Position numbers and translations under genes: made by a program
Assembly (NCBI GenBank): GCA_031180725.1
Contig: JAPSLO010000001.1
Coordinates: 124,001-188,000 of the forward strand
DNA length: 64,000 nt
Source: Roseomonas sp.
GTDB taxonomy: Bacteria > Pseudomonadota > Alphaproteobacteria > Acetobacterales > Acetobacteraceae
Direction: 5' to 3'
Shown: piece after piece, positions 1 through 64,000 of the stretch
Numbering within the stretch: position 1 is the stretch's first letter
Layout: each line of letters opens with the position of its first letter
Notes under the pieces: generated by a model
The model's input: the letters and a program-made list of their open reading frames with translations, nothing else
What the model was told of the DNA's origin: nothing
Databases searched by the model: none

Positions 1-592
1 TGGCGGCGTCCAGGTTGCGCTGCGCGGCCTGATAGGCATCCACGGCACGGGCCAGCCGGCGGCTGCGGTGGCGGGTGCCGTGCAGCTCGTCGGCGGCCTT
101 CTCCAGCCTCTCCAGCGCACGGCGCAGATGCGGCAGGCCCATGCCGGCCAGCAGCCCTTCGCCCGCCGCGCCGCCGCCCTCGATCAGGCTCTGCGCGCCA
201 TCGCGCAGTGTGGCGGCGTTCAGGCCGAAGGCCTTCTCGAACAGGTCCCGCCCGGCGCCGCCCAGGAAGCGCGACAGGGCGAGTTCCGGCAGCGGGTTGC
301 CATCCGCATCCAGCAGCGTGTCCTTGCGACCCTTGCGGCGGATGAAGGCGGCGCGCGTGCCATCCGCGCCCTGCACCGTGAAGCCGATGCGGAGCTGCGC
401 GGTGTCGTGCAGGAAGGCGAAGCGCGTCAGATGTGGGAAGCCGAACAGCGCATCGCCGATGGCCGACAGCGCCGTGGATTTGCCGGCCTCGTTCGAACCC
501 AGCACGACGTGCAGCCCGGCTTCGGGTGGGAAGCGCAGCGCCACGTCCGTCAGATGGCCGTAGCGCAGCAGTTCGAGCGACAGCAGCCTCAT
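1..592 (-). CDS. YhaN-like AAA ATPase (SbcC/RecN type), C-terminus off the window
   Basis: Reading the minus strand from an ATG at 592 gives an open frame that runs off the left edge, so only about 197 N-terminal residues are present. The start MRLLSLELLRYG is followed by a Walker A box GSNEAGKST at residues 32-40, and then FGFPHLTRF and FIRRKGRK, which are typical of the YhaN/SbcC-like head of coiled-coil ATPases. Such proteins pair with an SbcD/YhaO nuclease to process DNA ends, and the gene just upstream (729-1955) is exactly that partner. The coiled coil and Walker B lie outside the window. A weak AGAGG precedes the start. The family call is firm; the exact subfamily (YhaN rather than SbcC) is inferred from the partner and the N-terminus. 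Confidence 0.85.
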   Translation of the reverse strand, partial: MRLLSLELLRYGHLTDVALRFPPEAGLHVVLGSNEAGKSTALSAIGDALFGFPHLTRFAFLHDTAQLRIGFTVQGADGTRAAFIRRKGRKDTLLDADGNPLPELALSRFLGGAGRDLFEKAFGLNAATLRDGAQSLIEGGGAAGEGLLAGMGLPHLRRALERLEKAADELHGTRHRSRRLARAVDAYQAAQRNLDAA

Positions 593-728
593 GCCGGATG
601 CCGCCTCTGGCGACCCGGCACGAAGTTCCCTGCCTCAGGCGACGGCGCCCGCTCCGCGGGCCTGGCTACGCGACACGCGGCCTCGGTCAGCTTCGCTGGC
701 CGCAGGTCTGTCGGCTGGCCCGGTCGCA

Positions 729-1955
729 TCATGCGCGGCTTTCCGCCGCCAGCGCCGCTGCCACGGCGTCCCAGGCCTCATCCGCCAGGCGCGCGAGGCC
801 GACAGGATCGGCCGGGATGTCGGCCTCCGGCCGAACCGGCGCGGGCAGGCGTGCGCGGAGGGCCTCCAGTTCCGCGCGCAGGGCATCGGCCACGGCGCGG
901 TCGTCCACCGCGGCCAGGAAGGCGGCCCGCAGCGGGGCCAGCGCATCGGCATCCAGCCGCGGCGGCGCGGTGGTGTCGAGGCGCAGCTTCTCGATCCAGA
1001 TGCGGCCGCCGGCTTCGATCCCGCATTGGGCGCAATGGGCCAGCAGTTCCTCCGCCCGGTCAGGCAGGGCGGCGTGCAGCGGCGTCTCGCCGGTCAGCGT
1101 CAGGCGGGCCAGCAGGGGGCGATCCTCGGCGGCCACCAGCGCGGCGCGCACGGCCTCCGAGATGCGGTCCAGCAGCGCGGTTTCCCCGGCACCGGTCACA
1201 TCCACCTCCAGCGCCGCCCAGCGCAGCACGTCTACGCTGCGGTGCTCCACGCGGGCGATGGCGCCATGTTCCACCGTGACCAGGGTGCAGCCCTTCGGCC
1301 CCGTTTCCTTCGCGTGGCGCCCCTGGAGATTGCCGGGAAAGACGATCCAGGGCTGGCCCCGATGTAGTTCCCGCCGCTGGTGGATATGGCCCAGGGCCCA
1401 ATAATCGTAGCCCTTGGCGCGCAGCCTTTCGGGCGTGCAGGGGGCATAGGTGGCGTGTTCCCCGGGGTCGTCGGCCGAGGTGTGCAGCACGCCGATATTC
1501 AACAGACCCGGTAGCGGATCGGGGTAGGCGGCGGCCAGATCCTCCGCCACGGTGCGCTCGCTGAAGGACTGCCCATGCAGCGCGACGCCGAGATCGCGCA
1601 GCACCACCGTCTCCGGCCGGCCGGTGCGGAATTCATGGACATTGGCCGGCCGCTTCAGCCGACGGGTGATGAGCGACTGTGCATCATGGTTGCCGCGCAG
1701 CAGGAAGCAGGGCCGGCCGAGCCGCTGCATCTGCGCGGCGAAGAACAGGCCGGTGGAGAAATCCTTCCAGTCGCCGTCATAGAGATCGCCGGCGATGACA
1801 ACGAAGGCGACATCCTCGGCGATGGCCAGATCCACCATGGCGGCGAAGGCCTGGCGGGTGCAGTGGCGCAACTCCTCCGCCGGGGCCTCCGCCCGCGCCT
1901 GCAGCCCGGCCAGCGGGCTGTCCAGGTGAATATCGGCCGCGTGCAGGAACTTCAT
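729..1955 (-). CDS. SbcD/YhaO-like metallophosphoesterase (DNA repair nuclease)
   Basis: A 408-residue calcineurin-like phosphoesterase. The dimetal motifs are all visible: ADIHLDSP (D8, H10), AGDLYDGDW (D57), RGNHDA (N89-D91), and later LHTS and GHIHQR. These are the motifs of Mre11/SbcD/YhaO nucleases, which act with an ATPase of the SbcC/YhaN class on double-strand DNA ends in the cytoplasm. It lies 39 bp downstream of phaC and 136 bp upstream of the YhaN-like gene on the same strand, so the two nuclease subunits probably form a unit. The C-terminal 150 residues are a less conserved capping region. No strong ribosome binding site is visible upstream of the ATG at 1955. Confidence 0.9.
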   Translation of the reverse strand: MKFLHAADIHLDSPLAGLQARAEAPAEELRHCTRQAFAAMVDLAIAEDVAFVVIAGDLYDGDWKDFSTGLFFAAQMQRLGRPCFLLRGNHDAQSLITRRLKRPANVHEFRTGRPETVVLRDLGVALHGQSFSERTVAEDLAAAYPDPLPGLLNIGVLHTSADDPGEHATYAPCTPERLRAKGYDYWALGHIHQRRELHRGQPWIVFPGNLQGRHAKETGPKGCTLVTVEHGAIARVEHRSVDVLRWAALEVDVTGAGETALLDRISEAVRAALVAAEDRPLLARLTLTGETPLHAALPDRAEELLAHCAQCGIEAGGRIWIEKLRLDTTAPPRLDADALAPLRAAFLAAVDDRAVADALRAELEALRARLPAPVRPEADIPADPVGLARLADEAWDAVAAALAAESRA

Positions 1956-1994
1956 CGCCGGCGACGATAGGCAAGCGGCGCCGGCGCGTCGAGG

Positions 1995-3839
1995 CTACCT
2001 CTCCAGCACGTAGGTGCCGGGTGCATCGGCCAGCGCCGGATGGCGGCGGCTGCCCAGGGCGGGCGGCTTCGTCATCCCGCCGGAGCGTTCCGCCAGCCAG
2101 GCGAACCAGTCCGTCCACCACGAGCCTTCCTGCCGCTTGGCGCCGGCGCGCCAGGCGGCGGGATCGGTCGCATCCGGTCCAGTCAGGAAATAGCCTTTGC
2201 CGCCAGGCGGATTGATGATGCCGGCGATATGGCCCGAATTCGCCAGCACGAAGCGCACCTCGCCGCCCGCGAGCTGCGTGATCCGCCAGGCGGCGTCCCA
2301 GGGCACGATGTGGTCGCGTTCCGCGCCCACGGCATAGAGCGGAATGCGGAGGTCCCTCAGGTCCAGCCGCTCGCCCGCCAGCTCTACGCCGCCCGGCTGC
2401 ACAAGGCGGTTCTCCAGATAGGTGTTGCGCAGGTACCAGGAATGTGCGGCGCGGGTCATGCGCGTGCCATCGGCGTTCCAGTACAGCAGGTCGAAGGCGG
2501 CGGGGCGCTGGCCCATCAGGTAGTTGTTGACCACGTTCGACCAGATCAGGTCGTTGGCGCGCAGCAGGTTGAACATGTTGGACATCTCGCGGCTGTCGAG
2601 ATAGCCGCGTGCCATCATCTGCTGCTCGATCAGCTCCACCTCCGGCTCTCCCAGGAAGACCGCCGTGTCGCCGACACGGGAGAAATCCTGCAAGGAGACG
2701 ATGAAGGTGGCGGCATCGAAGCGGGCGTCGCCGCGCTTCGCCAGCCAGGCCAGCGCCATGGCCAGCAGCGTGCCGCCGATGCAATAGCCCATCACATTCG
2801 CCGTCTTCGCACCCGTGATCTGCCGCGCTGCATCCGATGTCTCCAGCACGCCGAGGCGCAGATAGTCGGCGAAGTCCATCGCCTCCATCGACGCATCCGG
2901 GTTCTTCCAGGAGACGACGAAGACCGTGAAGCCGGCGGCGACGAGGTGGCTTATCAGGCTGTTCTTCGGCTGCAGGTCCAGGATGTAGTATTTGTTGATC
3001 CAGGGTGGGATGATCAGCAGCGGGGTGGCGTGCACCTGCTCGGTCGTCGGCGCGTACTGGATCAGTTCGCACAGCGCGTTGCGCAGCACCACCTTCCCGG
3101 GCGTCAGCGCCAGGTTGCGCCCGGGGGCGAAGGCGGTCTCGTCCACCATGGAAAGCCGGCCGGCAGCCAGGTCCTCCATCAGGTTGCGCGTGCCGTCGGC
3201 CAGGCTGAGCCCGCCGGTCTGAAGGGCGCGCTCTATTGCCGCCGGGTTGGCGGCGAAGATAAGTGCCGGGCTCATCGCATCCACGAACTGGCGCAGGTGG
3301 AACACCAGCTTCTGGCGCTCGCGCGGCTCCATCTCCTCCTGTGCGGCCTGCTTCAGCAGCCAGTCGGAGGCGAGGAGATAGGCGTCGCGCAGGACGCGAT
3401 AGGCGGGGTTGGCCTGCCAGGCGGCGGCTGCGAAGCGCTTGTCCGTTGGCGCGGGCGGGGCCTCGCCGCCGGCTGGGCCGAGGAAGGCGCGGCGCGCGGT
3501 GTCCGTCCAGGCTTCGGCGGCGGCGCGCCAGAGATCGGCGTGCAAGGCGGTGGTGGCGGCGAAGGCCCGGCCGGGATCGGTCGCGCCGCGCAGCCCTATG
3601 GTGCGCAGCGCCCAGGCGACGCCGGCCCAGTCCACCGGGATCACCTGCCGGAAGGGATTGGCATTCCACATCTGGTCCAGGCTGCGCAGCATCGGGTTGG
3701 CCGCGATGCTGTCGGCCAGATGTGCCGGGGAGGCGAGGTAGCTCGCCCAGCTTCCGGGCGAGACGGTACCCGCCGGCGTCACCGGCCAGAAGGGAATCAC
3801 CTTCGCGCCGCCGCGGCGCCCCGCTTCGTCGTCAGGCAT
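1995..3839 (-). CDS. phaC: Class I poly(3-hydroxyalkanoate) synthase
   Basis: A 614-residue enzyme that polymerises (R)-3-hydroxyacyl-CoA into PHA at the granule surface. The lipase-like box GYCIGGT puts the catalytic cysteine at C353. The other triad members are D509 in AERDHIVPW and H537 in NSGHIAG. The N-terminal PhaC domain (NPMLRSLDQMW, NPFRQVIPVDW) and the length fit class I synthases, which need no PhaE or PhaR partner. A good Shine-Dalgarno (GGAGGAAG at about 3843-3850) supports the ATG at 3839. No phaA, phaB, phaP or phaR is adjacent, so the monomer supply genes are elsewhere. Confidence 0.96.
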   Translation of the reverse strand: MPDDEAGRRGGAKVIPFWPVTPAGTVSPGSWASYLASPAHLADSIAANPMLRSLDQMWNANPFRQVIPVDWAGVAWALRTIGLRGATDPGRAFAATTALHADLWRAAAEAWTDTARRAFLGPAGGEAPPAPTDKRFAAAAWQANPAYRVLRDAYLLASDWLLKQAAQEEMEPRERQKLVFHLRQFVDAMSPALIFAANPAAIERALQTGGLSLADGTRNLMEDLAAGRLSMVDETAFAPGRNLALTPGKVVLRNALCELIQYAPTTEQVHATPLLIIPPWINKYYILDLQPKNSLISHLVAAGFTVFVVSWKNPDASMEAMDFADYLRLGVLETSDAARQITGAKTANVMGYCIGGTLLAMALAWLAKRGDARFDAATFIVSLQDFSRVGDTAVFLGEPEVELIEQQMMARGYLDSREMSNMFNLLRANDLIWSNVVNNYLMGQRPAAFDLLYWNADGTRMTRAAHSWYLRNTYLENRLVQPGGVELAGERLDLRDLRIPLYAVGAERDHIVPWDAAWRITQLAGGEVRFVLANSGHIAGIINPPGGKGYFLTGPDATDPAAWRAGAKRQEGSWWTDWFAWLAERSGGMTKPPALGSRRHPALADAPGTYVLER

Positions 3840-3930
3840 ATGCTTCCTCCCGGCCCAATCCTATTCCGGCGCGGTACGAACGCGCGATGGGCATTCACGT
3901 TGACGATCTTTTCGACGGGAGGCGCCGAAG

Positions 3931-4125
3931 ATGAGCGACACGCGCGACGAATCCGGCAAGGCCGGCGGCAGCAAGATGAACCCGGGCGATGTCGCCCCGC
4001 CGGGAACCCCGGCCACCGGGGAGGATATCTGCCCCGAATGCAGCGGCACCGGCCGGATCGAGAACCGCCCCTGTCCCAATTGCGGCGGCACCGGCAAGGT
4101 TGTGGCCGGGATCGCGGGTGGTTAG
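3931..4125 (+). CDS. Mini zinc-finger protein with two DnaJ-type CxxCxGxG repeats
   Basis: A 64-residue protein with a polar N-terminus followed by two motifs, CPECSGTG and CPNCGGTG, ten residues apart. In DnaJ four such motifs bind two zinc ions; two motifs are enough for one. There is no J domain and no room for any other domain. A strong GGGAGG ribosome binding site sits 9 bp before the ATG. The gene is divergent from phaC with about 90 bp between the starts. Small stand-alone proteins of this type are common in alphaproteobacteria, but I know of no assigned function. A zinc-dependent chaperone accessory role is only a guess from the motif. Confidence 0.85.
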   Translation: MSDTRDESGKAGGSKMNPGDVAPPGTPATGEDICPECSGTGRIENRPCPNCGGTGKVVAGIAGG

Positions 4126-4548
4126 GACCCGAACTCGATCAGCTTGAGGTCGATGGCGGTCCCGGGCGGTGTCTGCGGCGTAGGGCCGTTTGCTGATGCA
4201 ACCAGCATCGGCGCGTCCCTCGCGGTGCATTCGTCCTGGCCGCCTACCGGCTGCTCTTCCCATCGGTTTTTGCCCCTAGGTGAAAACCCGATGACGAAGC
4301 TCCACCAACCTCGGTGGCCGCCACTGGCATGGCCGATGTTGGCAGACTTGGAATCGCTGGGCGATAACTGAGACCTGCGGCTATGGGCCGATCTCTGGCA
4401 CCGAAGCCTTTGCTTGCCTTCCGATAGTGGCCGTACGCTCAACTGGAGAGCGCTGCGCTTGAGGCCAGGATGCGGGTCGGGCATGCTCCGAGCGCCATTG
4501 ATGACCAACCTCAATCCCGCATGGGCTGTTCGGAAATGAGGTGATCGC
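4126..4548 (+). other. Non-coding, lower-GC stretch; possible decayed insert
   Basis: I see no supported gene in these 423 bases. Open frames exist on both strands (for example a minus-strand frame at 4122-4565), but none has a recognisable domain or a good ribosome binding site. The base composition is visibly lower in GC than the flanks. An imperfect inverted repeat (TCGGTTTTT at 4263-4271 against AAAACCCGA at 4283-4291) may be a hairpin, but no T-run follows in either direction. The stretch ends at the ribosome binding site of the VOC gene. Confidence 0.5.
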
Positions 4549-5028
4549 GTGTCGAAAGTCAGCACCTGTCTCTGGTTTGGGAAGGACCTTGAGGAGGCTG
4601 TCCGCTTCTACGTCTCCCTCATTCCCGGCTCCGAGATCAAACAAATCCTACGTTCACCGGGGCCGTGGCCCGGTGGAGAAACTGGCGACGTCATCCTGGT
4701 CACCTTCTCCCTCGGCGGGCAGAGCTATCAGGCTCTCAATGGTGGCAGGCCTGCAGAGTACGGAACCGCTGCCTCGATTTCCGTCGAGTGTGAGGATCAG
4801 GCGGAAGTTGATCGCCTGTGGGCGGCGCTGACGGCGAAGGGTGGGTCGGAGATTGTGTGTGGATGGCTCCGCGATCGCTGGGGCGTGCCCTGGCAGATCG
4901 TGCCCAAGGTACTCCCGCGCCTCCTCGCTGACCCTGATCCGGCAGTTGCGGGGCGCGTATTCCAGGCGATGCAAGGCATGGTCAAGCTGGACATCGCCGC
5001 CCTGGAGCGCGCGGCTGCGGGAGGATGA
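4549..5028 (+). CDS. VOC-superfamily protein (PhnB / 3-demethylubiquinone-methyltransferase-like fold)
   Basis: A 159-residue protein that starts with GTG at 4549, behind a GAGG 7 bp upstream. The opening (TCLWFGKDLEEAVRFYVSLI), the central SYQALNGG and the end DRWGVPWQIVP are the hallmarks of the PF06983-type glyoxalase/bleomycin-resistance fold often annotated as PhnB. The name '3-demethylubiquinone methyltransferase' used in databases for this family is misleading, and the real substrate is unknown. Codon usage is less GC-biased than its neighbours and it sits beside the low-GC stretch 4126-4548, so recent acquisition is plausible. Confidence 0.88.
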   Translation: MSKVSTCLWFGKDLEEAVRFYVSLIPGSEIKQILRSPGPWPGGETGDVILVTFSLGGQSYQALNGGRPAEYGTAASISVECEDQAEVDRLWAALTAKGGSEIVCGWLRDRWGVPWQIVPKVLPRLLADPDPAVAGRVFQAMQGMVKLDIAALERAAAGG

Positions 5029-5192
5029 CGCGCCGCCCGGCATGGCGCCATGAGCTTCATGGCAGGCGGCGGGGCGCCCATGTCTGTCATCGAGATAAAT
5101 GACGGAAGGACTGCATTCCGCCCATGCCCCGCCGTTCCCGACTGGGCCTTCACCCTAGCCGGCCAGCCTGAACCATCCTAGTTCCGCGCCCC

Positions 5193-5825
5193 ATGGACCA
5201 AGGCATGCGGATGGCGGGCGGGAAGATGGCGCGGGCCTGGGTGCGGCTGCCCTCCGGGCGGCGGCTGGACCTTCTGGCGCCAACGCCCTTCGATTGGACG
5301 GATGAGGATCTGGCCATCGGCCTGTCACGCACCTTCCGTTGGGGCGGGCATTCCATCTGGCCGGTGCCACTTTCCGTGGCGCAGCATTCGCTGGCCGTGC
5401 TGGCGCTGCGCCGCGCCGCGAAACCCGCCGCAGGCCGCGACGCGCTGCGGCGCGAATTGCTGCACGATGCTGAGGAAGGGCTGACCAATTTCGACTGCAT
5501 CTCGCCCCTGAAGCCCTTCCTGGGCGAAGGCTTCCTGCAGTTGCAGCAGCGCCTGGCGGGGGTGATCGCCGCCCGCTACGGCCTGGCTGCTTGGGAGGAG
5601 GCGGAGCGCCGGCTGCACAAGAAGCTCGACATCGCCATGGCCGCCGCCGAGGCGGTGCATGTGGCTGGGTGGTCCCGTGCCGAGGTGCGCTTCACGCTGG
5701 GTATTCGCGCGGGGGTGATGGAGCAGGATCCGCTGGCCGCGATCCATGGGGGAACGCCCTGGGAGCCCTGGCCCCCGGAACTTGCTGCCCAGCGCTTCCT
5801 GGCAGAGCTCCGGGCGCTGGCCTGA
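5193..5825 (+). CDS. HD-domain phosphohydrolase (YfbR-like)
   Basis: A 210-residue protein. H65 in SVAQHSL and the HD doublet H91-D92 in LLHDAEEG are the metal ligands of an HD domain. The N-terminal text LLAPTPFDWTDEDLAIGL and FRWGGHS is typical of the short YfbR-like phosphohydrolases found next to diverse genes in alphaproteobacteria. Family members include nucleotide 5'-phosphatases, but the substrate here cannot be read from sequence. The exact start is uncertain: ATGs at 5193, 5205, 5211 and 5226 are in frame, none with a strong ribosome binding site, and the conserved part begins after the last. Confidence 0.85.
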   Translation: MDQGMRMAGGKMARAWVRLPSGRRLDLLAPTPFDWTDEDLAIGLSRTFRWGGHSIWPVPLSVAQHSLAVLALRRAAKPAAGRDALRRELLHDAEEGLTNFDCISPLKPFLGEGFLQLQQRLAGVIAARYGLAAWEEAERRLHKKLDIAMAAAEAVHVAGWSRAEVRFTLGIRAGVMEQDPLAAIHGGTPWEPWPPELAAQRFLAELRALA

Positions 5826-5880
5826 GGCCCGCTGCGGCGCCTTCCATCGGGCGGCGCGCCACCCCATCTGGCAGCGCAAC

Positions 5881-6678
5881 ATGACCGTATACGGGATGAT
5901 CCTGCGGGCGCTGCCGCTCGCCCTGCTGCTGACTGCCTGCGACGAGGGGCCGAACCCGCCCCAGCGCCAAGGCCAAGCCGCCTCCGCCGATCCGCGGGCG
6001 GAGGCGGCGCTGCGTGCCGCGGAGGAGCGCCTGCGCGCCCGGCTGCGGGTGGATGGCCCGATGATGCTGCGCGCGGTGCAGGTGCACCGGCAGGCCGTGA
6101 CAGAGACGCTGGCCGTCTGCGGCCAGATCAATACCAGCGGCCGCAGCGACGAGCCCTTCATTCCCTATGTTGCCGTGGTGAGCTTCGAGGAAGGCCAGGC
6201 ACCGCGGGCGGATCTGCACCTGGCCGCCAGCAATGCGGAAGCGGCACGGGTCTATCTGGAGATGGTGGATCGCTGCTGGGATGGCGGCGGGCCACCCAAC
6301 GCCCGGGCCACCGTGCGGCCGCTGCCCCCGATCCCGAATGAGCTGCCGCGGGAAGTGCCGGCCCCGAATGTAACCGATAATGGCACATTCGCCAGGCCGG
6401 CCCCGCAGGCGGCCCCGGCCATGCCCACCGTCTCCCCCCAGATCGCCCTGCCGCCGGTGCCGGCTGATGGCGGGCTGAATCCCGGGGCGGTGATGACCAC
6501 CAGCCGCCATCCCGTGAACATCCGCGCCACGCCCGGCGGCGGCGGGGTCGTGATGAAGGTGGCCCCGCGCGGGTCGCTGCTGCAGGTCCATGGGGAAGCG
6601 CCGGGCGGCTGGCTGCAGGTGGGCAGCGAGGGCGAGGTCTGGGGCTGGCTACATTCCTCGATGCTGGAAGGGCGGTAA
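5881..6678 (+). CDS. Lipoprotein with C-terminal bacterial SH3 domain
   Basis: 265 residues if started at the ATG at 5881; an upstream in-frame ATG at 5746 lies inside the previous gene and would bury the signal peptide. The N-terminus has a short hydrophobic stretch ending in LLLTAC, a lipobox, so the mature protein is probably anchored by a lipidated cysteine. Residues about 195-265 ([31 protein letters not shown]) form an SH3_3-type domain, which in bacteria often binds cell-wall material. A proline-rich linker separates it from an N-terminal region of unknown function. It follows the HD gene by 55 bp. Confidence 0.82.
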
Positions 6679-6728
6679 GGAAGCGCCCGGCTGGCCTCGG
6701 CGCCCCCGCGGCGCTAGGGTCCGCCTCG

Positions 6729-7217
6729 ATGGCCCCCGCCACGACGCCCTTCTGGCGCAGCAAGGCGCTGCATGAAATGACCCGCGCGGAGTGGGAATCC
6801 CTCTGCGACGGCTGCGGCCGCTGCTGCCTGCACAAGCTGCGCGACGAGGATACCGACGAGATCGGCTGGACCGAGGTGGCTTGCCGCCTGCTGGATACGC
6901 AATCCTGCCGGTGCAGCGACTACGCCAACCGCAAGGCCCGCGTGCCCGATTGCGTGAAGCTGACGGCGAGGCGGGTGGCGGGGATCGACTGGCTGCCGCC
7001 CACCTGCGCCTATCGCCTGCTGGCCGAGGGCCAGGACCTGCCCTGGTGGCACCCGCTGGTCTCCGGCCGGCCCGAGACGGTGCATGAGGCCGGCGTCTCG
7101 GTGCGCGGCAAGGCCGTGCCGGAACGCGAGGCCGGGCCGCTGGAGAACCACGTGGTGAGCTGGCCCGCGCGCATCCCGCGCGCGGCGCGGCCCATCCAAC
7201 CGCTTCCGAAAGCCTGA
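6729..7217 (+). CDS. YcgN-family cysteine cluster protein (UPF0260)
   Basis: A 162-residue protein of the YcgN/UPF0260 family. The diagnostic cysteines are present in CDGCGRCC and in ACRLLD...CRCSDY...VPDC, with a further PTCAYRLL. The clustering suggests metal or Fe-S binding, but the family's biochemical role is unknown. The length matches the family norm of about 150 residues. It lies 50 bp downstream of the SH3 lipoprotein and 17 bp upstream of the DapA-like gene, all on the same strand. Confidence 0.9.
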
Positions 7218-7234
7218 GGGAAGGACCCGGACAC

Positions 7235-8173
7235 ATGAAGGACGCGCTCTTCGGCGGGGTGAATGCCGCCGCTCTCACCGCGATGAAGCCGGACCTGTCG
7301 CCGGACCTCGACCGCTATGCGGATCACTGCAAGTGGCTGCTGGCCAATGGCTGCAACGGCCTCGGCATCCTCGGCACCACCGGAGAGGCGAACAGCTTCG
7401 GCTTCGAGGAGCGCAAGCAGATCCTGGAAGGCATCCTGGCGCGCGGCGTGCCGGTGGCGAAGCTGATGCCGGGCACAGGCTGCGCCAGCCTGACCGACAC
7501 GGTGGAGCTGACGAAGCACGCGAAGTCGCTCGGCTGCCGCGGCGTGCTGGTGCTGCCACCCTTCTACTACAAGGGCCCGAGCGATGACGGGCTCTTCGCC
7601 TATTTCAGCGAGGTGGTGAACCGCATCGGTGGCGGCATCGCGATCTATCTCTATCACTTCCCGCAGCAGTCGGCGGTGCCCTTCAGCCTGTCGCTGATCG
7701 AGCGCCTGCTGAAGGCCTTCCCCGGCGTAATCAAGGGCGTGAAGGACAGCTCCGGCGACTACAGCATTTCCAAGGCGATGGTGGATGCCTTCGCGAAGGA
7801 CGGCTTCGAGGTCTATGCCGGTGCCGACAACCTGCTGCAGCAGCTTCTGGCCGATGGCGCCGCGGGCTGCATCACGGCTGCCGCGAACGTCAATGCGCGC
7901 TTCGGCCAGGTCGTCTACCAGAAGCGCACGGGTCCCGAGGCCGACGCGGCGCAGGCGGTGCTGAACGCCACCCGCAAGGCCGCCACCGCGGTGGCGCTGA
8001 TCCCGGGCCTGCGTGAAATCATCGCGCGCAGCACCGGCCATGATGGCTGGCGCGTGATCCGCCCGCCGCACCTGCCGCTGACCGCGGCCGAGGGCCAGAA
8101 GGCCTGGGATGCGATGGCGGCGACCGGCGCGCTGCCGCTGCCGGGCCTGGGGATGAAGGCCGCCGCGGAGTGA
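7235..8173 (+). CDS. DapA-family (dihydrodipicolinate synthase-like) aldolase/lyase
   Basis: A 312-residue TIM-barrel class I aldolase. The phosphate-site text GTTGEANSFGFEER, the catalytic tyrosine Y140 in YLYHFPQ and the Schiff-base lysine K170 in GVKDSSGD are all in place. It is more likely a catabolic member (sugar-acid or hydroxyproline lyase-like) than the biosynthetic DapA, because it is coupled to a cupin gene and not to lysine genes. A GTGA overlap ties it to the next gene, so both are probably translated together. The exact substrate is not determined by the sequence. Confidence 0.88.
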   Translation: MKDALFGGVNAAALTAMKPDLSPDLDRYADHCKWLLANGCNGLGILGTTGEANSFGFEERKQILEGILARGVPVAKLMPGTGCASLTDTVELTKHAKSLGCRGVLVLPPFYYKGPSDDGLFAYFSEVVNRIGGGIAIYLYHFPQQSAVPFSLSLIERLLKAFPGVIKGVKDSSGDYSISKAMVDAFAKDGFEVYAGADNLLQQLLADGAAGCITAAANVNARFGQVVYQKRTGPEADAAQAVLNATRKAATAVALIPGLREIIARSTGHDGWRVIRPPHLPLTAAEGQKAWDAMAATGALPLPGLGMKAAAE

Positions 8174-8484
8174 CGGAGGCCCTGCGCTGCCGCGCCCCGG
8201 CGGTGGCCACGGTGCAGATCGATGACGCCCATGTCCGGGTCACGCGCTGGGATTTCGAGCCCGGCGCGGAGACCGGCTGGCACCGGCACGGCATGGCCTA
8301 TCTGGTCGTGCCGGCGACCGACGGCATGCTGACCATCGAGCTGCCCGGCGGCGGGACGGTGACGGCGGAGCTGAAGGCCGGCGTCTCCTACGCCCGCAAT
8401 GCGGGCGTGGAGCACAACGTGGTCAATGGCGGCAGCGCGCCGCTCTCCTTCGTCGAGATCGAGCTGAAGCACCTGCCGGGATAG
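8170..8484 (+). CDS. Small cupin-domain protein, coupled to the DapA-like gene
   Basis: A 104-residue single-domain cupin starting with GTG at 8170, which overlaps the stop of the preceding gene. The metal-site signature is visible in TGWHRHGMAYLVV (two histidines) and in the second half VEHNVVN. Such cupins are often non-catalytic sugar binders or isomerases. The overlap suggests it serves the same pathway as the DapA-like aldolase. The function cannot be taken further from sequence. Confidence 0.85.
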   Translation: MTEALRCRAPAVATVQIDDAHVRVTRWDFEPGAETGWHRHGMAYLVVPATDGMLTIELPGGGTVTAELKAGVSYARNAGVEHNVVNGGSAPLSFVEIELKHLPG

Positions 8485-8500
8485 GCACTTTCCACGGGTT

Positions 8501-8818
8501 TCAGCGTGGCCGGCCGCCGCCCTCGCGCGGCGGCGGCAACCCGAACTCGATGCCGGTGGCCGTGCTGGTTGTGCCGGCTGTGGGCGGCGCTGTCGGGTTG
8601 CGCCCATCCGAGCGCGTGCCGGCATGCAGGGGATCCGGCGGCGCGGTGCCGCCCTGTGTCGCATCCTGGATGCCCTGCTGGCCCAGCCCCGGCGTGCCGC
8701 GCACACCGTCTTGCAATCCAGGGGCTCCGCCAGTTTGCGTCATGGCTGGTTGCGCCGCCACAAGCGGCGCCAGCATCGCAAGGGCGGCGACGATCCTCGG
8801 CAGATGCATGCTCGGCAT
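8501..8818 (-). CDS. Small secreted hypothetical protein
   Basis: A 105-residue protein with an N-terminal hydrophobic segment (PRIVAALAMLAPLVAAQPA) that looks like a cleavable signal peptide. The rest is Gly-, Pro- and Thr-rich and probably disordered. A GGAGG nine bases before the ATG at 8818 supports the start. It is convergent with the cupin gene (16 bp between the ends) and divergent from the metalloprotease gene. I do not recognise a family. Confidence 0.6.
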   Translation of the reverse strand: MPSMHLPRIVAALAMLAPLVAAQPAMTQTGGAPGLQDGVRGTPGLGQQGIQDATQGGTAPPDPLHAGTRSDGRNPTAPPTAGTTSTATGIEFGLPPPREGGGRPR

Positions 8819-8970
8819 GCGCAGCGTCCTCCGTGCAAAGGACCCCGTGCAAAGGGACGCGGCGAAGGCACGATGGTTGCCTTCCCATCAGCGGCAGCGC
8901 GAACGGTTAGCGCAACGTCGCGTGTCAAGTGATTGCGGAGCACACCAGCGCGGCGGCATGGTGCAGTGCG

Positions 8971-9696
8971 ATGCCGCTGCCGGACTCCGAGATCCTCAGC
9001 CTGCCCCAGCCCGCTGGCGCCCTTGCGCCGGCGGAGGGCATCCCGGTGCGCTGGCGGCGTTCCCCGCATGCGAAGCGGGTCTCGCTGCGGATCTGCCCGC
9101 GCGAGGGTGCGGTGGTCGTCACACTGCCGCCCCGCGCCACGCGGCGAGCCGGTCTGGCGTTGATCCTGGAACACGAATCCTGGGTGCGCGAGAAGCTCGC
9201 CGCGCTGGCGCCCGCCGTGCCCTTCGCGCCCGGCGTGGAACTGCTCTTGGGCGGCGTGCCGTATGTGGTGCGCCACGCTCCGCGGGCACGCGGCGGCGCC
9301 TTCCTGGAAGGCGCTACCATCGTGGTAACCGGCGCACGCGAATTCCTGCCGCGGCGTCTGGGAGACTTCCTGCGCGCCGAGGCGAAGCGGCGCATCGCGC
9401 TGCTCGTCGGGCCGCATGCCGCGAAGCTGGGCGTAAAGCCGCGCCGCATCCGCGTAAAGGATACGCGCAGCCGCTGGGGAAGCTGTGCGCCGGATGGTAC
9501 GCTCGCCTTCTCCTGGCGGCTGGTGATGGCGCCCGATTGGGTGACGGACTACGTTGTGGCGCACGAGGTCGCGCATTTGCGCGAGCTGAACCACTCCGCG
9601 AGTTTCTGGACCCTGGTGGAAGGGCTGACGCCACATCGCGACGCCGCGGTGGAATGGCTGCGTCTGCACGGGCCGGCCCTGCTGCGGGTGGGCTAG
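8971..9696 (+). CDS. YgjP/SprT-like zinc metalloprotease (M48-like, DUF45)
   Basis: About 241 residues from the ATG at 8971; a GTG at 8929 is an in-frame alternative, and neither has a clear ribosome binding site. The zinc motif HEVAH (198-202 from 8971) is followed by LRELNHSASFW, which gives the third ligand. Upstream are RIRVKDTRSRWGSCAPDG and a WRLVMAP strand, the standard text of the YgjP-like DUF45 family. These are putative cytosolic metalloproteases of unknown substrate. The gene is convergent with xerD. Confidence 0.9.
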   Translation: MPLPDSEILSLPQPAGALAPAEGIPVRWRRSPHAKRVSLRICPREGAVVVTLPPRATRRAGLALILEHESWVREKLAALAPAVPFAPGVELLLGGVPYVVRHAPRARGGAFLEGATIVVTGAREFLPRRLGDFLRAEAKRRIALLVGPHAAKLGVKPRRIRVKDTRSRWGSCAPDGTLAFSWRLVMAPDWVTDYVVAHEVAHLRELNHSASFWTLVEGLTPHRDAAVEWLRLHGPALLRVG

Positions 9697-9699
9697 GCA

Positions 9700-9744
9700 C
9701 CACTGGCGGCCAGGGAGGGCTCCGCCCGCGAGCGCCCAGTGGGC
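9700..9744. repeat. Intergenic inverted-repeat element shared with 62741-62790
   Basis: The space between the convergent protease and xerD genes holds CCACTGG (9700-9706) facing CCAGTGG (9736-9742). Between them is a 17-base block, 9711-9727. The same 17 bases occur on the opposite strand at 62774-62790, and a CCAGTGGGC block accompanies both copies. The element may act as a bidirectional terminator or be a dispersed repeat. Confidence 0.55.
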
Positions 9745-9803
9745 TCCGGCCTTCGGGTGGGTCGGGAGGGGCAATGTCCCTCCAGGTCGAAGCCAAGCCA
9801 GCC

Positions 9804-10679
9804 CTATTCTGCCAGCGGATGTGCCTCCAGCACGCGGCGCAGATGGTCTTCGACGACCTTGGTGTAGATCTGCGTGGTCGCGATATCGGCGTGGCCCAGC
9901 AGCACCTGCAGGGTGCGCAGATCGGCGCGTCTGCCAAGCAGGTGGGTCGCGAAGGAGTGGCGCAGCACATGCGGGCTGACCCGCTCGGGATCCAGCCCCG
10001 CGGCGATGGCGGCGTCCTTCAGCAGCAGTCCCACGGCCTGGCGGGTGATGTGCCCACCCGCGGCGCGCGAGGGGAACAGCCAGCGCGAAGGCTTTTTCGG
10101 CGTGCCGCGGGCTTCCAGCGCGGCCTCGCGCGCGCGGCGGCTGATCGGCACCAGGCGTTCCTTGCCGCCCTTGCCCAGCACGGCGACCATCGGCGCATCG
10201 GCGCGCAGCGCGCCGGCGTGCAGTTCCGTCAGCTCGCTGACACGCAGGCCGCTGGCGTAGAGCAGCTCGATCACCGCCACAGCCAGCTTGCCGCGCGGGC
10301 CGGGCAGGGTCTCGGCGCCGGCGATCAGCGCCTCGACCTCGGCCTCCGTCAGCGCCTTGGGCAGGCTGGCGGGCAGTTTCGGGCTCTCGGTGAGCTCGGT
10401 CGGATCGTCCTCCCGCACCCCTTCGCGGGCCAGGAAGCGGAAGAACTGCCGCAGGGCGGAAAGCCGCCGCGCCGCGGTGCGCGCGGAAAGCCCGGCGGCG
10501 GACAGGCCGCGGAGGTAGGACTGCACCGTTTCCGCCTGCGCCCCCGCCGGGCCGGTGCCGTGCTGCCGGGCATGGGCAGCGAAATCGGCGAGGTCAGCGG
10601 CATAGGCCGCGAGCGTGTTGCGGGCGGCGCCACGTTCGGCGGCCAGCATTTCCAGAAAGGACTCGACATGCCGGTCCAT
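9804..10679 (-). CDS. xerD: Tyrosine recombinase XerD (dif-site chromosome dimer resolution)
   Basis: A 291-residue tyrosine recombinase of normal XerC/D length. The catalytic set is complete: R146 (ASGLRVSEL), K170 (GKGGKER), H237 and R240 (HVLRHSFATH), H263 (LLGHADI) and the nucleophile Y272 (IYTKV). An N-terminal SAM-like core-binding domain covers residues 1-85. The match to XerD over XerC rests on text such as HSFATHLLGRRADLRTLQ and is fairly secure. It is preceded by a tiny membrane-protein gene with a 9 bp gap. No attachment sites or phage genes are nearby, so this is the housekeeping recombinase, not an integrase. Confidence 0.92.
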   Translation of the reverse strand: MDRHVESFLEMLAAERGAARNTLAAYAADLADFAAHARQHGTGPAGAQAETVQSYLRGLSAAGLSARTAARRLSALRQFFRFLAREGVREDDPTELTESPKLPASLPKALTEAEVEALIAGAETLPGPRGKLAVAVIELLYASGLRVSELTELHAGALRADAPMVAVLGKGGKERLVPISRRAREAALEARGTPKKPSRWLFPSRAAGGHITRQAVGLLLKDAAIAAGLDPERVSPHVLRHSFATHLLGRRADLRTLQVLLGHADIATTQIYTKVVEDHLRRVLEAHPLAE

Positions 10680-10688
10680 GCCGGCAGG

Positions 10689-10838
10689 TCAGCTCCGGGG
10701 CACGAAGCGCTCCGCCGGGATGGGCTGTTCCACCGGCTGCGGGATGACGGCGGGGGGGAAGGCCCCAACCGCCAGCAGCCCCATCACCAGCGCGCCCAGC
10801 AGGATAACGGCGAGCAGCAGAAGGGGATGACGGAACAT
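10689..10838 (-). CDS. 49-residue single-pass membrane protein upstream of xerD
   Basis: The minus strand from ATG at 10838 encodes MFRHPLLLLAVILLGALVMG and continues to a stop at 10689. One transmembrane helix spans about residues 5-27, and a short proline-rich tail follows. It ends 9 bp before the xerD start, so the two are probably co-transcribed. Its start lies only about 30 bp from the divergent aroKB start. No function is known to me. Confidence 0.7.
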   Translation of the reverse strand: MFRHPLLLLAVILLGALVMGLLAVGAFPPAVIPQPVEQPIPAERFVPRS

Positions 10839-10870
10839 CGGGCGGGCGGATCCTCAGCCTGGGCGTCGCT

Positions 10871-12613
10871 GTGCTAGCCTCGGCTACCGTGTCACGCAAC
10901 CATGCCCTGGCGTCCCTTACGGAGCCGTCCGCCGAACCCGTCCTGGCGCCGCAGCCGGTGCATTCCTCGCCGTCCGGCCCGGTGCGCAGCATCGTGCTGG
11001 TGGGCATGCCGGGCGCCGGGAAGTCCAGCATCGGGCGCCGCCTGGCGGGCCGGCTGGGCCTGCCCTTCAAGGACGCGGACACCGAGATCGAGGCCGCGGC
11101 CGGCCTGCCCATCACCGAGATCTTCGCCCGCTACGGAGAGCCGCATTTCCGCGATGGCGAGCGGCGGGTGATCGCCCGGCTGCTGGCCGGCCCACCACTG
11201 GTGCTGGCCACGGGCGGCGGCGCCTTCGCCGATGCCGAGACCCGGGCGGCGGTCAGGGCTTCCGGCGCGCTGTCCGTCTGGCTGCGCGTGCCGCTGGCCA
11301 GCCTCCTGCGACGCGTGGCCGGGCGGGAGCACCGGCCGATGTTCCTCAATGCCGATCCGCGCGAGGTGCTGGAACGCCTTATCGCCGCGCGTCATCCCCT
11401 GTTTGCCGAGGCCGATATCACCGTGGACTGCACCGACGAGCCGCCCGAGATCACCACCCGCCGCGTGGCGGACGCCATCGCTGCCCATCGCGAGCCGGCG
11501 TGGCTGCGGGTGGGCCTGGGCGAGCGCGCCTATGACATCGTGGCGGGGGAGGGGCTGCTGGCCCGCGCCGGGGCCCTGATCGGGCCGGTCCTGCCGACCC
11601 GCCGCGTGGTGGTGGTGAGCGATGCCGAGGTGGCGAAGCTGCACCTGCCGGCGCTGCGCCGCGGGCTGGAGGCCGCCGGCTTCACCGTGATGGCCGAGCA
11701 CCTGGTGCCGCCGGGGGAGGCGACGAAATGCTTTGCCGTCGCGCAGGGCGCGATCGAGACCATGCTGGCCGCGGGCGCAGACCGGCGGACGGCGGTGGTG
11801 GCGCTGGGCGGCGGCGTGGTGGGGGATCTGGCCGGCTTCTGCGCCGCCATCGCGCTGCGCGGGCTGCCTTTCGTGCAGGTGCCGACGACGCTGCTGGCCC
11901 AGGTGGACAGTTCCGTCGGTGGCAAGACGGGCATTAACCTGTCGCTTGGGAAGAACCTGGTCGGCGCCTTCCACCAGCCGCGGATCGTGCTGGCAGATAC
12001 CTCGACGCTCGGCACGCTGCCGCCGCGCGAGCTGCGAGCCGGCTGGGCGGAGGTGGCCAAGCACGGGCTGATCGCGGGCGAGGAATTCTGGGCGTGGTGT
12101 GAGGAAGCCGGACCACGCGCAGTGCGGGGTGACCCCGAGGCCCTGGCCCATGCGGTGCTGGAAAGCTGCCGGCTGAAAGCCGCGGTCGTGGCCGCCGATG
12201 AGCGGGAGGAGAGCGAGGAGGGCGGCCGCGCGCTGCTGAACCTCGGCCACACCTTCGGCCATGCGCTGGAAGCCGAGAGTGGCTATGGCGGCGCCCTGCT
12301 GCATGGGGAGGCCGTGGCGGTGGGGCTGGGGCTGGCGGCCTCGCTCTCCGCGCGGCTGGGGCACTGTTCGCAGGAGTGGCCGGGGCGGGTGATCAGCCAT
12401 CTGCAGGCGGTGGGGCTGCCGGCCCGCATCGGCGACCTGCCGCGCAGCTATTCCGCCCGGCTGCTGCTGGGCCGCATGCGCAACGACAAGAAGGCCCGGG
12501 ACGGCGCCATGCGCTTCGTGCTGTTCAAGGGCCCCGGCGCCTGCTTCACCGCCGGCGGTGTGCCGCCCGAGCAGGTGGAACGCCTGCTGCTGGACGAGGG
12601 CTGCGCCCCGTGA
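10871..12613 (+). CDS. aroKB: Fused shikimate kinase / 3-dehydroquinate synthase
   Basis: A 580-residue bifunctional protein of the shikimate pathway. Residues about 38-205 are a shikimate kinase, with Walker A GMPGAGKSS at 45-53, DADTEIE and the GGGAF loop. Residues about 208-580 are 3-dehydroquinate synthase, with GGGVVGDLAGF, the VDSSVGGKTGIN motif, and LGHTFGHALE carrying zinc-binding histidines. The two steps are not consecutive in the pathway (AroB is step 2, AroK step 5). The reading frame is continuous with no stop or frameshift. GTG at 10871 is used here; GTG at 10889 and ATG at 10901 are alternatives, as the conserved region starts only near residue 38. Confidence 0.95.
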   Translation: MLASATVSRNHALASLTEPSAEPVLAPQPVHSSPSGPVRSIVLVGMPGAGKSSIGRRLAGRLGLPFKDADTEIEAAAGLPITEIFARYGEPHFRDGERRVIARLLAGPPLVLATGGGAFADAETRAAVRASGALSVWLRVPLASLLRRVAGREHRPMFLNADPREVLERLIAARHPLFAEADITVDCTDEPPEITTRRVADAIAAHREPAWLRVGLGERAYDIVAGEGLLARAGALIGPVLPTRRVVVVSDAEVAKLHLPALRRGLEAAGFTVMAEHLVPPGEATKCFAVAQGAIETMLAAGADRRTAVVALGGGVVGDLAGFCAAIALRGLPFVQVPTTLLAQVDSSVGGKTGINLSLGKNLVGAFHQPRIVLADTSTLGTLPPRELRAGWAEVAKHGLIAGEEFWAWCEEAGPRAVRGDPEALAHAVLESCRLKAAVVAADEREESEEGGRALLNLGHTFGHALEAESGYGGALLHGEAVAVGLGLAASLSARLGHCSQEWPGRVISHLQAVGLPARIGDLPRSYSARLLLGRMRNDKKARDGAMRFVLFKGPGACFTAGGVPPEQVERLLLDEGCAP

Positions 12614-12667
12614 CGCACATGACCCGAAGGCTGGTCCCGGCTGGAGGGGAGTGATAGCCCTTCAGCC

Positions 12668-13240
12668 ATGCCTCTCTCTCCCCCCGCCGAGCGCGAGCTG
12701 CTGCACAACCGGGACATCGAGCTGCGCGGCTACCAGCGCGCCGATGGGCTGTTCGACATCGAAGCCCATCTGACCGACACCAAGACCTATCCCTTCGACA
12801 ATCTCGACCGCGGCTCCATCCAGCCCGGGGAGCCGCTGCATGGCATGTGGGTGCGCATGACCGTGGGCGAGGACATGGTGATCCGCGACTGCGAAGCGGT
12901 GTCCGACTTTACCCCCTATGACATCTGCCCGCAGGCGGCGCCGAACTTCGCCGCGCTTGCGGGAGTGCGCATCGGCACCGGCTTCAACGCGGCGGTGCGG
13001 GAGAAAGTGGGCGGGGTTCTGGGCTGCACCCATCTGCGCGAAGTGCTGGCCCAGATGGCGACCGTGGCCTACCAGACCATCAGCCCCGTGCGCTGGCGGA
13101 AGAACCGCGAGGCGCGGGAGGCCGCCATCGCCCGCGGCGAGACCCCGCCGCCGCCTGTCCGCACCGTGCCGGTCGGCACCTGTTATGCCTATGCGCCGGA
13201 CAGCGAGGTGACGAAACGGGCGCTGGCAGCGGGCGAGTAG
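12668..13240 (+). CDS. DUF2889 protein
   Basis: A 190-residue protein. The text ELLHNRDIELRGYQRADGLF, the DTKTYPF segment and GCTHLREVLAQMATVAYQT are characteristic of the DUF2889 family, which has no assigned activity. Conserved histidine and cysteine in LGCTHL hint at a catalytic or metal role, but this is a guess. It lies 54 bp after aroKB on the same strand. Confidence 0.85.
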   Translation: MPLSPPAERELLHNRDIELRGYQRADGLFDIEAHLTDTKTYPFDNLDRGSIQPGEPLHGMWVRMTVGEDMVIRDCEAVSDFTPYDICPQAAPNFAALAGVRIGTGFNAAVREKVGGVLGCTHLREVLAQMATVAYQTISPVRWRKNREAREAAIARGETPPPPVRTVPVGTCYAYAPDSEVTKRALAAGE

Positions 13241-13320
13241 GGGCGAGCTGCGCGGGCCTCCCATTCTCCGCTCGCGGGGGAAGGGACGGGTCGGGGCGCG
13301 AAGTAGCCCCCCAATCCGGC

Positions 13321-13593
13321 TCAGGCCTCCCCTGGCGCCTTCAGCTCCAACGCCAGTGCGTGCATCCCGCCCGCGAATTCCGCTGAAAGCGCTGCATAGA
13401 CGGCGCGGGACCGCGCCACCCGGCTCATCCCGGCGAAGCTCGGGGATACTATACGCACCGTGTAGTGGGTCTCCCCGCCCGGGGCGGCGCCGGCATGGCC
13501 GACATGACGGTGACTGTCATCCACCACCTGCACCTCGGCCGCCTCAAAGGTGCTGCGAAGCGCGGCGGCAATGCGGTCGGCACGGCGGGACAT
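13321..13593 (-). CDS. bolA: BolA family protein
   Basis: 90 residues from the ATG at 13593 (MSRRADRIAAALRSTF). The BolA fold is shown by VQVVDDSHRHVGHAG, HYTVRIVSPSFAGMSRVARSRAVY and GGMHALAL, with the invariant histidine before ALAL. BolA proteins work with monothiol glutaredoxins in iron-sulfur cluster handling and affect envelope stress. The frame is open further upstream to 13692, but the extension overlaps the space of the divergent J-domain gene and is not BolA-like, so the shorter start is preferred. Confidence 0.9.
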   Translation of the reverse strand: MSRRADRIAAALRSTFEAAEVQVVDDSHRHVGHAGAAPGGETHYTVRIVSPSFAGMSRVARSRAVYAALSAEFAGGMHALALELKAPGEA

Positions 13594-13701
13594 ATCCCTG
13601 ATATAGTTGGGGAAATGCGGTATTCCAAGCCGCGCTATCCTCATGTCCATGCTGCGGTGCGGCGCCTTGCGCGCCCTGGCACCCGCGCCCATAACTGGCC
13701 G

Positions 13702-14313
13702 ATGCCACGACGGAGCGAGCGGATCTTCCTGGGAGTCCCCGAAACGTCAGGGCCGCCGCCGCGGTCCTGCGAGCACTCGGGCTGCGCCCTGGCCGGTGAG
13801 TTCCGCGCGCCCCGGGATCGCAACCACCTGAATCAATATCGCTGGTTCTGCCTGGAACATGTGCGCGAATACAATCGCGCCTGGGACTACTACAAGGGGA
13901 TGGGCCCCACCGAAATCGAGGCCGAGCTGCGCTCCGATTCCGGTTGGCAGCGGCCGACCTGGCCGCTCGGCCGGCTGGGCGGCTTCAACCCCTTCGAAAG
14001 CGAATACCTCCGCGACCCGCTGGGCGTGCTGCGTGATACCCCGCTGCACAAGGCCCGCCGCGATCCGCCGCGGAAGAAGGATGAACCGCCGGCCGAGCTG
14101 CGCGCTGCCCTGGATGTGCTGGGCCTCGGCTGGCCGCTGGACCAAGCCACGCTCCGCGCCCGGTACAAGGAGCTGGCGAAGCGCCACCACCCCGATGCCA
14201 ATGGCGGCGATCGCCAGGCGGAGGAACGGCTGAAGGACATCAATCGTGCCTACAGCCTGCTGCGCAAGCGCCTTGCGTCCGGGCCCGCCGAGGCCCAGGC
14301 CGCCGCCGGCTAG
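13702..14313 (+). CDS. J-domain protein (DnaJ-class co-chaperone)
   Basis: 203 residues from ATG at 13702. The N-terminus has CEHSGCALAGEFRAPRDRN and WFCLEHVREYN, a small Cys/His-containing region typical of an alphaproteobacterial J-protein family. The C-terminus is a J domain with the HPD motif in KRHHPDANGG, followed by INRAYSLLRKR. It would stimulate an Hsp70 partner. A pairing with bolA on the opposite strand and cobST downstream is a frequent neighbourhood in alphaproteobacteria. The frame extends upstream to 13465, but the extension carries no conserved sequence. Confidence 0.9.
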   Translation: MPRRSERIFLGVPETSGPPPRSCEHSGCALAGEFRAPRDRNHLNQYRWFCLEHVREYNRAWDYYKGMGPTEIEAELRSDSGWQRPTWPLGRLGGFNPFESEYLRDPLGVLRDTPLHKARRDPPRKKDEPPAELRAALDVLGLGWPLDQATLRARYKELAKRHHPDANGGDRQAEERLKDINRAYSLLRKRLASGPAEAQAAAG

Positions 14314-14402
14314 GCGGCGTGCTGCTGCGCCGCGGCGGGTAGCCCTGCCGCCCTGACCGCCCTAGACTTCCCCCCCATCACTCGCAACGTCCGGACCGCC
14401 AC

Positions 14403-15413
14403 ATGACCAAGGTCGCCACCCTCGCCGAGACCAGGGACACCGCCACCATCAACACGCCCGACACGCAGGTGAAGGTGCGCGAGGTGTTCAATATCGACAG
14501 CGACCTCGTCGTACCGGCCTTCTCCGTCCGCACCGAGCATGTGCCGGAGGTTGACCAGACCTACCGCTTCGACAAGGAGACGACGCTGGCGATCCTGGCC
14601 GGCTTCGCCTTCAATCGTCGCGTCATGGTCCAGGGCTACCACGGCACCGGCAAGTCCACCCATATCGAGCAGGTTGCGGCGCGGCTGAACTGGCCCTGCA
14701 TCCGTATCAACCTGGACAGCCACATCAGCCGCATCGACCTGATCGGCAAGGACGCCATCGTCCTGAAGGACGGCAAGCAGGTGACGGAGTTCCGGGAAGG
14801 CATCCTGCCCTGGGCCCTGCAGCACCCCTGCGCACTGGTCTTCGACGAATACGACGCCGGCCGACCGGACGTGATGTTCGTGATCCAGCGCGTGCTGGAG
14901 GTCGAGGGCAAGCTGACCCTGCTGGACCAGAACAAGGTGATCCGCCCGCACCCGATGTTCCGCCTCTTCGCCACGGCGAACACGGTGGGCCTGGGCGACA
15001 CCACCGGCCTCTATCACGGCACGCAGCAGATCAATCAGGGCCAGATGGACCGCTGGAACATCGTGGCGACCCTGAACTACCTGCCGCATGCGCAGGAGAC
15101 GCAGATCGTCATGGCCAAGATGGGCCTGGACGAGAAGGACACGAAGATGAAGCGCCAGGTGGAGGCGATGGTGGCGCTGGCCGACCTGACCCGTGCCGGC
15201 TTCATCGCGGGGGACATCTCCACCGTCATGTCGCCGCGCACCGTCATCACCTGGGCCGAGAACACCCGGATCTTCGGCGATGTCGGCTTCGCCTTCCGCC
15301 TGTCCTTCCTGAACAAGTGCGACGAGGCGGAACGCGCGACGGTGGCCGAATACTATCAGCGCTGCTTCAACGAGGAGCTGCCGACCGGCACCCTGCTGCG
15401 CAAGGCCGGCTGA
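14403..15413 (+). CDS. cobS: Aerobic cobaltochelatase subunit CobS (AAA+)
   Basis: A 336-residue AAA+ ATPase of the MoxR-like class. Walker A is GYHGTGKST (78-86) and Walker B LVFDEYD starts at 145. The text [20 protein letters not shown] and [16 protein letters not shown] is diagnostic for CobS. With CobT it forms the ATPase assembly that drives CobN to insert cobalt into hydrogenobyrinic acid a,c-diamide. CobN is not in the window. It is followed 10 bp later by a GST gene and then by cobT. Confidence 0.96.
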
Positions 15414-15423
15414 GACCAGGACC

Positions 15424-16059
15424 ATGGCGGCCCGCTTCCTGCTGCACCATGCGCCCCGCTCCCGCTCCCTCGGCAGCCTCTGGCTGCTGGAGGAGGCGGG
15501 CGCCGGGTACGAGCTGCACTGGCACGACCTGGAAGCGAGCACCCATAAGAGCCCCGACTATTTGGCGCTGAATCCGGCCGGAAAGGTGCCGGCGCTGGTG
15601 GATCGCGGACCGCATGGAAGCTGGCGAGGCGTGGTGCTGACGGAATCCGCGGCGATCGCGGCATATCTCGCCGACCTCCTGCCCGAAGCCCGCCTGGCGC
15701 CCGCCATCGGCACGAAGGACCGCGCCGCCTGGCAGTTCTGGATGGCCTATGGCCCCGGTGTGGCGGAGCCCGCCATGATGGACATGGCCTTCCCGCGCGC
15801 GAAGGAACCGCCCGCCCGAGCCGCCGGCTGGCCGTCCTTCCAGGAGGTGCTCGCCCGCATCGAGGCCGCGCTGGACGGACGTGCCTGGCTGCTGGGCGAG
15901 AGATTCACCACCGCCGACCTGGTGGTCGGCGGCCTGCTCTGCTTCTGCAACCAGATCGGCATGCTGCGCGCCGGGCCGAATGTGACCCGCTACGTGGCCG
16001 CGCTGGAGGACCGGCCGGCCCGCAAGCGCGCCTTCTCCATGGGAGCGCCAACGGCGTGA
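15424..16059 (+). CDS. Glutathione S-transferase-like protein between cobS and cobT
   Basis: A 211-residue GST-fold protein. The thioredoxin-like half has [30 protein letters not shown] and [13 protein letters not shown]. The all-alpha half includes [18 protein letters not shown], the N-capping box and hydrophobic staple of GSTs. It sits inside the cobS-cobT pair, and its stop codon overlaps the GTG start of cobT, so it should be translated with them. A role in cobalamin synthesis is not implied by the family; general detoxification or glutathione chemistry is equally likely. Confidence 0.9.
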
Positions 16060-17924
16060 GCGCCAAGCCCGACCAGACCCGTCAGGAAGAATTCAAGCGC
16101 GCCACCGCCGGCGTGCTGCGCGCCATCGCGCAGCAGCCGGAGGTGCAGGTGGCCTTCCAGCCCGGCCCCTCGGGCCTGGCCGGCAAGCGCGCCCGCCTGC
16201 CGCTGCCGACCCGGTCCCTGCCGCCGCATGAAATGGCGAAGCTGCGCGGGGCGGCAGACGCCATCGCGCTGAAGCTGCGCCACCACGATGAGGGCGTGCA
16301 CGCCGCCCGCCTGCCGGCAAGGCGCGAGGCGCGGGAAGTCTATGACGCGCTGGAGGATGTGCGCGTCGAGGTGGTCGGCAGTCAGCACATGGCCGGCGTC
16401 GCCGCGAATCTCCGCGCCCGCCTGGCCGACCAGTGCGAGGCCGAGGGCTACGACCGCATGACGCGGAAGGACCAGCTGCCGATGGCGGCCGCGCTGGGCC
16501 TGCTGGTGCGCGAGAAGCTGACCGGCGAGCCGCCGCCGCCGGCCGCCCGCCGTGTGCTGGACCTGTGGCGCGACACGTTGGGCGAGAAGGCCGACGAGGC
16601 GCTGGCCGAGATGGCTCACAATGCCGCCGACCAGGACGCCTACGCCCGCGCCGCCCGCAAGCTGCTGGCCGCGCTGGACCTGGCCGAGGCCGAAGTCGAG
16701 ACGGAATCCGAGCAGGACGAGGAGGAAGGCGAGGGCGGCGAGAGCACGCCCCAGCAGGACCAGTCCGGCGAGGGCGAGAGCCAGGCGCAGGACACCGAGA
16801 GCATGCTCGGCGCCCAGCCCGAGACCATGCAGGGCGACGCCGCCGAGGACGAGACCGAGGAAGGCGAGGAGGAGGGGGCCGCCGCCGATGGCGACGACCG
16901 TCCGGGCGGCCCGACCCAGCGGCGCGAGGTGCCGCAGGTGGAGGATCCCTCGGCCTACCGCGCCTATACCCGTCATTTCGACGAGGTGGTGGAGGCGGAG
17001 GACCTCTGCGACGCGGATGAGCTGGGGCGGCTGCGTCAGCAGCTCGACCAGCAGCTCAGCCACCTGCAGGGAGTCGTTTCCAAGCTGGCGAACCGGCTGC
17101 AGCGCCGGCTGCTGGCGCAGCAGCAGCGCGCCTGGGAATTCGACCTGGAGGAAGGTCTGCTGGATGTCGCACGGCTGGCGCGCGTGGTGGTCAATCCGCT
17201 GCTCTCGCTGAGCTACAAGCGTGAGAGGGAGGCGGATTTCCGCGACACCGTCGTCACCCTGCTGATCGACAATTCGGGCTCCATGCGCGGGCGCCCGATC
17301 ACCGTGGCGGCCATGTGCAGCGACATCCTGGCGCGCACCCTGGAGCGCTGCGGCGTGAAGGTGGAGATCCTGGGCTTCACGACCCGCGCCTGGAAGGGCG
17401 GGCAGAGCCGCGAGCGCTGGGTGCAGGAAGGCAAGCCGCGCAATCCGGGCCGTCTGAACGACCTGCGGCACGTGGTCTACAAGGCCGCCGACGAGCCCTG
17501 GCGCCGCGCGCGCAAGAATCTCGGCCTGATGCTGCGCGAGGGGCTGCTGAAGGAGAACATCGACGGCGAGGCGCTGGAGTGGGCCTATCGCCGCCTGCTG
17601 GCGCGGCCGGAGCACCGGCGCATCCTGATGGTGATCAGCGATGGCGCGCCGGTGGATGACTCCACGCTCTCCGTGAACCCCGGCAACTACCTGGAACGCC
17701 ACCTGCGCAAGGTGATTGCGGAGATCGAGGGGCGCGACGCGGTGGAGCTGATCGCCATCGGCATCGGGCACGACGTCACGCGCTACTACCGCCGGGCGGT
17801 GACCATCGTGGATGCCGAGGAGCTGGGCGGGACGATGATGAAGAAGCTCGCCGAACTCTTCGACGAAGACGCGGCCATGGCCTGGCAAAGGGCCGCCGCG
17901 GAGCGCGCGCCGGCCATCGTTTGA
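16056..17924 (+). CDS. cobT: Aerobic cobaltochelatase subunit CobT (vWA domain)
   Basis: A 622-residue protein starting with GTG at 16056, overlapping the GST stop by 4 bp. The N-terminal third is helical CobT_N, and residues about 210-290 are a long Glu/Asp-rich acidic region. The C-terminal von Willebrand A domain carries the MIDAS motif DNSGSMRG, with D405, S407 and S409. It is the partner of CobS in the chelatase that loads cobalt into the corrin ring with CobN. The last codons overlap the TTG start of the next gene. Length and layout are normal for the family. Confidence 0.96.
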
Positions 17925-18943
17925 CGCCGCCGGCTGAAGCGGGCAGGGGGCGGCCCGCCCCGGAGCCCACCCCAGAACCCCGCCTTCCATGGGGCCGGCG
18001 CGGGGTATTGGCGGCCTTGCTGGCCCTGCCGGGCTGCGCCCGGGCAGAGGCACCCTCCGGTGGGCTAGCCATGCCCTTCGGCCTGCCGGACCTTCCCGGC
18101 GCGCTGCGCCCGCTGGGTGGGTTGGAGATCGACCGGCGCCGGCTGGGCTTCGGTGGGCTATCCGCGCTGCATGTCTCGGCCGACCTTACCGTCACGGTGG
18201 TCAGCGACCTGGCGCGCTTTGCGGAGCTGCGGCTGGAGCTGGACGAGGCGCAGCGCCCGAAGGACCTGGTCTTGCGCCGGATAGGCTGGCTACGAGACGG
18301 TGGCGGGCGGCGACTGGCGCGGGGCTATGCCGGCGATGCCGAAGCCCTGGCGCGGCTGCCGAATGGCGAATGGCTGGTCGGATTCGAGCGCTGGCACCGC
18401 ATTCGCCGCTACCGCGACCTGGACGGGCCGGGCTCCTATGTGGAGGCCCCGCCAGGGTTGGAGCGCGCCCCGGTGAATGGGGGGCTGGAGGCGCTGGCAG
18501 TACTGGCGGATGGGCGCTGGCTGGCCATCGCCGAGGATCTGCCGTTGGCCGGGATGACAGGCACCACCACGGCTTGGATCGGTCGGCCAGGCGAGTCCTG
18601 GCTGGTGCTGGCCTGGCGCCCGGGGGCGGGCTTCTACCCCGTGGATGCGGCTGCGCTGCCTGATGGCGGCGCGCTGGTGCTGGAGCGCGGCTTCTCCCTC
18701 CTTGGCGGATTTTCCGGACGTCTGGTGCGGCTGCCGGGGCAGGCTCTCGCGGCGCCACGCCCCGGCACGGTGTTGCAGGGGGAGGAGATGTTGCGCTTCG
18801 GCGGCCCCCTGCCGGTGGACAATTTCGAGGGCGTCGCTGTCTTCCCGCATCGGGACCGCTGGCTGGTCGCCGTTGTCTCCGACGACAACGAGAACCGGCT
18901 ACAGCGCAGCCTGCTGCTGCTTTTCGAGATGCAGGATCCGTGA
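17921..18943 (+). CDS. Esterase-like phytase-family lipoprotein, translationally coupled to cobT
   Basis: A 340-residue protein whose best start is TTG at 17921, overlapping the cobT stop; no ATG or GTG precedes the signal region. An N-terminal segment [14 protein letters not shown] has a lipobox, so a secreted lipoprotein is expected. The rest, with [24 protein letters not shown] and [10 protein letters not shown], fits the 'esterase-like activity of phytase' beta-propeller family (PF13449). The substrate is unknown. Its place after cobT is a recurrent alphaproteobacterial arrangement as far as I recall, but no functional link to cobalamin is established. Confidence 0.82.
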
Positions 18944-19042
18944 CCGGCCAGCGGATCCACGGCCCCGGATTTCTGTCCGCGCGGGGCCAATCTCCGGCAT
19001 GGAGGGCTCGGCCCGCGGCGTCGTAAGCGAGTCGCCGGCTTC

Positions 19043-19810
19043 TCAGGCCGCTTCCAGCAGCCGCGCCCGGGGCAGGGTGAGCCAGGCACGGGCGCCGATA
19101 CCGGGCGCCGTCTCCAGGCGGATATCGCCGCCATGCGCCGCGGCGAGGGAGCGGGCGAGGCTCAGCCCCAGATCGAGGCCACGCGTCCCCTGACCGCCCG
19201 CGGTGGTTTCCGGCACCAGGTCCTGCGCGGGCATTCCGTCGCCCTCATCCTCCACCACGATGGCCACGGTCTCGCTGGCCAGCACCCAGCGCAGCGACAC
19301 CACATCGCCATCCCCGGAATGGCTGGCGGCGCGCCGCAGCAGGGCGGCCAGGGCGCCTTCCAGGGCACGGCGGTCAGCCTTGACCGTCAGCGCGCGCAGC
19401 GCCGGGTCCACCTGCCAATGGCGCCGGCCGGGGCGGATCTGCGCGCCAACCGTGGCGATGGCGCCATCCACGATGGCGCCGAGCTCGGCCGGCGCTTCCC
19501 GGATGGTGCGGACATTCGGGCCGGCGACCGCATCGGCGAGGTCATCAGCCAGGCGCAGCAGCTTCTGGGCTGGCGACTCCGCACCGGGCGGAAGGACAGC
19601 CGGCCTGCCACGCTGGCCCCCCATGGCGGCGGCGATGCCGCACATTTCCTGCGCTGCGAGGGACAGCGACCGCGCGCGGGATGCGGCCAGCCGTTCTGCC
19701 CGGTCCGCACGGCTGCGCGCCTCGGCCAGCGTGGCCCGCAGCCGCAGCACGGCGAGCAGCGCGACCAGGAACAGGGCGCCGAGGGCGAGGGTCAGGGGGC
19801 TGGGCTGCAT
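19043..19810 (-). CDS. Membrane-anchored histidine-kinase-like ATPase lacking the phospho-acceptor His
   Basis: A 255-residue protein with an N-terminal transmembrane helix (about 6-24), an arginine/alanine-rich coiled segment and a C-terminal HATPase_c domain. The ATP-lid boxes are recognisable: G1 as VEDEGDGMP and G2 as GLDLGLSLARSLAAAHGG. However, the dimerisation helix (LSLAAQEMCGIAAAMG) has no histidine where the H-box should be, and the N-box reads LLRRAASHS with no asparagine. It may therefore be a pseudokinase or a sensor that binds nucleotide only. No response regulator is adjacent. Confidence 0.75.
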   Translation of the reverse strand: MQPSPLTLALGALFLVALLAVLRLRATLAEARSRADRAERLAASRARSLSLAAQEMCGIAAAMGGQRGRPAVLPPGAESPAQKLLRLADDLADAVAGPNVRTIREAPAELGAIVDGAIATVGAQIRPGRRHWQVDPALRALTVKADRRALEGALAALLRRAASHSGDGDVVSLRWVLASETVAIVVEDEGDGMPAQDLVPETTAGGQGTRGLDLGLSLARSLAAAHGGDIRLETAPGIGARAWLTLPRARLLEAA

Positions 19811-19906
19811 GACCGCGAATCATTACGCAGTCTGTCTTTATGAAGGGTAAACGCTGCCTGCGCCCGGCATCATCTCATCCACCTATCCGTCAGGGCCGGC
19901 CGAAAC

Positions 19907-19932
19907 GGAAAACGGCCCCGCAAGGGGCCGTT
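19907..19932 (-). terminator. Rho-independent terminator of rpmB
   Basis: A perfect 9-bp stem, AACGGCCCC (19911-19919) against GGGGCCGTT (19924-19932), has a 4-base loop. On the minus strand it is followed by TTCC directly after the final TT, giving a short T-run. It lies 30 bp downstream of the rpmB stop. Confidence 0.85.
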
Positions 19933-19962
19933 CTCAATCAGCCTGCGCGGGCAGATGGCGCC

Positions 19963-20262
19963 TCAGGCAGCCGCCTGCTTGCGGGCCTGGGCCTTCTCCA
20001 GCCGGCGCTTCAGCACGATCGCCTCGGTCGGCAGGCGGCGGTCCGGGGTGCCCAGGAGGAAGGCATCCAGCCCACCATTGTGCTCCACGGTGCGGATGCC
20101 ATTGACCGACAGACGCATACGGACCGAGGTGCCGAGGATGTCGGAGAAGAAGGACGTCTCCTGCAGGTTCGGCAGGTAGCGCCGGCGGGTCTTGTTATTG
20201 GCGTGGCTGACGTTGTTGCCGGTCAGCACGCCCTTGCCGGTGACTGCGCAGCGGCGGGCCAT
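19963..20262 (-). CDS. rpmB: 50S ribosomal protein L28
   Basis: 99 residues from the ATG at 20262. The start [20 protein letters not shown] and then RRYLPNLQ are the unmistakable L28 text; a C-terminal tail rich in K, R and A follows. The CxxCxxxC zinc motif of some L28 proteins is absent, as is usual in alphaproteobacteria. It is a single-gene transcript by its layout, with a clear hairpin terminator at 19907-19932. The frame is open upstream to 20508, but only the short form matches L28. Confidence 0.96.
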
Positions 20263-20434
20263 GATGGACTTATCCCGTTTGACTGATCTGCCGGCGACAG
20301 GGCCTGGGACTCCCCAGGCGGCCCGCCGCCCGCGGCGACGTGGTTCGGAGCGCGGGCGTATCGCGGAAAGGCCCGGCGCCGTCAACCCCTTCGGCGACCC
20401 TTTGGCCCTGCGCGGGGCGCGGGCCGGGGGCGGG

Positions 20435-20698
20435 CTACATGCTGCCCGGACCAGGGCCGGGGCCGCGCATCTGCGCCAGCTCCCCGGATTCAACCGATGC
20501 CAGGGCATTGCGCAGCACCTGCGCCACCCCCCGGTCGTCCAGCGACCGTGCCAGCATGCCCAGCGCTCCGCCCAGCAGCGCCGAGGCGACCGAGATGGGG
20601 GCTATATTCTGCCCGATCATGTACTCGATCGCCTTGTCCACCACCGCGCCGGCATGGCTGAGGTCATCCGGGGCCACGCCCTGCGGATCGAACTGCAT
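20435..20698 (-). CDS. Small hypothetical protein
   Basis: An 87-residue protein with a strong AGGAGG 7 bp before the ATG at 20698, which is the main reason to accept it. It has one helical, weakly amphipathic segment ([20 protein letters not shown]) and a Gly/Pro-rich C-terminal tail. It reads like a small soluble protein conserved in Acetobacteraceae, but I do not recognise a family. Confidence 0.65.
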
Positions 20699-20909
20699 GC
20701 ACTACCCTCCTGTCCGGGGCGGGACATAGGCACAGCCGGGGCGGAGGGAAAGCCCCGCGCCCGCTTCCGATTCCGGAAGGGGAGAGTGCGCAAGCAGTTA
20801 ATGGACTGGTCCGCGCAGCCCCTCCCGCAAGCGCCCCCCATTGGCCTGGTGCAACGGAGCGCAGGCGCGAAGCCAAGCCCTGCGGAGCGGGCGCCAGCGC
20901 ACCCGAGGG

Positions 20910-22544
20910 TTATATCAACCCACCGGCGAGACCGTCGCGCTGCGGATCGGCGCCGCCTTCCAACTGCCCATCCCACATCGTGATGCCATGCACCCCGGCA
21001 AATGCGTAGCTGATCGCCGCCCGCCGCACCTCATAGCCCATCGTCTCCAGCGCGCGCTGGGTCTCCAGTGGGATGCGGTTGGAGATGTCGATGGCGTCCG
21101 AGGTGGCGGAGAAACGTGGGGCGGAGATCGCCTCCTGGATGTTCATGCCGAAATCCAGCAGGTTCATCAGCACCTGCGCGATCGCCACCGCGATCCAGGC
21201 CCCGCCCGGCGCGCCGAGCGTCGCCACGGGCTGCGCGCCCTCCAGCACGATGGTCGGCGCCATGGTGGAAAAGCGCCGCTTGCCCGGCCCGATGGAGCCT
21301 GCCCGGCCCGGTCGCGGATCGAAGGCGTTCATCCCGCCATTCAGCATGGTGCCGGTGCCCGGCGGGATTACGCCGGAAGGCAGGCCGAGCGTATGCGTCA
21401 GCGAGACGACCATGCCTTCCGCATCCACGCAGGAGATGGTGGTGGTGCCCTTCGCATCCTGGCAGATGCGCGGCAGGGACACGCGTTCCCCGGCGCGGAT
21501 CGCCGCCGCGCAGGCATCGGCATAAGCGTCGGAGAGCAGGCGGTCGAGCGGCGGCGGGGCGAAGCGCGGATCGCCGATGTGGCGGTCCTTGTCGCGGCCG
21601 GCGGTCTTCATCGCCTCCGCCATCGTCGCGATGTAAGAAGGGGTGTTGTGCCCCAGCGCGACGGGATCGAAGCGTTCCATGATGCGCAGGATTTCCGCCA
21701 CGATGATGCCGCCGGCCGGCGGTGGCGGGGTGGAGATGGTGAAGCCGCGATAGGGAACACGGATCGCTTCCCGCTCCTCCGGCGTGTAGGCGGCCAGATC
21801 TGCGGCGGTCAGCAGCCCGCCATGGGCTTCCATATCGGCTACGATCCGGCGCGCCAGCTCTCCGGTGTAGAGCGTCTCCGCCCCCTCCCGTGCCACCAGG
21901 CGCAGGGTCTCGGCCAGTTCGGGGTTGCGGATATGGGCGCCGACGCGCTTCGGCGCGCCGTCCTCGCCGATGTAGAGGCGTTGGCCGTCCGGGGTGAAGG
22001 CCAGCTTGTGACGATAGCTGAGCCGCCCATAGGCGCGCTCATCCATGTGGAACATGCTGGCGACATGCGGGCGCACCAGCCAGCCTTCCTCGGCGCGGGC
22101 GATGGCAGGGGCGAACAGCGCGGCCCAGGGGCGGCGCCCGAAGCGGGCATGCGCCTGGCCCAGCGTGCGCAGGATGCCGGGCACCGTCACTGCCTTGTGG
22201 CCCAGCTCATTGGCATGGCCGCGGATGACATAGCCGAAGCCGTCCGGGCATTCGCGCTCGAATAGATCGGCCCACATCGTCTCCTGACAGGCAACAGGGG
22301 AGACGGAGAGGCCGTCCAGCACCACCTGCCGGCCGCTGCGCGGATCATGCAGCTGCAGCACGCCGAGCCCGCCCAGGCCGCACATCATCGGGTCCACCAC
22401 CCCCTGCGTCAGTGCGCCCGCAATCACCGCATCCAGCGCATTGCCGCCCTCGCGCAGCGCGGCCAGTGCGGCTTCCACCGCTTCCGGCTGGGGTGCCGAG
22501 ACCATGGCGCGGGGCGCGGGCAGGCGGCGGGCAGGGCGGGGCAT
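20910..22544 (-). CDS. Gamma-glutamyltransferase family protein (Ntn hydrolase)
   Basis: 544 residues from the ATG at 22544; the frame is open to 22691, but the extension is not conserved. The gamma-glutamyltransferase fold is shown by REGGNALDAVIAGAL, CGLGGLGVLQLHD, and the autocleavage site KGTTTISCVDAEG, whose nucleophile is T367. Downstream text LNGGMNAFDP and TMAPTIVLEGAQPVATLG completes the small subunit. No signal peptide is visible, which suggests a cytoplasmic enzyme and not classical periplasmic GGT. Related alphaproteobacterial genes are often acylases or oxamate amidohydrolases (HpxW-like), so the substrate is open. Confidence 0.88.
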   Translation of the reverse strand: MPRPARRLPAPRAMVSAPQPEAVEAALAALREGGNALDAVIAGALTQGVVDPMMCGLGGLGVLQLHDPRSGRQVVLDGLSVSPVACQETMWADLFERECPDGFGYVIRGHANELGHKAVTVPGILRTLGQAHARFGRRPWAALFAPAIARAEEGWLVRPHVASMFHMDERAYGRLSYRHKLAFTPDGQRLYIGEDGAPKRVGAHIRNPELAETLRLVAREGAETLYTGELARRIVADMEAHGGLLTAADLAAYTPEEREAIRVPYRGFTISTPPPPAGGIIVAEILRIMERFDPVALGHNTPSYIATMAEAMKTAGRDKDRHIGDPRFAPPPLDRLLSDAYADACAAAIRAGERVSLPRICQDAKGTTTISCVDAEGMVVSLTHTLGLPSGVIPPGTGTMLNGGMNAFDPRPGRAGSIGPGKRRFSTMAPTIVLEGAQPVATLGAPGGAWIAVAIAQVLMNLLDFGMNIQEAISAPRFSATSDAIDISNRIPLETQRALETMGYEVRRAAISYAFAGVHGITMWDGQLEGGADPQRDGLAGGLI

Positions 22545-22643
22545 CGGGGCTCTCCGGGGACTGATCGGGGGGATGATGCGCAGGAATGCGCGGCCGGCCA
22601 ATCGGCCGCCGTGGCCCGCGGCTTCCCGCTCTGTCCACGCCGT

Positions 22644-22671
22644 GCGAGGAACGCCGCGCGAGGAACGCCGC
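22644..22671 (+). repeat. Two tandem copies of a 14-bp unit
   Basis: GCGAGGAACGCCGC occurs twice back to back (22644-22657 and 22658-22671), 18 bp upstream of the broken GNAT gene. Confidence 0.8.
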
Positions 22672-22689
22672 GCGACGGAACCGGACGGC

Positions 22690-23080
22690 ATGCAGGATCC
22701 CCTTGTCCGCGGCGCCAGGCAGCAGGACCAGCAGGGCGTGGTGGACCTCTACCGCCACCTCCATCCCGAGGGGGTGCCCTTGATGTCGGAGGCTGCGGCA
22801 CCCGCCTGGGCTGCGCTGCTCGGCTCGGGCCTGACGCATGTCCTGTGTCCTGAGGGCGCCGGTCCTATGGCGTGATCGAGAATGTGGTGACTCATGCCGA
22901 CCACCGGCGGCGCGGCTTCGGACGGCGCGTGTTGCAGGCGGCGCTGGAGGCGGCCTGGGCGAGGGGCTGCTACGAGGTGATGCTGGCGACCGGGTCCCGC
23001 TGGGAAGCGACCTTGCGCTTCTATGAGCGGGCGGGCTTCGAGTGCGGCGGTAAACCTTCTTCCAGGCCCGGCGCCCCTGA
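22690..23080 (+). pseudogene. Broken GNAT N-acetyltransferase gene (internal deletion plus frameshift)
   Basis: The first part, from ATG at 22690, reads like a GNAT N-terminus (VVDLYRHLHPEGVPL, GLTHVLCPEG) and then hits a stop at 22873. The second part is in another frame and starts abruptly at about 22861 with YGVIENVVTHADHRRRGFGR and VMLATGSRWEATLRFYERAG, the acetyl-CoA site and C-terminal strand of the same family. About 25-30 residues of the usual core between these parts are missing. Near the end, at the short A-run 23052-23054, one missing A shifts the frame; restoring it gives the family-like ending with a stop at 23078-23080. Two independent lesions make a decayed gene more likely than a sequencing error. 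Confidence 0.8.
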
Positions 23081-23354
23081 GTGCCAGGGCAGGAGCCTAG
23101 CGCCGGTTCAGCATCGACAGCCCCGGTTGTTCGCCGCAGTGGACCCTGGGCGCCCCCGGGCGCAACGGGCGGTCGTGGCCACTGGCATCCATGCCCGACG
23201 CGATGGCGTGCGCCGGCAGCGCGGCACGGTCAGCGGGCTCGCGCCGCTAGTCATGCAATGTACTGGTGTTGAAGGCGGTAGCGGAGATCTCGGCTGGCGG
23301 GCGACGCCAGGGACTGTCAACGTGCGGTTCAGGACCGTTTGCAATTCTGGAGCG

Positions 23355-24455
23355 ATGACCTTCGACCGCCGCGTTCTGCTCGGTCTCGCCAGCGCCCTGC
23401 CGGTCGCTGCCCTGCCGGGGCGCCAGGCGGCGGCCCTGCGGCCAAGCCGCCCGGTCGCGACGCGCGCAGTGGCGCCGGAGGCACCGCTGAAGCCGACGGA
23501 ATGGGAGGCGTTCTGCGCCCGCTACATCCTGCCGGAAGGTCGTGTGGTGGATACCGCCAATGGCGGCATCTCCCACAGCGAGGGGCAGGGCTGGGCCATG
23601 CTCTGTGCCGAGCGGATGGATGACCGGGCGAGCTTCGACCGGCTCCTGGACTGGACGCGGCGCACGCTGCCGCGGCCGGGCGATGCGCTCTTCGCCTGGC
23701 GTTACCGGCCGGAGGCGCGCGGCAACAAGGTCGAGGATACGAACAACGCCACCGATGGCGACCTGATGATCGCCTGGGCACTGCTGCGCGCCGGGGCGCG
23801 CTGGCAGGACCCTGGCCTGACGGCGGAGGGCAAGGCCATCGCGCGCGACATCCTGCGGCTGCTGGTGCGCCAGGTGGGGGAGGATGTGGTGCTGCTGCCG
23901 GGTGCGCGGGGCTTCGAGCAGCACGGGTATGTGGTGGTGAACCCCTCCTACTATACCTTCCCGGCCCTGCCGGTCCTGGCGCGCGCCGTGCCGGACCCGC
24001 TATGGCTGCGCCTGGCGGCGGATGGGCTGAAGCTCCTGCGGCGGGCGCGGTTTGGCCGCTGGGGCTTGCCGCCCGACTGGCTGGCCCTGCCACGCGGCGG
24101 CGGGGCGCCGATACCGGCGCCGGGCTGGCCCCCGCGCTTTTCCTATGATGCGGTCCGGGTGCCGCTCTACTTGGCTTGGGCCGGGCTGGGGCGGGAACCG
24201 GTAGCGGCGAGCGCGGCGCGTTTCTGGACCGACCCCCGCCATCCGAGCCCTCCGGCCTGGGCTGATCTCTCGCAGGACACCGTCTCCCCCTACGCGGCGC
24301 CCTCAGGAGTACGGGCCATCGCCCGTCTGGCCGTGGCACGGGCAGGCGCGGAGGGCGCCGCCACGGACATGCCCTCGATTGCCGACGCGAATGACTACTA
24401 TTCGGCGGCATTGACGCTGCTGGCTCATCTCGCCTGGAGAGATTCTACTACCTGA
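23355..24455 (+). CDS. bcsZ: Cellulase of the cellulose synthase operon (GH8, BcsZ/CMCax)
   Basis: 366 residues from ATG at 23355, with GGAG 4 bp upstream. The N-terminus DRRVLLGLASALPVAAL looks like a twin-arginine or Sec signal, so the enzyme is periplasmic. Glycoside hydrolase family 8 is shown by GISHSEGQGWAML (E76, likely proton donor), NNATDGDLMIAWAL (D134) and FSYDAVRVPLYLAW (D265). This endo-1,4-glucanase is needed for proper export and crystallisation of cellulose in known bcs systems. It is the first gene of the operon, as CMCax is in Komagataeibacter. The 270 bases before it (23081-23354) show no gene and may hold the operon promoter, though I could not identify one with confidence. 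Confidence 0.93.
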   Translation: MTFDRRVLLGLASALPVAALPGRQAAALRPSRPVATRAVAPEAPLKPTEWEAFCARYILPEGRVVDTANGGISHSEGQGWAMLCAERMDDRASFDRLLDWTRRTLPRPGDALFAWRYRPEARGNKVEDTNNATDGDLMIAWALLRAGARWQDPGLTAEGKAIARDILRLLVRQVGEDVVLLPGARGFEQHGYVVVNPSYYTFPALPVLARAVPDPLWLRLAADGLKLLRRARFGRWGLPPDWLALPRGGGAPIPAPGWPPRFSYDAVRVPLYLAWAGLGREPVAASAARFWTDPRHPSPPAWADLSQDTVSPYAAPSGVRAIARLAVARAGAEGAATDMPSIADANDYYSAALTLLAHLAWRDSTT

Positions 24456-24544
24456 ACTGATAGATGCGCCCGGTTTGTGCGTTAATGGCTATTCCAAATT
24501 GACGCAGGTCACGGCATGTTGCATGGCGCACAGGGGGTGGGGCG

Positions 24545-25654
24545 ATGGCGCAGGACACGGATGTCGCGCGCGTGGCTGCGGCGCTGCGCACGCCTGCCAT
24601 ACGCTACCGCAGCTTCGGAAACGAGCCGATCCGCGCCTCCACCTCGGAAGAAGCCGACCGCGCCTCGAAAGATGGACCGCCGGCCGAGAAGGTCAGCCTG
24701 CCCGCGACGACTCCGGCCGTTCCTGAAGCCGCACCACTCGCGGCCCGGCCTGGGCCGACGCCGCCCTTGACGATGGCGGGCACCGTGCCGGACCAGCCGC
24801 TGGCTTCCGCCGTGCCGCCGTCCCCACCGCCGCGCAGCTCGCCCGCGCAACCCCCGCAGTCTCCGGCAATGCCGGGCTGGATGTCGGCCGCGGCCGCGCA
24901 GCCCGTGCCGGAGCCTCCGCAGGCCTGGGTGCCGCCCGCGTCCCCACAACCTCCGCAGTCTCCGGCGATGCCGGGCTGGATGCCGGCCGCGCCCCCCCAG
25001 CCCGCGCCAGAGCCTCCGCAGGCCTGGGTGCCGCCCGCGTCCCCACAACCCCCGCAGCCTCCGGTGGTGCCGGGCTGGATGCCGGCCGCGGCCCCCCAGC
25101 CCGCGCCAGAGCCCCCGCAGGCCTGGGTGCCGCCCGCGCTTCTACAGCCTCGGGTGGTGCCATCCGCCGCACCGCCTTTCGCCGCTGCGCCGCCCCACGC
25201 GTCGCCGCCGGCCCCGCCCGGATCCCAGGTGGGCCTGGCCGACATGACGCTGCTGCGCGCCGTCGAGAGCCTGCCGCCCCTGCCGTATCCCGAGGCGCCT
25301 CGATTCATGGATTTCACGTTGCTCTCCGCCGCGCCGCCCATGACGCCGAGCCCAGCCCCGATGGCCCAGCCCACGCGGGCGGAGTTTCCGCTGATCGCCG
25401 CGCTGACGGGGCGCGCGCCGCCACCCGTCAGCCCGCCCTGGCGGGGCTGGCCCGCGACGGTCCATGCAATCGCCCCCGACTCCCACGCCTCAGCACCTCC
25501 GTCGGCGCCTGAGCCTACTGCGGCGCCGGCCCTGCCAGCCGCCGGAGTCGCCTTGCCGCTGCCCGACCTCTTCCGCCTTCTGGGGGCGGCCACACCTGCC
25601 GCCCGCGCCGCCCTGGCAATGCTGCCCTCCCCGGCAGGCGCGGCCGGCCCATGA
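24545..25654 (+). CDS. Proline-rich cellulose accessory protein, BcsH/CcpAx-like (BcsO/BcsP-type)
   Basis: A 369-residue, strongly proline- and alanine-rich protein placed between bcsZ and bcsQ. Three conserved-looking pieces stand out. Near the N-terminus is DVARVAAALRTPAIRYRSF, similar in my memory to the N-terminal motif of CcpAx/BcsH and to BcsR/BcsP-type motifs. In the middle are three 33-residue repeats (residues 104-202) built on PGWMPAA, PEPPQAWVPP. At the C-terminus is an amphipathic helix LPDLFRLLGAATPAARAAL. The gene order (bcsZ, this gene, then synthase) equals cmcax-ccpAx-bcsAB of Komagataeibacter, where CcpAx helps align synthases. The family assignment is inferred from position and short motifs, not from a full alignment. 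Confidence 0.68.
   Translation: MAQDTDVARVAAALRTPAIRYRSFGNEPIRASTSEEADRASKDGPPAEKVSLPATTPAVPEAAPLAARPGPTPPLTMAGTVPDQPLASAVPPSPPPRSSPAQPPQSPAMPGWMSAAAAQPVPEPPQAWVPPASPQPPQSPAMPGWMPAAPPQPAPEPPQAWVPPASPQPPQPPVVPGWMPAAAPQPAPEPPQAWVPPALLQPRVVPSAAPPFAAAPPHASPPAPPGSQVGLADMTLLRAVESLPPLPYPEAPRFMDFTLLSAAPPMTPSPAPMAQPTRAEFPLIAALTGRAPPPVSPPWRGWPATVHAIAPDSHASAPPSAPEPTAAPALPAAGVALPLPDLFRLLGAATPAARAALAMLPSPAGAAGP
24854..25150 (+). repeat. Three in-frame 99-bp coding repeats
   Basis: Units at 24854-24952, 24953-25051 and 25052-25150 are each exactly 99 bp and encode 33 residues beginning PQSPAMPGWM or PQPPVVPGWM. The second unit is closest to the first at the start and end and closest to the third in the middle, which suggests duplication with later conversion. 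They lie inside the proline-rich bcs gene. Confidence 0.93.
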
Positions 25655-25679
25655 TCCGTTCCGGAGGCTTCCGCCTGCC

Positions 25680-26486
25680 ATGCCGCTGATCTGTTTTGCG
25701 TCTCCGAAAGGCGGTGTGGGCAAGACCACCCTGGCGGCCAACCTCGCCGATGCTTTGCACCGCAACGGGCGCCGCGTGATCGCAGTGGATTTCGATCCGC
25801 AGAACACGCTGCGCCTGCATTTCGGGATTCCGCTGACCGAGATGGGCGGCTTCATGGCCCAACTGCCGCGCCGCCCGGACTGGCGCAGCTGCCTGCGGGC
25901 CACGCCCTCCGGCGTCGGTGTGCTGCCGCATGGCGCGACGGAATTGCGCGGCGCGCTGGGCCTGGCGGCCATGCTGGAGCGTGATCCGGAACTTCTGGCG
26001 GCACCGGTGCGCGCCATGCTGTCCGATCCCGGCCTGCTGGTGATCGCCGATACGCCGCCCGGGCCTTCCCACGCGCTGGCGGTGCTGGTGCCGATGGCGA
26101 GCATGGTGGTCGCCGTGCTGCAGGCGGAGGCGCTCAGCGCCGTGCTGGTGCCCGAGATCGTCTCCGGCCGCTTCCTTGGCTCCGGCACCATGGCGGCGAT
26201 GTTCGCGACGCGGCTGCGCGTGGTGCTGAACGAGGTGGACCTGCAGTCCCGCCTCTCGCGCGCCTCGGCGGAGGCGGTGGCCCGTCATCTCGGCCCGCGA
26301 CTGCTCGGCGCTGTCTGCCGCGACGAGACCCTGGCCGAGGCGCTGGCCTGCCAGAAGCTGGTGCAGGACAGCGCGCCGCAGGGCCGCGCGGCGGAAGACA
26401 TCCGCATCATCGCCCGCGCCATCGAGGCGGCGCTGCCCACCATGGAAGGCCGGGAGCCGCTGACGGCAGGCTGGGCCGCGCAATGA
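25680..26486 (+). CDS. bcsQ: Cellulose synthase-associated ParA/MinD-like ATPase BcsQ
   Basis: 268 residues from the ATG at 25680, with a GGAGG about 12 bp upstream. The deviant Walker A SPKGGVGKTTLAANL at the N-terminus, DFDPQNTLRLHFG and IADTPPGPSHALAVLV define a MinD/ParA-superfamily ATPase of the BcsQ (YhjQ) type. BcsQ is thought to control polar placement of the cellulose machinery and interacts with BcsR/BcsE where those exist. The stop overlaps the ATG of bcsAB by 4 bp. No bcsE, bcsF, bcsG or bcsR gene is present in the window. Confidence 0.92.
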   Translation: MPLICFASPKGGVGKTTLAANLADALHRNGRRVIAVDFDPQNTLRLHFGIPLTEMGGFMAQLPRRPDWRSCLRATPSGVGVLPHGATELRGALGLAAMLERDPELLAAPVRAMLSDPGLLVIADTPPGPSHALAVLVPMASMVVAVLQAEALSAVLVPEIVSGRFLGSGTMAAMFATRLRVVLNEVDLQSRLSRASAEAVARHLGPRLLGAVCRDETLAEALACQKLVQDSAPQGRAAEDIRIIARAIEAALPTMEGREPLTAGWAAQ

Positions 26487-29400
26487 GTCTGGGCCACGCC
26501 ATCCGCCACGGTCGGGCCTTCCGCAACGGGATCTGGGCCAAGTCCTGGATCACCTGGCCGATCTTCCTGCTCGGCGGACTGCTCGCGCTGACCTTCATCG
26601 TGGTGCCGCTGGAGGCTGAGCAGCAGGCCTGGCTCGCGGTGGCCGGCTTCCTGCTCTTCCTGGTGTGCAACCGCATTCCGGGGCGGGGAATGACGCTGTT
26701 CCTCGCCATGCTCTCCTCCCTCATCTCGCTGCGCTACATCCATTGGCGCATGGTGGAGACGCTGGAGTTCACCAGCTTCATGCAGACCTTCCTCGGCACC
26801 GGCCTGCTGCTGGCCGAGGTCTATGCCGTGATCTGCATGCTGCTGGCCTATTTCCAGGTGATCTGGCCGCTGGATCGCAAGCCGGTGCCGATGCCGGACG
26901 ACCCGGCTACCTGGCCAACGGTGGACATCTACATCCCCACCTACAACGAGGCGCTGGAGGTGGTGAAGCCGACCATCTACGGCGCACTGGCGATCGACTG
27001 GCCGCCGGAGAAGATGAACGTCTACGTGCTGGACGACGGCCGCCGCGACGAATTCCGCCGCTTCTGCGAACAGGTGGGTTGCCAGTACATCATCCGCCCC
27101 GACAACAAGGGCGCGAAGGCCGGCAACATCAATCACGCGCTGACGAGGACGAATGGCGAGTTCATCGCCATCTTCGACTGCGACCACGTGCCGACGCGCG
27201 CCTTCCTGCAGCTGACGGTCGGCTGGCTGCTGCGCGACCGCGATCTGTGCATGGTGCAGACGCCGCACCACTTCTATTCGCCCGACCCATTCGAACGGAA
27301 CCTCGCCCCCGGCCAGAACGTGCCGAATGAGGGCCTGCTGTTTTATGGCCTGGTGCAGCAGGGCAATGATCTGTGGAACGCCAGCTTCTTCTGCGGCTCC
27401 TGCGCGGTGATCCGGCGCGAGGCGCTGGAGGAAGTGGGCGGCGTGCCGACCCTGACCGTGACCGAGGACTGCCATTGCAGCCTGCGCATGCAGCGGCGCG
27501 GCTGGCGCACCGCCTATCTGCGCGTGCCGCTGGCGGCGGGGCTGGCGACGGAACGGCTGATGCTGCACATCGGCCAACGGATGCGCTGGGCGCGCGGCAT
27601 GATCCAGATCATGCGCATGGACAACCCGCTGACCGGCTCCGGCCTCCGCTGGTTCCAGCGCTTCTGCTACTTCATGTCGCAGTTCCACTTCCTGTTCCCG
27701 CTGCCGCGCTTCGTCTTTCTGACCGCGCCGCTGGCCTTCCTGCTGTTCGGCGAGAGCATCATCGCCGCCAGCCCGCTGGCCATCGTCGCCTATGCGGGAC
27801 CGCACATCGTCCACTCGGTGGGGGCCACCAGCCGCCTCTCGGGCCATGTGCGCCACAGTTTCTGGTCCGAGATCTATGAAGCGGTACTGGCGCTGTACCT
27901 GGTGCCGGTCGTGCTGGCGACTCTCCTCGATCCGCGGAAGGGCAAGTTCAACGTCACCGACAAGGGCGGCACGCTGAGGGAAGGCTATTTCGACCTCCGC
28001 GCGGTCGGCCCGAACATGGTGCTGGCGCTGGCGCTGGTCGCGGGCCTGCTCTCCGGCATCTACGGCATGCTGGCGAACCCGGTGGACAGCCTGGATTTCC
28101 AGGCCTACGCACTGAACCTGATCTGGGCGGTGCTGTCCTTCGTGGTGGTGCTGGCCGGCTTGGCGGTAGGGCGCGAACGCCGGCAGGTGCGCGAACGCGC
28201 GCGCATCGGCGCGGCGGTGGCGGTGAATCTGGTGCTGCCCGATGGCCAGGTGGTCGAAGGGGAAACGATGGACCTCTCCCTGGGCGGCGCCGCCATTGCC
28301 ATCGCGCGGCCCGAGGGCGTGCCGGACAATGCGCGGGTCACGCTGGAGCTGGATGTCGGCCCCGACTGGGTGAGCATCCCGGCCGAGGTCCTGCGGTGGC
28401 AGAATGGCCGTCTCCAGGCGCGCTTTGCCGCGGAAACCCTGCAGGACGAGGGAAACATCGTGCGCGCCGTGCTAGGCCGCGCCGATGCCTGGGTGGATTG
28501 GGATTCCGTGCGCCACGACAGGCCGCTGCGCAGCCTGCTGGAAGTCGCGCAATCGATCGGCGGCCTGTTCCAGGGCGACAGCCAGCTGAAGGCCTTCGTG
28601 CGCCGCCAGAGCCGCACTGGCCGCGGCGTGCGCGAGGGCAGCGGCGCCGGAGGGGCGGGTCCCCAGGCCCCCGGTCCTACGCGCGGGCCGGCCGGCCCGG
28701 CTGGTGGCCCTGGCAGCATCGCAGGCAGCACCGAGAGCCAGGCCGGGCGGCAGCGTGGCAATATCCGGCGCGCCGCGGCGCTGGTCCTGGCGCTGAGCGT
28801 GCCAGGGACGACGCTGGCGCAGGTCAATCTGCGCGCTGCACCGCCGCCGCCCGTGCCGCTGCAGCCGGGTGCGCAGGGCCTGCCCGTGCAGCAACCGTTG
28901 CCCGCAGCCCCGCCTGCTGATCCGGGCGGCAGGCCGGCAGCCTCCGGTGTGCCCGCTTTCGCGGTTCCCGGCGGCGTCCCTGGCGCGTCCCTGACCGCGG
29001 CACCCGATGCGCCGGCACCTGGGCGGCCTGGCTTGCAGCCCCGCCTGCCGGCAATGGGCAGCTTCGGAGCGCCCTCCGGGCCGCCCGGCTCCTCGCGCAC
29101 GGAAACCCGCACGCTGCGCCAGCTCGGCCTGGCTGCCCCGATGCAGTTGCGCGGCGCCTCGGATCTGCAGGGCGTGTTGTTCGGCGTGCGGGGCGACGAG
29201 GTGGTGACGCAGGCGCGACTGGTGCTGCAGGGCGCCACCTCTCCGGCGCTGATCCCGGAATTCAGCCAGATCAACATGACGCTGAACGAGCAGTTCGTCG
29301 GCGTCGTCAACCCCGACCGCAACCGGCCGGCCTTCGGGCCGCTGGAATTCCCCATCAATCCCGTCTTCTTCACCGACCGGAACCGGCTGAACTTCCGCTT

Positions 29401-31222
29401 CACCGGCCGCTACACGGTGGAGTGCAACGACCCGCTCTCTGGTCTGCTCTGGGCGAACATCTCCGATCTCTCGACCCTTCAGCTCACGCTGGAGCGCCTG
29501 CCGCTGCTGCGCGACCTGGCGCGCCTGCCGGAGCCCTTCTTCGACGCGCGCCTGCTGCGGGAACCGCTGAACCTGCCGGTGGTGGTGACGGAAAGCGCGG
29601 GGAACGAGGTGCTGAAAGCCGCGGCCACGGTGGCGTCCTGGTTCGCCGTGCAGGCGGACTACCGTGGCGCGGTCTTTCCCGTCTCCTTCCAGCTGCCGTC
29701 GCAGGGAATGGCAGTGGTGATCGCCACCGGCCAGGAGGCTATCCCCGGCCTCAGCATGCCACGCTTCGATGGGCCGACGGTGGCGCTGGTGCCAAACCCC
29801 GCCGATCCGCTGAGCCTGCTGCTGGTGGTGGGCGGCCGCAATGGCGCGGAAGCCGTGCAGGCCGCCACCGTGCTGGCCACCAACCGCGAAGCCCTGGCCG
29901 GCGAGATTGCGGTGGTGCAGCCGGTGAACCTGGCGCGGCGCCGTCCCTATGACGCGCCGCGCTGGATCCGTACTGACCGCCCGGTGCGCTTCGGCGAGTT
30001 GCTGGACCCTTCGGAATTGCAGGCCTACGGCTATGCGCCAGGACCGGTGGCGATCCCCTTCCGCACGGCGCCGGACCTCTTCACCTGGCGATCCCGCCCA
30101 CTGCCGGTGGAGGTGCATTACCGCGCTCCGCCCGGCCCGATCATGGATGTCTCCGCCTCGCGCCTCGATGTCGCGCTGAACGATGTCTATCTGCGCAGCC
30201 TGCCGCTGCGCGATGCAGAGCCGCCCTGGCCGCTGAACCTGGCGGCGCGCTACTTCGGCTCGCCCGACCGGCAGGATGCGCGCTTCGGCCTGCCTCCCTA
30301 CCTGATCTTCGGCATGAACGATCTGCAGTTCCGCTTCGACATGCGCCCGATGCATCGCGGAGACTGCGTTGCCGTGCCGGCGGATGTGCGTGCCAGCATC
30401 GATCCCGACAGCACGATCGACCTTTCCGACGCCTATCGCTTCACCACGCTGCCCAACCTCTCCTTCTTCGCCGGCTCCGGCTTCCCCTTCACGCGGATGG
30501 CCGATTTCAGCGACACCGCCGCGGTGCTGCCCGAACGGCCGAGCCCGCAGGAGCTGTCGGCCTTCCTGGCACTGCTCGGCCGGCTCGCCGCCAATGTCGG
30601 CCATGCCGCCACCGGGATCGAGGTGGTGCGCGGCAGCGGGCTGGAGCGGGTGACGGGGAGGGACCTGCTGGTGGTGGGCATGCTGGGCCGCAGCCCGGCG
30701 CTGAACGCGCTGCTGCGCAACGGCCCGCTGCAGGTGGAAGGCAACCGCATCAGCGTGGCCCTGCCCGATGCGATGCAGGGCTTCCGCAACTTCTTCCTGG
30801 GCGATGACCCGCGCGTGGTGCGGGAAGAGGCGCAGGCGCTGCTGCAGAGCCCGGGCGAGGGCTCGGGCATGCTGCTTGGCATGGAAAGTCCGCTGCGTGC
30901 CGGGCGTTCCCTGGTGATGCTTACCGGCACCACGGCGCATGGGCTGGAAGCGATGCTGGCCGCACTAGGCGATCACGAACAGGCGGCGCGCGTGCAGGGA
31001 GATCTGGCCATCCTCTCGAATGGCCGTATCACCTCCTTCACCCTCGGGCAGCGTTATACGGTGGGCAGCCTGCCGCCCTGGGTCTGGCCGCAATACTTCC
31101 TCCAGACCCGGCCAGACCTGCTGCTGCTGCTACTGATCGGCGCCTGCGCTATCGTGGCCATCCCGGCCTACTGGACCCTGCGGCGGCGCGCCGCGATCCG
31201 CCTCCGGACCCGCACCCCATGA
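26483..31222 (+). CDS. bcsAB: Fused cellulose synthase BcsA-BcsB
   Basis: A single 1579-residue frame. Residues 1-560 are BcsA: several membrane helices around a family 2 glycosyltransferase with LDDG (184-185 acidic pair), FDCDH (D232, D234), TED (327-329) and QRMRW (365-369), plus FFCGSC at 302-307. A PilZ domain follows, with arginines at 564-572 and DLSLGG at 597-602, so c-di-GMP should activate it. Residues about 715-760 form a Gly/Pro/Ala linker, then a hydrophobic, signal-like segment (763-779) leads into BcsB, which ends in a C-terminal transmembrane helix. Fused BcsAB is known from Komagataeibacter. The product is beta-1,4-glucan made from UDP-glucose and moved across the inner membrane. 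It overlaps bcsQ and bcsC by 4 bp at each end. Confidence 0.96.
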   Translation: MSLGHAIRHGRAFRNGIWAKSWITWPIFLLGGLLALTFIVVPLEAEQQAWLAVAGFLLFLVCNRIPGRGMTLFLAMLSSLISLRYIHWRMVETLEFTSFMQTFLGTGLLLAEVYAVICMLLAYFQVIWPLDRKPVPMPDDPATWPTVDIYIPTYNEALEVVKPTIYGALAIDWPPEKMNVYVLDDGRRDEFRRFCEQVGCQYIIRPDNKGAKAGNINHALTRTNGEFIAIFDCDHVPTRAFLQLTVGWLLRDRDLCMVQTPHHFYSPDPFERNLAPGQNVPNEGLLFYGLVQQGNDLWNASFFCGSCAVIRREALEEVGGVPTLTVTEDCHCSLRMQRRGWRTAYLRVPLAAGLATERLMLHIGQRMRWARGMIQIMRMDNPLTGSGLRWFQRFCYFMSQFHFLFPLPRFVFLTAPLAFLLFGESIIAASPLAIVAYAGPHIVHSVGATSRLSGHVRHSFWSEIYEAVLALYLVPVVLATLLDPRKGKFNVTDKGGTLREGYFDLRAVGPNMVLALALVAGLLSGIYGMLANPVDSLDFQAYALNLIWAVLSFVVVLAGLAVGRERRQVRERARIGAAVAVNLVLPDGQVVEGETMDLSLGGAAIAIARPEGVPDNARVTLELDVGPDWVSIPAEVLRWQNGRLQARFAAETLQDEGNIVRAVLGRADAWVDWDSVRHDRPLRSLLEVAQSIGGLFQGDSQLKAFVRRQSRTGRGVREGSGAGGAGPQAPGPTRGPAGPAGGPGSIAGSTESQAGRQRGNIRRAAALVLALSVPGTTLAQVNLRAAPPPPVPLQPGAQGLPVQQPLPAAPPADPGGRPAASGVPAFAVPGGVPGASLTAAPDAPAPGRPGLQPRLPAMGSFGAPSGPPGSSRTETRTLRQLGLAAPMQLRGASDLQGVLFGVRGDEVVTQARLVLQGATSPALIPEFSQINMTLNEQFVGVVNPDRNRPAFGPLEFPINPVFFTDRNRLNFRFTGRYTVECNDPLSGLLWANISDLSTLQLTLERLPLLRDLARLPEPFFDARLLREPLNLPVVVTESAGNEVLKAAATVASWFAVQADYRGAVFPVSFQLPSQGMAVVIATGQEAIPGLSMPRFDGPTVALVPNPADPLSLLLVVGGRNGAEAVQAATVLATNREALAGEIAVVQPVNLARRRPYDAPRWIRTDRPVRFGELLDPSELQAYGYAPGPVAIPFRTAPDLFTWRSRPLPVEVHYRAPPGPIMDVSASRLDVALNDVYLRSLPLRDAEPPWPLNLAARYFGSPDRQDARFGLPPYLIFGMNDLQFRFDMRPMHRGDCVAVPADVRASIDPDSTIDLSDAYRFTTLPNLSFFAGSGFPFTRMADFSDTAAVLPERPSPQELSAFLALLGRLAANVGHAATGIEVVRGSGLERVTGRDLLVVGMLGRSPALNALLRNGPLQVEGNRISVALPDAMQGFRNFFLGDDPRVVREEAQALLQSPGEGSGMLLGMESPLRAGRSLVMLTGTTAHGLEAMLAALGDHEQAARVQGDLAILSNGRITSFTLGQRYTVGSLPPWVWPQYFLQTRPDLLLLLLIGACAIVAIPAYWTLRRRAAIRLRTRTP

Positions 31223-34200
31223 CCAGGATCCGCTCGAACAGCCATCGCGCCGGCCTGCTCACCGGCGCGCTCATCCTGGGCAGCCTGTCGGGCGTGGCTC
31301 TGCCGACCATGCCCGCCCAGGCGCAGGAGCGCGCCATTTCCGCGCTGCTGGACCAGGCGAATTTCTGGAAGCTGCAGAACCGGCCTGACCAGGTGGTGCG
31401 GGTGCTGGAACGGGTGCTGCTGGCCGACCCCACCAATGCCGAGGCGCTGGCCGGGCTGGCGGAAGCGCAGGCCCAACAGGGCAATGCGGCTGCCGCGCAG
31501 GAGGCGCTGACGCGCCTGCGCAATATCGCGCCGAGCGATCCGCGCACCAACCAGGCCGATACGGCGGTGCGCACCCAGACCGTGGATGCCGCGGCCCTGG
31601 CCCAAGCCCGGCAACTGGCCCAGTCCGGCCGCGGGGCGGAGGCGGTGGAGCGCTACCGCAGCCTGTTCCGCAACGGCCAGGTCCCGGACAGCTTCGCGTT
31701 GGAATACTACCAGACCCTGGCCGGAACCGAGGGCGGCTGGCGCGAGGCGCGGGATGGGCTGGCAGATCTGGCGCGGCGCGCACCGTCGAACAGCGCGGTA
31801 CAGCTGGCCTATGCGCAGGTGCTGACCTATCGCGAGGAGACGCGCGCCCAGGGGCTCGAGATCCTGCGCCGCCTCTCCGGCCAGCCCGACAGCCAACAGA
31901 GCGCGACGGCCGCCTGGCGCCAGGCGCTGACCTGGCTGGGTTCAGGGCCGGAGGCGGTGCAGCCGCTCGAAGGCTATCTCCGGCAATACCCCAACGACGC
32001 CGAGATGCGCCGCCGGCTGGAGGAGGCGCTCAACCCGTCGGCCAGCGCCGGCGATGCCCGGACCAGCGCCTGGGCCGCCTTTCGCGCCAACAACCTGCGC
32101 AAGGCCGAGACGCAGTTCCAGGCGGCGCTGGCCGCCAACCCGCAGGATGCCGACGCGCTGGGCGGCATGGGACTGATCCGCGCGCGTCAGGGCCGGCGCG
32201 ATGAAGCGCGGCGCCTGCTGACCGCGGCGATCGAGGCCGAGCCCTCCACCCGCGCCAATTGGCAGCGTGCGCTGGACGGGCTTTCGGGCCGTGGCGGGGG
32301 CGGCGGCAGCGCGGGCTCCAACCCCGAGCTGCAACAGGCGCGCAACCTGGTGGAGGAGGGCAAGCTCTCCGAGGCCACGCCGGTGCTGACGCGCATCATC
32401 CGTCGCAATGGTGGCGACCGGCCGGATGCCGAGGCGCTGATGGGCGACATCGCGCTGCGCCAGGGCAATGCGATGCAGGCCGAGGAATTCTATCGCGCGG
32501 CACTGTCCCGCCGGTCCAATTTCGGCGCCGCGATGTCGGGGCTGGCTTCCGCCTACCAGGCGCAGGGCCGCTTTGCCGAGGCGGAGGACATCCTCCGGCG
32601 GCTGGGCCAGGTGGAACAGCCGCAGGTGCGCGCCGAGGCGCTGCGTGCAGAGGCGGCCCGCACCCAGGACCCCGCCGCCGCCGCCGCGCTGCTGCGCACG
32701 GCGATGCAGACCGAGCCGAACAATCCCTGGCCGCGCCTCGACCTGGCGCGACTGTTGCAGCGCAACGGCCAGGCGGCGGAGGCCAGGGCGCTGATGGATC
32801 AGATCGTGGCCGGGCCCGCCCGGCCGGAAGCGCTCCACGCCGCCGCGCTCTTCGCCAGCGAGCAGCGACGCTTCGCCGATGCGGCGGCGCTGCTGGAACG
32901 CATCCCGGCCGGCCAGCGCAGCGCGGAGATGAACCGCAGCCTGGCTACCGCGCGGCTGGAGGCGGAGGTCGGCGCGGCCGCCCTGCTGGCCACCCAGGGA
33001 CGGCGCGGCGAGGCACGCCAGCGGCTGATGGCCATCGCCAGCCGCCGCGACCCGACCGGCGAGGCCGCGTCGGCGGCGGTGCGGGCGCTGACCAGCCTGA
33101 ACGATACCGTGGCCGCGCAGCAGGCTGCGCGCGCCGCGGCAATCGCGGCGCGCGGCCAGCCGCCGGTGGCGCAACTCGCCGCGGCAGGCGCCCTGATGCA
33201 GGCGGGCCTGGACCAGGAAGCGGCGATGCTGGCCGCCAGCATCGATGCCAGCCGCCTGACAGCGGAGCAGCGGCGCAGCGCCCAGCAGTTGCAGGCGGGG
33301 CTGGCGATCCGCGCCTCGGACCAGCTCAACAGCCAGGGCGACCAGGCCACCGCCTATGAGGTGCTGGCACCGACACTCCGGCAGGATCCGCAGAACATCG
33401 CCGCCAACCTGGCGCTGGCGCGGCTCTATCAGCGCGCCGGCGAGGCCGAGCAGGCGCAGCGCATCGCCGAGGCGGTGCTGCAGCGCAACCCGCGCGACGC
33501 CGATGCGCGCCAGGCGGCGGTGGATGCCGCCATCGCCAATCGCGACTGGAGCCGGGCGGAAGCGTTGCTCTCCGAGGGCCGCGCGCTGCTGCCGGGCGAT
33601 CCGCGCATGCCGATGCTGGAGGCGCGGCTGGCGCGGGCCTGGGGCGACCAGCGCCGTGCGCAGGCTGCGCTGGAAGAAGCGGCGCGGCTGCGCCAGCGCC
33701 AGATCGGGCTCGATCCGCGCGCCAGCGCTGCCTTCGGCACCACGGCGCCGCAGGCCACGGTCCCGCAGCAGCCCGTTCCCGGCACCGACAATCCCTTCCG
33801 TCGCGTCCCGCTCTCCGGCAGCGCCGGCTATGCGGAGGTGGCACAGGCGCCGCTTTCCGTGCCGCCGGCCTATCTCTACCAGGCGCCGCAATTCGCCCAG
33901 GCCCCCAGCTTGGCGCCGCAGCCGCAGCCGATGCAGGGCCAGCAATTCGCCCAGGCGATGATCGGCAACAGCACCCCCGCGCCGCCCGACCCGCTGCTGA
34001 GCGAGATCACCCGCCAGCTCCAGGAGGTGCGGGAGGAAGCGGCACCGCGCGTCACGCCAAGTTTCGGCCTGCGCACCCGCTCCGGCGATGCCGGCATCGA
34101 CCGGCTCATGGAGACCACCGCGGGCGCCGAAGGCAGCGTCGCCATGCCCGGCATCGGGGGGCGGCTCACCGCGCGGGCCTCGGCGGTGAATGCGGATATC

Positions 34201-35166
34201 GGGCAGCTTGCCGGCTCGCTCGGCAGCATGCGCCGATTCGGCACCAATCCGTCCATGCTGCCGGGGCTGAACGGCACGCCCAGCGCAGCGCAGGTCCAGC
34301 AGGCCACCAATACGGAAAGCAGCCAGACCGGCCTGGCGCTGGGCCTCGCCTATACGCGGCCGAACTTCTCGGTGGATGTCGGCTCCACCCCGATGGGCTT
34401 CAACCAGACCAATATCGTCGGCGGCATCGAGATCGCGCCCGAGATCAGCGAGGGCGTGCGCGTGCGCATTACCGCCGAACGCCGCGCCCTGATGGACAGC
34501 CTGCTGTCCTGGGGCGGGCTGCGCGATCCGGGCAGTGGGCGCGAATGGGGCGGCGTGACGCGCAGCGGCGGGCGGGTGCAGCTGGAGATGACCCAGGGCG
34601 ACAACGCCTTCTACGTCGCCGGCGGCTACTACGTCTTCGACGGCACCGATGTGGCGGAGAACAGCCGCATCGAGCTGGGCGCTGGCTTCTCCACGCCCGT
34701 CTGGCGCGGCGCGACGGACGAGTTGGTGACCGGCCTCGACATCGTCTACTTCGCCTATGACAAGAACCTGCGCTTCTTCACCTATGGCCATGGCGGCTAT
34801 TTCAGCCCGCAGAGCTTCATTGCGGCCAATGTGCCCGTGGATTACCGCGGACGGTCGGGCAATTTCACCTATCGCCTCGGCGGCTCCCTCGGCTTCGCCA
34901 CCTTCACCGAGGACCGCACGCCAATCTATCCGAACGATCCCAACCTGCAGGCCGGGTTGGTACAGCGCGTGGCGAATGGCGAGAGCGGCGTGGACACCTT
35001 CTTCGCCGGGCAGAGCAAGTCCGGCGTGGTCGGCAGCCTGCGTGGCGACATCGAATACATGGTGACGCCGCAGCTTCGCATTGGCACCGCGATGCGGCTG
35101 GACCAGGCGGCCGATTGGAGCGAGGCGCGCGCCTTCGTCTATGCGCGCTACCGCTTCACCCAATAG
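31219..35166 (+). CDS. bcsC: Cellulose synthase subunit BcsC (TPR plus outer-membrane beta-barrel)
   Basis: A 1315-residue protein with a signal peptide ending in PAQAQ at about residue 35. A long series of tetratricopeptide repeats fills residues about 40-850, followed by a low-complexity Pro/Gln linker. The C-terminal BcsC domain (about 1015-1315) has VDVGSTPMGF, GSGREWGGVTRSGGR and the final ARYRFTQ, which forms the outer-membrane export pore. The TPR part would scaffold the periplasmic path of the glucan. The start ATG overlaps the bcsAB stop. The size is normal for the family. Confidence 0.95.
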   Translation: MTRIRSNSHRAGLLTGALILGSLSGVALPTMPAQAQERAISALLDQANFWKLQNRPDQVVRVLERVLLADPTNAEALAGLAEAQAQQGNAAAAQEALTRLRNIAPSDPRTNQADTAVRTQTVDAAALAQARQLAQSGRGAEAVERYRSLFRNGQVPDSFALEYYQTLAGTEGGWREARDGLADLARRAPSNSAVQLAYAQVLTYREETRAQGLEILRRLSGQPDSQQSATAAWRQALTWLGSGPEAVQPLEGYLRQYPNDAEMRRRLEEALNPSASAGDARTSAWAAFRANNLRKAETQFQAALAANPQDADALGGMGLIRARQGRRDEARRLLTAAIEAEPSTRANWQRALDGLSGRGGGGGSAGSNPELQQARNLVEEGKLSEATPVLTRIIRRNGGDRPDAEALMGDIALRQGNAMQAEEFYRAALSRRSNFGAAMSGLASAYQAQGRFAEAEDILRRLGQVEQPQVRAEALRAEAARTQDPAAAAALLRTAMQTEPNNPWPRLDLARLLQRNGQAAEARALMDQIVAGPARPEALHAAALFASEQRRFADAAALLERIPAGQRSAEMNRSLATARLEAEVGAAALLATQGRRGEARQRLMAIASRRDPTGEAASAAVRALTSLNDTVAAQQAARAAAIAARGQPPVAQLAAAGALMQAGLDQEAAMLAASIDASRLTAEQRRSAQQLQAGLAIRASDQLNSQGDQATAYEVLAPTLRQDPQNIAANLALARLYQRAGEAEQAQRIAEAVLQRNPRDADARQAAVDAAIANRDWSRAEALLSEGRALLPGDPRMPMLEARLARAWGDQRRAQAALEEAARLRQRQIGLDPRASAAFGTTAPQATVPQQPVPGTDNPFRRVPLSGSAGYAEVAQAPLSVPPAYLYQAPQFAQAPSLAPQPQPMQGQQFAQAMIGNSTPAPPDPLLSEITRQLQEVREEAAPRVTPSFGLRTRSGDAGIDRLMETTAGAEGSVAMPGIGGRLTARASAVNADIGQLAGSLGSMRRFGTNPSMLPGLNGTPSAAQVQQATNTESSQTGLALGLAYTRPNFSVDVGSTPMGFNQTNIVGGIEIAPEISEGVRVRITAERRALMDSLLSWGGLRDPGSGREWGGVTRSGGRVQLEMTQGDNAFYVAGGYYVFDGTDVAENSRIELGAGFSTPVWRGATDELVTGLDIVYFAYDKNLRFFTYGHGGYFSPQSFIAANVPVDYRGRSGNFTYRLGGSLGFATFTEDRTPIYPNDPNLQAGLVQRVANGESGVDTFFAGQSKSGVVGSLRGDIEYMVTPQLRIGTAMRLDQAADWSEARAFVYARYRFTQ

Positions 35167-35177
35167 GGACGCGCGTG

Positions 35178-35657
35178 ATGCAGCCGGAAGGCGCCGAGGG
35201 CCTGCCCGCCGCCTATCTCGCGCGGCGGAACATCGCGCCGCAATGGCGCGCCTTCCTCCGCGCTCTGGCGGAGACGCTGGATGAGAAGCTGGACGCCCAG
35301 GCTCGCACTGCGCTGATGCGTGCCATCGGCCAGCGCATGGCGCAGGCCATGCCGCTGCCGCGCTGCGACACGCTGGCGGCGCTGGAGATACGCATCAATG
35401 ATGCGCTGGCCACGATCGACTGGGGTTACTGCACGCTCTCGTTGGAGCCGGGCGCGGGCCGGCTGGTGGTGCGGCACACCGCGGCGCCCGCGATCGCCGC
35501 TAGTGGGGATCCCGTGGGGCGCTGGGTCGGCGCGGTGCTGGAAGGGCTCTATGGCGCCTGGTTCGCAGGCCAGCCGGGCGCCGATGCCAGCCTGCAGCCG
35601 GTGCTGGCGAGTTTCGTGCCGGGCGCGGCAACGCTGCATTACGGCCGCGGCGGCTGA
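35178..35657 (+). CDS. bcsD: Cellulose synthase subunit BcsD (crystallisation)
   Basis: 159 residues from the ATG at 35178, 11 bp after bcsC; the Komagataeibacter BcsD is of nearly the same length. Text such as YLARRNIAPQWRAFLRALAE, LPRCDTLAALEIRINDALA and WGYCTLSLEP matches BcsD. BcsD forms a periplasmic octameric ring through which glucan chains pass and is needed for ordered crystalline cellulose. An upstream in-frame ATG at 35115 lies within bcsC and is less likely. This is the last gene of the operon. Confidence 0.92.
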   Translation: MQPEGAEGLPAAYLARRNIAPQWRAFLRALAETLDEKLDAQARTALMRAIGQRMAQAMPLPRCDTLAALEIRINDALATIDWGYCTLSLEPGAGRLVVRHTAAPAIAASGDPVGRWVGAVLEGLYGAWFAGQPGADASLQPVLASFVPGAATLHYGRGG

Positions 35658-35700
35658 AAAGTCATAGCGGATCAGGTGCGGCTGACCGTCGTGCCGCGCC

Positions 35701-35871
35701 CTACCACCAACCGAGGTGTTGGATGATGCAGTCCTTGTGGAAGATCCAGCAGAGCATCGCCGACACCTCGAAGATGGTGATCATCCCGGGAATGCCCAAC
35801 AGGAAAGCATCGCTCTTGTACCACGCGGGGTGCTGATCCAGCGCGACGTCGCTGCCGCCATCGGCCTTCAT
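35701..35871 (-). CDS. 56-residue putative membrane protein, antiparallel to the bcs operon
   Basis: From ATG at 35871 on the minus strand: a polar start (MKADGGSDVALDQHPAWYKS) and then one hydrophobic helix with LLGIPGMITIFEVSAMLCW and a C-terminal GWW. A GAGG lies 7 bp before the ATG, at about 35879-35882. Its 3' end faces bcsD, 43 bp away. I do not recognise a family. The gap from here to the hyuA stop (35872-36037) shows nothing further. Confidence 0.55.
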   Translation of the reverse strand: MKADGGSDVALDQHPAWYKSDAFLLGIPGMITIFEVSAMLCWIFHKDCIIQHLGWW

Positions 35872-36037
35872 CAGAGAACCTCGTCGTGTGCCGTGGCGGT
35901 AAAGGCGCAGGCGCCGCGGCGGTTGCCGCGCTTCACGCAGGCCTCATGCCTCGCGTACGCAGAGGATTGTTTTGAGAACACCGAACGGGTCGGCTGCGCG
36001 ACGCGGGAAGTCCCTTGCGGATCCTCGCCGCCGGCTT

Positions 36038-38098
36038 TCAAACGGTCTCCCGGCCCACCGTCACATCCAGCCAGCCACGCCGGTCGAGCCGCGCGCTGTC
36101 GTCCGGCAGCAGAAGCACGGTCGTCGTGTCGCTCTCCACAATGGCCGGGCCGGCCACGATCTGGTCGGGGGCGAGGTCAGTGAAGGTGTGGACGGGCAGG
36201 TCGCGCATCCCGCCGGCCACCAGGGCGCGGCGGGTGCCGAGCGGCTTCGCCGCGGCACCGTCCGGCAGCGGCCGGGCAGGGCGCGCCGGCAGGCGTCCCA
36301 CCGCGGCCACGCGCGCTGTCACCAGCACCACCTCCTCGCCGCGCAAGGCATAGGTGAACAGCGCCTCGTGCCGCTGGTGGAAGGCCTCCGCCACCCGCTC
36401 AGGCAGGCCCAGGGCTGACCACTCCACGCCGTCCAGCGGCACGGAGATCTCGAAGACCTGCTCGCCATAGCGCATATCGGCGCCGCGCCGGATCTCAGGT
36501 GTGCCGGGCATCCAGGCGGAAAGCCGCGCGCGGGCCTCGGCTTCCAAGGCGGCGAAGAGATTGCGCAGCCGCGCCTCCTCCGGCAGGCCCGCGCTGTCAG
36601 CCAGGCTGCGCGCCACTTCGTAGCGCAGGTCGGTCTGCAACATGCCCCAGGCGGAAAGCCCCGCCGCCAGCAGCGGGACGGCGACGCGCGCCATGCCGAG
36701 GTCGCGCGCGACGGCGCTGGCATGCAGCCCCGCGGCGCCGCCGAATGCCAGCAGGGTGAAGCCGCGCGGATCCACGCCGCGGCGTACGGTGGCGACGCGG
36801 ATGCCCTCCGCCATCGCGACATTGGCCAGTTGGTGGATGCCGGCGGCGCAGTCCATCACCGTCAGCCCGAGCTTCCCGGCCAGCCGCGCCACGGCCTGCT
36901 CCGCCGCTGCGCGGTCCAGCCGACGGCGGCCGCCCAGGAAACGTTCAGCGTCCAGGTAGCCCAGCACCAGGTTGGCATCGGTCACGGCGGGTTCCGTGCC
37001 GCCGGCGCCGTAGCAGGCGGGGCCCGGCACCGCCCCTGCGCTGCGCGGCCCGACGCGCAGCAGCCCGCCGGCATCGAGATGTGCCAGCGATCCACCGCCC
37101 GCGCCGAGCGTCACGATATCCAGGCTCTCCAGCGCGATGCGCTCGCCGCCCACGCTGCGCCCGCGGCCGAGCGTCGCCTCGCCACCCGCCACCAGCGCGA
37201 CATCGGTGGAGGTGCCGCCGACATCGAAGGTAACCAGGTTCTCGCCCAGCCCTGCGCGCGCTAGCGCCAGAGCGGCCGCCACGCCGCCGGCCGGGCCCGA
37301 CAGCGCCGTGCCGGCGGCCAGGCGCTGCGCTTCCTCCACCGGCGCCACGCCGCCATGGGAGAGGATGACAAAGAGCGGCCCACGGAAGCCGGCCTCCTGC
37401 AGCCGCGATTGCAGCCGGCCGAGATAGCGGCTGACGATCGGGCCCACCGCGGCGTTCACGGCGGTAGTGGAGAAGCGCTCGAACTCCTTGATTTGCGGAA
37501 GGACATCCGAGCTGAGAGTCACATAGGCATCGGGCAGGGCGGCGCGCAGCGCCTTGCCGGCCTGGCGTTCGTGGCGAGGGTCGCGCCAGGCATGCAGCAG
37601 GCAGACCGCCACGGCCTCCACGCCTTCCGCGCGCAGCTTCGCGATGGCGGCATCGAGAGACGCTGCATCCAGCGCCGTCTCCACACGGCCGTCGGCGCGC
37701 AGCCTTTCCTTCAGCGGCAGGCGCAGCCGGCGCGGCACCAGGGGCGGGGGCGGGGGCAGGCGCAGATCGTAGCGCTCGGGCTTCAGCCCTTCCCGCATCT
37801 CGACCACGTCGCGATGGCCCTCGGTGGTCAGCAGCGCGACCTTCGCCGTGCGGCGTTCCAGCAGCGCGTTGGTGGCCACCGTCGTGCCATGCACCAGCCG
37901 CTCCGTCTCCGCCAGCAGCGCAGCAAGCGGCAGGCCCAGCATCTCCGCCAGCCGTGCCAGGCCATCCAGCACGCCTTGCGACTGGTCCTGCGGCGTGGTG
38001 GCGGCCTTGGCGAGCAGGGTCGTGCCATCGGCGCCGATGCAGACGACATCGGTGAAGGTGCCGCCGACATCCACGCCGATGCGATAGGGGCCCTGCAT
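36038..38098 (-). CDS. hyuA: Hydantoinase/oxoprolinase subunit A
   Basis: A 686-residue protein of the HyuA family. The N-terminal ATP-binding ASKHA-type motif GVDVGGTFTDVV is at residue 8, LVHGTTVATNALLERR follows, and DVGGTSTDVALVAGG lies in the middle. With the HyuB partner encoded just upstream it forms an ATP-dependent hydrolase for five-membered cyclic amides such as N-methylhydantoin or 5-oxoproline, or possibly an acetone-carboxylase-like enzyme; the substrate cannot be read from sequence. Its ATG overlaps the hyuB stop by one base (TGATG), which implies translational coupling. Confidence 0.92.
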   Translation of the reverse strand: MQGPYRIGVDVGGTFTDVVCIGADGTTLLAKAATTPQDQSQGVLDGLARLAEMLGLPLAALLAETERLVHGTTVATNALLERRTAKVALLTTEGHRDVVEMREGLKPERYDLRLPPPPPLVPRRLRLPLKERLRADGRVETALDAASLDAAIAKLRAEGVEAVAVCLLHAWRDPRHERQAGKALRAALPDAYVTLSSDVLPQIKEFERFSTTAVNAAVGPIVSRYLGRLQSRLQEAGFRGPLFVILSHGGVAPVEEAQRLAAGTALSGPAGGVAAALALARAGLGENLVTFDVGGTSTDVALVAGGEATLGRGRSVGGERIALESLDIVTLGAGGGSLAHLDAGGLLRVGPRSAGAVPGPACYGAGGTEPAVTDANLVLGYLDAERFLGGRRRLDRAAAEQAVARLAGKLGLTVMDCAAGIHQLANVAMAEGIRVATVRRGVDPRGFTLLAFGGAAGLHASAVARDLGMARVAVPLLAAGLSAWGMLQTDLRYEVARSLADSAGLPEEARLRNLFAALEAEARARLSAWMPGTPEIRRGADMRYGEQVFEISVPLDGVEWSALGLPERVAEAFHQRHEALFTYALRGEEVVLVTARVAAVGRLPARPARPLPDGAAAKPLGTRRALVAGGMRDLPVHTFTDLAPDQIVAGPAIVESDTTTVLLLPDDSARLDRRGWLDVTVGRETV

Positions 38099-39795
38099 CA
38101 GACCAGACCCTCCGTCGCATCGGCGGCGCGCGCGGCGGGGTCGCGCTTCTCGGGCGGTCCCCAGCCGCCACCGCCGCCGGATTGCACCACCAGCACATCG
38201 CCCGGCTGCAACGCGATGCCCGTTTCCTTGGTCTTCAGCACGCGCTCGGTGCCATCGGCGTGGCGCAGCACATAGTGGTGCGGCGCGCCATCCTGCCCGC
38301 CGGCCATGCCGGCAGCGCCGTGGCGGGCGCCGTCGCCGGCCGTATTGGCGCGGGCCTCGCCCTCGGTCTCGATCGCCAGTTCCAACTCGGCCCCTAGCCC
38401 GCCGCGATGCGTGCCGTCGCCGGCCGAGCCGGGGCGGAATTCATGGCGGCGGAAGAAGAGCGGGAAGCGCGCCTCCGCCATTTCGACGCTGCCGAATTTC
38501 AGGCCGCCGGCGGAATGCCATTCCCCGGCGGTGGACCAGCCATCGCCCTTCGCATGGCCGCCGCCGCCCGGGCGGGCATGGAAGAGGTGCCAGACGAAGC
38601 CGCGCCCGCGGCGCGGATCGCGACCCTGGATGGCCACGCGGAAGCGCCGCCCCCAGCCGCCCATCACACGGTCGGGGCAGGCGGGGGCCAGCGCCTTGAC
38701 GATGGCCTCCACGATCTCGTTCGACGGATGGCTGGTGCAGAGCGTGACGGCTGCGCCTTCACGCGGGCGCACGATGCTCCCCTCCGGCGCGGTCACGCTC
38801 AGCGGGCGGAAGGCGCCGTCGTTCTTCGCCACCTCGGGGTCCAGCAGATAGGCCAGCGCCATGCGCGCCGCGCTGACCGTGTTGGGCCAGGAGGAATTGA
38901 CGAAGCCGCGCACCTGCGGGGCGCTTTCCGAAAGGTCCACCGCGATCGTCCCGCCGCGCTTCGTCACCCGGGCGCGGATGGCGATGTCCGTGGCGCCATG
39001 GCCGTCATCGTCGAGCACCGCCTCGCCCTGGTATTCGCCATCCGCCCAGGCGCCGATGATGCGGCGGGCATGGGTTTCCGCCAGGTCCAGGATCGCGTCC
39101 ACCGCGACATCGAGCTTCGCCGCGCCATGAGCGGCGATCAGCTCCTCCAGCCGCTTCGCACCCAGCCGCGCGGCGCCCCACATCGCCATCAGGTCGCCGC
39201 GGAAGTCGCGGGCGATGCGCGTGTTCAGCGCCAGCATCGCCACCAGGTCCTCGCGCAACGTGCCGCCTTCGCCGAGGCGAATGGGCGGGATGCGGATGCC
39301 TTCCTGCCAGATCTCGAAGGCCGATGGGTTGTAGCCGCCATGCGTGGCGCCGCCGATGTCGGACTGGTGCGCGCGCACCACGCAAAGGAAATGCAGCGCC
39401 GCGCCCCTATGATCCGAGGCCGCAGCCCGAGGGCCCGGATCGGGCTGGCCAGACATATCGTCGAAAACGGGCAGCACGATGGTCAGGTCCGGCAGGTGGC
39501 TTCCGCCATGCCAGGGGTCGTTCAGCAGGTAGCATTCGCCCGGTCGGATCGTCGCGCCGAAGGCGTCCAGCACGGCCTGGGCGGCAAAGGGCATGGCGCC
39601 GACATGCACCGGGATGTGGTCCGCTTGCGCCACCAGCCGCGCCCGCGCATCGCACAGCGCAATCGAGAAATCGCGCGAGGAGTTCAGGATCTGCGAGGTC
39701 GCGGTACGCAGCAGCGCCTCGCCCATCTCCTCCACAATGGCGCGGAAGCGGTTTTCCAACACGGCCAGGGTGACCGGATCGGCGCTGAGGCTCAT
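38098..39795 (-). CDS. hyuB: Hydantoinase/oxoprolinase subunit B
   Basis: A 565-residue HyuB protein with the usual text: RFRAIVEEMGEALLRTATS, SRDFSIALCDARARLVAQA and HVGAMPFAAQAVL, then NDPWHGGSHLPDL and GGGGWGPPEKRDP near the C-terminus. It is the catalytic partner of HyuA and comes first in the pair. No transporter or amidase specific for a cyclic amide lies next to it on the same strand, so the substrate is open. Confidence 0.92.
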   Translation of the reverse strand: MSLSADPVTLAVLENRFRAIVEEMGEALLRTATSQILNSSRDFSIALCDARARLVAQADHIPVHVGAMPFAAQAVLDAFGATIRPGECYLLNDPWHGGSHLPDLTIVLPVFDDMSGQPDPGPRAAASDHRGAALHFLCVVRAHQSDIGGATHGGYNPSAFEIWQEGIRIPPIRLGEGGTLREDLVAMLALNTRIARDFRGDLMAMWGAARLGAKRLEELIAAHGAAKLDVAVDAILDLAETHARRIIGAWADGEYQGEAVLDDDGHGATDIAIRARVTKRGGTIAVDLSESAPQVRGFVNSSWPNTVSAARMALAYLLDPEVAKNDGAFRPLSVTAPEGSIVRPREGAAVTLCTSHPSNEIVEAIVKALAPACPDRVMGGWGRRFRVAIQGRDPRRGRGFVWHLFHARPGGGGHAKGDGWSTAGEWHSAGGLKFGSVEMAEARFPLFFRRHEFRPGSAGDGTHRGGLGAELELAIETEGEARANTAGDGARHGAAGMAGGQDGAPHHYVLRHADGTERVLKTKETGIALQPGDVLVVQSGGGGGWGPPEKRDPAARAADATEGLV

Positions 39796-39916
39796 CCGGG
39801 CAGGGTCGGGCTAGGGGCGGGAAGCGTCAAGTGTAACCCAAGAGTGAACAGCCCGCCTGCGATCCGACACGGCTGCGGTGCGTTCCCGCGCCCGGGATCG
39901 ATCAGGGACCGACGCA

Positions 39917-41449
39917 ATGTTCATCGCACGGGCGGGTCAGGACATGGCCGCGGGCGCACCTGTTGCCCTGATCGCCCGTCCAAGGACGCTGACATCCATT
40001 CTGGTCCTGATGGCGGCGGCCCTGCTGCTGCGCGCCCCCGCCTTCATCGCCGCCGTGACCGACCCGGACGAAGGTCTCTATGTGGTGCAGGCGGCGTCCT
40101 GGCTGCGCGGCCAATGGCCCTATATCTGGGTCTGGGACATGCATCCGCCCGGGGCGCCGGCGCTGCTGGCGCTGGCGCAGGCCGTGGTGGCCGATCCCGT
40201 GCTGGCAGCCCGGCTTGCGGGTTGCCTGGCCGTGGGCGCCACCGCCTGCCTGCTGCGCGCCCTTGCGCTTCGGCTGGGCGCGGAGCCGGCCACCGCGCTG
40301 GTGGCCGGTCTGCTCTATGTCGCGCATAGCCTGTTGAATGGCGGGTTGGCGACGAACACCGAACTGCTCTTCGCGCCCTTCGTGGTCCTGGCCGCACTGC
40401 TGCTGCTCGGCGAGGTGCAGCATGCCGGCCCGCCGCGCAGCCTGCTGGTGCTGGCGGCCGGGCTTTCCGCCGGCATGGCGCTGTGGGTGAAGCAGGTCAC
40501 GGCGCTGGAAAGCTCCGCGCTCTGGCTGACCATGGTGGTGGTGGCGCTGGCACAGGGCCGATTGCGCTGGCCACGGCTGTTCGGCCTGGCAGGGCTCTTC
40601 GCACTCGGCGCCGGCGCGCCGACGCTGGGCGTTGCGGCCGGCTACTGGGCCTCCGGTCACTTTGCCGACTGGCTGCAGGGCAATATCCTGGCGCCGCTCG
40701 CCTATGTCGGGGCGAAGGACGAGGCACCGGGGCTGCGCCTTGGGCTGGCGCTGGGTTTGCCGCCGCTCTCAGCCCTGCTGCTGGCCTGCTGCGGCCTGCG
40801 TTTCGCCGATGCGACGGCACGGCGGGCAGCACGGCTGCTGCTGCCCTGGCTGGCTGCTGCGGTGCTGGCGGTGGGCGCGCCGGGCAAATATTACGATCAC
40901 TACTTCCTGATCCTGGTGCCGCCGCTGTCGCTGCTGGCAGCCTTCGGGCTGACTGCCGCCATCCGCTTCGCCGTGCGGCAGGAGGTGCAGCGCGGCGCCT
41001 TTGCGGTGGCCGTCGCGCTGATGGTCGGGATCCCGACGGTGGCCATGCTGCAGCCACGCTTGGCGCATGGGCTGGGCCTGCGCGGAGCGGACCCCGTGCG
41101 GCAGGTGGCGCGGCTGGCGGCGGCGGAGCTTGGCCCCAGCGACACGCTCTTCGTGGCCAACTGGCATACCGTCACTTATGCGCTGGCCGGGAAGGCGCCG
41201 CCGACGCGATTCGCCTTCCCGATGCACCTCTCCGGCACGGAGCCGGAGCTGGCTGGCACCGACATCCAGGCGGAGCTGGAGCGCGTGCTGGCCCTGCCGC
41301 CCAAGGTCATCGTGCTGGATCCCAACCGCTGGGGACTGATCCGGGACGAGGCGCGCCGCGCCATAGAGGCGGCCGTGGCCCGCGACTACGAACTCGCCGG
41401 GGTGGTCTCGGATGGCGGGCGGCCGGTGGAGGTCTGGCGGCGACGCTGA
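39917..41449 (+). CDS. GT39-like membrane glycosyltransferase (ArnT/PMT superfamily)
   Basis: About 510 residues from ATG at 39917, chosen because CAGGGA lies about 9 bp upstream; a GTG at 39878 is in frame. Ten or more hydrophobic helices are visible. After the first helix comes DPDEGLYVVQAASWLRG, the acidic loop motif of lipid-linked sugar transferases, followed by HPPGAPALLAL. A periplasmic C-terminal part (residues about 400-510) lies after the last helix. The likely donor is a polyprenyl-phosphate sugar and the acceptor an envelope component; neither is known. It is 22 bp upstream of the adenylating enzyme gene. Confidence 0.83.
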   Translation: MFIARAGQDMAAGAPVALIARPRTLTSILVLMAAALLLRAPAFIAAVTDPDEGLYVVQAASWLRGQWPYIWVWDMHPPGAPALLALAQAVVADPVLAARLAGCLAVGATACLLRALALRLGAEPATALVAGLLYVAHSLLNGGLATNTELLFAPFVVLAALLLLGEVQHAGPPRSLLVLAAGLSAGMALWVKQVTALESSALWLTMVVVALAQGRLRWPRLFGLAGLFALGAGAPTLGVAAGYWASGHFADWLQGNILAPLAYVGAKDEAPGLRLGLALGLPPLSALLLACCGLRFADATARRAARLLLPWLAAAVLAVGAPGKYYDHYFLILVPPLSLLAAFGLTAAIRFAVRQEVQRGAFAVAVALMVGIPTVAMLQPRLAHGLGLRGADPVRQVARLAAAELGPSDTLFVANWHTVTYALAGKAPPTRFAFPMHLSGTEPELAGTDIQAELERVLALPPKVIVLDPNRWGLIRDEARRAIEAAVARDYELAGVVSDGGRPVEVWRRR

Positions 41450-41471
41450 GCCCGGACCATCATGGGGCCGA

Positions 41472-42968
41472 ATGGCCCTGCACGGTACGCTGACCGACAT
41501 CATCGAAAGCGTCGCAGACCGGCACCCCGATGCGCCGGCGCTGCCTGGCCTGACACATGCTGCGCTGGCCGCCGCGGTGCGGCGGCTGGCCGGCGGGCTG
41601 GCGGCGCAGGGCATCGGCCCGGGCGACAGGGTGGCGCTCTTCCTGCCGAATCGGCCGGGCCTCTTGCTGCTGCTGCTGGCCCTGGCCCGCCGCGGTGCAT
41701 GCGCGGTGCTGCTGAACACCAGGTTCCGTACCGCGGAACTCGCTCCGCTGCTGGCCCGCGCCCGGCCTTCCGCCATCGCCCTGGCGCGGGATTTTGCGGC
41801 GGTGGATGCCGGGGCCGTGCTGGCCGAGGTGCCCGCCGCCGACCGCGCCAGCCTGCGCTTCGCCATCGGGGTGGACGGGCAGGGCAGGGGGCAGGCGGCT
41901 GGTCTGCCCGTGCTGCCGATGGCTGCGCTATTGGAGGCGCCGGAAGCGCCCGATGCCGCAAGCTCCGAGGCGGAGTGCCTGACCTTCACTACCTCCGGCA
42001 CCACATCCGGTCCGAAACTGGTGCTGCATCGGCAGCGCAGCATCGCCCATCACGCAGCCTGCCTGGCGCCGCGCATTGGCACGGACCAGCCCGGCGCCGC
42101 CTTCCTGGCTGCTGTCCCGCTCTGCGGCACATTCGGGCTTTCCGCTGCGCTCGCGACCTTGGCCGGTGGCGGCGCGGTGCATCTGATGGAGCGATTCGAG
42201 GCGCGGGCGGCCGATGCGCTGATCCGCGAGGCCCGCATCACCCATCTGGTTGGCGGCGACGACCTGCTGCTGATGCTGGCCGAAGCCGCCGCGACGGCCT
42301 ATGCCCCCTTCAGCTTCACCGGCTTCGCCAATTTCCACGGCCATGCGGAAAGGGTGATGGCGGAATCGCGCCGGCTGAACCTGGCCGTGCGCGGCGTCTA
42401 TGGCAGTTCGGAGGCCCAGGCCCTGTTCGCCCTGCAGGATCCCGACGGGCCGCATGCCGGCATCGGTGGCGGGAGGCCCGCCAGCCCGGAAGCTGGGTTC
42501 GCGGTGGCCGAGGATGGTGAATTGCTGCTGCGCGGCCCCTCGCTGTTCGACCGCTACCTGGGGGACGAGGCCGCCACCGCCCGCGCCCGCACGCCGGATG
42601 GCTGGTTCCGCAGCGGCGACCTGGCCGCGATCCAGCCGGGCGGTGCGGGTTTCGACTTCCAGACCCGTGCCGGGGATGCACTGCGGCTGTCCGGCTTCCT
42701 CGTCGCGCCGGAGGAGATCGAGGGCTTCCTCCTTGCCCAGCCCGGCGTCGCCGCCGCCCAGGTGGTGGCGCATGAGGGCAAGGCGGTGGCCTTCCTCATT
42801 CCCGGTCCCGGCTATGACGAAGCCGCCCTGCGCGCTGCCTGCGCCGCGCGGTTGGCGCGCTTCAAGCAGCCCGCGCGCTTCGTCGCGCTGGCGGCCTTCC
42901 CCACCACCGATGGTCCCAATGGCCGCAAGGTGCAGCGCAGCAAGCTGAGAGAGATGGCGGCCGGGTGA
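41472..42968 (+). CDS. AMP-dependent synthetase/acyl-CoA ligase family protein
   Basis: 498 residues from ATG at 41472. The adenylation core motifs are present: TTSGTTSGPKLVLH (P-loop), YGSSE and FRSGDLAA. The C-terminal subdomain ends with GRKVQRSKL, in which the lysine is the expected A10 catalytic residue. It activates a carboxylic acid as the adenylate, probably to a CoA thioester. The substrate is unknown. The stop codon overlaps the GTG of the next gene, an MFS transporter, so a link between ligation and export of a small acid is plausible but unproven. Confidence 0.87.
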   Translation: MALHGTLTDIIESVADRHPDAPALPGLTHAALAAAVRRLAGGLAAQGIGPGDRVALFLPNRPGLLLLLLALARRGACAVLLNTRFRTAELAPLLARARPSAIALARDFAAVDAGAVLAEVPAADRASLRFAIGVDGQGRGQAAGLPVLPMAALLEAPEAPDAASSEAECLTFTTSGTTSGPKLVLHRQRSIAHHAACLAPRIGTDQPGAAFLAAVPLCGTFGLSAALATLAGGGAVHLMERFEARAADALIREARITHLVGGDDLLLMLAEAAATAYAPFSFTGFANFHGHAERVMAESRRLNLAVRGVYGSSEAQALFALQDPDGPHAGIGGGRPASPEAGFAVAEDGELLLRGPSLFDRYLGDEAATARARTPDGWFRSGDLAAIQPGGAGFDFQTRAGDALRLSGFLVAPEEIEGFLLAQPGVAAAQVVAHEGKAVAFLIPGPGYDEAALRAACAARLARFKQPARFVALAAFPTTDGPNGRKVQRSKLREMAAG

Positions 42969-44359
42969 AACCTTCCGATCCCCGCGTAGTAGCGGCCATC
43001 GTGGCCAGCGCGCTGTTCATGCAAAATCTGGATTCCAGCGTGGTGGCTACGGCGCTGCCTTCCATGGCACGCGATCTCCAGGCGGATCCAGTGCATCTCT
43101 CGGTCGCCATCACCTCCTATCTGGTGGCGCTTTGCGTCTTCATCCCGGTTTCGGGCTGGGTGGCGGACCGCTTCGGCGCCCGGCGCGTCTTCATGGCGGC
43201 GATTATCGTCTTCACCGGCGCCTCCGCCTGCGTCGGGCTCAGCCAAGGCCTGCCGTCGCTGGTGGCGGCGCGGGTGGTGCAGGGCATTGGCGGGGCGATG
43301 ATGGTCCCGGTCGGCCGGCTGCTGCTGCTGCGCCGCGTGACCAAGGAGGAACTGCTGACCGCCATGACCTGGCTGACCATGCCGGGCCTTCTCGGCCCGG
43401 TGCTGGGCCCGCCGGTGGGCGGCATTCTCACCGACGCCTTCTCCTGGCGTGCGGTCTTCTGGCTGAACATCCCGGTGGGGCTGCTGGGGCTGGTGCTGGT
43501 CTGGCGCTTCATCCCGGAAGTGGAGCGACAGGACCCGGGTCCCTTGGATGCGAAGGGGCTGACGCTCTGGGGTCTGGCGCTGGCGCTGATGATGGCGGGG
43601 CTGGAAACGTTGGGCCGGCCGATCGCGCCGCGCTGGTTCGCGCCCATCATGCTCGGGCTGGCGGTGATGACCTGCATCTTCGCCGTGCGGCATTCTAACA
43701 GCCGGGCACGGCCGGCGGTGGATCTTTCCCTGCTGAAGCTCACCGCCTTCGGCATGTCCATGGGCGGCGGCACGCTGTTCCGCGTCGGCGCGGCCGCGCT
43801 GCCCTTCCTGCTGCCGCTGAAGCTGCAGATCATCTTTGGCCTGTCGGCCAGCAGCAGCGGCCTGATCACCTTCGCCACCGCGCTTGGCGCCTTCACCATG
43901 AAGCCGCTGGTGCGGCCGGTACTCAAGCGCTACGGCTTTCGTACCACGCTGGCCGTCAACTGCGTGGCGGCGGCCCTGCTGGTGGCGGCCTGTGCGCTGT
44001 TCACGCCGGCCTGGCCACTGGCGCTGATCTTCGCCGTGCTGGCGATCGGCGGCACCACGCGGGCGCTGCAATTCACCGCGCTGGCCACCCTCTCCTATGC
44101 CGATGTCCCGCAGGAGAAGCTGGCTCCAGCCACCGCCATGTCGGGCACCCTGCAGCAACTCGGCCAGGCGCTGGGGGTGGTGCTGGGTTCATTGGGGCTG
44201 GAAGTGGCCATGCTGCTCACCGGTCATGGCGCGCCGGGGCCGCAGGAATTCTCGATCGCCTTCGTCATCGCCGGGCTGGTCGCACTCTCCTCGCTTCCAT
44301 CGACGTTGCGACTGCCGCCCGATGCCGGCCAGCGCATTTCGGGGCACCGCCTCAGGTAA
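42965..44359 (+). CDS. MFS drug/metabolite exporter, DHA2-like
   Basis: A 464-residue transporter with 12 to 14 predicted helices. LDSSVVATALPSMARDL in the first helix is the motif D1 of DHA-type exporters, and VSGWVADRFGARRVF is motif A. RVVQGIGGAMMVPVGRLLLLR is motif B, and GPVLGPPVGGIL is motif C of antiporters. It starts with GTG overlapping the adenylating enzyme's stop. Likely role: proton-driven efflux of a small hydrophobic compound. Confidence 0.9.
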   Translation: MKPSDPRVVAAIVASALFMQNLDSSVVATALPSMARDLQADPVHLSVAITSYLVALCVFIPVSGWVADRFGARRVFMAAIIVFTGASACVGLSQGLPSLVAARVVQGIGGAMMVPVGRLLLLRRVTKEELLTAMTWLTMPGLLGPVLGPPVGGILTDAFSWRAVFWLNIPVGLLGLVLVWRFIPEVERQDPGPLDAKGLTLWGLALALMMAGLETLGRPIAPRWFAPIMLGLAVMTCIFAVRHSNSRARPAVDLSLLKLTAFGMSMGGGTLFRVGAAALPFLLPLKLQIIFGLSASSSGLITFATALGAFTMKPLVRPVLKRYGFRTTLAVNCVAAALLVAACALFTPAWPLALIFAVLAIGGTTRALQFTALATLSYADVPQEKLAPATAMSGTLQQLGQALGVVLGSLGLEVAMLLTGHGAPGPQEFSIAFVIAGLVALSSLPSTLRLPPDAGQRISGHRLR

Positions 44360-44421
44360 CGGCCGGTTCATGAATTGGCCGGCACGGCGTGCCATTCTCC
44401 CGCGCGGGAGAGGAGATCGCC

Positions 44422-47400
44422 ATGCCGCGCCGGCTGCTGACGCTGCTGACCATCCTGCTGGCCACCGTGCTGACCTTGGGCTCGGTGCCGGCCCGCGCCT
44501 TCGAATTGCCGGGCCTGTCCAACGACGCCGCGGGCTATGAGGCGCTGTTGCAGCGCCGCTTCCCTGCCGGCGGCACGCCGCAGCAGCGCGCCCAGGCCGA
44601 AAGCCGCGCCCGCGCCGCGCAGCAGCGGGGCGACTGGGCCGCCGCCGCGGCAGCATGGGAGGAACGGATCGGCGCCGGCCAGGCCGGCGCGGAGCACTGG
44701 ATGGCGCTGGGCGAGGCGCAGCTCCGCCGCACTCCGCCCGAAGCTGCCCGCGCCCTTCAGGCGGCGCATCAGGCCTTCATGCTGGTCCCCGGCGGCGCGC
44801 CGGAGATCCCCGCCCTGCTGCTGGGGGCGGAGGCGCTGCGACGCATGGATCGCCCTGCGCAGCAGATCCAGTTGCTGGAGATGGTGGTGGAGCGCGCGCC
44901 GGAGGATGCGAACCATCGTCAGGCACTGGCCGAGGCGCGCCGCGCCGCCGGGCTGCTGGTGCGCCGCCTACGCACCGAGCCCGATGCCGAGCCGGCGCGC
45001 GCCTGCCTGGAATTCACCTCTGCCCCGGCGCGCCGCAATGACTGGCAGCCCGGCGACTGGCTGCGCGCGGAACCCGCCATCCCCGGCGCGGCGGTGACGC
45101 GGGAAGGCGACCAGCTCTGCATTGCCGGCCTGCCCTGGGGGCGGCCCACGCGCCTCCTCCTGCGCGCCGGCATGCCCGGTGAGGACGGGTTGCGCGTGAA
45201 CCGCGACAGCACGCTGAACGTGGTGATGCCGAACCGCGCCCAGCGCGTGATCTTCGACAGCCGCGCCTTCATCCTGCCGCGCAACCAGCCGCCGCGTCTC
45301 AGCCTCGCCACGATCAATGTGTCCCAGCTCTCGCTGCGCATCGCGCGGGTGGGTGAGCGCAACCTGGTCGGCCTGACGCGGAACTGGCGCCCGGGCGAGG
45401 AGATCGAAAGCTGGATCGCCCGCAACGCCGGCGAGGAGAATGGCCGCATCGTCTGGGAGGGCCGCGTGGAGTTGCCGCCCGCCGAGCCCAACCGCCTCGT
45501 GCGCCACGTCCTGCCGCTGCCCGATGCGCTGCGCGATGCGGGCCCCGGCATGTTCCTGCTGGTGGCCCGCCCCGACGATGGCGGCGCCGATCGCTACGAC
45601 GCGGAAGCCGCTGTCGCGGTGCTCACCACGGATCTCGGCATCACCGCCTGGCGCGGCACGGGCGGGCTCGCGGTGCAGTTGCGCGGCTTCGCCGATGCGC
45701 GGCCGAAGCCCGGCGCGCGGATACGCCTGCTGGCGCGCAACAACGACATCTTGGGCGAGGCCACCACCGATGCCGACGGGCTGGTGCGCCTCGCCCCGGC
45801 GCTGCTGCGCGGCCAGAACCAGTTGGCCCCTGTCGCGCTGCACGCCTTCCTGGGCGAGGATTTCGCGGCGCTGGATCTGGAGACCGCCGCCTTCGACCTC
45901 TCGGACCGCGGCGCGGCGGGCAGCCCGCATCCCGGCCCGCTGGATGCCTTTGTCTGGCTGGACCGTGGCATCTACCGCCCCGGCGAGACGGTGCAGGTGG
46001 CCGCGCTGTTGCGCGACGCCGCCGGCCGGCCCGTGGATTTCCCCGCGCGGCTTCGCGTGAAGCGTCCGAACGGCCAGGTCTTCTGGCAGGGCGTGCCGGA
46101 CCGCCTGGGTGGCGCGGCCTTCGCCGTGCCGGTCACGCTCTCGCCCGGCGCCCCAGCCGGGGCCTGGACGGTGGAGGTGCTCTCCGACCCGGAGGCGCCG
46201 CCGATCGGCACCACAGGCTTCCGGGTCGAGGCCTTCGTGCCCGAGCGCCTGGAGGTGAATGCCGGCCCGGTGCCGGGGGTCATGGTGGCCGGGCAGCCGC
46301 TGGAGGTTCCGGTCACCGCCCGGTTTCTCTATGGCGCCCCGGCTGCCGGCCTGTCGGGCTCCGCCGAGATCCGCTTCCAGATCGATCCCGAGCCCTTCGA
46401 GGCCTGGCGCGGCTGGCTTTTCGGCGTGGCGGACGAGCCCTTCGCTCCCGACCTGCAGACCGCCGACATCCCGGAGACGGATGAGCAGGGCCGCACGGTG
46501 CTCTCGATCCGGCTCGCGGAAGCGCCCGATGTCTCCCGCCCCGTGAAGGCGGAAGTGACGGTGATGCTGGAGGAGCCGGGCGGCCGCGCGAGTGCCACGC
46601 GCTTCTCCACGCCAGTGCGGGCGCGCGGCACGCTGATCGCGCTGCGCCCGTCCTTCGCCGACGGTGCGGTGGACGCCAATGCTGAGGCGGCCTTCGACAT
46701 CGCGGCGGTGAACCCGGACGGCCAGCCCATCACGGGCAGGCTGCGCCTGCGCCTCGTGCGCGAAAGGCCCGACTGGCGCATCGTCATCCGCGATCGCGTG
46801 GCGCGCTACGAGACGGTGTGGCGCGACGAGCCGGTGGACAGCACGGAGATCCAGGTGGCGCCCGGCCGCCCCGCGCGCTTCGCCCGCCGCCTGCCCTTCG
46901 GCCGCTACCGCATCGAGGCGACGGAGCCGAACGGCCTCGGCATCGCCGCCTATCGCTTCCGCTCCGGCTGGGCGGGGGCGGAGGCACCGGAAGTGCCGGA
47001 TCGCGTCGACATCGCCAGCGAACGCCGCGGCTACCAGCCCGGCGAGACGGCGCGGCTGCGCATCACCCCGCCCTTCGCGGGCCGTGCCAGCGTGGCAGTG
47101 CTGACGGACCGGCTGGTTTCGCTGCGCGAGATCGAGGTGCCAGAAGCGGGCACTGAGGTTGAGGTGCCGGTGGAGGAGGGCTGGGGACCCGGCGCGCATG
47201 TCGCCGTCACGGTCTTCCGGCCCGGCGAATCCCCGGCCGGCCGGCCCGGCCGCGCGCTAGGTCTCGCCTGGATCGGGCTGGACCCGGCGCCGCGCCGGCT
47301 GGCGGTGGCCATCGAATCACCTGACCTGGTGCGGCCGAATACGCGCGTGGAGGTGCCGGTGCGCGTCGCCGGCGGCGCGGGCTCGGCGATGCTGACGCTG

Positions 47401-49605
47401 GCGGCGGTGGATGAGGGCATACTGCGCCTCACGCGCTTCCGCTCGCCCGATCCGGAAGCGCATTTTCTGGCGCGCCGCCGGCTGGGGCTGGATATCCGGG
47501 ACGACTACGGCAGGCTGATCGCGCCGGCGGAAGGGGAACTCGCGGTGCTGCGCCAGGGCGGCGACGGCATGGATGCCGATACGGTCATGGACATCCCGCA
47601 GCGTGTGGTCGCGCTGTTCAGCGGCGCGGTGCAGGTGGGGCCGGACGGCCTCGCCCGCGTACCGTTGGACCTGCCGGATTTCGCCGGCGAATTGCGGCTG
47701 ATGGTGGTGGCCTGGGACGGCAGCCGCATCGGCGCAGCCGCGAAGCCGATGACGGTGCGCCAGCCCGTGGTGGCGGAAGCCCTGCTGCCCCGCTTCCTGG
47801 CGCCGGGCGACGAGGCCCGTCTGCCCGTGCTGCTGCACAACATCGAATTGCCAGCGGGCGAGGTGGCGGCGGTGCTGACCGCCACGGGCGCCATCGAACT
47901 CGCCGGGCCCGCGCGGCTGGCCCAAAATCTCGCCACCGGCTCGCGCGCCACGCCCACCACGACGTTGCGCGGAACCAGGGTGGGGGAGGGCGTGCTGCGC
48001 CTCGCCGTCACCGGCCCGAACGGCTTCACGACGGAGCGTGAGGCGCGCATTGCCGTTCGCTCCTCCCGCCCGCCCGTGACGGAAGTGGCGGTCACGACGC
48101 TGGTGCCGGGCGCGACGGCGCCGGTTCCCGTGCCGTCGGACCGTTTCCTGGCCGGCACCTGGCAGGCACGGGCGAGCTGGGGCGCGCCGGTGCGCTACGA
48201 TCCGGGCGCGCTGCTGGCGGCGCTGAAGCGTTTCCCGCTGGACTGTGTGGAACAGGCGGCGTCCCGCGCCATGGCGCTGGCCTTCGCGCCGCAGAACCCG
48301 GATACGGCGCAGGAGGATGCGGCGGCGCTGGGCCAGGCCGTCACCTCCATCCTGGACCGGCAGCGCTTCGACGGCCGCTTCGGCTACTGGTCGGCGGAAG
48401 GCACTGTGCTGGACTGGGCCAGCCTCTACGCAGCAGAGGCGCTGCTGCGCGCCCGCGCCGCCGGCGCCCCGGTGCCGGAGGCCGCGATCGCCGAGGCGCT
48501 GAAGCCCATCGAGGAGGCGATCGACAGCAGCGGCGACCGGCCGGAGTGGCTGGCGACGCAGGCCTATCGTGTGCATGTGCTGGCGCTCGCAGGACGCAAC
48601 CGGCTGGGTGCGGCGCGACGCCTGGCCGAGAATGTGGAGGCGCTGCCCACGCCGCTGGCCAAGGCGCAGCTTGCCGCTGCATTCGCCCGCGCCGGCGACC
48701 GCGCGCGCGCCGAGCAGATCTTCGCGGCCGCGCTGGCGAATGCGCAGCGCAACACCTGGCATTACGACTTCGGCAGCGCGGCGCGCGATCTGCTGGCCAT
48801 CGCCGTGCTGCTGAAGGAGAGCGGCGTGGCGCAGGACCAGGTGCAGCCGCTACTGGCGCGCCTGCCGGGGGCGGAGTTCACGCCCGCCGTCACCAACACG
48901 CAGGAACAGGCCTGGGCCATCGTCGCCGCCAGCCTGCTGGGGCGCGACGGCCGCACCGTGCGCGTCACGCTGAACGACCGCGACCTGCCGACCGCGCAGG
49001 TGGTGGCCGCCGGGCTGACCGCCAGTGGCACGGCGCGCAACCGCGGCGAGGCACCGGTGGTGCAGGCGGTCTCCATCACTGGCGTTCCCACTTCGCCGCT
49101 GCCAGCGGCGAGCAACGGGATGCGTGTGGCGCGGCGCTTCCTGGCGCTGGATGGCCAGCCGCTGAACCTGGATGCGCTGCGCAGCGGCACGAATTTCGTG
49201 CTGCTGATGGAAGCCCGCGCCACCACGGGCGAACGCCATCAGGCCATGCTGTTCCAGGGCCTGCCCGCGGGGTGGGAGATCACCAGCCGCCTCCCGGCCG
49301 GCGACATTCCGGGTATGGCGTGGCTTGGCACGCTGACCGACACCGACGCGCAGCCCGCACGCGACGACCGCTTCGCCGCGGCGGTCACGCTGACGCCGCA
49401 GGCGCCCCTGGCGCGCATCGCGGTGCGCGTCCGCGCCGTGACGCCCGGCCGTTTCGAACTGCCGGGAATGGAGGCGCAGGACATGTACCGCCCCGGCGTC
49501 TACGCCCGCCAGAATGCGGGGCGAATCACCGTGCTGGGGCCGGATGATCTGGTACCTGCACCAGCTCCTGCGCCCAGCCCCAACCCAAGGCAGCCTTCGC
49601 GATGA
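44422..49605 (+). CDS. Alpha-2-macroglobulin family protein (bacterial A2M) with intact thioester
   Basis: About 1727 residues from ATG at 44422, preceded by GAGGAG 7 bp upstream; a more distal ATG at 44389 is not preferred. A signal peptide ends near PARAF. MG domains follow, with GIYRPGETVQVAALLRD as a typical segment. The thioester motif CVEQ is present at C1275-Q1278, in the alpha-helical TED domain. Bacterial A2M traps attacking proteases in the periplasm, and its usual genomic partner is the penicillin-binding protein 1C gene, found here 433 bp later. Unlike E. coli YfhM no lipobox is obvious. Confidence 0.92.
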   Translation: MPRRLLTLLTILLATVLTLGSVPARAFELPGLSNDAAGYEALLQRRFPAGGTPQQRAQAESRARAAQQRGDWAAAAAAWEERIGAGQAGAEHWMALGEAQLRRTPPEAARALQAAHQAFMLVPGGAPEIPALLLGAEALRRMDRPAQQIQLLEMVVERAPEDANHRQALAEARRAAGLLVRRLRTEPDAEPARACLEFTSAPARRNDWQPGDWLRAEPAIPGAAVTREGDQLCIAGLPWGRPTRLLLRAGMPGEDGLRVNRDSTLNVVMPNRAQRVIFDSRAFILPRNQPPRLSLATINVSQLSLRIARVGERNLVGLTRNWRPGEEIESWIARNAGEENGRIVWEGRVELPPAEPNRLVRHVLPLPDALRDAGPGMFLLVARPDDGGADRYDAEAAVAVLTTDLGITAWRGTGGLAVQLRGFADARPKPGARIRLLARNNDILGEATTDADGLVRLAPALLRGQNQLAPVALHAFLGEDFAALDLETAAFDLSDRGAAGSPHPGPLDAFVWLDRGIYRPGETVQVAALLRDAAGRPVDFPARLRVKRPNGQVFWQGVPDRLGGAAFAVPVTLSPGAPAGAWTVEVLSDPEAPPIGTTGFRVEAFVPERLEVNAGPVPGVMVAGQPLEVPVTARFLYGAPAAGLSGSAEIRFQIDPEPFEAWRGWLFGVADEPFAPDLQTADIPETDEQGRTVLSIRLAEAPDVSRPVKAEVTVMLEEPGGRASATRFSTPVRARGTLIALRPSFADGAVDANAEAAFDIAAVNPDGQPITGRLRLRLVRERPDWRIVIRDRVARYETVWRDEPVDSTEIQVAPGRPARFARRLPFGRYRIEATEPNGLGIAAYRFRSGWAGAEAPEVPDRVDIASERRGYQPGETARLRITPPFAGRASVAVLTDRLVSLREIEVPEAGTEVEVPVEEGWGPGAHVAVTVFRPGESPAGRPGRALGLAWIGLDPAPRRLAVAIESPDLVRPNTRVEVPVRVAGGAGSAMLTLAAVDEGILRLTRFRSPDPEAHFLARRRLGLDIRDDYGRLIAPAEGELAVLRQGGDGMDADTVMDIPQRVVALFSGAVQVGPDGLARVPLDLPDFAGELRLMVVAWDGSRIGAAAKPMTVRQPVVAEALLPRFLAPGDEARLPVLLHNIELPAGEVAAVLTATGAIELAGPARLAQNLATGSRATPTTTLRGTRVGEGVLRLAVTGPNGFTTEREARIAVRSSRPPVTEVAVTTLVPGATAPVPVPSDRFLAGTWQARASWGAPVRYDPGALLAALKRFPLDCVEQAASRAMALAFAPQNPDTAQEDAAALGQAVTSILDRQRFDGRFGYWSAEGTVLDWASLYAAEALLRARAAGAPVPEAAIAEALKPIEEAIDSSGDRPEWLATQAYRVHVLALAGRNRLGAARRLAENVEALPTPLAKAQLAAAFARAGDRARAEQIFAAALANAQRNTWHYDFGSAARDLLAIAVLLKESGVAQDQVQPLLARLPGAEFTPAVTNTQEQAWAIVAASLLGRDGRTVRVTLNDRDLPTAQVVAAGLTASGTARNRGEAPVVQAVSITGVPTSPLPAASNGMRVARRFLALDGQPLNLDALRSGTNFVLLMEARATTGERHQAMLFQGLPAGWEITSRLPAGDIPGMAWLGTLTDTDAQPARDDRFAAAVTLTPQAPLARIAVRVRAVTPGRFELPGMEAQDMYRPGVYARQNAGRITVLGPDDLVPAPAPAPSPNPRQPSR

Positions 49606-50039
49606 GCTTCACCATTCGCCCGGCCCGACCAGAGGACGCTCCGGCAATACAGCCGCTGCTGACGACTCTCGGCTATCCGGATGCCGATGCGGCACTGGCC
49701 GCGCGGTTGCAGACGCTGCTCGGAGCACCGGACGCGGCCGTGCTGCTGGCGGAGCAGGGTGCGGTGCTCGGCGTGCTGGCGCTGCACTGGACCATGATGT
49801 TGCACCTGCCGGATCCCGTGGCGCGCATCGGGACTCTGGTGGTGGCCGAGGAGGCCCGTGGCCGCCGCATCGGTGCCGCGCTGGTCGCAGCGGCCGAGCG
49901 TCTGGCGCTCGAGAAGGGCTGCACCCGGATAGAGCTGACAAGCGGCCGCAGCCGCACGCAGGCCCACGCCTTCTATGAGCGGCTGGGCTACACTTGGTCC
50001 TCGCTGCGGTTCTTCAGGGTGCTGGCCAGGGGGCCGTGA
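49602..50039 (+). CDS. GNAT N-acetyltransferase between A2M and pbpC
   Basis: A 145-residue GNAT. The acetyl-CoA loop RIGTLVVAEEARGRRIGAAL and the end HAFYERLGYTWSSLRF are characteristic. It starts in the A2M stop codon (ATGA overlap) and its own stop overlaps the pbpC start by one base. It should therefore be made together with them. The acceptor is unknown. Confidence 0.88.
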   Translation: MSFTIRPARPEDAPAIQPLLTTLGYPDADAALAARLQTLLGAPDAAVLLAEQGAVLGVLALHWTMMLHLPDPVARIGTLVVAEEARGRRIGAALVAAAERLALEKGCTRIELTSGRSRTQAHAFYERLGYTWSSLRFFRVLARGP

Positions 50040-51997
50040 TGAGGCGTGGCGCGCTGGGCCTGCTGGCGGCGGCCGGCGCTGTCGCGCTGGGCCTGGGGCT
50101 GGACCGGCTCTTTCCACCCGATCTCTCCCGCTATCAGGAAGCGGGCATTGAGGTGCTGGACCGCGAGGCGCGCACCCTCTCGGTCCTTCCCGCGCGGGGC
50201 GGCATCTGGCGGCTGCGCACCACGGCCGCCGATGTGCCGCCGTATCTGGTGGAGATGCTGATCGCGGCGGAGGATCGCCGTTTCCGCAGCCATCCGGGCG
50301 TGGACCCGCTGGCGCTCGCGCGCGCTGCGGTGCAGTGGCTGCGGGCGGGCCACATTGTCTCCGGCGGCTCCACCCTGACGATGCAGGCCGCAAGGCTGCT
50401 GGAGCCGCGCCCGCGCACGATCCGCAGCAAGGCCATCGAGGTCTTTCGCGCGCTGCAACTGGAAGCGCGCTTCAGCAAGGACGAGATCCTCGGCATCTGG
50501 CTGTCCCTCGCGCCGCAGGGCGGCAATCTGGAAGGTCTGCGCGCGGGTTCGCTGGCTTGGTTCGGGCGCTCGCCCGCCACGCTGGATGCCGCGCAATCGG
50601 CGCTGCTGGTCGCACTCGCCCGGCGGCCGGAAGCCCTGCGCCCGGACCGCCATGCGGAAGCCGCGCGGCGCGCGCGCGATGCCGTGCTGCTGGCGCGCGC
50701 CGCCGGTGCCGGTGGCGTGACGGATGCCGAACGCGAGCTCGCCCTCGCCGCGCCGGTGCCCGCCCGCCGCGAGCCGATGCCGCGCCTGGCGCCGCATCTG
50801 GCGCGCGAGATCGCGCGCAGCGCCCAGCCGGGCGAGCGCATTGCCACCACGCTGGACCGCGACCTGCAACGCGCGGCACAGGCGCTGGCCTTCGAGGCTC
50901 TGCGCGACCTGCCGGAGCGCGCTGCCATCGCGCTGATGATTGCGGATATTGAGGCACGGGAGGTTCGCGCGCTGGTGGGCGGCGCCTTCGGCGACCAGAG
51001 CCGCGCCGGCATGCTGGACCTGACGCGGGCGGTGCGCTCGCCGGGTTCCGCGCTGAAGCCTTTCCTCTATGCGCTCGCCTTCGAGAATGGGGTGGCGCGG
51101 CCGGAGAGCATCCTCTCCGACCTGCCGCTCCGCTTCGGCAGCTACGCGCCGGAGAATTTCGACCGCGGCTTCGCCGGCCGCATCACCGCCGCCGATGCGC
51201 TGCGCCAGTCGCTGAACCTGCCGGCCGTGGCGCTGCTGAACGAGGTCGGGCCCCTGCGCTTCGCGGCCCTGCTGAAAACCGCCGGCGCGCCGCCGCGCCT
51301 GCCGGCAGCGGCGGCGCCCTCGTTGCCGCTGGCCCTCGGGGGCGCGGGGATGACGCTGCGGGGCATGGTGCAGCTCTATGCGATGCTGGGCGATGGCGGC
51401 CGCGCTGCGTCGCTGCGCACCGAGCCTGGCGCGCCGCCGCAGGCCGTGCCCGTGCTGGCGCCGCATGTCGCGGCGCAGGTGGCGGGCGTGCTGGTGCAAC
51501 CCTTCCCCGAAGGCGGGCCGCGCGGCGTGGCTTGGAAGACCGGCACCTCCTGGGGCGGGCGCGATGCCTGGGCCTTCGGGCTGGATCGGCGGCATGTGGC
51601 GGGTGTCTGGGTCGGGCGGCCGGATGGTACGCCGATCCCCGGCGCCACGGGCAGGACGCTCGCGCTGCCTCTGCTGGCCCGCGGCTTCGCCCTGCTGCCG
51701 CCCGCGCCGCGGGAGGCGCTGCCCATTCGTGCCGCGCCCGCACCCTTCGCCGAGGCCGCGGATCGGCTGCGCCTGCTGTTTCCCATGCCGGGTGCCGTGC
51801 TGGCGGAAGGCGGCCTGGTGACGATCCGCGCCGCCGGCGGCCGCCGGCCGCTGACCTTCCTGGTGGATGGCGCGCCCATCCCGGCCCAGCCCGCGCGCCG
51901 CGAGACAGGCTGGACGCCGCCCGGCCCCGGTTTCTACCGCATCACCGTGCTGGATGCGGAGGGCGCCGCGGCCCGCGCCGAGTTGCGCGTCAGGTAG
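50039..51997 (+). CDS. pbpC: Penicillin-binding protein 1C (bifunctional GT51/transpeptidase)
   Basis: 652 residues from ATG at 50039. A membrane helix is at about 5-20. The glycosyltransferase 51 motif AAEDRRFRSHPGVD has its catalytic glutamate at E78, with GGSTLTMQAARLL after it. The transpeptidase has the nucleophile S337 in SPGSALKPF, SLN at 391-393, and WKTGTSWGG at about 499. A BiPBP_C domain forms the C-terminus. It pairs with the alpha-2-macroglobulin gene as in E. coli yfhM-pbpC, where the two are thought to defend and repair the cell wall. Its 3' end overlaps the convergent RluA-type gene by 8 bp. Confidence 0.95.
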   Translation: MRRGALGLLAAAGAVALGLGLDRLFPPDLSRYQEAGIEVLDREARTLSVLPARGGIWRLRTTAADVPPYLVEMLIAAEDRRFRSHPGVDPLALARAAVQWLRAGHIVSGGSTLTMQAARLLEPRPRTIRSKAIEVFRALQLEARFSKDEILGIWLSLAPQGGNLEGLRAGSLAWFGRSPATLDAAQSALLVALARRPEALRPDRHAEAARRARDAVLLARAAGAGGVTDAERELALAAPVPARREPMPRLAPHLAREIARSAQPGERIATTLDRDLQRAAQALAFEALRDLPERAAIALMIADIEAREVRALVGGAFGDQSRAGMLDLTRAVRSPGSALKPFLYALAFENGVARPESILSDLPLRFGSYAPENFDRGFAGRITAADALRQSLNLPAVALLNEVGPLRFAALLKTAGAPPRLPAAAAPSLPLALGGAGMTLRGMVQLYAMLGDGGRAASLRTEPGAPPQAVPVLAPHVAAQVAGVLVQPFPEGGPRGVAWKTGTSWGGRDAWAFGLDRRHVAGVWVGRPDGTPIPGATGRTLALPLLARGFALLPPAPREALPIRAAPAPFAEAADRLRLLFPMPGAVLAEGGLVTIRAAGGRRPLTFLVDGAPIPAQPARRETGWTPPGPGFYRITVLDAEGAAARAELRVR

Positions 51998-52691
51998 CGC
52001 CGCCGCAGCGCGCCACGGCCTCCCGCATATGGTCCGGCACTGGCGCGGTCACGCGCAGCGCGGGCTCTAACGGCAGCGCGATCTCCCGCGCCAGCAGGTG
52101 CAGTGGCCCGGCACCGCCGCCATAGAGCGCATCGCCCAGGATCGGCGCGCCAAGATGCGCGGCATGCACGCGCAACTGGTGCGTGCGTCCCGTCTCCGGC
52201 CGGAACTCCACCAGCGCCAGGCCACCGCCGCGGCCCAGCACGCGCCAGGCGGTGCGGGCCGGGTCGCCGGCCTGGTTCACCTGCATCCGCCAGCCCTTCT
52301 GCGCGCTACTGATCTTGCGCAGCGGCGCATCCACGACACCGCTGTCCTTCACATCGCCGCGCAGCACGGCCCAGTAGGTCTTTTCCACGCGTCGTTCCGC
52401 GAACAACGCGTTCAGCCGCGCCAGCATGGGGGCCGTGCGGCCCAGCACCAGGCAGCCGGCGGTGTCCGCATCCAGCCGGTGCGCCGGCTGCGGATCCCGC
52501 CGCTTGCCCATCCGCAGCGCGGGCAGCCAGGTTTCCAGGCTCCCGCCGCTACGCGCCGAAACCGGCAGGCCGGCGGGCTTGTCCAGCACCAGGATCTCCG
52601 GCCCGAGATGCAGCAGCCGGGCGCGCAGCCAGCCGGGGAGGGGAATCTCCGCTTGGCGATCCGCCGCCGGCCGGGGCAGCTTGCGGCCCAT
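51990..52691 (-). CDS. RluA-family pseudouridine synthase
   Basis: 233 residues from the ATG at 52691. The RluA motif HRLDADTAG places the catalytic aspartate at D74; VLDKPAGLPV precedes it, and RPETGRTHQLRVHAAHLG and PILGDALYG follow. It modifies uridine in rRNA or tRNA; there is no N-terminal S4 domain. The exact RNA site cannot be told from sequence. Its start codon overlaps head to head with that of the PfkB gene. Further in-frame ATGs at 52712, 52739 and 52748 are possible starts. Confidence 0.9.
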   Translation of the reverse strand: MGRKLPRPAADRQAEIPLPGWLRARLLHLGPEILVLDKPAGLPVSARSGGSLETWLPALRMGKRRDPQPAHRLDADTAGCLVLGRTAPMLARLNALFAERRVEKTYWAVLRGDVKDSGVVDAPLRKISSAQKGWRMQVNQAGDPARTAWRVLGRGGGLALVEFRPETGRTHQLRVHAAHLGAPILGDALYGGGAGPLHLLAREIALPLEPALRVTAPVPDHMREAVARCGGAT

Positions 52692-53610
52692 GGCCTTCGA
52701 TCCCCGCCCCATTGTCGTCTGTCTCGGCAGCGTCGTCATGGACCACACCTTCCAGGTGGACGACGTCGTCCAACCGCCTTCGAAGAACCGCGCCCGGAAC
52801 TACAGCCTGGGCGCTGGCGGCCTGGCCGCCAATGCCTCCATCGCGGTCAGCCGCCTGGGCGGCAACTGCGTCTTCTGGGGGCGGGTCGGGGATGACCTGA
52901 ACGGCCGCCCCCTGCTCGCCGCCCTGTCGGAACAGGGCGTGGATGTCAGCCAATGCCACATCGCAGCGGGCGGCCGCACCCCTGTCTCCGCCGTGCTGGT
53001 GGATCCGGTGGGCGAACGCAGCATCTACTCATACCGGGGCGAAGGGCTGGGCACCGACCCTGCCTGGCTGCCCCTGGAACGTCTCGACAGCGCGCAGTGC
53101 TTCCTCTGTGACCCGCGCTGGTGGGAAGGCAGTGCCCGGGCGCTGGATTATGCGCGCGCCCGGGGCATCCCCACCGTCATCGATGGCGAGAAGACCGAAA
53201 CCCGCATCCTGCTGGACCTGATCCCGCGTGTGGATCATGCGGTGTTCTCAGTGCCCGGCCTGGCCAATTTCGCCCCGGGGCTGAAACCCGCCGAAGGGCT
53301 GCGCAAGGCGCTGGATGCCGGCTGCCGGGTGGCCGCCGTGACCCAGGGTGAGAAGGGGACGCTGTGGATGACGCGGGAGGATCCCCGGCCCCGCACCACC
53401 CCCGCCTTCCGGGTGCAGGCCACCAACACCACGGGCGCCGGCGATGTCTTCCACGGCGCCTATGCCCTGGCGATCGCCGAGGGGCAGCCCATCGAGCAGG
53501 TGATGCGCTTCGCCTCCGCTGCCGGCGCCCTGCGCGCCCGGGACGGCGCGACGCCGACGCGGGCGATGGTGGAGGACCTGCTGCGCGGCGGAACCGCGAT
53601 CAGCGGCTAA
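52690..53610 (+). CDS. PfkB-family carbohydrate kinase
   Basis: 306 residues from the ATG at 52690; a TTG at 52681 is the nearest alternative, and the next internal ATG would remove the first strand. The ribokinase fold is shown by VCLGSVVMDHTFQVDD, NYSLGAGGLAANASIAVSRLGG and the signature NTTGAGDVFHGAYAL with catalytic D252. The family phosphorylates sugars or nucleosides; similar alphaproteobacterial genes are often annotated as sulfofructose- or adenosine-kinase-like. The substrate is uncertain. Confidence 0.9.
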   Translation: MAFDPRPIVVCLGSVVMDHTFQVDDVVQPPSKNRARNYSLGAGGLAANASIAVSRLGGNCVFWGRVGDDLNGRPLLAALSEQGVDVSQCHIAAGGRTPVSAVLVDPVGERSIYSYRGEGLGTDPAWLPLERLDSAQCFLCDPRWWEGSARALDYARARGIPTVIDGEKTETRILLDLIPRVDHAVFSVPGLANFAPGLKPAEGLRKALDAGCRVAAVTQGEKGTLWMTREDPRPRTTPAFRVQATNTTGAGDVFHGAYALAIAEGQPIEQVMRFASAAGALRARDGATPTRAMVEDLLRGGTAISG

Positions 53611-53611
53611 T

Positions 53612-54145
53612 TCAGCCGAACCGGCCGCGGCTGTCCATGCGGCGGATCTCGGCATTCGCGGCGCCCGCGGCCTCGCTGACCCGGGGCAGGTAGGGCAGGC
53701 GGTTCAGGCGCGACAGGGTCTGGGCACCGCCGAGCGGGAACATCGGGCCGGAAAGCGCCGCTTCGGCCCGCGCCTGGCTGCCGGCCTGCAGCGCCGCGGC
53801 GGCCTCCCGCAACTGGGCGATCACCGGCTCCGCCGGCGCATCGGGGGCTATGCCGATGGCCTGGCGCATCTCCGCCTTGCCTACCCGAAGCGCATGCTGG
53901 GCGGGGCCGGAGGCCTCCGGCGCATAGCGCGGATCGTTGCGGAAGGCGTTCTCCAGCACCTCGAGCTGTACGGCGGCCAGGGCGGCATCCGCCGGGCGGC
54001 CCGCGAGGCGGGAGGTATCCCCGAGCAGCCGCGGTGCGTTCAGGGCAGCACCCCGCACCGGGTCGCCGAGGCCGAACATGTGCTCGGCCGCGGGGTCGGC
54101 GCAGGCGCCGAGCAGGGCCAGCAGGGTCAGGAGGAGGCGTCGCAT
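53612..54145 (-). CDS. Hypothetical lipoprotein
   Basis: 177 residues from the ATG at 54145 (or 9 bp further up at 54154). The N-terminus MRRLLLTLLALLGAC has a lipobox. The rest is alanine-rich and helical, with EVLENAFRNDPRYAPEA and LSRLNRLPYLPRV and no recognised domain. It is convergent with the PfkB gene, the ends being one base apart, and divergent from hisZ. I do not recognise a family. Confidence 0.75.
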   Translation of the reverse strand: MRRLLLTLLALLGACADPAAEHMFGLGDPVRGAALNAPRLLGDTSRLAGRPADAALAAVQLEVLENAFRNDPRYAPEASGPAQHALRVGKAEMRQAIGIAPDAPAEPVIAQLREAAAALQAGSQARAEAALSGPMFPLGGAQTLSRLNRLPYLPRVSEAAGAANAEIRRMDSRGRFG

Positions 54146-54229
54146 GGCAGGCATCCTAACGCAACGTGATGAGTTTCGTGTCCTCCGGGTTGCGGGGGCT
54201 GGCCGGGGCTGGCATCCCTCCGGCCCGTC

Positions 54230-55369
54230 ATGACCGACGACCCCCCCAGCCCGGCCCTGCTGCCCGCGGGCCTTGTCGATGTGCTGCCGCCCGAGGCCGA
54301 GCGCGAAGCCGCGCTGGTCGAGGCGATGGTCGAGGTCTTCGCCCGGCACGGCTACGAGCGGGTGAAACCCCCGCTGCTGGAGTTCGAGGACAGCCTGTTT
54401 GCCGGCTCCGGCGCAGCGCTGGCGGAGCAGACCTTCCGGCTGATGGATCCGGTCAGCCAGCGCATGATGGGGCTGCGCGCCGACACCACGCCGCAGGTGG
54501 CCCGCATCGCGGCGACGCGGTTGCAGCACCTGCCCCGGCCGCTGCGGCTTTCCTATGCCGGCCAGGTGCTGCGCGTGCGGGGCACGCAGCTTGCCCCGGC
54601 GCGGCAGTTGCCGCAGGCCGGCATCGAACTGATCGGCCCCGACCTGCCGGAGGCCGATGCCGAGGTGGCGGCGGTGGCGGCCGAGGCGCTGGGCGCCATC
54701 GGCATCGCCGGCTTCACGCTCGACATCACCCTGCCGCGCCTTTCGCCGGCGGTGCTGGAGGCGGCCGGGGTGGAAGGCGAGGACCGCCGCCGCCTGGCTC
54801 GCGCGCTGGATCGCAAGGACGCCGCCGCCGTGACGGCGCTGGTGCAGAAAGCCGGCACCGTCGCCCATGTGCTGCCTGGCCTTCTGGCCGCCGCGGGCCC
54901 GGCGGAAGGCGCCCTGGCCGCGCTGGAAGCGTCACCCCTGCCGCCGGCCGCGCGGGCCATCGCGGACCGCGCGGCGGCGGTGATCGCGGCCCTGGAAAGC
55001 CGCGCACCGGAGCTGCGCATCACGCTCGATCCCGTGGAGTTCCGGGGCTTCCAGTACCACACCGGCGTCGCCTTCACCGTCTTCGGCCCCGGCAATGTCG
55101 GGGAACTGGCGCGCGGGGGCCGGTATCTGTCGGGCGAGGAGGATGCCACGGGCATGACCCTCTACCCCGATGCGATCCTGCGCGCTGTGGCCCCGACAGC
55201 GCCGCGGCCACGCGCCTTCATTCCGCTTGGCGCCGATCCCGCCGCCGCGCAGGCGCTGCGCGCGCAGGGCTTTGCCACCGTCGCGCAGCTTTCCACCGGT
55301 GAGACGCCGGAAAGCCTGCGCTGCACCCATGTCCTGGCGGCCGGCGGTCTCCGGCCCATCAAGGAGTAG
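54230..55369 (+). CDS. hisZ: ATP phosphoribosyltransferase regulatory subunit HisZ
   Basis: A 379-residue class II aminoacyl-tRNA-synthetase-like protein without synthetase function. [36 protein letters not shown] and [20 protein letters not shown] are the HisZ text. HisZ activates a short-form HisG at the first step of histidine synthesis, so a short HisG is expected elsewhere in the genome. It is followed 4 bp later by purA; the shared ATP/PRPP-linked metabolism may explain the pairing. Confidence 0.93.
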
Positions 55370-55373
55370 TTCC

Positions 55374-56663
<1,290 letters not shown>

Positions 56664-56688
56664 CTGCGCGCCACGACGGGAGGACGCC

Positions 56689-57054
56689 ATGAGCCAGCGC
56701 GACGAGTTCCACCACCTGGACGACACCACCCAGGGCCTGTTCCGCGAGCTGGCGCCTGGCGTGACCACCCGGATCTTCCCGGGCGAGCATGCGATGCTCT
56801 CCGTCGTGACCATCGCGCCGAATGCCATGGGCACGCTGCACGACCACCCGGAGGAACAATGGGGCGTGCTGCTGGAAGGCAGCGCGGTGCGCATCCAGGG
56901 CGGCGAGGAGATTCCCGTCCGCAAGGGCGATTTCTGGCGCACCCCGGGTGGCGTGCCGCACACCATGGTGGCCGGGCCGGAAGGCTGCCGGGTGCTGGAC
57001 ATCTTTGCGCCCCCGCGCGAGGCGTACAAGAAGGCGGGCAAGGGGTTCGGCTGA
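56689..57054 (+). CDS. Single-domain cupin
   Basis: A 121-residue cupin with a GGGAGG Shine-Dalgarno 7 bp upstream. The metal-site residues are in GTLHDHPEEQWGVLLEG and, for the second half, VPHTMVAGP. It follows purA by 25 bp and precedes the GNAT gene. Function unknown; the fold is not specific. Confidence 0.87.
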   Translation: MSQRDEFHHLDDTTQGLFRELAPGVTTRIFPGEHAMLSVVTIAPNAMGTLHDHPEEQWGVLLEGSAVRIQGGEEIPVRKGDFWRTPGGVPHTMVAGPEGCRVLDIFAPPREAYKKAGKGFG

Positions 57055-57111
57055 TCCAATCCGGCGGTGGTCCGGTTGCCAGTATCGCGCGGTGCTGGCA
57101 TCGGATGTGCC

Positions 57112-57645
57112 ATGACCAGCCTGACCATCCGCGACTGCACCGCGGACGACATCCCCGCCATCGCCGCCATCTACGGCCATTGGGTGACCCATGGCCTGGC
57201 GAGCTTCGAACTGGAAGCGCCTGATGTCGCGGAGATGCGGAAGCGCCGCGAGGCGATACTCGCCGGCGGCTATCCCTATCTGGTGGCGGAAGCCGAGGAT
57301 GGACGGGTGCTGGGCTATGCCTATGCATCCGCCTGGCGGGCGCGGCCGGCCTATCGCTTCGGCTGTGAGAATTCGGTCTATGTGGCGCCGGATGCGGGGC
57401 GGGGCGGCATCGGGCGTGCGCTGCTGGGCGCGCTGATCGAACGCTGCACGGCGCGCGGGCTGCGGCTGATGGTGGCGGTGATCGGGGATAGCGGGAACAC
57501 GCCCTCCATCGGGTTGCACAAGGCCATGGGCTTCAAGCATGCCGGCCTGCTGGAGGCGACAGGCTGGAAACATGGGCGCTGGGTGGACACGGTGTTGATG
57601 ACCCGGCCGCTGGGCGAAGGCGCGACCACGCCGCCGCGGGAGTAG
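57112..57645 (+). CDS. Phosphinothricin acetyltransferase-like GNAT
   Basis: 177 residues from ATG at 57112. IRDCTADDIPAIAAIYGHWV at the start, YVAPDAGRGGIGRALLGALI (acetyl-CoA loop) and the end LHKAMGFKHAG match the Pat/YncA-type GNATs that acetylate phosphinothricin or methionine derivatives. The name reflects the family, not a tested substrate. It is the last gene before a 561-bp gene-free stretch. Confidence 0.88.
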   Translation: MTSLTIRDCTADDIPAIAAIYGHWVTHGLASFELEAPDVAEMRKRREAILAGGYPYLVAEAEDGRVLGYAYASAWRARPAYRFGCENSVYVAPDAGRGGIGRALLGALIERCTARGLRLMVAVIGDSGNTPSIGLHKAMGFKHAGLLEATGWKHGRWVDTVLMTRPLGEGATTPPRE

Positions 57646-57806
57646 GGCGGGGACTATCCAGCGGGGCTCCTGGAGTGAGTGAGTGGCCGGGGCCGGAGTC
57701 ATCCCGGGCCAGGCATCTCTTGCCCGGCGCTGTCCCGCGAGCGGCGCCGCCGCGGCGAGGGTGCGGGAATGGGCGCATCCATCCCGGATGGGCTCGGCTG
57801 ACGCAC

Positions 57807-57845
57807 GCGCCGCGTGTGACGGGGTGCGCGTTCGGACAAATTCCC
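57807..57845 (+). repeat. Two-block repeat, copy 1
   Basis: GCGCCGCGTGTG, then 12 variable bases, then TTCGGACAAATTCCC. The same two blocks with the same 12-base spacer length recur at 57925-57963. Confidence 0.85.
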
Positions 57846-57924
57846 CCTCGGTGGCTGGGCGCGGCACCTGAGAATGGCGGCCTGGGCATACCAGGGGCCA
57901 CACCTTCGAACCCTGTGCGCAGGC

Positions 57925-57963
57925 GCCGCGTGTGGCGACAGCGCGTTTCGGACAAATTCCCGC
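57925..57963 (+). repeat. Two-block repeat, copy 2
   Basis: Identical in both conserved blocks (12 and 15 bases) to 57807-57845, while only two of the 12 spacer bases match. The copies start 118 bp apart. Confidence 0.85.
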
Positions 57964-58206
57964 CCTGCGGCCAGTGGCGTTGGAAGCGGGCGGATTCACG
58001 GGTTCAAGGAGCAGGGCCCAGGCGACCCGGCGCATCCGTCGGAATCGCGAAGACCAAATTCCTATAAACCCGATTGCACCTCGCCGAGTCCAGCCGATTC
58101 GGCAGCTTTCATGTGCGGGACGTGGTGGGCGGTTTCCGCGGGCCGGGCCGCCCTGGCGCCACTCGCAGAGCGGGCTGTCGCTGCCCTCGGGCAGGCCATG
58201 TCCCGC

Positions 58207-59370
58207 CTATGACGCCAAGGCGCGCATGACCTTGATCAGGTCGGACTTTCCTTCAAAGCCGATGCCCGGCAGTTCGGGCAGGATCACGTGCCCGTCCTCC
58301 ACGCGCACGCCATCCGGGAAGCCGCCATAGGGCTGGAACAGGTCCGGATAGCTCTCATTGCCCCCAAGCCCGAGACCGGCCGCGACCATCAGCGACATCT
58401 GGTGCCCACCATGCGGGATGCAGCGGGACGGCGACCAGCCGAACTGCTGCAGCACCTCCAGCGTGCGCAGATATTCGACCAGGCCGTAGGAGAGCGCGCA
58501 GTCGAACTGCAGCCAGTCGCGGTCCGGCCGCATGCCGCCATAGCGCAGCAGGTTGCGCGCGTCCTGGTGGGAGAAGAGGTTCTCTCCGGTCGCCATCGGG
58601 CCGGGATAGAACTCCGACAGCGCGGCCTGCAGGGCGTAATCCAGCGGGTCGCCGGCCTCCTCGTACCAGAACAGCGGGTAATCGCGCAGCATCTTGGCAT
58701 AGGCGATGGCGGTCTCGAGGCCGAAGCGGCCATTGGCATCGACGGCGAGCTGCGCCTGGCTGCCGATCTCGGCCAGCACGGCCTCGATCCGCTCACGGTC
58801 CTCCTCGATCGGGGCGCCGCCGATCTTCATCTTCACGACGTTGTAGCCGCGTTCGAGGTAGCCGCGCATCTCGGCCCGCAGCGCGGAATTGTCCTTGCCA
58901 GGATAGTAGTAGCCGCCAGCGGCGTAGACGAAGACGCGCGGATTCGCCTCGCGCCCGTGCCGCTCGGCCAGCAGGCGGAACAGCGGCTTGCCCTCGATCT
59001 TCGCGACCGCGTCCCAGACCGCCATGTCGATGGTGCCGACGGCGACCGAGCGCTCGCCATGCCCACCGGGCTTCTCATTGGCCATCATCGCCGCCCAGAC
59101 CTTGGCCGGGTCGATGTTGTCCCTGTTGTCGTCGAGCAGGCCCTTCGGGTCGGCCTGCAGGATGCGCTCGCGGAAGCGCTCGCGGATCAGCCCACCCTGG
59201 CCGTAGCGGCCGTTGGAGTTGAAGCCGTAGCCGACCACCGGCTGTCCGTCCCGCACCACATCCGTAACCACGGCCACGAGGCTCGTCGTCATCTTGCTGA
59301 AGTCGATGTAGGCGTTGCGGATCGGGGATGCGATCGGCTGGGTGACCTCGCGGATGTCGACGATGCGCAT
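58207..59370 (-). CDS. tarD: D(-)-tartrate dehydratase, enolase superfamily
   Basis: 387 residues from ATG at 59370, behind GAGGAG 9 bp upstream. Enolase-superfamily residues are in place: K182 (VVKMKIGG), metal ligands in LAVDANG (D211), FWYEE and ATGENL, and H320 (CIPHGGHQ). The text NAYIDFSKMTTSLVAVVTDV and AGGYYYPGKD is very close to what I remember of Bradyrhizobium TarD, whose K184/H322 pair is offset by two. TarD dehydrates D-tartrate to oxaloacetate. It is divergent from a LysR regulator, which may control it. Confidence 0.88.
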   Translation of the reverse strand: MRIVDIREVTQPIASPIRNAYIDFSKMTTSLVAVVTDVVRDGQPVVGYGFNSNGRYGQGGLIRERFRERILQADPKGLLDDNRDNIDPAKVWAAMMANEKPGGHGERSVAVGTIDMAVWDAVAKIEGKPLFRLLAERHGREANPRVFVYAAGGYYYPGKDNSALRAEMRGYLERGYNVVKMKIGGAPIEEDRERIEAVLAEIGSQAQLAVDANGRFGLETAIAYAKMLRDYPLFWYEEAGDPLDYALQAALSEFYPGPMATGENLFSHQDARNLLRYGGMRPDRDWLQFDCALSYGLVEYLRTLEVLQQFGWSPSRCIPHGGHQMSLMVAAGLGLGGNESYPDLFQPYGGFPDGVRVEDGHVILPELPGIGFEGKSDLIKVMRALAS

Positions 59371-59486
59371 GCGGCATAGCTCCTCTGCCCCCGGGGAGGC
59401 CGGGCTCCGGCCGCTCCTTCCTTTCCTGGGGCCGCTTTCCTGCGGTGTGGTGCTCCGATAGCCTTCGGGAGGGGCGAGCCTCCAAT

Positions 59487-59498
59487 GCCAAGTTTGGC
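59487..59498. promoter_or_regulatory. Candidate LysR-type operator between tarD and the regulator
   Basis: GCCAAGTTTGGC has perfect 5-bp inverted arms GCCAA/TTGGC around GT. It lies 28 bp before the LysR-gene ATG and 116 bp before the tarD start, the usual position for an autoregulatory LysR site. Binding is inferred only from symmetry and position. Confidence 0.45.
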
Positions 59499-59525
59499 GT
59501 TCGTCATGCAGATCCGGCATCAGAC

Positions 59526-60422
59526 ATGGAACTGAACTGGCTCGAGGACTTCCTCGCGCTTGCGGAGCACCGCAATTTCTCCCGCGCGGCGGAGGCGCGG
59601 CACGTCACCCAACCGGCCTTCAGCCGACGTATTCAGGCCCTGGAAAGCTGGGTTGGCACCCCGTTGGTTCTGCGGACCCCGCAGGGCGTGGTGCTGAACG
59701 CCGCCGGCGAGTACCTGCGGGAACAGGCCGCCGCCCTGACGCGCGACCTGCACCAGATGCGGCGGGGCGCACTGAAGGCGGCGGGGCGTGAGAGAGCGGC
59801 CCTGTCGATCGCCGCGACCCACGCATTGTCCTTCACCTTCTTTCCCGGCTGGATCCGGACGCTCTCTCCGATCGAGACGCTGGGCACGCTGAACCTGGTC
59901 TCCGACACCATGACGGCCTGCGAACGCTTGCTGCTGGCGGGCGACGCCGACTTCCTCCTCTGCCATGTCCGCAGTGACGTGCCGACCCGCCTGACCGCCG
60001 ATGCCTTCGCCAGCCTCCTGGTCGGCAGCGACCTCCTTGTCCCGGTCTCCGTCCCCGATGAAGCAGGAGCGGCTCGCTGGGAACTGCCTGGCACACCGGC
60101 GGCGCCGGTCCGTCTGCTCGCCTACAGTGGCGCGTCCGGCCTGGGACGCATCCTCGATGTGGCACAACGCTCTTTCGCCCAGGCATTGTCGCTCGACACG
60201 GTCTTCACATCGCCGCTTGCGGCCGCGCTCCAGACCATGTCGCGCCAAGGGCAGGGAATGGCCTGGCTACCCTTCACCATGGTGGCCGAGGATCTTGCGG
60301 CGGGACACCTGGTTGACGCGGGCGGTGGACGCTTCTCGGTCGCCGTCGAGATCCGGCTGTTCCGGCCTTTGCGTCGGCAATCGAACACCGCCGAAGCGTT
60401 CTGGACGGCAGTGTCCAGGTAA
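59526..60422 (+). CDS. LysR-type transcriptional regulator divergent from tarD
   Basis: 298 residues from ATG at 59526. The winged HTH is at residues 1-60 (LNWLEDFLALAEHRNFSRAA, HVTQPAFSRRIQALESWVG), followed by the long linker helix and a substrate-binding domain. Its position, 155 bp from tarD and on the opposite strand, fits control of D-tartrate use. The effector is not shown by the sequence. The frame is open upstream to 59445, but the HTH starts at this ATG. Confidence 0.9.
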   Translation: MELNWLEDFLALAEHRNFSRAAEARHVTQPAFSRRIQALESWVGTPLVLRTPQGVVLNAAGEYLREQAAALTRDLHQMRRGALKAAGRERAALSIAATHALSFTFFPGWIRTLSPIETLGTLNLVSDTMTACERLLLAGDADFLLCHVRSDVPTRLTADAFASLLVGSDLLVPVSVPDEAGAARWELPGTPAAPVRLLAYSGASGLGRILDVAQRSFAQALSLDTVFTSPLAAALQTMSRQGQGMAWLPFTMVAEDLAAGHLVDAGGGRFSVAVEIRLFRPLRRQSNTAEAFWTAVSR

Positions 60423-60646
60423 TCTGCGCCTTGACGGCGCTGGCTCTCGGCCTGCAGTGCCTTACCGCGAACAGGAACGGCTGCCTGCGGAAATTCTCCA
60501 CGCCGCGAGATATCTCCACCTGACTTGAATAATGCTCCAGCCGCCGATCTCGGCTGCTGGTAGCGGCGCCGGCGCGGTCGTCGGCGACGATGGCCTTATT
60601 GACCGCCTTGCACTCGACGGCGCCAACCGGCGTGTTCCTGCACGCC

Positions 60647-61840
60647 TCACGGCAGGCACCGTGAAACAGGCTGGCGGCCAGCAACCTGCCGCACCAGGCT
60701 GGTCCAGTAGCGCAGCACGATGGGGATGATGGCGTCGTTGAAAGCGTAGCGGTCGCCATGCAGACCTTCGCCGGGACCAGCGGGGCCGGCCCCGATCCAG
60801 GCATAGGCGCCGCCCACGGCACGGATCATGTAGGCGAAGTCCTCGCAGCCCAGGCTGGGCGCGAGATCCGTCCGCACCTGGGCGGCACCCACCGCTTCCT
60901 CTGCGGCGCGCAGCGCCTCGGCCACGGGGCCTTCCGTGTTCACCACGGGCGGATAGCCCTTCCGGTAGTCCAGCTCCGCCGTCACGCCATGCGCCGCGGC
61001 GATGCCCTGGGCGATGGTGGCGATCTGCCGCTCGCAATGATCGGAGAAGGCCGGGTCGAGGAAGCGGCAGGTACCCTGCAGCCAGGCCTCGTTCGGCACG
61101 ATATTGCCGGTGGTGCCGGCATGGATCTGCGTGATGCTGACCACCAGGGCACTCTGCGGGTCCACGCTGCGGCTGACCACACGCTGCACCGCGCCGATGA
61201 AGGCGCCAGCCGCCAGCACCGGGTCGTCGCCCAGATGGGGCATGGCGGCATGGGCGCCGGCGCCGCGGAAGCGCAGCTCGAAATTGTCCACGGCGGCCAT
61301 CATCGGGCCGGGGCGCGTGGCGATGGTGCCGAAGTCCAGGCCAGGCCAGTTGTGGACGGCATAGACGGCTTCCACCGGGAAACGCTCGAAAAGCCCATCG
61401 CCGATCATGCGGATGCCGCCGCCGACGAATTCCTCGGCGGGCTGGAAGATGAAGACCACGGTGCCGTCGAAATCGGGCGCCTGCGCCAGCAGCTTCGCCG
61501 CGCCCAGCAGCATGGCGGTATGGCCATCATGGCCGCAGGCATGCATCACGCCGGGCCTGCGGGAGGCATAGGGCAGGCCGGTCTTCTCGGTGATCGGCAG
61601 CGCGTCCAGCTCCGCCCGCAGGCCGATGGCGCGGGGGCCGGTGCCGGCGCGCAGCAGGCCGACCACGCCGGTGCCGCCCAGGCCCTCATGCACTTCCAGC
61701 CCGAACTCGCGCAGCTTCGCCGCCACGAAGGCTGCGGTGGCCCTTTCCTGAAAGCCGAGTTCCGGGTTCGCGTGGATGTGGTGGCGCCAGGCGGTGACCT
61801 CGGGGGTGAGGGCGGCGATGGGGTCGTTATGGTGGGGCAT
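60647..61840 (-). CDS. M20D-family amidohydrolase (hippurate/IAA-amino acid hydrolase-like)
   Basis: A 397-residue metallohydrolase. Metal ligands are in MHACGHDGH (C102, H104), QPAEE (E136, E137) and AVHNWPG (H163), and PSLGCEDFAYM follows near the C-terminus. The family removes the acyl group from N-acyl amino acids. The substrate is unknown. The gene is divergent from an AraC regulator (54 bp between the starts). The 224 bases between it and the LysR gene end contain no supported gene. Confidence 0.9.
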   Translation of the reverse strand: MPHHNDPIAALTPEVTAWRHHIHANPELGFQERATAAFVAAKLREFGLEVHEGLGGTGVVGLLRAGTGPRAIGLRAELDALPITEKTGLPYASRRPGVMHACGHDGHTAMLLGAAKLLAQAPDFDGTVVFIFQPAEEFVGGGIRMIGDGLFERFPVEAVYAVHNWPGLDFGTIATRPGPMMAAVDNFELRFRGAGAHAAMPHLGDDPVLAAGAFIGAVQRVVSRSVDPQSALVVSITQIHAGTTGNIVPNEAWLQGTCRFLDPAFSDHCERQIATIAQGIAAAHGVTAELDYRKGYPPVVNTEGPVAEALRAAEEAVGAAQVRTDLAPSLGCEDFAYMIRAVGGAYAWIGAGPAGPGEGLHGDRYAFNDAIIPIVLRYWTSLVRQVAGRQPVSRCLP

Positions 61841-61894
61841 CTGCCTGTTCTAGGATGCCGGGCATGCGCCGTATTGCATGGGATTGACCGCGGC

Positions 61895-62728
61895 ATGGGA
61901 CGGGCAGGGCAGGAGAGCAGGGCCTTCTGGCGCCATCCGCGCTTCGCGGACCTGTCGCTGCTGGCCGCGCGCTTCACCCGCCACCGCTATGCGCTGCACA
62001 CCCATCCCACCTATGTCGTCGCGCTGGTGACGGAGGGGGCGGAGCGGCTGCGTGTCGGCCGGCAACGGATCCTGGCGCCGGCCGGCAGCCTGATCCTGGT
62101 GAACCCGGAGGAGCCGCATGATGGCGAAGCCGGGGTGGAGGCGGGCTGGGCTTATCGCACCTGCTATCCAACCCTGGCGCTGATGCAGTCCGTGGCGGAG
62201 GAGATTGGCCTGCCGCGCCCGCCGCTATTCGCCGCGCCGCTGGTGGCGGATGAGGAGGTGGCGCGGGCCTTCGCCGGCGCGCATTGGGCCGCGGCCGGTT
62301 CGGATGCGCTGGAGGCGGAGACGGCCATGCTGCTGGCCTTGCGGCTGCTGCTGCGGCGGCATGCGAATGGCGTGATGCCCGGCGATGTGCCGGCGGCTGG
62401 CGGGGCGCGGGGGAGGGTGGCGCTGTATCGGGAGGCCATCGAGGCGTCGCTGACGGAGGAGCCTGCGTTGGCAGTACTGGCTGCGCTGGCGGGTGTCACG
62501 CGTTTCCAGGTGATCCGCGATTTCAGGCGCGAGTTGGGGCTCGCGCCGGGCGCTTATCTGCGGGGCCGGCGGCTGCATCGGGCGGCCACCTTGATGGCGC
62601 GTGGCGAGCCTTTGGCCCAGGTCGCGCAGGAGGCCGGCTTCGCCGACCAGAGCCACCTGACCCGCGCCTTTGTCGCCGCGCATGGCGTCACGCCCGGCGC
62701 CTGGCGTCGCGCAATGCGCCAAAACTGA
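61895..62728 (+). CDS. AraC-family transcriptional regulator
   Basis: 277 residues from ATG at 61895. The N-terminal cupin-like effector domain has RYALHTHPTYVVALVTEG and LVNPEEPHDGEAG; the C-terminal double HTH has LAALAGVTRFQVIRDFRREL and VAQEAGFADQSHLTRAFV. It sits divergently next to the amidohydrolase gene, which it may control. A terminator follows at 62768-62800. The effector is unknown. Confidence 0.9.
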   Translation: MGRAGQESRAFWRHPRFADLSLLAARFTRHRYALHTHPTYVVALVTEGAERLRVGRQRILAPAGSLILVNPEEPHDGEAGVEAGWAYRTCYPTLALMQSVAEEIGLPRPPLFAAPLVADEEVARAFAGAHWAAAGSDALEAETAMLLALRLLLRRHANGVMPGDVPAAGGARGRVALYREAIEASLTEEPALAVLAALAGVTRFQVIRDFRRELGLAPGAYLRGRRLHRAATLMARGEPLAQVAQEAGFADQSHLTRAFVAAHGVTPGAWRRAMRQN

Positions 62729-62740
62729 CGGGGACCAGGG

Positions 62741-62790
62741 GCCCACTGGCCCTTAGCCGGTGGGCTGCGGGGAGGGCGGAGCCCTCCCTG
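62741..62790. repeat. Intergenic element, second copy (opposite strand) of the 9700-9744 type
   Basis: GCCCACTGGC (62741-62750) faces GCCGGTGGGC (62756-62765). The 17 bases at 62774-62790, read on the minus strand, equal 9711-9727. The two sites are 53 kb apart. Confidence 0.6.
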
Positions 62791-62800
62791 CTTTTTCTTT
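62768..62800 (+). terminator. Rho-independent terminator after the AraC gene
   Basis: GGGAGGGC (62770-62777), loop GGA, GCCCTCCC (62781-62788), and then TGCTTTTTCTTT. The strong stem and T-run make this a clear intrinsic terminator, 40 bp past the AraC stop. Confidence 0.88.
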
Positions 62801-62937
62801 GTGCCGATTTTAGGCGTATCTGATTTTGTTTTAGGCGCCCCGTGTTTGTCTGCCGATGATTGGTGCAATTCGCCGCTTGCGGTCCCTTGTCGCTCACGCG
62901 CCCATTTCGCGGAGCCAAGACAGGGAGACGGGCGAAG

Positions 62938-63963
62938 ATGAGCTTCCAACTGTCCCGCCGCGGCGCGCTGGCGCTGGGCGCCGCCGCGCTCGCCGCGCCG
63001 CGTGTCGTCACCGCGCAGGCGCTGCACCGCGTGCGCTTCACGCTGGACTGGACCTTCCACGGATCCTACGCCTTCGCCGCCGCCGGCGAGCGCAACGGCA
63101 TCTTCCGCGACAGCGGCGTGGAGTTTGCCATCACGCGCGGCTACGGATCGGGCCGCGTGCCGGTGGATATCGCCGCCGGCACTTATGACATCGGCATCGG
63201 CGACATGACGCCGGCCATCCGCTTTATGGCGGAGAACCCGGACCGGCAGATCGTGGCGGTGGCGATTGTCTACGACCAGTCGCCGGCCTGCTGCACGGTC
63301 CGCGCGGATGGGCCGATCACCGACCCGAAAATGCTGGAAGGCAAGACCCTGGCCGCGCCGGAATTCGACGGCGGACGGCAGATCTTCCCGCTCTTCGCGC
63401 GCGCCGTGGGCATCGACGCCGGCAAGGTAAGCTGGAACAGCATCAGCCCGGAACTGCGGGAGCCGATGCTGGTGCAGCGCCGCGCGGATGGCATCACCGG
63501 CTTCATCACCTCCACCGGGCTGAGCCTGAAGGCGCTGGGCATGGATTGGCCGCAGCAGCGCATCTTTCGCTACAAGAATTACGGGCTGGACTACTACGGC
63601 TCCGGCCTGATCACCACGCGCAGCTTCCTGCGCGAAAGGCCGGAAGCGGCGCGCGCCGCCATCGGCGCCCTGCTCAAGGCCAGCCTCTGGGCCTATCGCA
63701 ACCCGGACCAGGCGATCAGCTACCTGAAGCAGCGCGAATCACTCACCGATGTGGCGATCGAGACCGAACGCCAGCAGGTGACCTTCAACGAGATGATGGT
63801 CAGCGACACGGTGCGCGAGAATGGGTTGAGCCATTTCGAGGCCCGGCGCGCGCAGACGCAGATCGACGGGATCGTGGAGGCCTTCGGCCTGCCCAGGAAC
63901 CCGAGCGTGGACGAGATCTTCGACGGGCGCTTCCTGCCGGCGGCGGGGGAGCTGAAGCTGTAG
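62938..63963 (+). CDS. SsuA/NMT1-like ABC transporter substrate-binding protein
   Basis: 341 residues from ATG at 62938, with a GGGAGACGGG purine-rich run upstream. The signal LSRRGALALGAAALAAPRVV has a twin arginine and probably goes by the Tat route. TLDWTFHGSYAFAAAGERNG at the mature N-terminus and IGIGDMTPAIRFM are typical of NMT1/THI5- or SsuA-type binding proteins for pyrimidine, sulfonate, nitrate or taurine-like ligands. The permease and ATPase genes are not in the window; they may lie to the right. The last 37 bases hold a GCGGGGG/CCCCCGC hairpin (63969-63987) with no T-run. Confidence 0.9.
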   Translation: MSFQLSRRGALALGAAALAAPRVVTAQALHRVRFTLDWTFHGSYAFAAAGERNGIFRDSGVEFAITRGYGSGRVPVDIAAGTYDIGIGDMTPAIRFMAENPDRQIVAVAIVYDQSPACCTVRADGPITDPKMLEGKTLAAPEFDGGRQIFPLFARAVGIDAGKVSWNSISPELREPMLVQRRADGITGFITSTGLSLKALGMDWPQQRIFRYKNYGLDYYGSGLITTRSFLRERPEAARAAIGALLKASLWAYRNPDQAISYLKQRESLTDVAIETERQQVTFNEMMVSDTVRENGLSHFEARRAQTQIDGIVEAFGLPRNPSVDEIFDGRFLPAAGELKL

Positions 63964-64000
63964 CGTTCGCGGGGGCGCCACCCCCGCAACCCGGCTGGGG

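Follow-up and report, generated by a model that had tools for sequence, protein, structure and literature searches.

The six genes at positions 23355-35657 of the window, the whole stretch of 64,000 nucleotides of Roseomonas sp. DNA that was analysed, very probably make up a complete and ordinary type I operon for cellulose secretion, one of the BcsP-BcsD-BcsQ kind that is common in Acetobacteraceae. The first-pass annotation had described the locus as the Komagataeibacter operon plan with bcsQ inserted, and this polarity is corrected here: most readable bcsD-bearing operons of the Acetobacteraceae (43 of 57) carry bcsQ, and it is the operon of the model cellulose producers that looks like the exception.

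Gene content and layout

The operon and its features are the following.

23355-35657, + strand: whole operon, bcsZ – proline-rich gene – bcsQ – bcsAB (fused) – bcsC – bcsD; all six ORFs open
23355..24455, + strand: bcsZ, GH8 endoglucanase (Pfam PF01270, E 2.3e-64)
24545..25654, + strand: proline-rich gene, 369 aa, probably bcsP/bcsH-like (position in relatives, composition)
24554..24631, + strand: conserved N-terminal segment around DTDVARVAAALRTPAIRYRSFGNEP, possibly BcsP/BcsR-like (HMM matches, profile against shuffled decoys)
24848..25138, + strand: 99-bp tandem repeat in 2.9 copies, each unit encoding 33 linker residues rich in Pro and Trp (Tandem Repeats Finder: score 498, 92% matches)
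25553..25588, + strand: C-terminal LPLPDLFRLLGA, possible but weak BcsD-docking motif (resembles the BcsH C-terminus of 7zzq)
25680..26486, + strand: bcsQ, ParA/MinD-type ATPase (CBP_BcsQ PF06564, 5e-26; KGGVGKTT)
26483..31222, + strand: bcsAB, cellulose synthase with PilZ fused to its co-catalytic subunit, 1579 aa (TIGR03030)
31219..35166, + strand: bcsC, TPR and outer-membrane export barrel (BCSC_C PF05420, 2.8e-92; TPR families)
35178..35657, + strand: bcsD (PF03500, 2.7e-43)

The gene identities and their order had been read correctly in the first-pass annotation, as ORFs, Pfam and NCBIfam confirmed, and its statement that the genes overlap or lie within 100 bp of each other holds. bcsQ overlaps bcsAB, and bcsAB overlaps bcsC, by the four bases ATGA; the other three junctions are gaps of 89, 25 and 11 bp, the last one separating bcsC from bcsD. 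A promoter and terminator scan gave nothing above shuffles. For bcsZ, bcsQ and bcsD the Pfam and NCBIfam scans were run on ORFs extended upstream of the starts listed above. BcsZ reached 157 bits with NCBIfam NF008305, under the 299-bit cut-off of this model. BcsQ scored above the cut-off of PF06564 and, with 151 bits, just under the equivalog cut-off of TIGR03371 (158); in the PDB it matched the BcsQ chains 6ybu and 6yar at 1e-10 and the ParA-type segregation protein 1wcv at 6e-11.

BcsA and BcsB are fused as claimed, in a single ORF that matches TIGR03030 (855 bits, cut-off 699), BcsB PF03170 (9.6e-175) and PilZ PF07238 (5.3e-08). TIGR03030 has three matches in the genome, and BcsAB of this operon is the only one above the cut-off. 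The BcsA part keeps the catalytic GT2 motifs DDG, FDCDH, TED and QRMRW, and in its PilZ domain RRQVR and DLSLGG are retained as well. Fused BcsAB has also been described from a number of Proteobacteria. The bcsD product matches the BcsD chains 7zzq, 3a8e, 3aj1, 7zzy, 8pkd, 8poc and 8pog. A scaffold of the BcsD type can reasonably be inferred. As a mark of type I systems, bcsD (PF03500) adjoins the synthase genes; of the type II marks, BcsG (PF11658) had no match in the genome, with E. coli as positive control, and bcsE was not among the six operon genes in the Pfam and NCBIfam scans.

Proposed mechanism and product

BcsAB would convert UDP-glucose into a glucan once c-di-GMP binds the PilZ domain, and the glucan would be exported by BcsC and trimmed by BcsZ. 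The proline-rich protein is most likely a cytoplasmic tether linking BcsD, BcsQ and BcsA into a scaffold: its possibly BcsR-like N-terminus would contact BcsA and/or BcsQ, its Pro/Trp-rich repeat would act as a flexible linker and its C-terminus would dock on BcsD. BcsQ may stabilise or place this scaffold, which would bring the synthases into an ordered array. The sequences themselves show the gene content, the gene order and its conservation, the catalytic and PilZ motifs and the co-divergence of BcsQ with BcsA; each of the protein contacts, the control by c-di-GMP and the production of cellulose by this operon are inferred. There is somewhat less than an even chance that the operon is silent or yields amorphous cellulose only, BcsD and the proline-rich protein then serving synthase stability and not crystalline ribbons; silence is not indicated, since all genes are intact and the motifs are kept.

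The proline-rich protein and its relatives

The proline-rich protein, with 99 Pro and 8 Trp among its residues, has no Pfam or NCBIfam match at E<=0.001. With E up to 10, Pfam returned one irrelevant match (UPF0149, E 6.6) for the whole protein and none for its first 42 residues. In relatives this operon position is also taken by a proline-rich ORF, and the protein is probably BcsP/BcsH-like, the tests described below being suggestive and not conclusive.

BcsP-BcsD-BcsQ scaffolds are described for type I systems in PMC11470070, where BcsP resembles BcsR at its N-terminus, brings in BcsD and interacts with BcsQ. The betaproteobacterial type I or hybrid operons of that source and of our loci L037-L039, L041, L043 and L044 share with Roseomonas bcsD and a proline-rich protein encoded beside bcsQ, whose N-terminus is BcsR-like there and possibly so in Roseomonas. 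Unlike in the Roseomonas operon, bcsD comes first in all six betaproteobacterial loci, and bcsA and bcsB are separate genes in the five that reach bcsB.

An HMM of the N-terminal segment from 27 bcsQ-plus loci found four of the five bcsQ-less proteins outside the Komagataeibacter type, missing L078, and none of six Komagataeibacter-type proteins at E<1; it gave one false match on the opposite strand (L077, 0.2). The Komagataeibacter HMM matched L064 of its own type at 8.4e-20, followed by L078 (0.0039), L095, L087, L094 and L031 (0.23). With the HMM of Paraburkholderia BcsP, the matches were L045 (2e-4), an opposite-strand ORF (0.067), L048 (0.091) and L078 (0.2), no Acetobacteraceae protein doing better than L078. 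When Acetobacteraceae N-termini were compared by hhalign, the score was 16.8 against the BcsP/BcsR set (0 of 100 shuffled decoys as good), 25.8 against the Komagataeibacter set (1 of 100 decoys as good, an outlier of 125) and a weak 5.7 against E. coli BcsR alone (5 of 100). The Komagataeibacter type showed no direct match to the BcsP/BcsR set (probability 0.12, score 4.9, a pair run without decoys). Probabilities were low in all these comparisons, the best being 35.

At the other end, PDB 7zzq contains BcsD with a fragment of BcsH, and this fragment matches the C-terminus of an Acetobacteraceae family member; the BcsH-type C-terminus of the Komagataeibacter-type loci is conserved as in 7zzq. 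A betaproteobacterial BcsP had no PDB match at E<=1. In the Roseomonas protein the C-terminal motif has a shuffle p of 0.10. The motif was scored in 41 Acetobacteraceae proteins, leaving aside the training type (L063, L065-L069, L103) and all loci outside Acetobacteraceae, and 11 of them had p < 0.05 (about 2 expected) and 8 had p < 0.01 (about 0.4 expected).

It is improbable that the protein is an unrelated low-complexity product, no homologue of BcsH or BcsP, and similar by composition or chance, as the lack of a family match, the motif p value in Roseomonas, the failure of the bcsQ-plus model on the Komagataeibacter type and the low hhalign probabilities might suggest: the N-terminal segment lies outside the proline-rich part and is conserved in bcsQ-plus and bcsQ-less loci, the operon position is shared, the top five matches of the Komagataeibacter model outside its type are all proline-rich bcs ORFs, and profile scores exceed most or all decoys. 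Tentatively, and with chances a little below even, BcsH (CcpAx), BcsP and BcsR could form one family with an N-terminus facing BcsA/BcsQ, to which type I systems added a linker rich in proline and a tail that docks on BcsD; the crystalline-cellulose BcsH of Komagataeibacter would then be a BcsP from an operon that had lost BcsQ. If so, this loss was perhaps a step towards the cortical belt.

Occurrence and history of bcsQ

As a genome-wide marker of BcsQ, PF06564 was useless, with matches in 248 of 249 Acetobacteraceae genomes and 14 of 14 controls, so the presence of bcsQ was judged from operon neighbourhoods. The sample comprised 68 Acetobacteraceae BcsD loci, the Roseomonas operon included; L033, with a weak BcsD match (23.4 bits) and no bcs gene found alongside, was excluded. 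Eleven loci end before the bcsQ position (L020, L058, L061, L062, L072, L073, L081, L086, L089, L092, L104), and among the 57 readable upstream of bcsA, bcsQ lies within the operon in the 43 mentioned above and is lacking in 14. The search for the gene order, which the first-pass annotation had proposed, found the identical order in 31 of the 68 loci; the proline-rich ORF was here scored by a loose pattern or leucine count, and automated calling gave no candidate in L064, though its ORF exists. Eight of 14 genomes of the same genus were BcsD-positive, all eight with bcsQ.

The Komagataeibacter-type loci (L063-L069, L103) share with Roseomonas the proline-rich ORF, the pair bcsA and bcsB, which is fused in 6 of 8, bcsD, which in L067 matches PDB 3aj1 at E 3e-101, and an upstream bcsZ in the seven that reach it. 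Unlike in Roseomonas, their operons have no bcsQ, and in L066 and L068 bcsC precedes bcsZ. BcsQ distances followed BcsA distances with r = 0.93 over 42 loci (0 of 1000 permutations as high), and in a quick BcsA tree with long-branch warnings the eight bcsQ-less Komagataeibacter-type loci formed a clade nested among bcsQ carriers. L101, with BcsA in two pieces, was omitted from tree and distance test, and L047 and L052 were not in the tree. As outgroup the tree had 17 rows chosen via a BcsQ search, which are bcsQ carriers by selection, so gain and loss cannot be rooted with them without bias. The co-divergence and the nested clade make bcsQ look like an inherited component of the operon, most likely lost from operons of the Komagataeibacter type. 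A new hybrid made by insertion of bcsQ is very unlikely, given the 43 carriers, the co-divergence, the nesting and the bcsQ operons already in print (PMC5050591, PMC8156966), even though the order differs from that of most Komagataeibacter-type loci by bcsQ and details alone and the rooting is biased.

Gene sets with bcsQ have been published for Kozakia and for Asaia, the latter a member of the Acetobacteraceae. In PMC5050591, the Kozakia baliensis plasmid operon shares bcsZ, bcsQ, bcsAB and bcsC with Roseomonas and has two c-di-GMP enzyme genes; bcsD and a proline-rich gene are absent from the six genes listed there. A figure legend of PMC8156966 gives for the Asaia operon a hypothetical protein, BcsQ, BcsB, BcsC and BcsD, all shared with Roseomonas. 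It also names a c-di-GMP gene, a GT2 and a beta-glucosidase, and does not call the hypothetical gene proline-rich. The first-pass annotation had counted it as a refutation if this order, bcsQ included, were standard and studied in the lineage. Standard it is, and studied only in part, by these operons drawn in print; no functional work on bcsQ in Acetobacteraceae was found in searches of an open-access library. Since bcsQ is in the majority here, relatives with both BcsD and BcsQ offer a natural comparison for the function of BcsQ and for the way in which Komagataeibacter-type operons manage without it.

According to PMC13028821, 17 of 18 complete Komagataeibacter genomes have bcsQ on one contig with bcsA and bcsZ, a poor fit to a plain lack of bcsQ in Komagataeibacter; the count rests on best hits at contig level and PF06564 matches nearly every genome, so this bcsQ does not have to belong to the operon. 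The series bcsQ-bcsAB-bcsC-bcsD is present too in Acetobacter orientalis, Zhongshania, a Sphingomonadales MAG and Alcanivorax (L034, L035, L040, L042).

The cellulose operon in the window

The window lies on contig C8 of a 5.7-Mb genome and holds six intact genes in one direction.

23355-24455, + strand: bcsZ
24545-25654, + strand: proline-rich gene
25680-26486, + strand: bcsQ, with KGGVGKTT kept
26483-31222, + strand: bcsAB, fused, with the BcsA catalytic and PilZ motifs kept
31219-35166, + strand: bcsC
35178-35657, + strand: bcsD, matching solved BcsD chains

At two junctions the genes overlap by ATGA; the remaining gaps measure 89, 25 and 11 bp. The cellulose synthase model TIGR03030 gave three matches in the genome, the BcsA of the window alone being over the cut-off, and no BcsG was found in this genome. 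Since the genes are intact, the motifs kept, the match over the cut-off the only one and BcsG not found, the six-gene operon described in the first-pass annotation stands. It is a real, intact and ordinary operon of a known kind.

Directly upstream of bcsZ a GNAT acetyltransferase gene (22441-23140) looks disrupted: the ORF from 22872 covers the GNAT domain's C-terminal part alone, and by eye the ORF ahead of it, which is in a different frame, resembles the N-terminal part.

Distribution and history of bcsQ

BcsD was present in 16 of 59 genomes of a first set and in 61 of 249 genomes of the window's family in a second, both including the window's own; in the first set it was found in 8 of the 14 other genomes of the same genus. 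All BcsD neighbourhoods of both sets were taken and gene order was read with the window proteins as queries, leaving out locus L033 with its weak BcsD match and no other bcs genes. Eleven of the resulting 68 loci, window included, end before bcsQ could be seen. Among the 57 readable loci bcsQ was in the operon in 43 and absent in 14. L063-L069 and L103, the eight loci of Komagataeibacter type, account for most of the 14; the remaining six are L029, L031, L032, L077, L078 and L093. The exact window order was called in 31 of the 68 loci, window counted, and L053 and L055 deviate from it by an extra or broken ORF call only. The Komagataeibacter-type label is based on L067, whose BcsD matched PDB entries 3aj1 (E 3e-101) and 7zzy (E 1e-100) and whose proline-rich protein matched the BcsH fragment of 7zzq; we take Komagataeibacter to be the source organism of these three entries, and the family name Acetobacteraceae is deduced from them likewise. 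In L066 and L068, of the same type, bcsC lies upstream of bcsZ and not between bcsAB and bcsD. A second bcsAB-bcsC-bcsD locus, L077, occurs in the genome of locus L071 and has no bcsQ, bcsZ or called proline-rich gene.

Related arrangements appear in earlier reports: a Kozakia baliensis plasmid carries bcsZ, bcsQ, bcsAB and bcsC together with two genes for c-di-GMP enzymes (PMC5050591), and an Asaia figure legend names Bgl, a hypothetical gene, BcsQ, BcsB, BcsC and BcsD (PMC8156966). For Roseomonas, the presumed lineage, and cellulose synthase or bcs, the literature covered gave PMC8102297 alone, whose Roseomonas passages deal with a literature count; subscription papers are mostly outside this scope and absence means little.

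A quick BcsA tree with 73 rows requires a minimum of 5 changes in bcsQ state; in it the 8 Komagataeibacter-type loci form a clade (support 100) that nests next to carriers of bcsQ (joint support 99). Pairwise BcsQ and BcsA distances correlated at 0.93 over 42 loci, with none of 1000 permutations as high; this correlation and the nested bcsQ-less clade are as predicted by vertical inheritance with losses. That bcsQ had been inserted into a Komagataeibacter plan, as first proposed, was thus not borne out by its frequency, the matching distances or the nesting. Caution on the loss of bcsQ comes from the 17 outside rows of the tree, which also carries long-branch warnings: drawn from a BcsQ search and all carrying bcsQ, these rows alone cannot root it. 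It comes likewise from PMC13028821, which reports that bcsQ shares a contig with bcsA and bcsZ in 17 of 18 complete Komagataeibacter genomes, by best hit at contig level. We read that bcsQ as probably a ParA-type gene at another chromosomal site, because the count is a contig-level best hit and BcsQ family matches occur in 248 of the 249 family genomes.

Fused BcsAB is described in PMC9693552 for a number of Proteobacteria and for Acidobacteriales, several fusion events being most likely. The bcsQ-less locus L032 has bcsA and bcsB in separate overlapping frames and is nested among fused loci, and the fusion state therefore varies within the family.

The proline-rich protein

The protein contains 99 prolines in 369 residues, and a tandem repeat of 99 bp in 2.9 copies (24848-25138) inside its gene codes a Pro/Trp-rich repeat. 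By eye, same-genus relatives have different Trp/Pro repeats, so that the linker may vary fast. Outside the linker the start, DTDVARVAAALRTPAIRYRSFGNEP, is conserved. An N-terminal profile built from 27 bcsQ-plus loci and searched against 12,334 ORFs detected this start (E 1e-17 to 2e-6) in 4 of the 5 bcsQ-less proteins that are not of Komagataeibacter type, missing L078, and, at E<1, in 0 of 6 Komagataeibacter-type proline-rich proteins. Beyond proteins of Komagataeibacter type, the five best matches of a Komagataeibacter profile (E 0.0039 to 0.23) were all proline-rich bcs ORFs, and with a Paraburkholderia BcsP profile no family protein scored better than L078, at E 0.2.

In profile-profile comparison against 100 column-shuffled decoys, the family set beat 100 with the seven-row BcsP/BcsR set, 99 with the Komagataeibacter set and 95 with E. 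coli BcsR alone, at low hhalign probabilities of 4, 35 and 0.15, respectively; the Komagataeibacter and BcsP/BcsR sets gave no match to each other (probability 0.12). A BcsH/BcsP-like C-terminal motif was found in 11 of 41 family proteins at p < 0.05 and in 8 at p < 0.01, the C-terminal LPLPDLFRLLGA of the window protein reaching only p = 0.10. According to PMC11470070, the BcsP of betaproteobacteria resembles BcsR at its N-terminus, and it both recruits BcsD and interacts with BcsQ; this was the only paper joining BcsR, BcsH, proline-rich and cellulose in the literature covered, where subscription papers are mostly out of scope and absence means little. From this description and the N-terminal profile and C-terminal motif results, the window protein is likely, though not proven, to be BcsP/BcsH-like. 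A point worth following is that BcsH, BcsP and BcsR may belong to a single family, the model cellulose makers having lost bcsQ from their operon.

By the established roles of these proteins, BcsAB would polymerise and translocate the glucan, with c-di-GMP as the controlling signal, while export would fall to BcsC and editing to BcsZ. By analogy with homologous systems, the proline-rich protein would most likely contact BcsD, BcsQ and the synthase, tying the first to the other two, and BcsQ would stabilise or place the scaffold of BcsD, proline-rich protein and synthase.

In the Acetobacter orientalis locus L034 a short ORF before bcsQ (9504-9953) has DISALKAAVQEPGLKYKEF near its start and two LRD-F motifs at its end, and looks intermediate between BcsR and BcsP/BcsH by eye. 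In locus L080, where bcsZ follows bcsD, an ORF after bcsZ (- strand, 12122-12391) matches the proline-rich N-terminal model at 5e-8.
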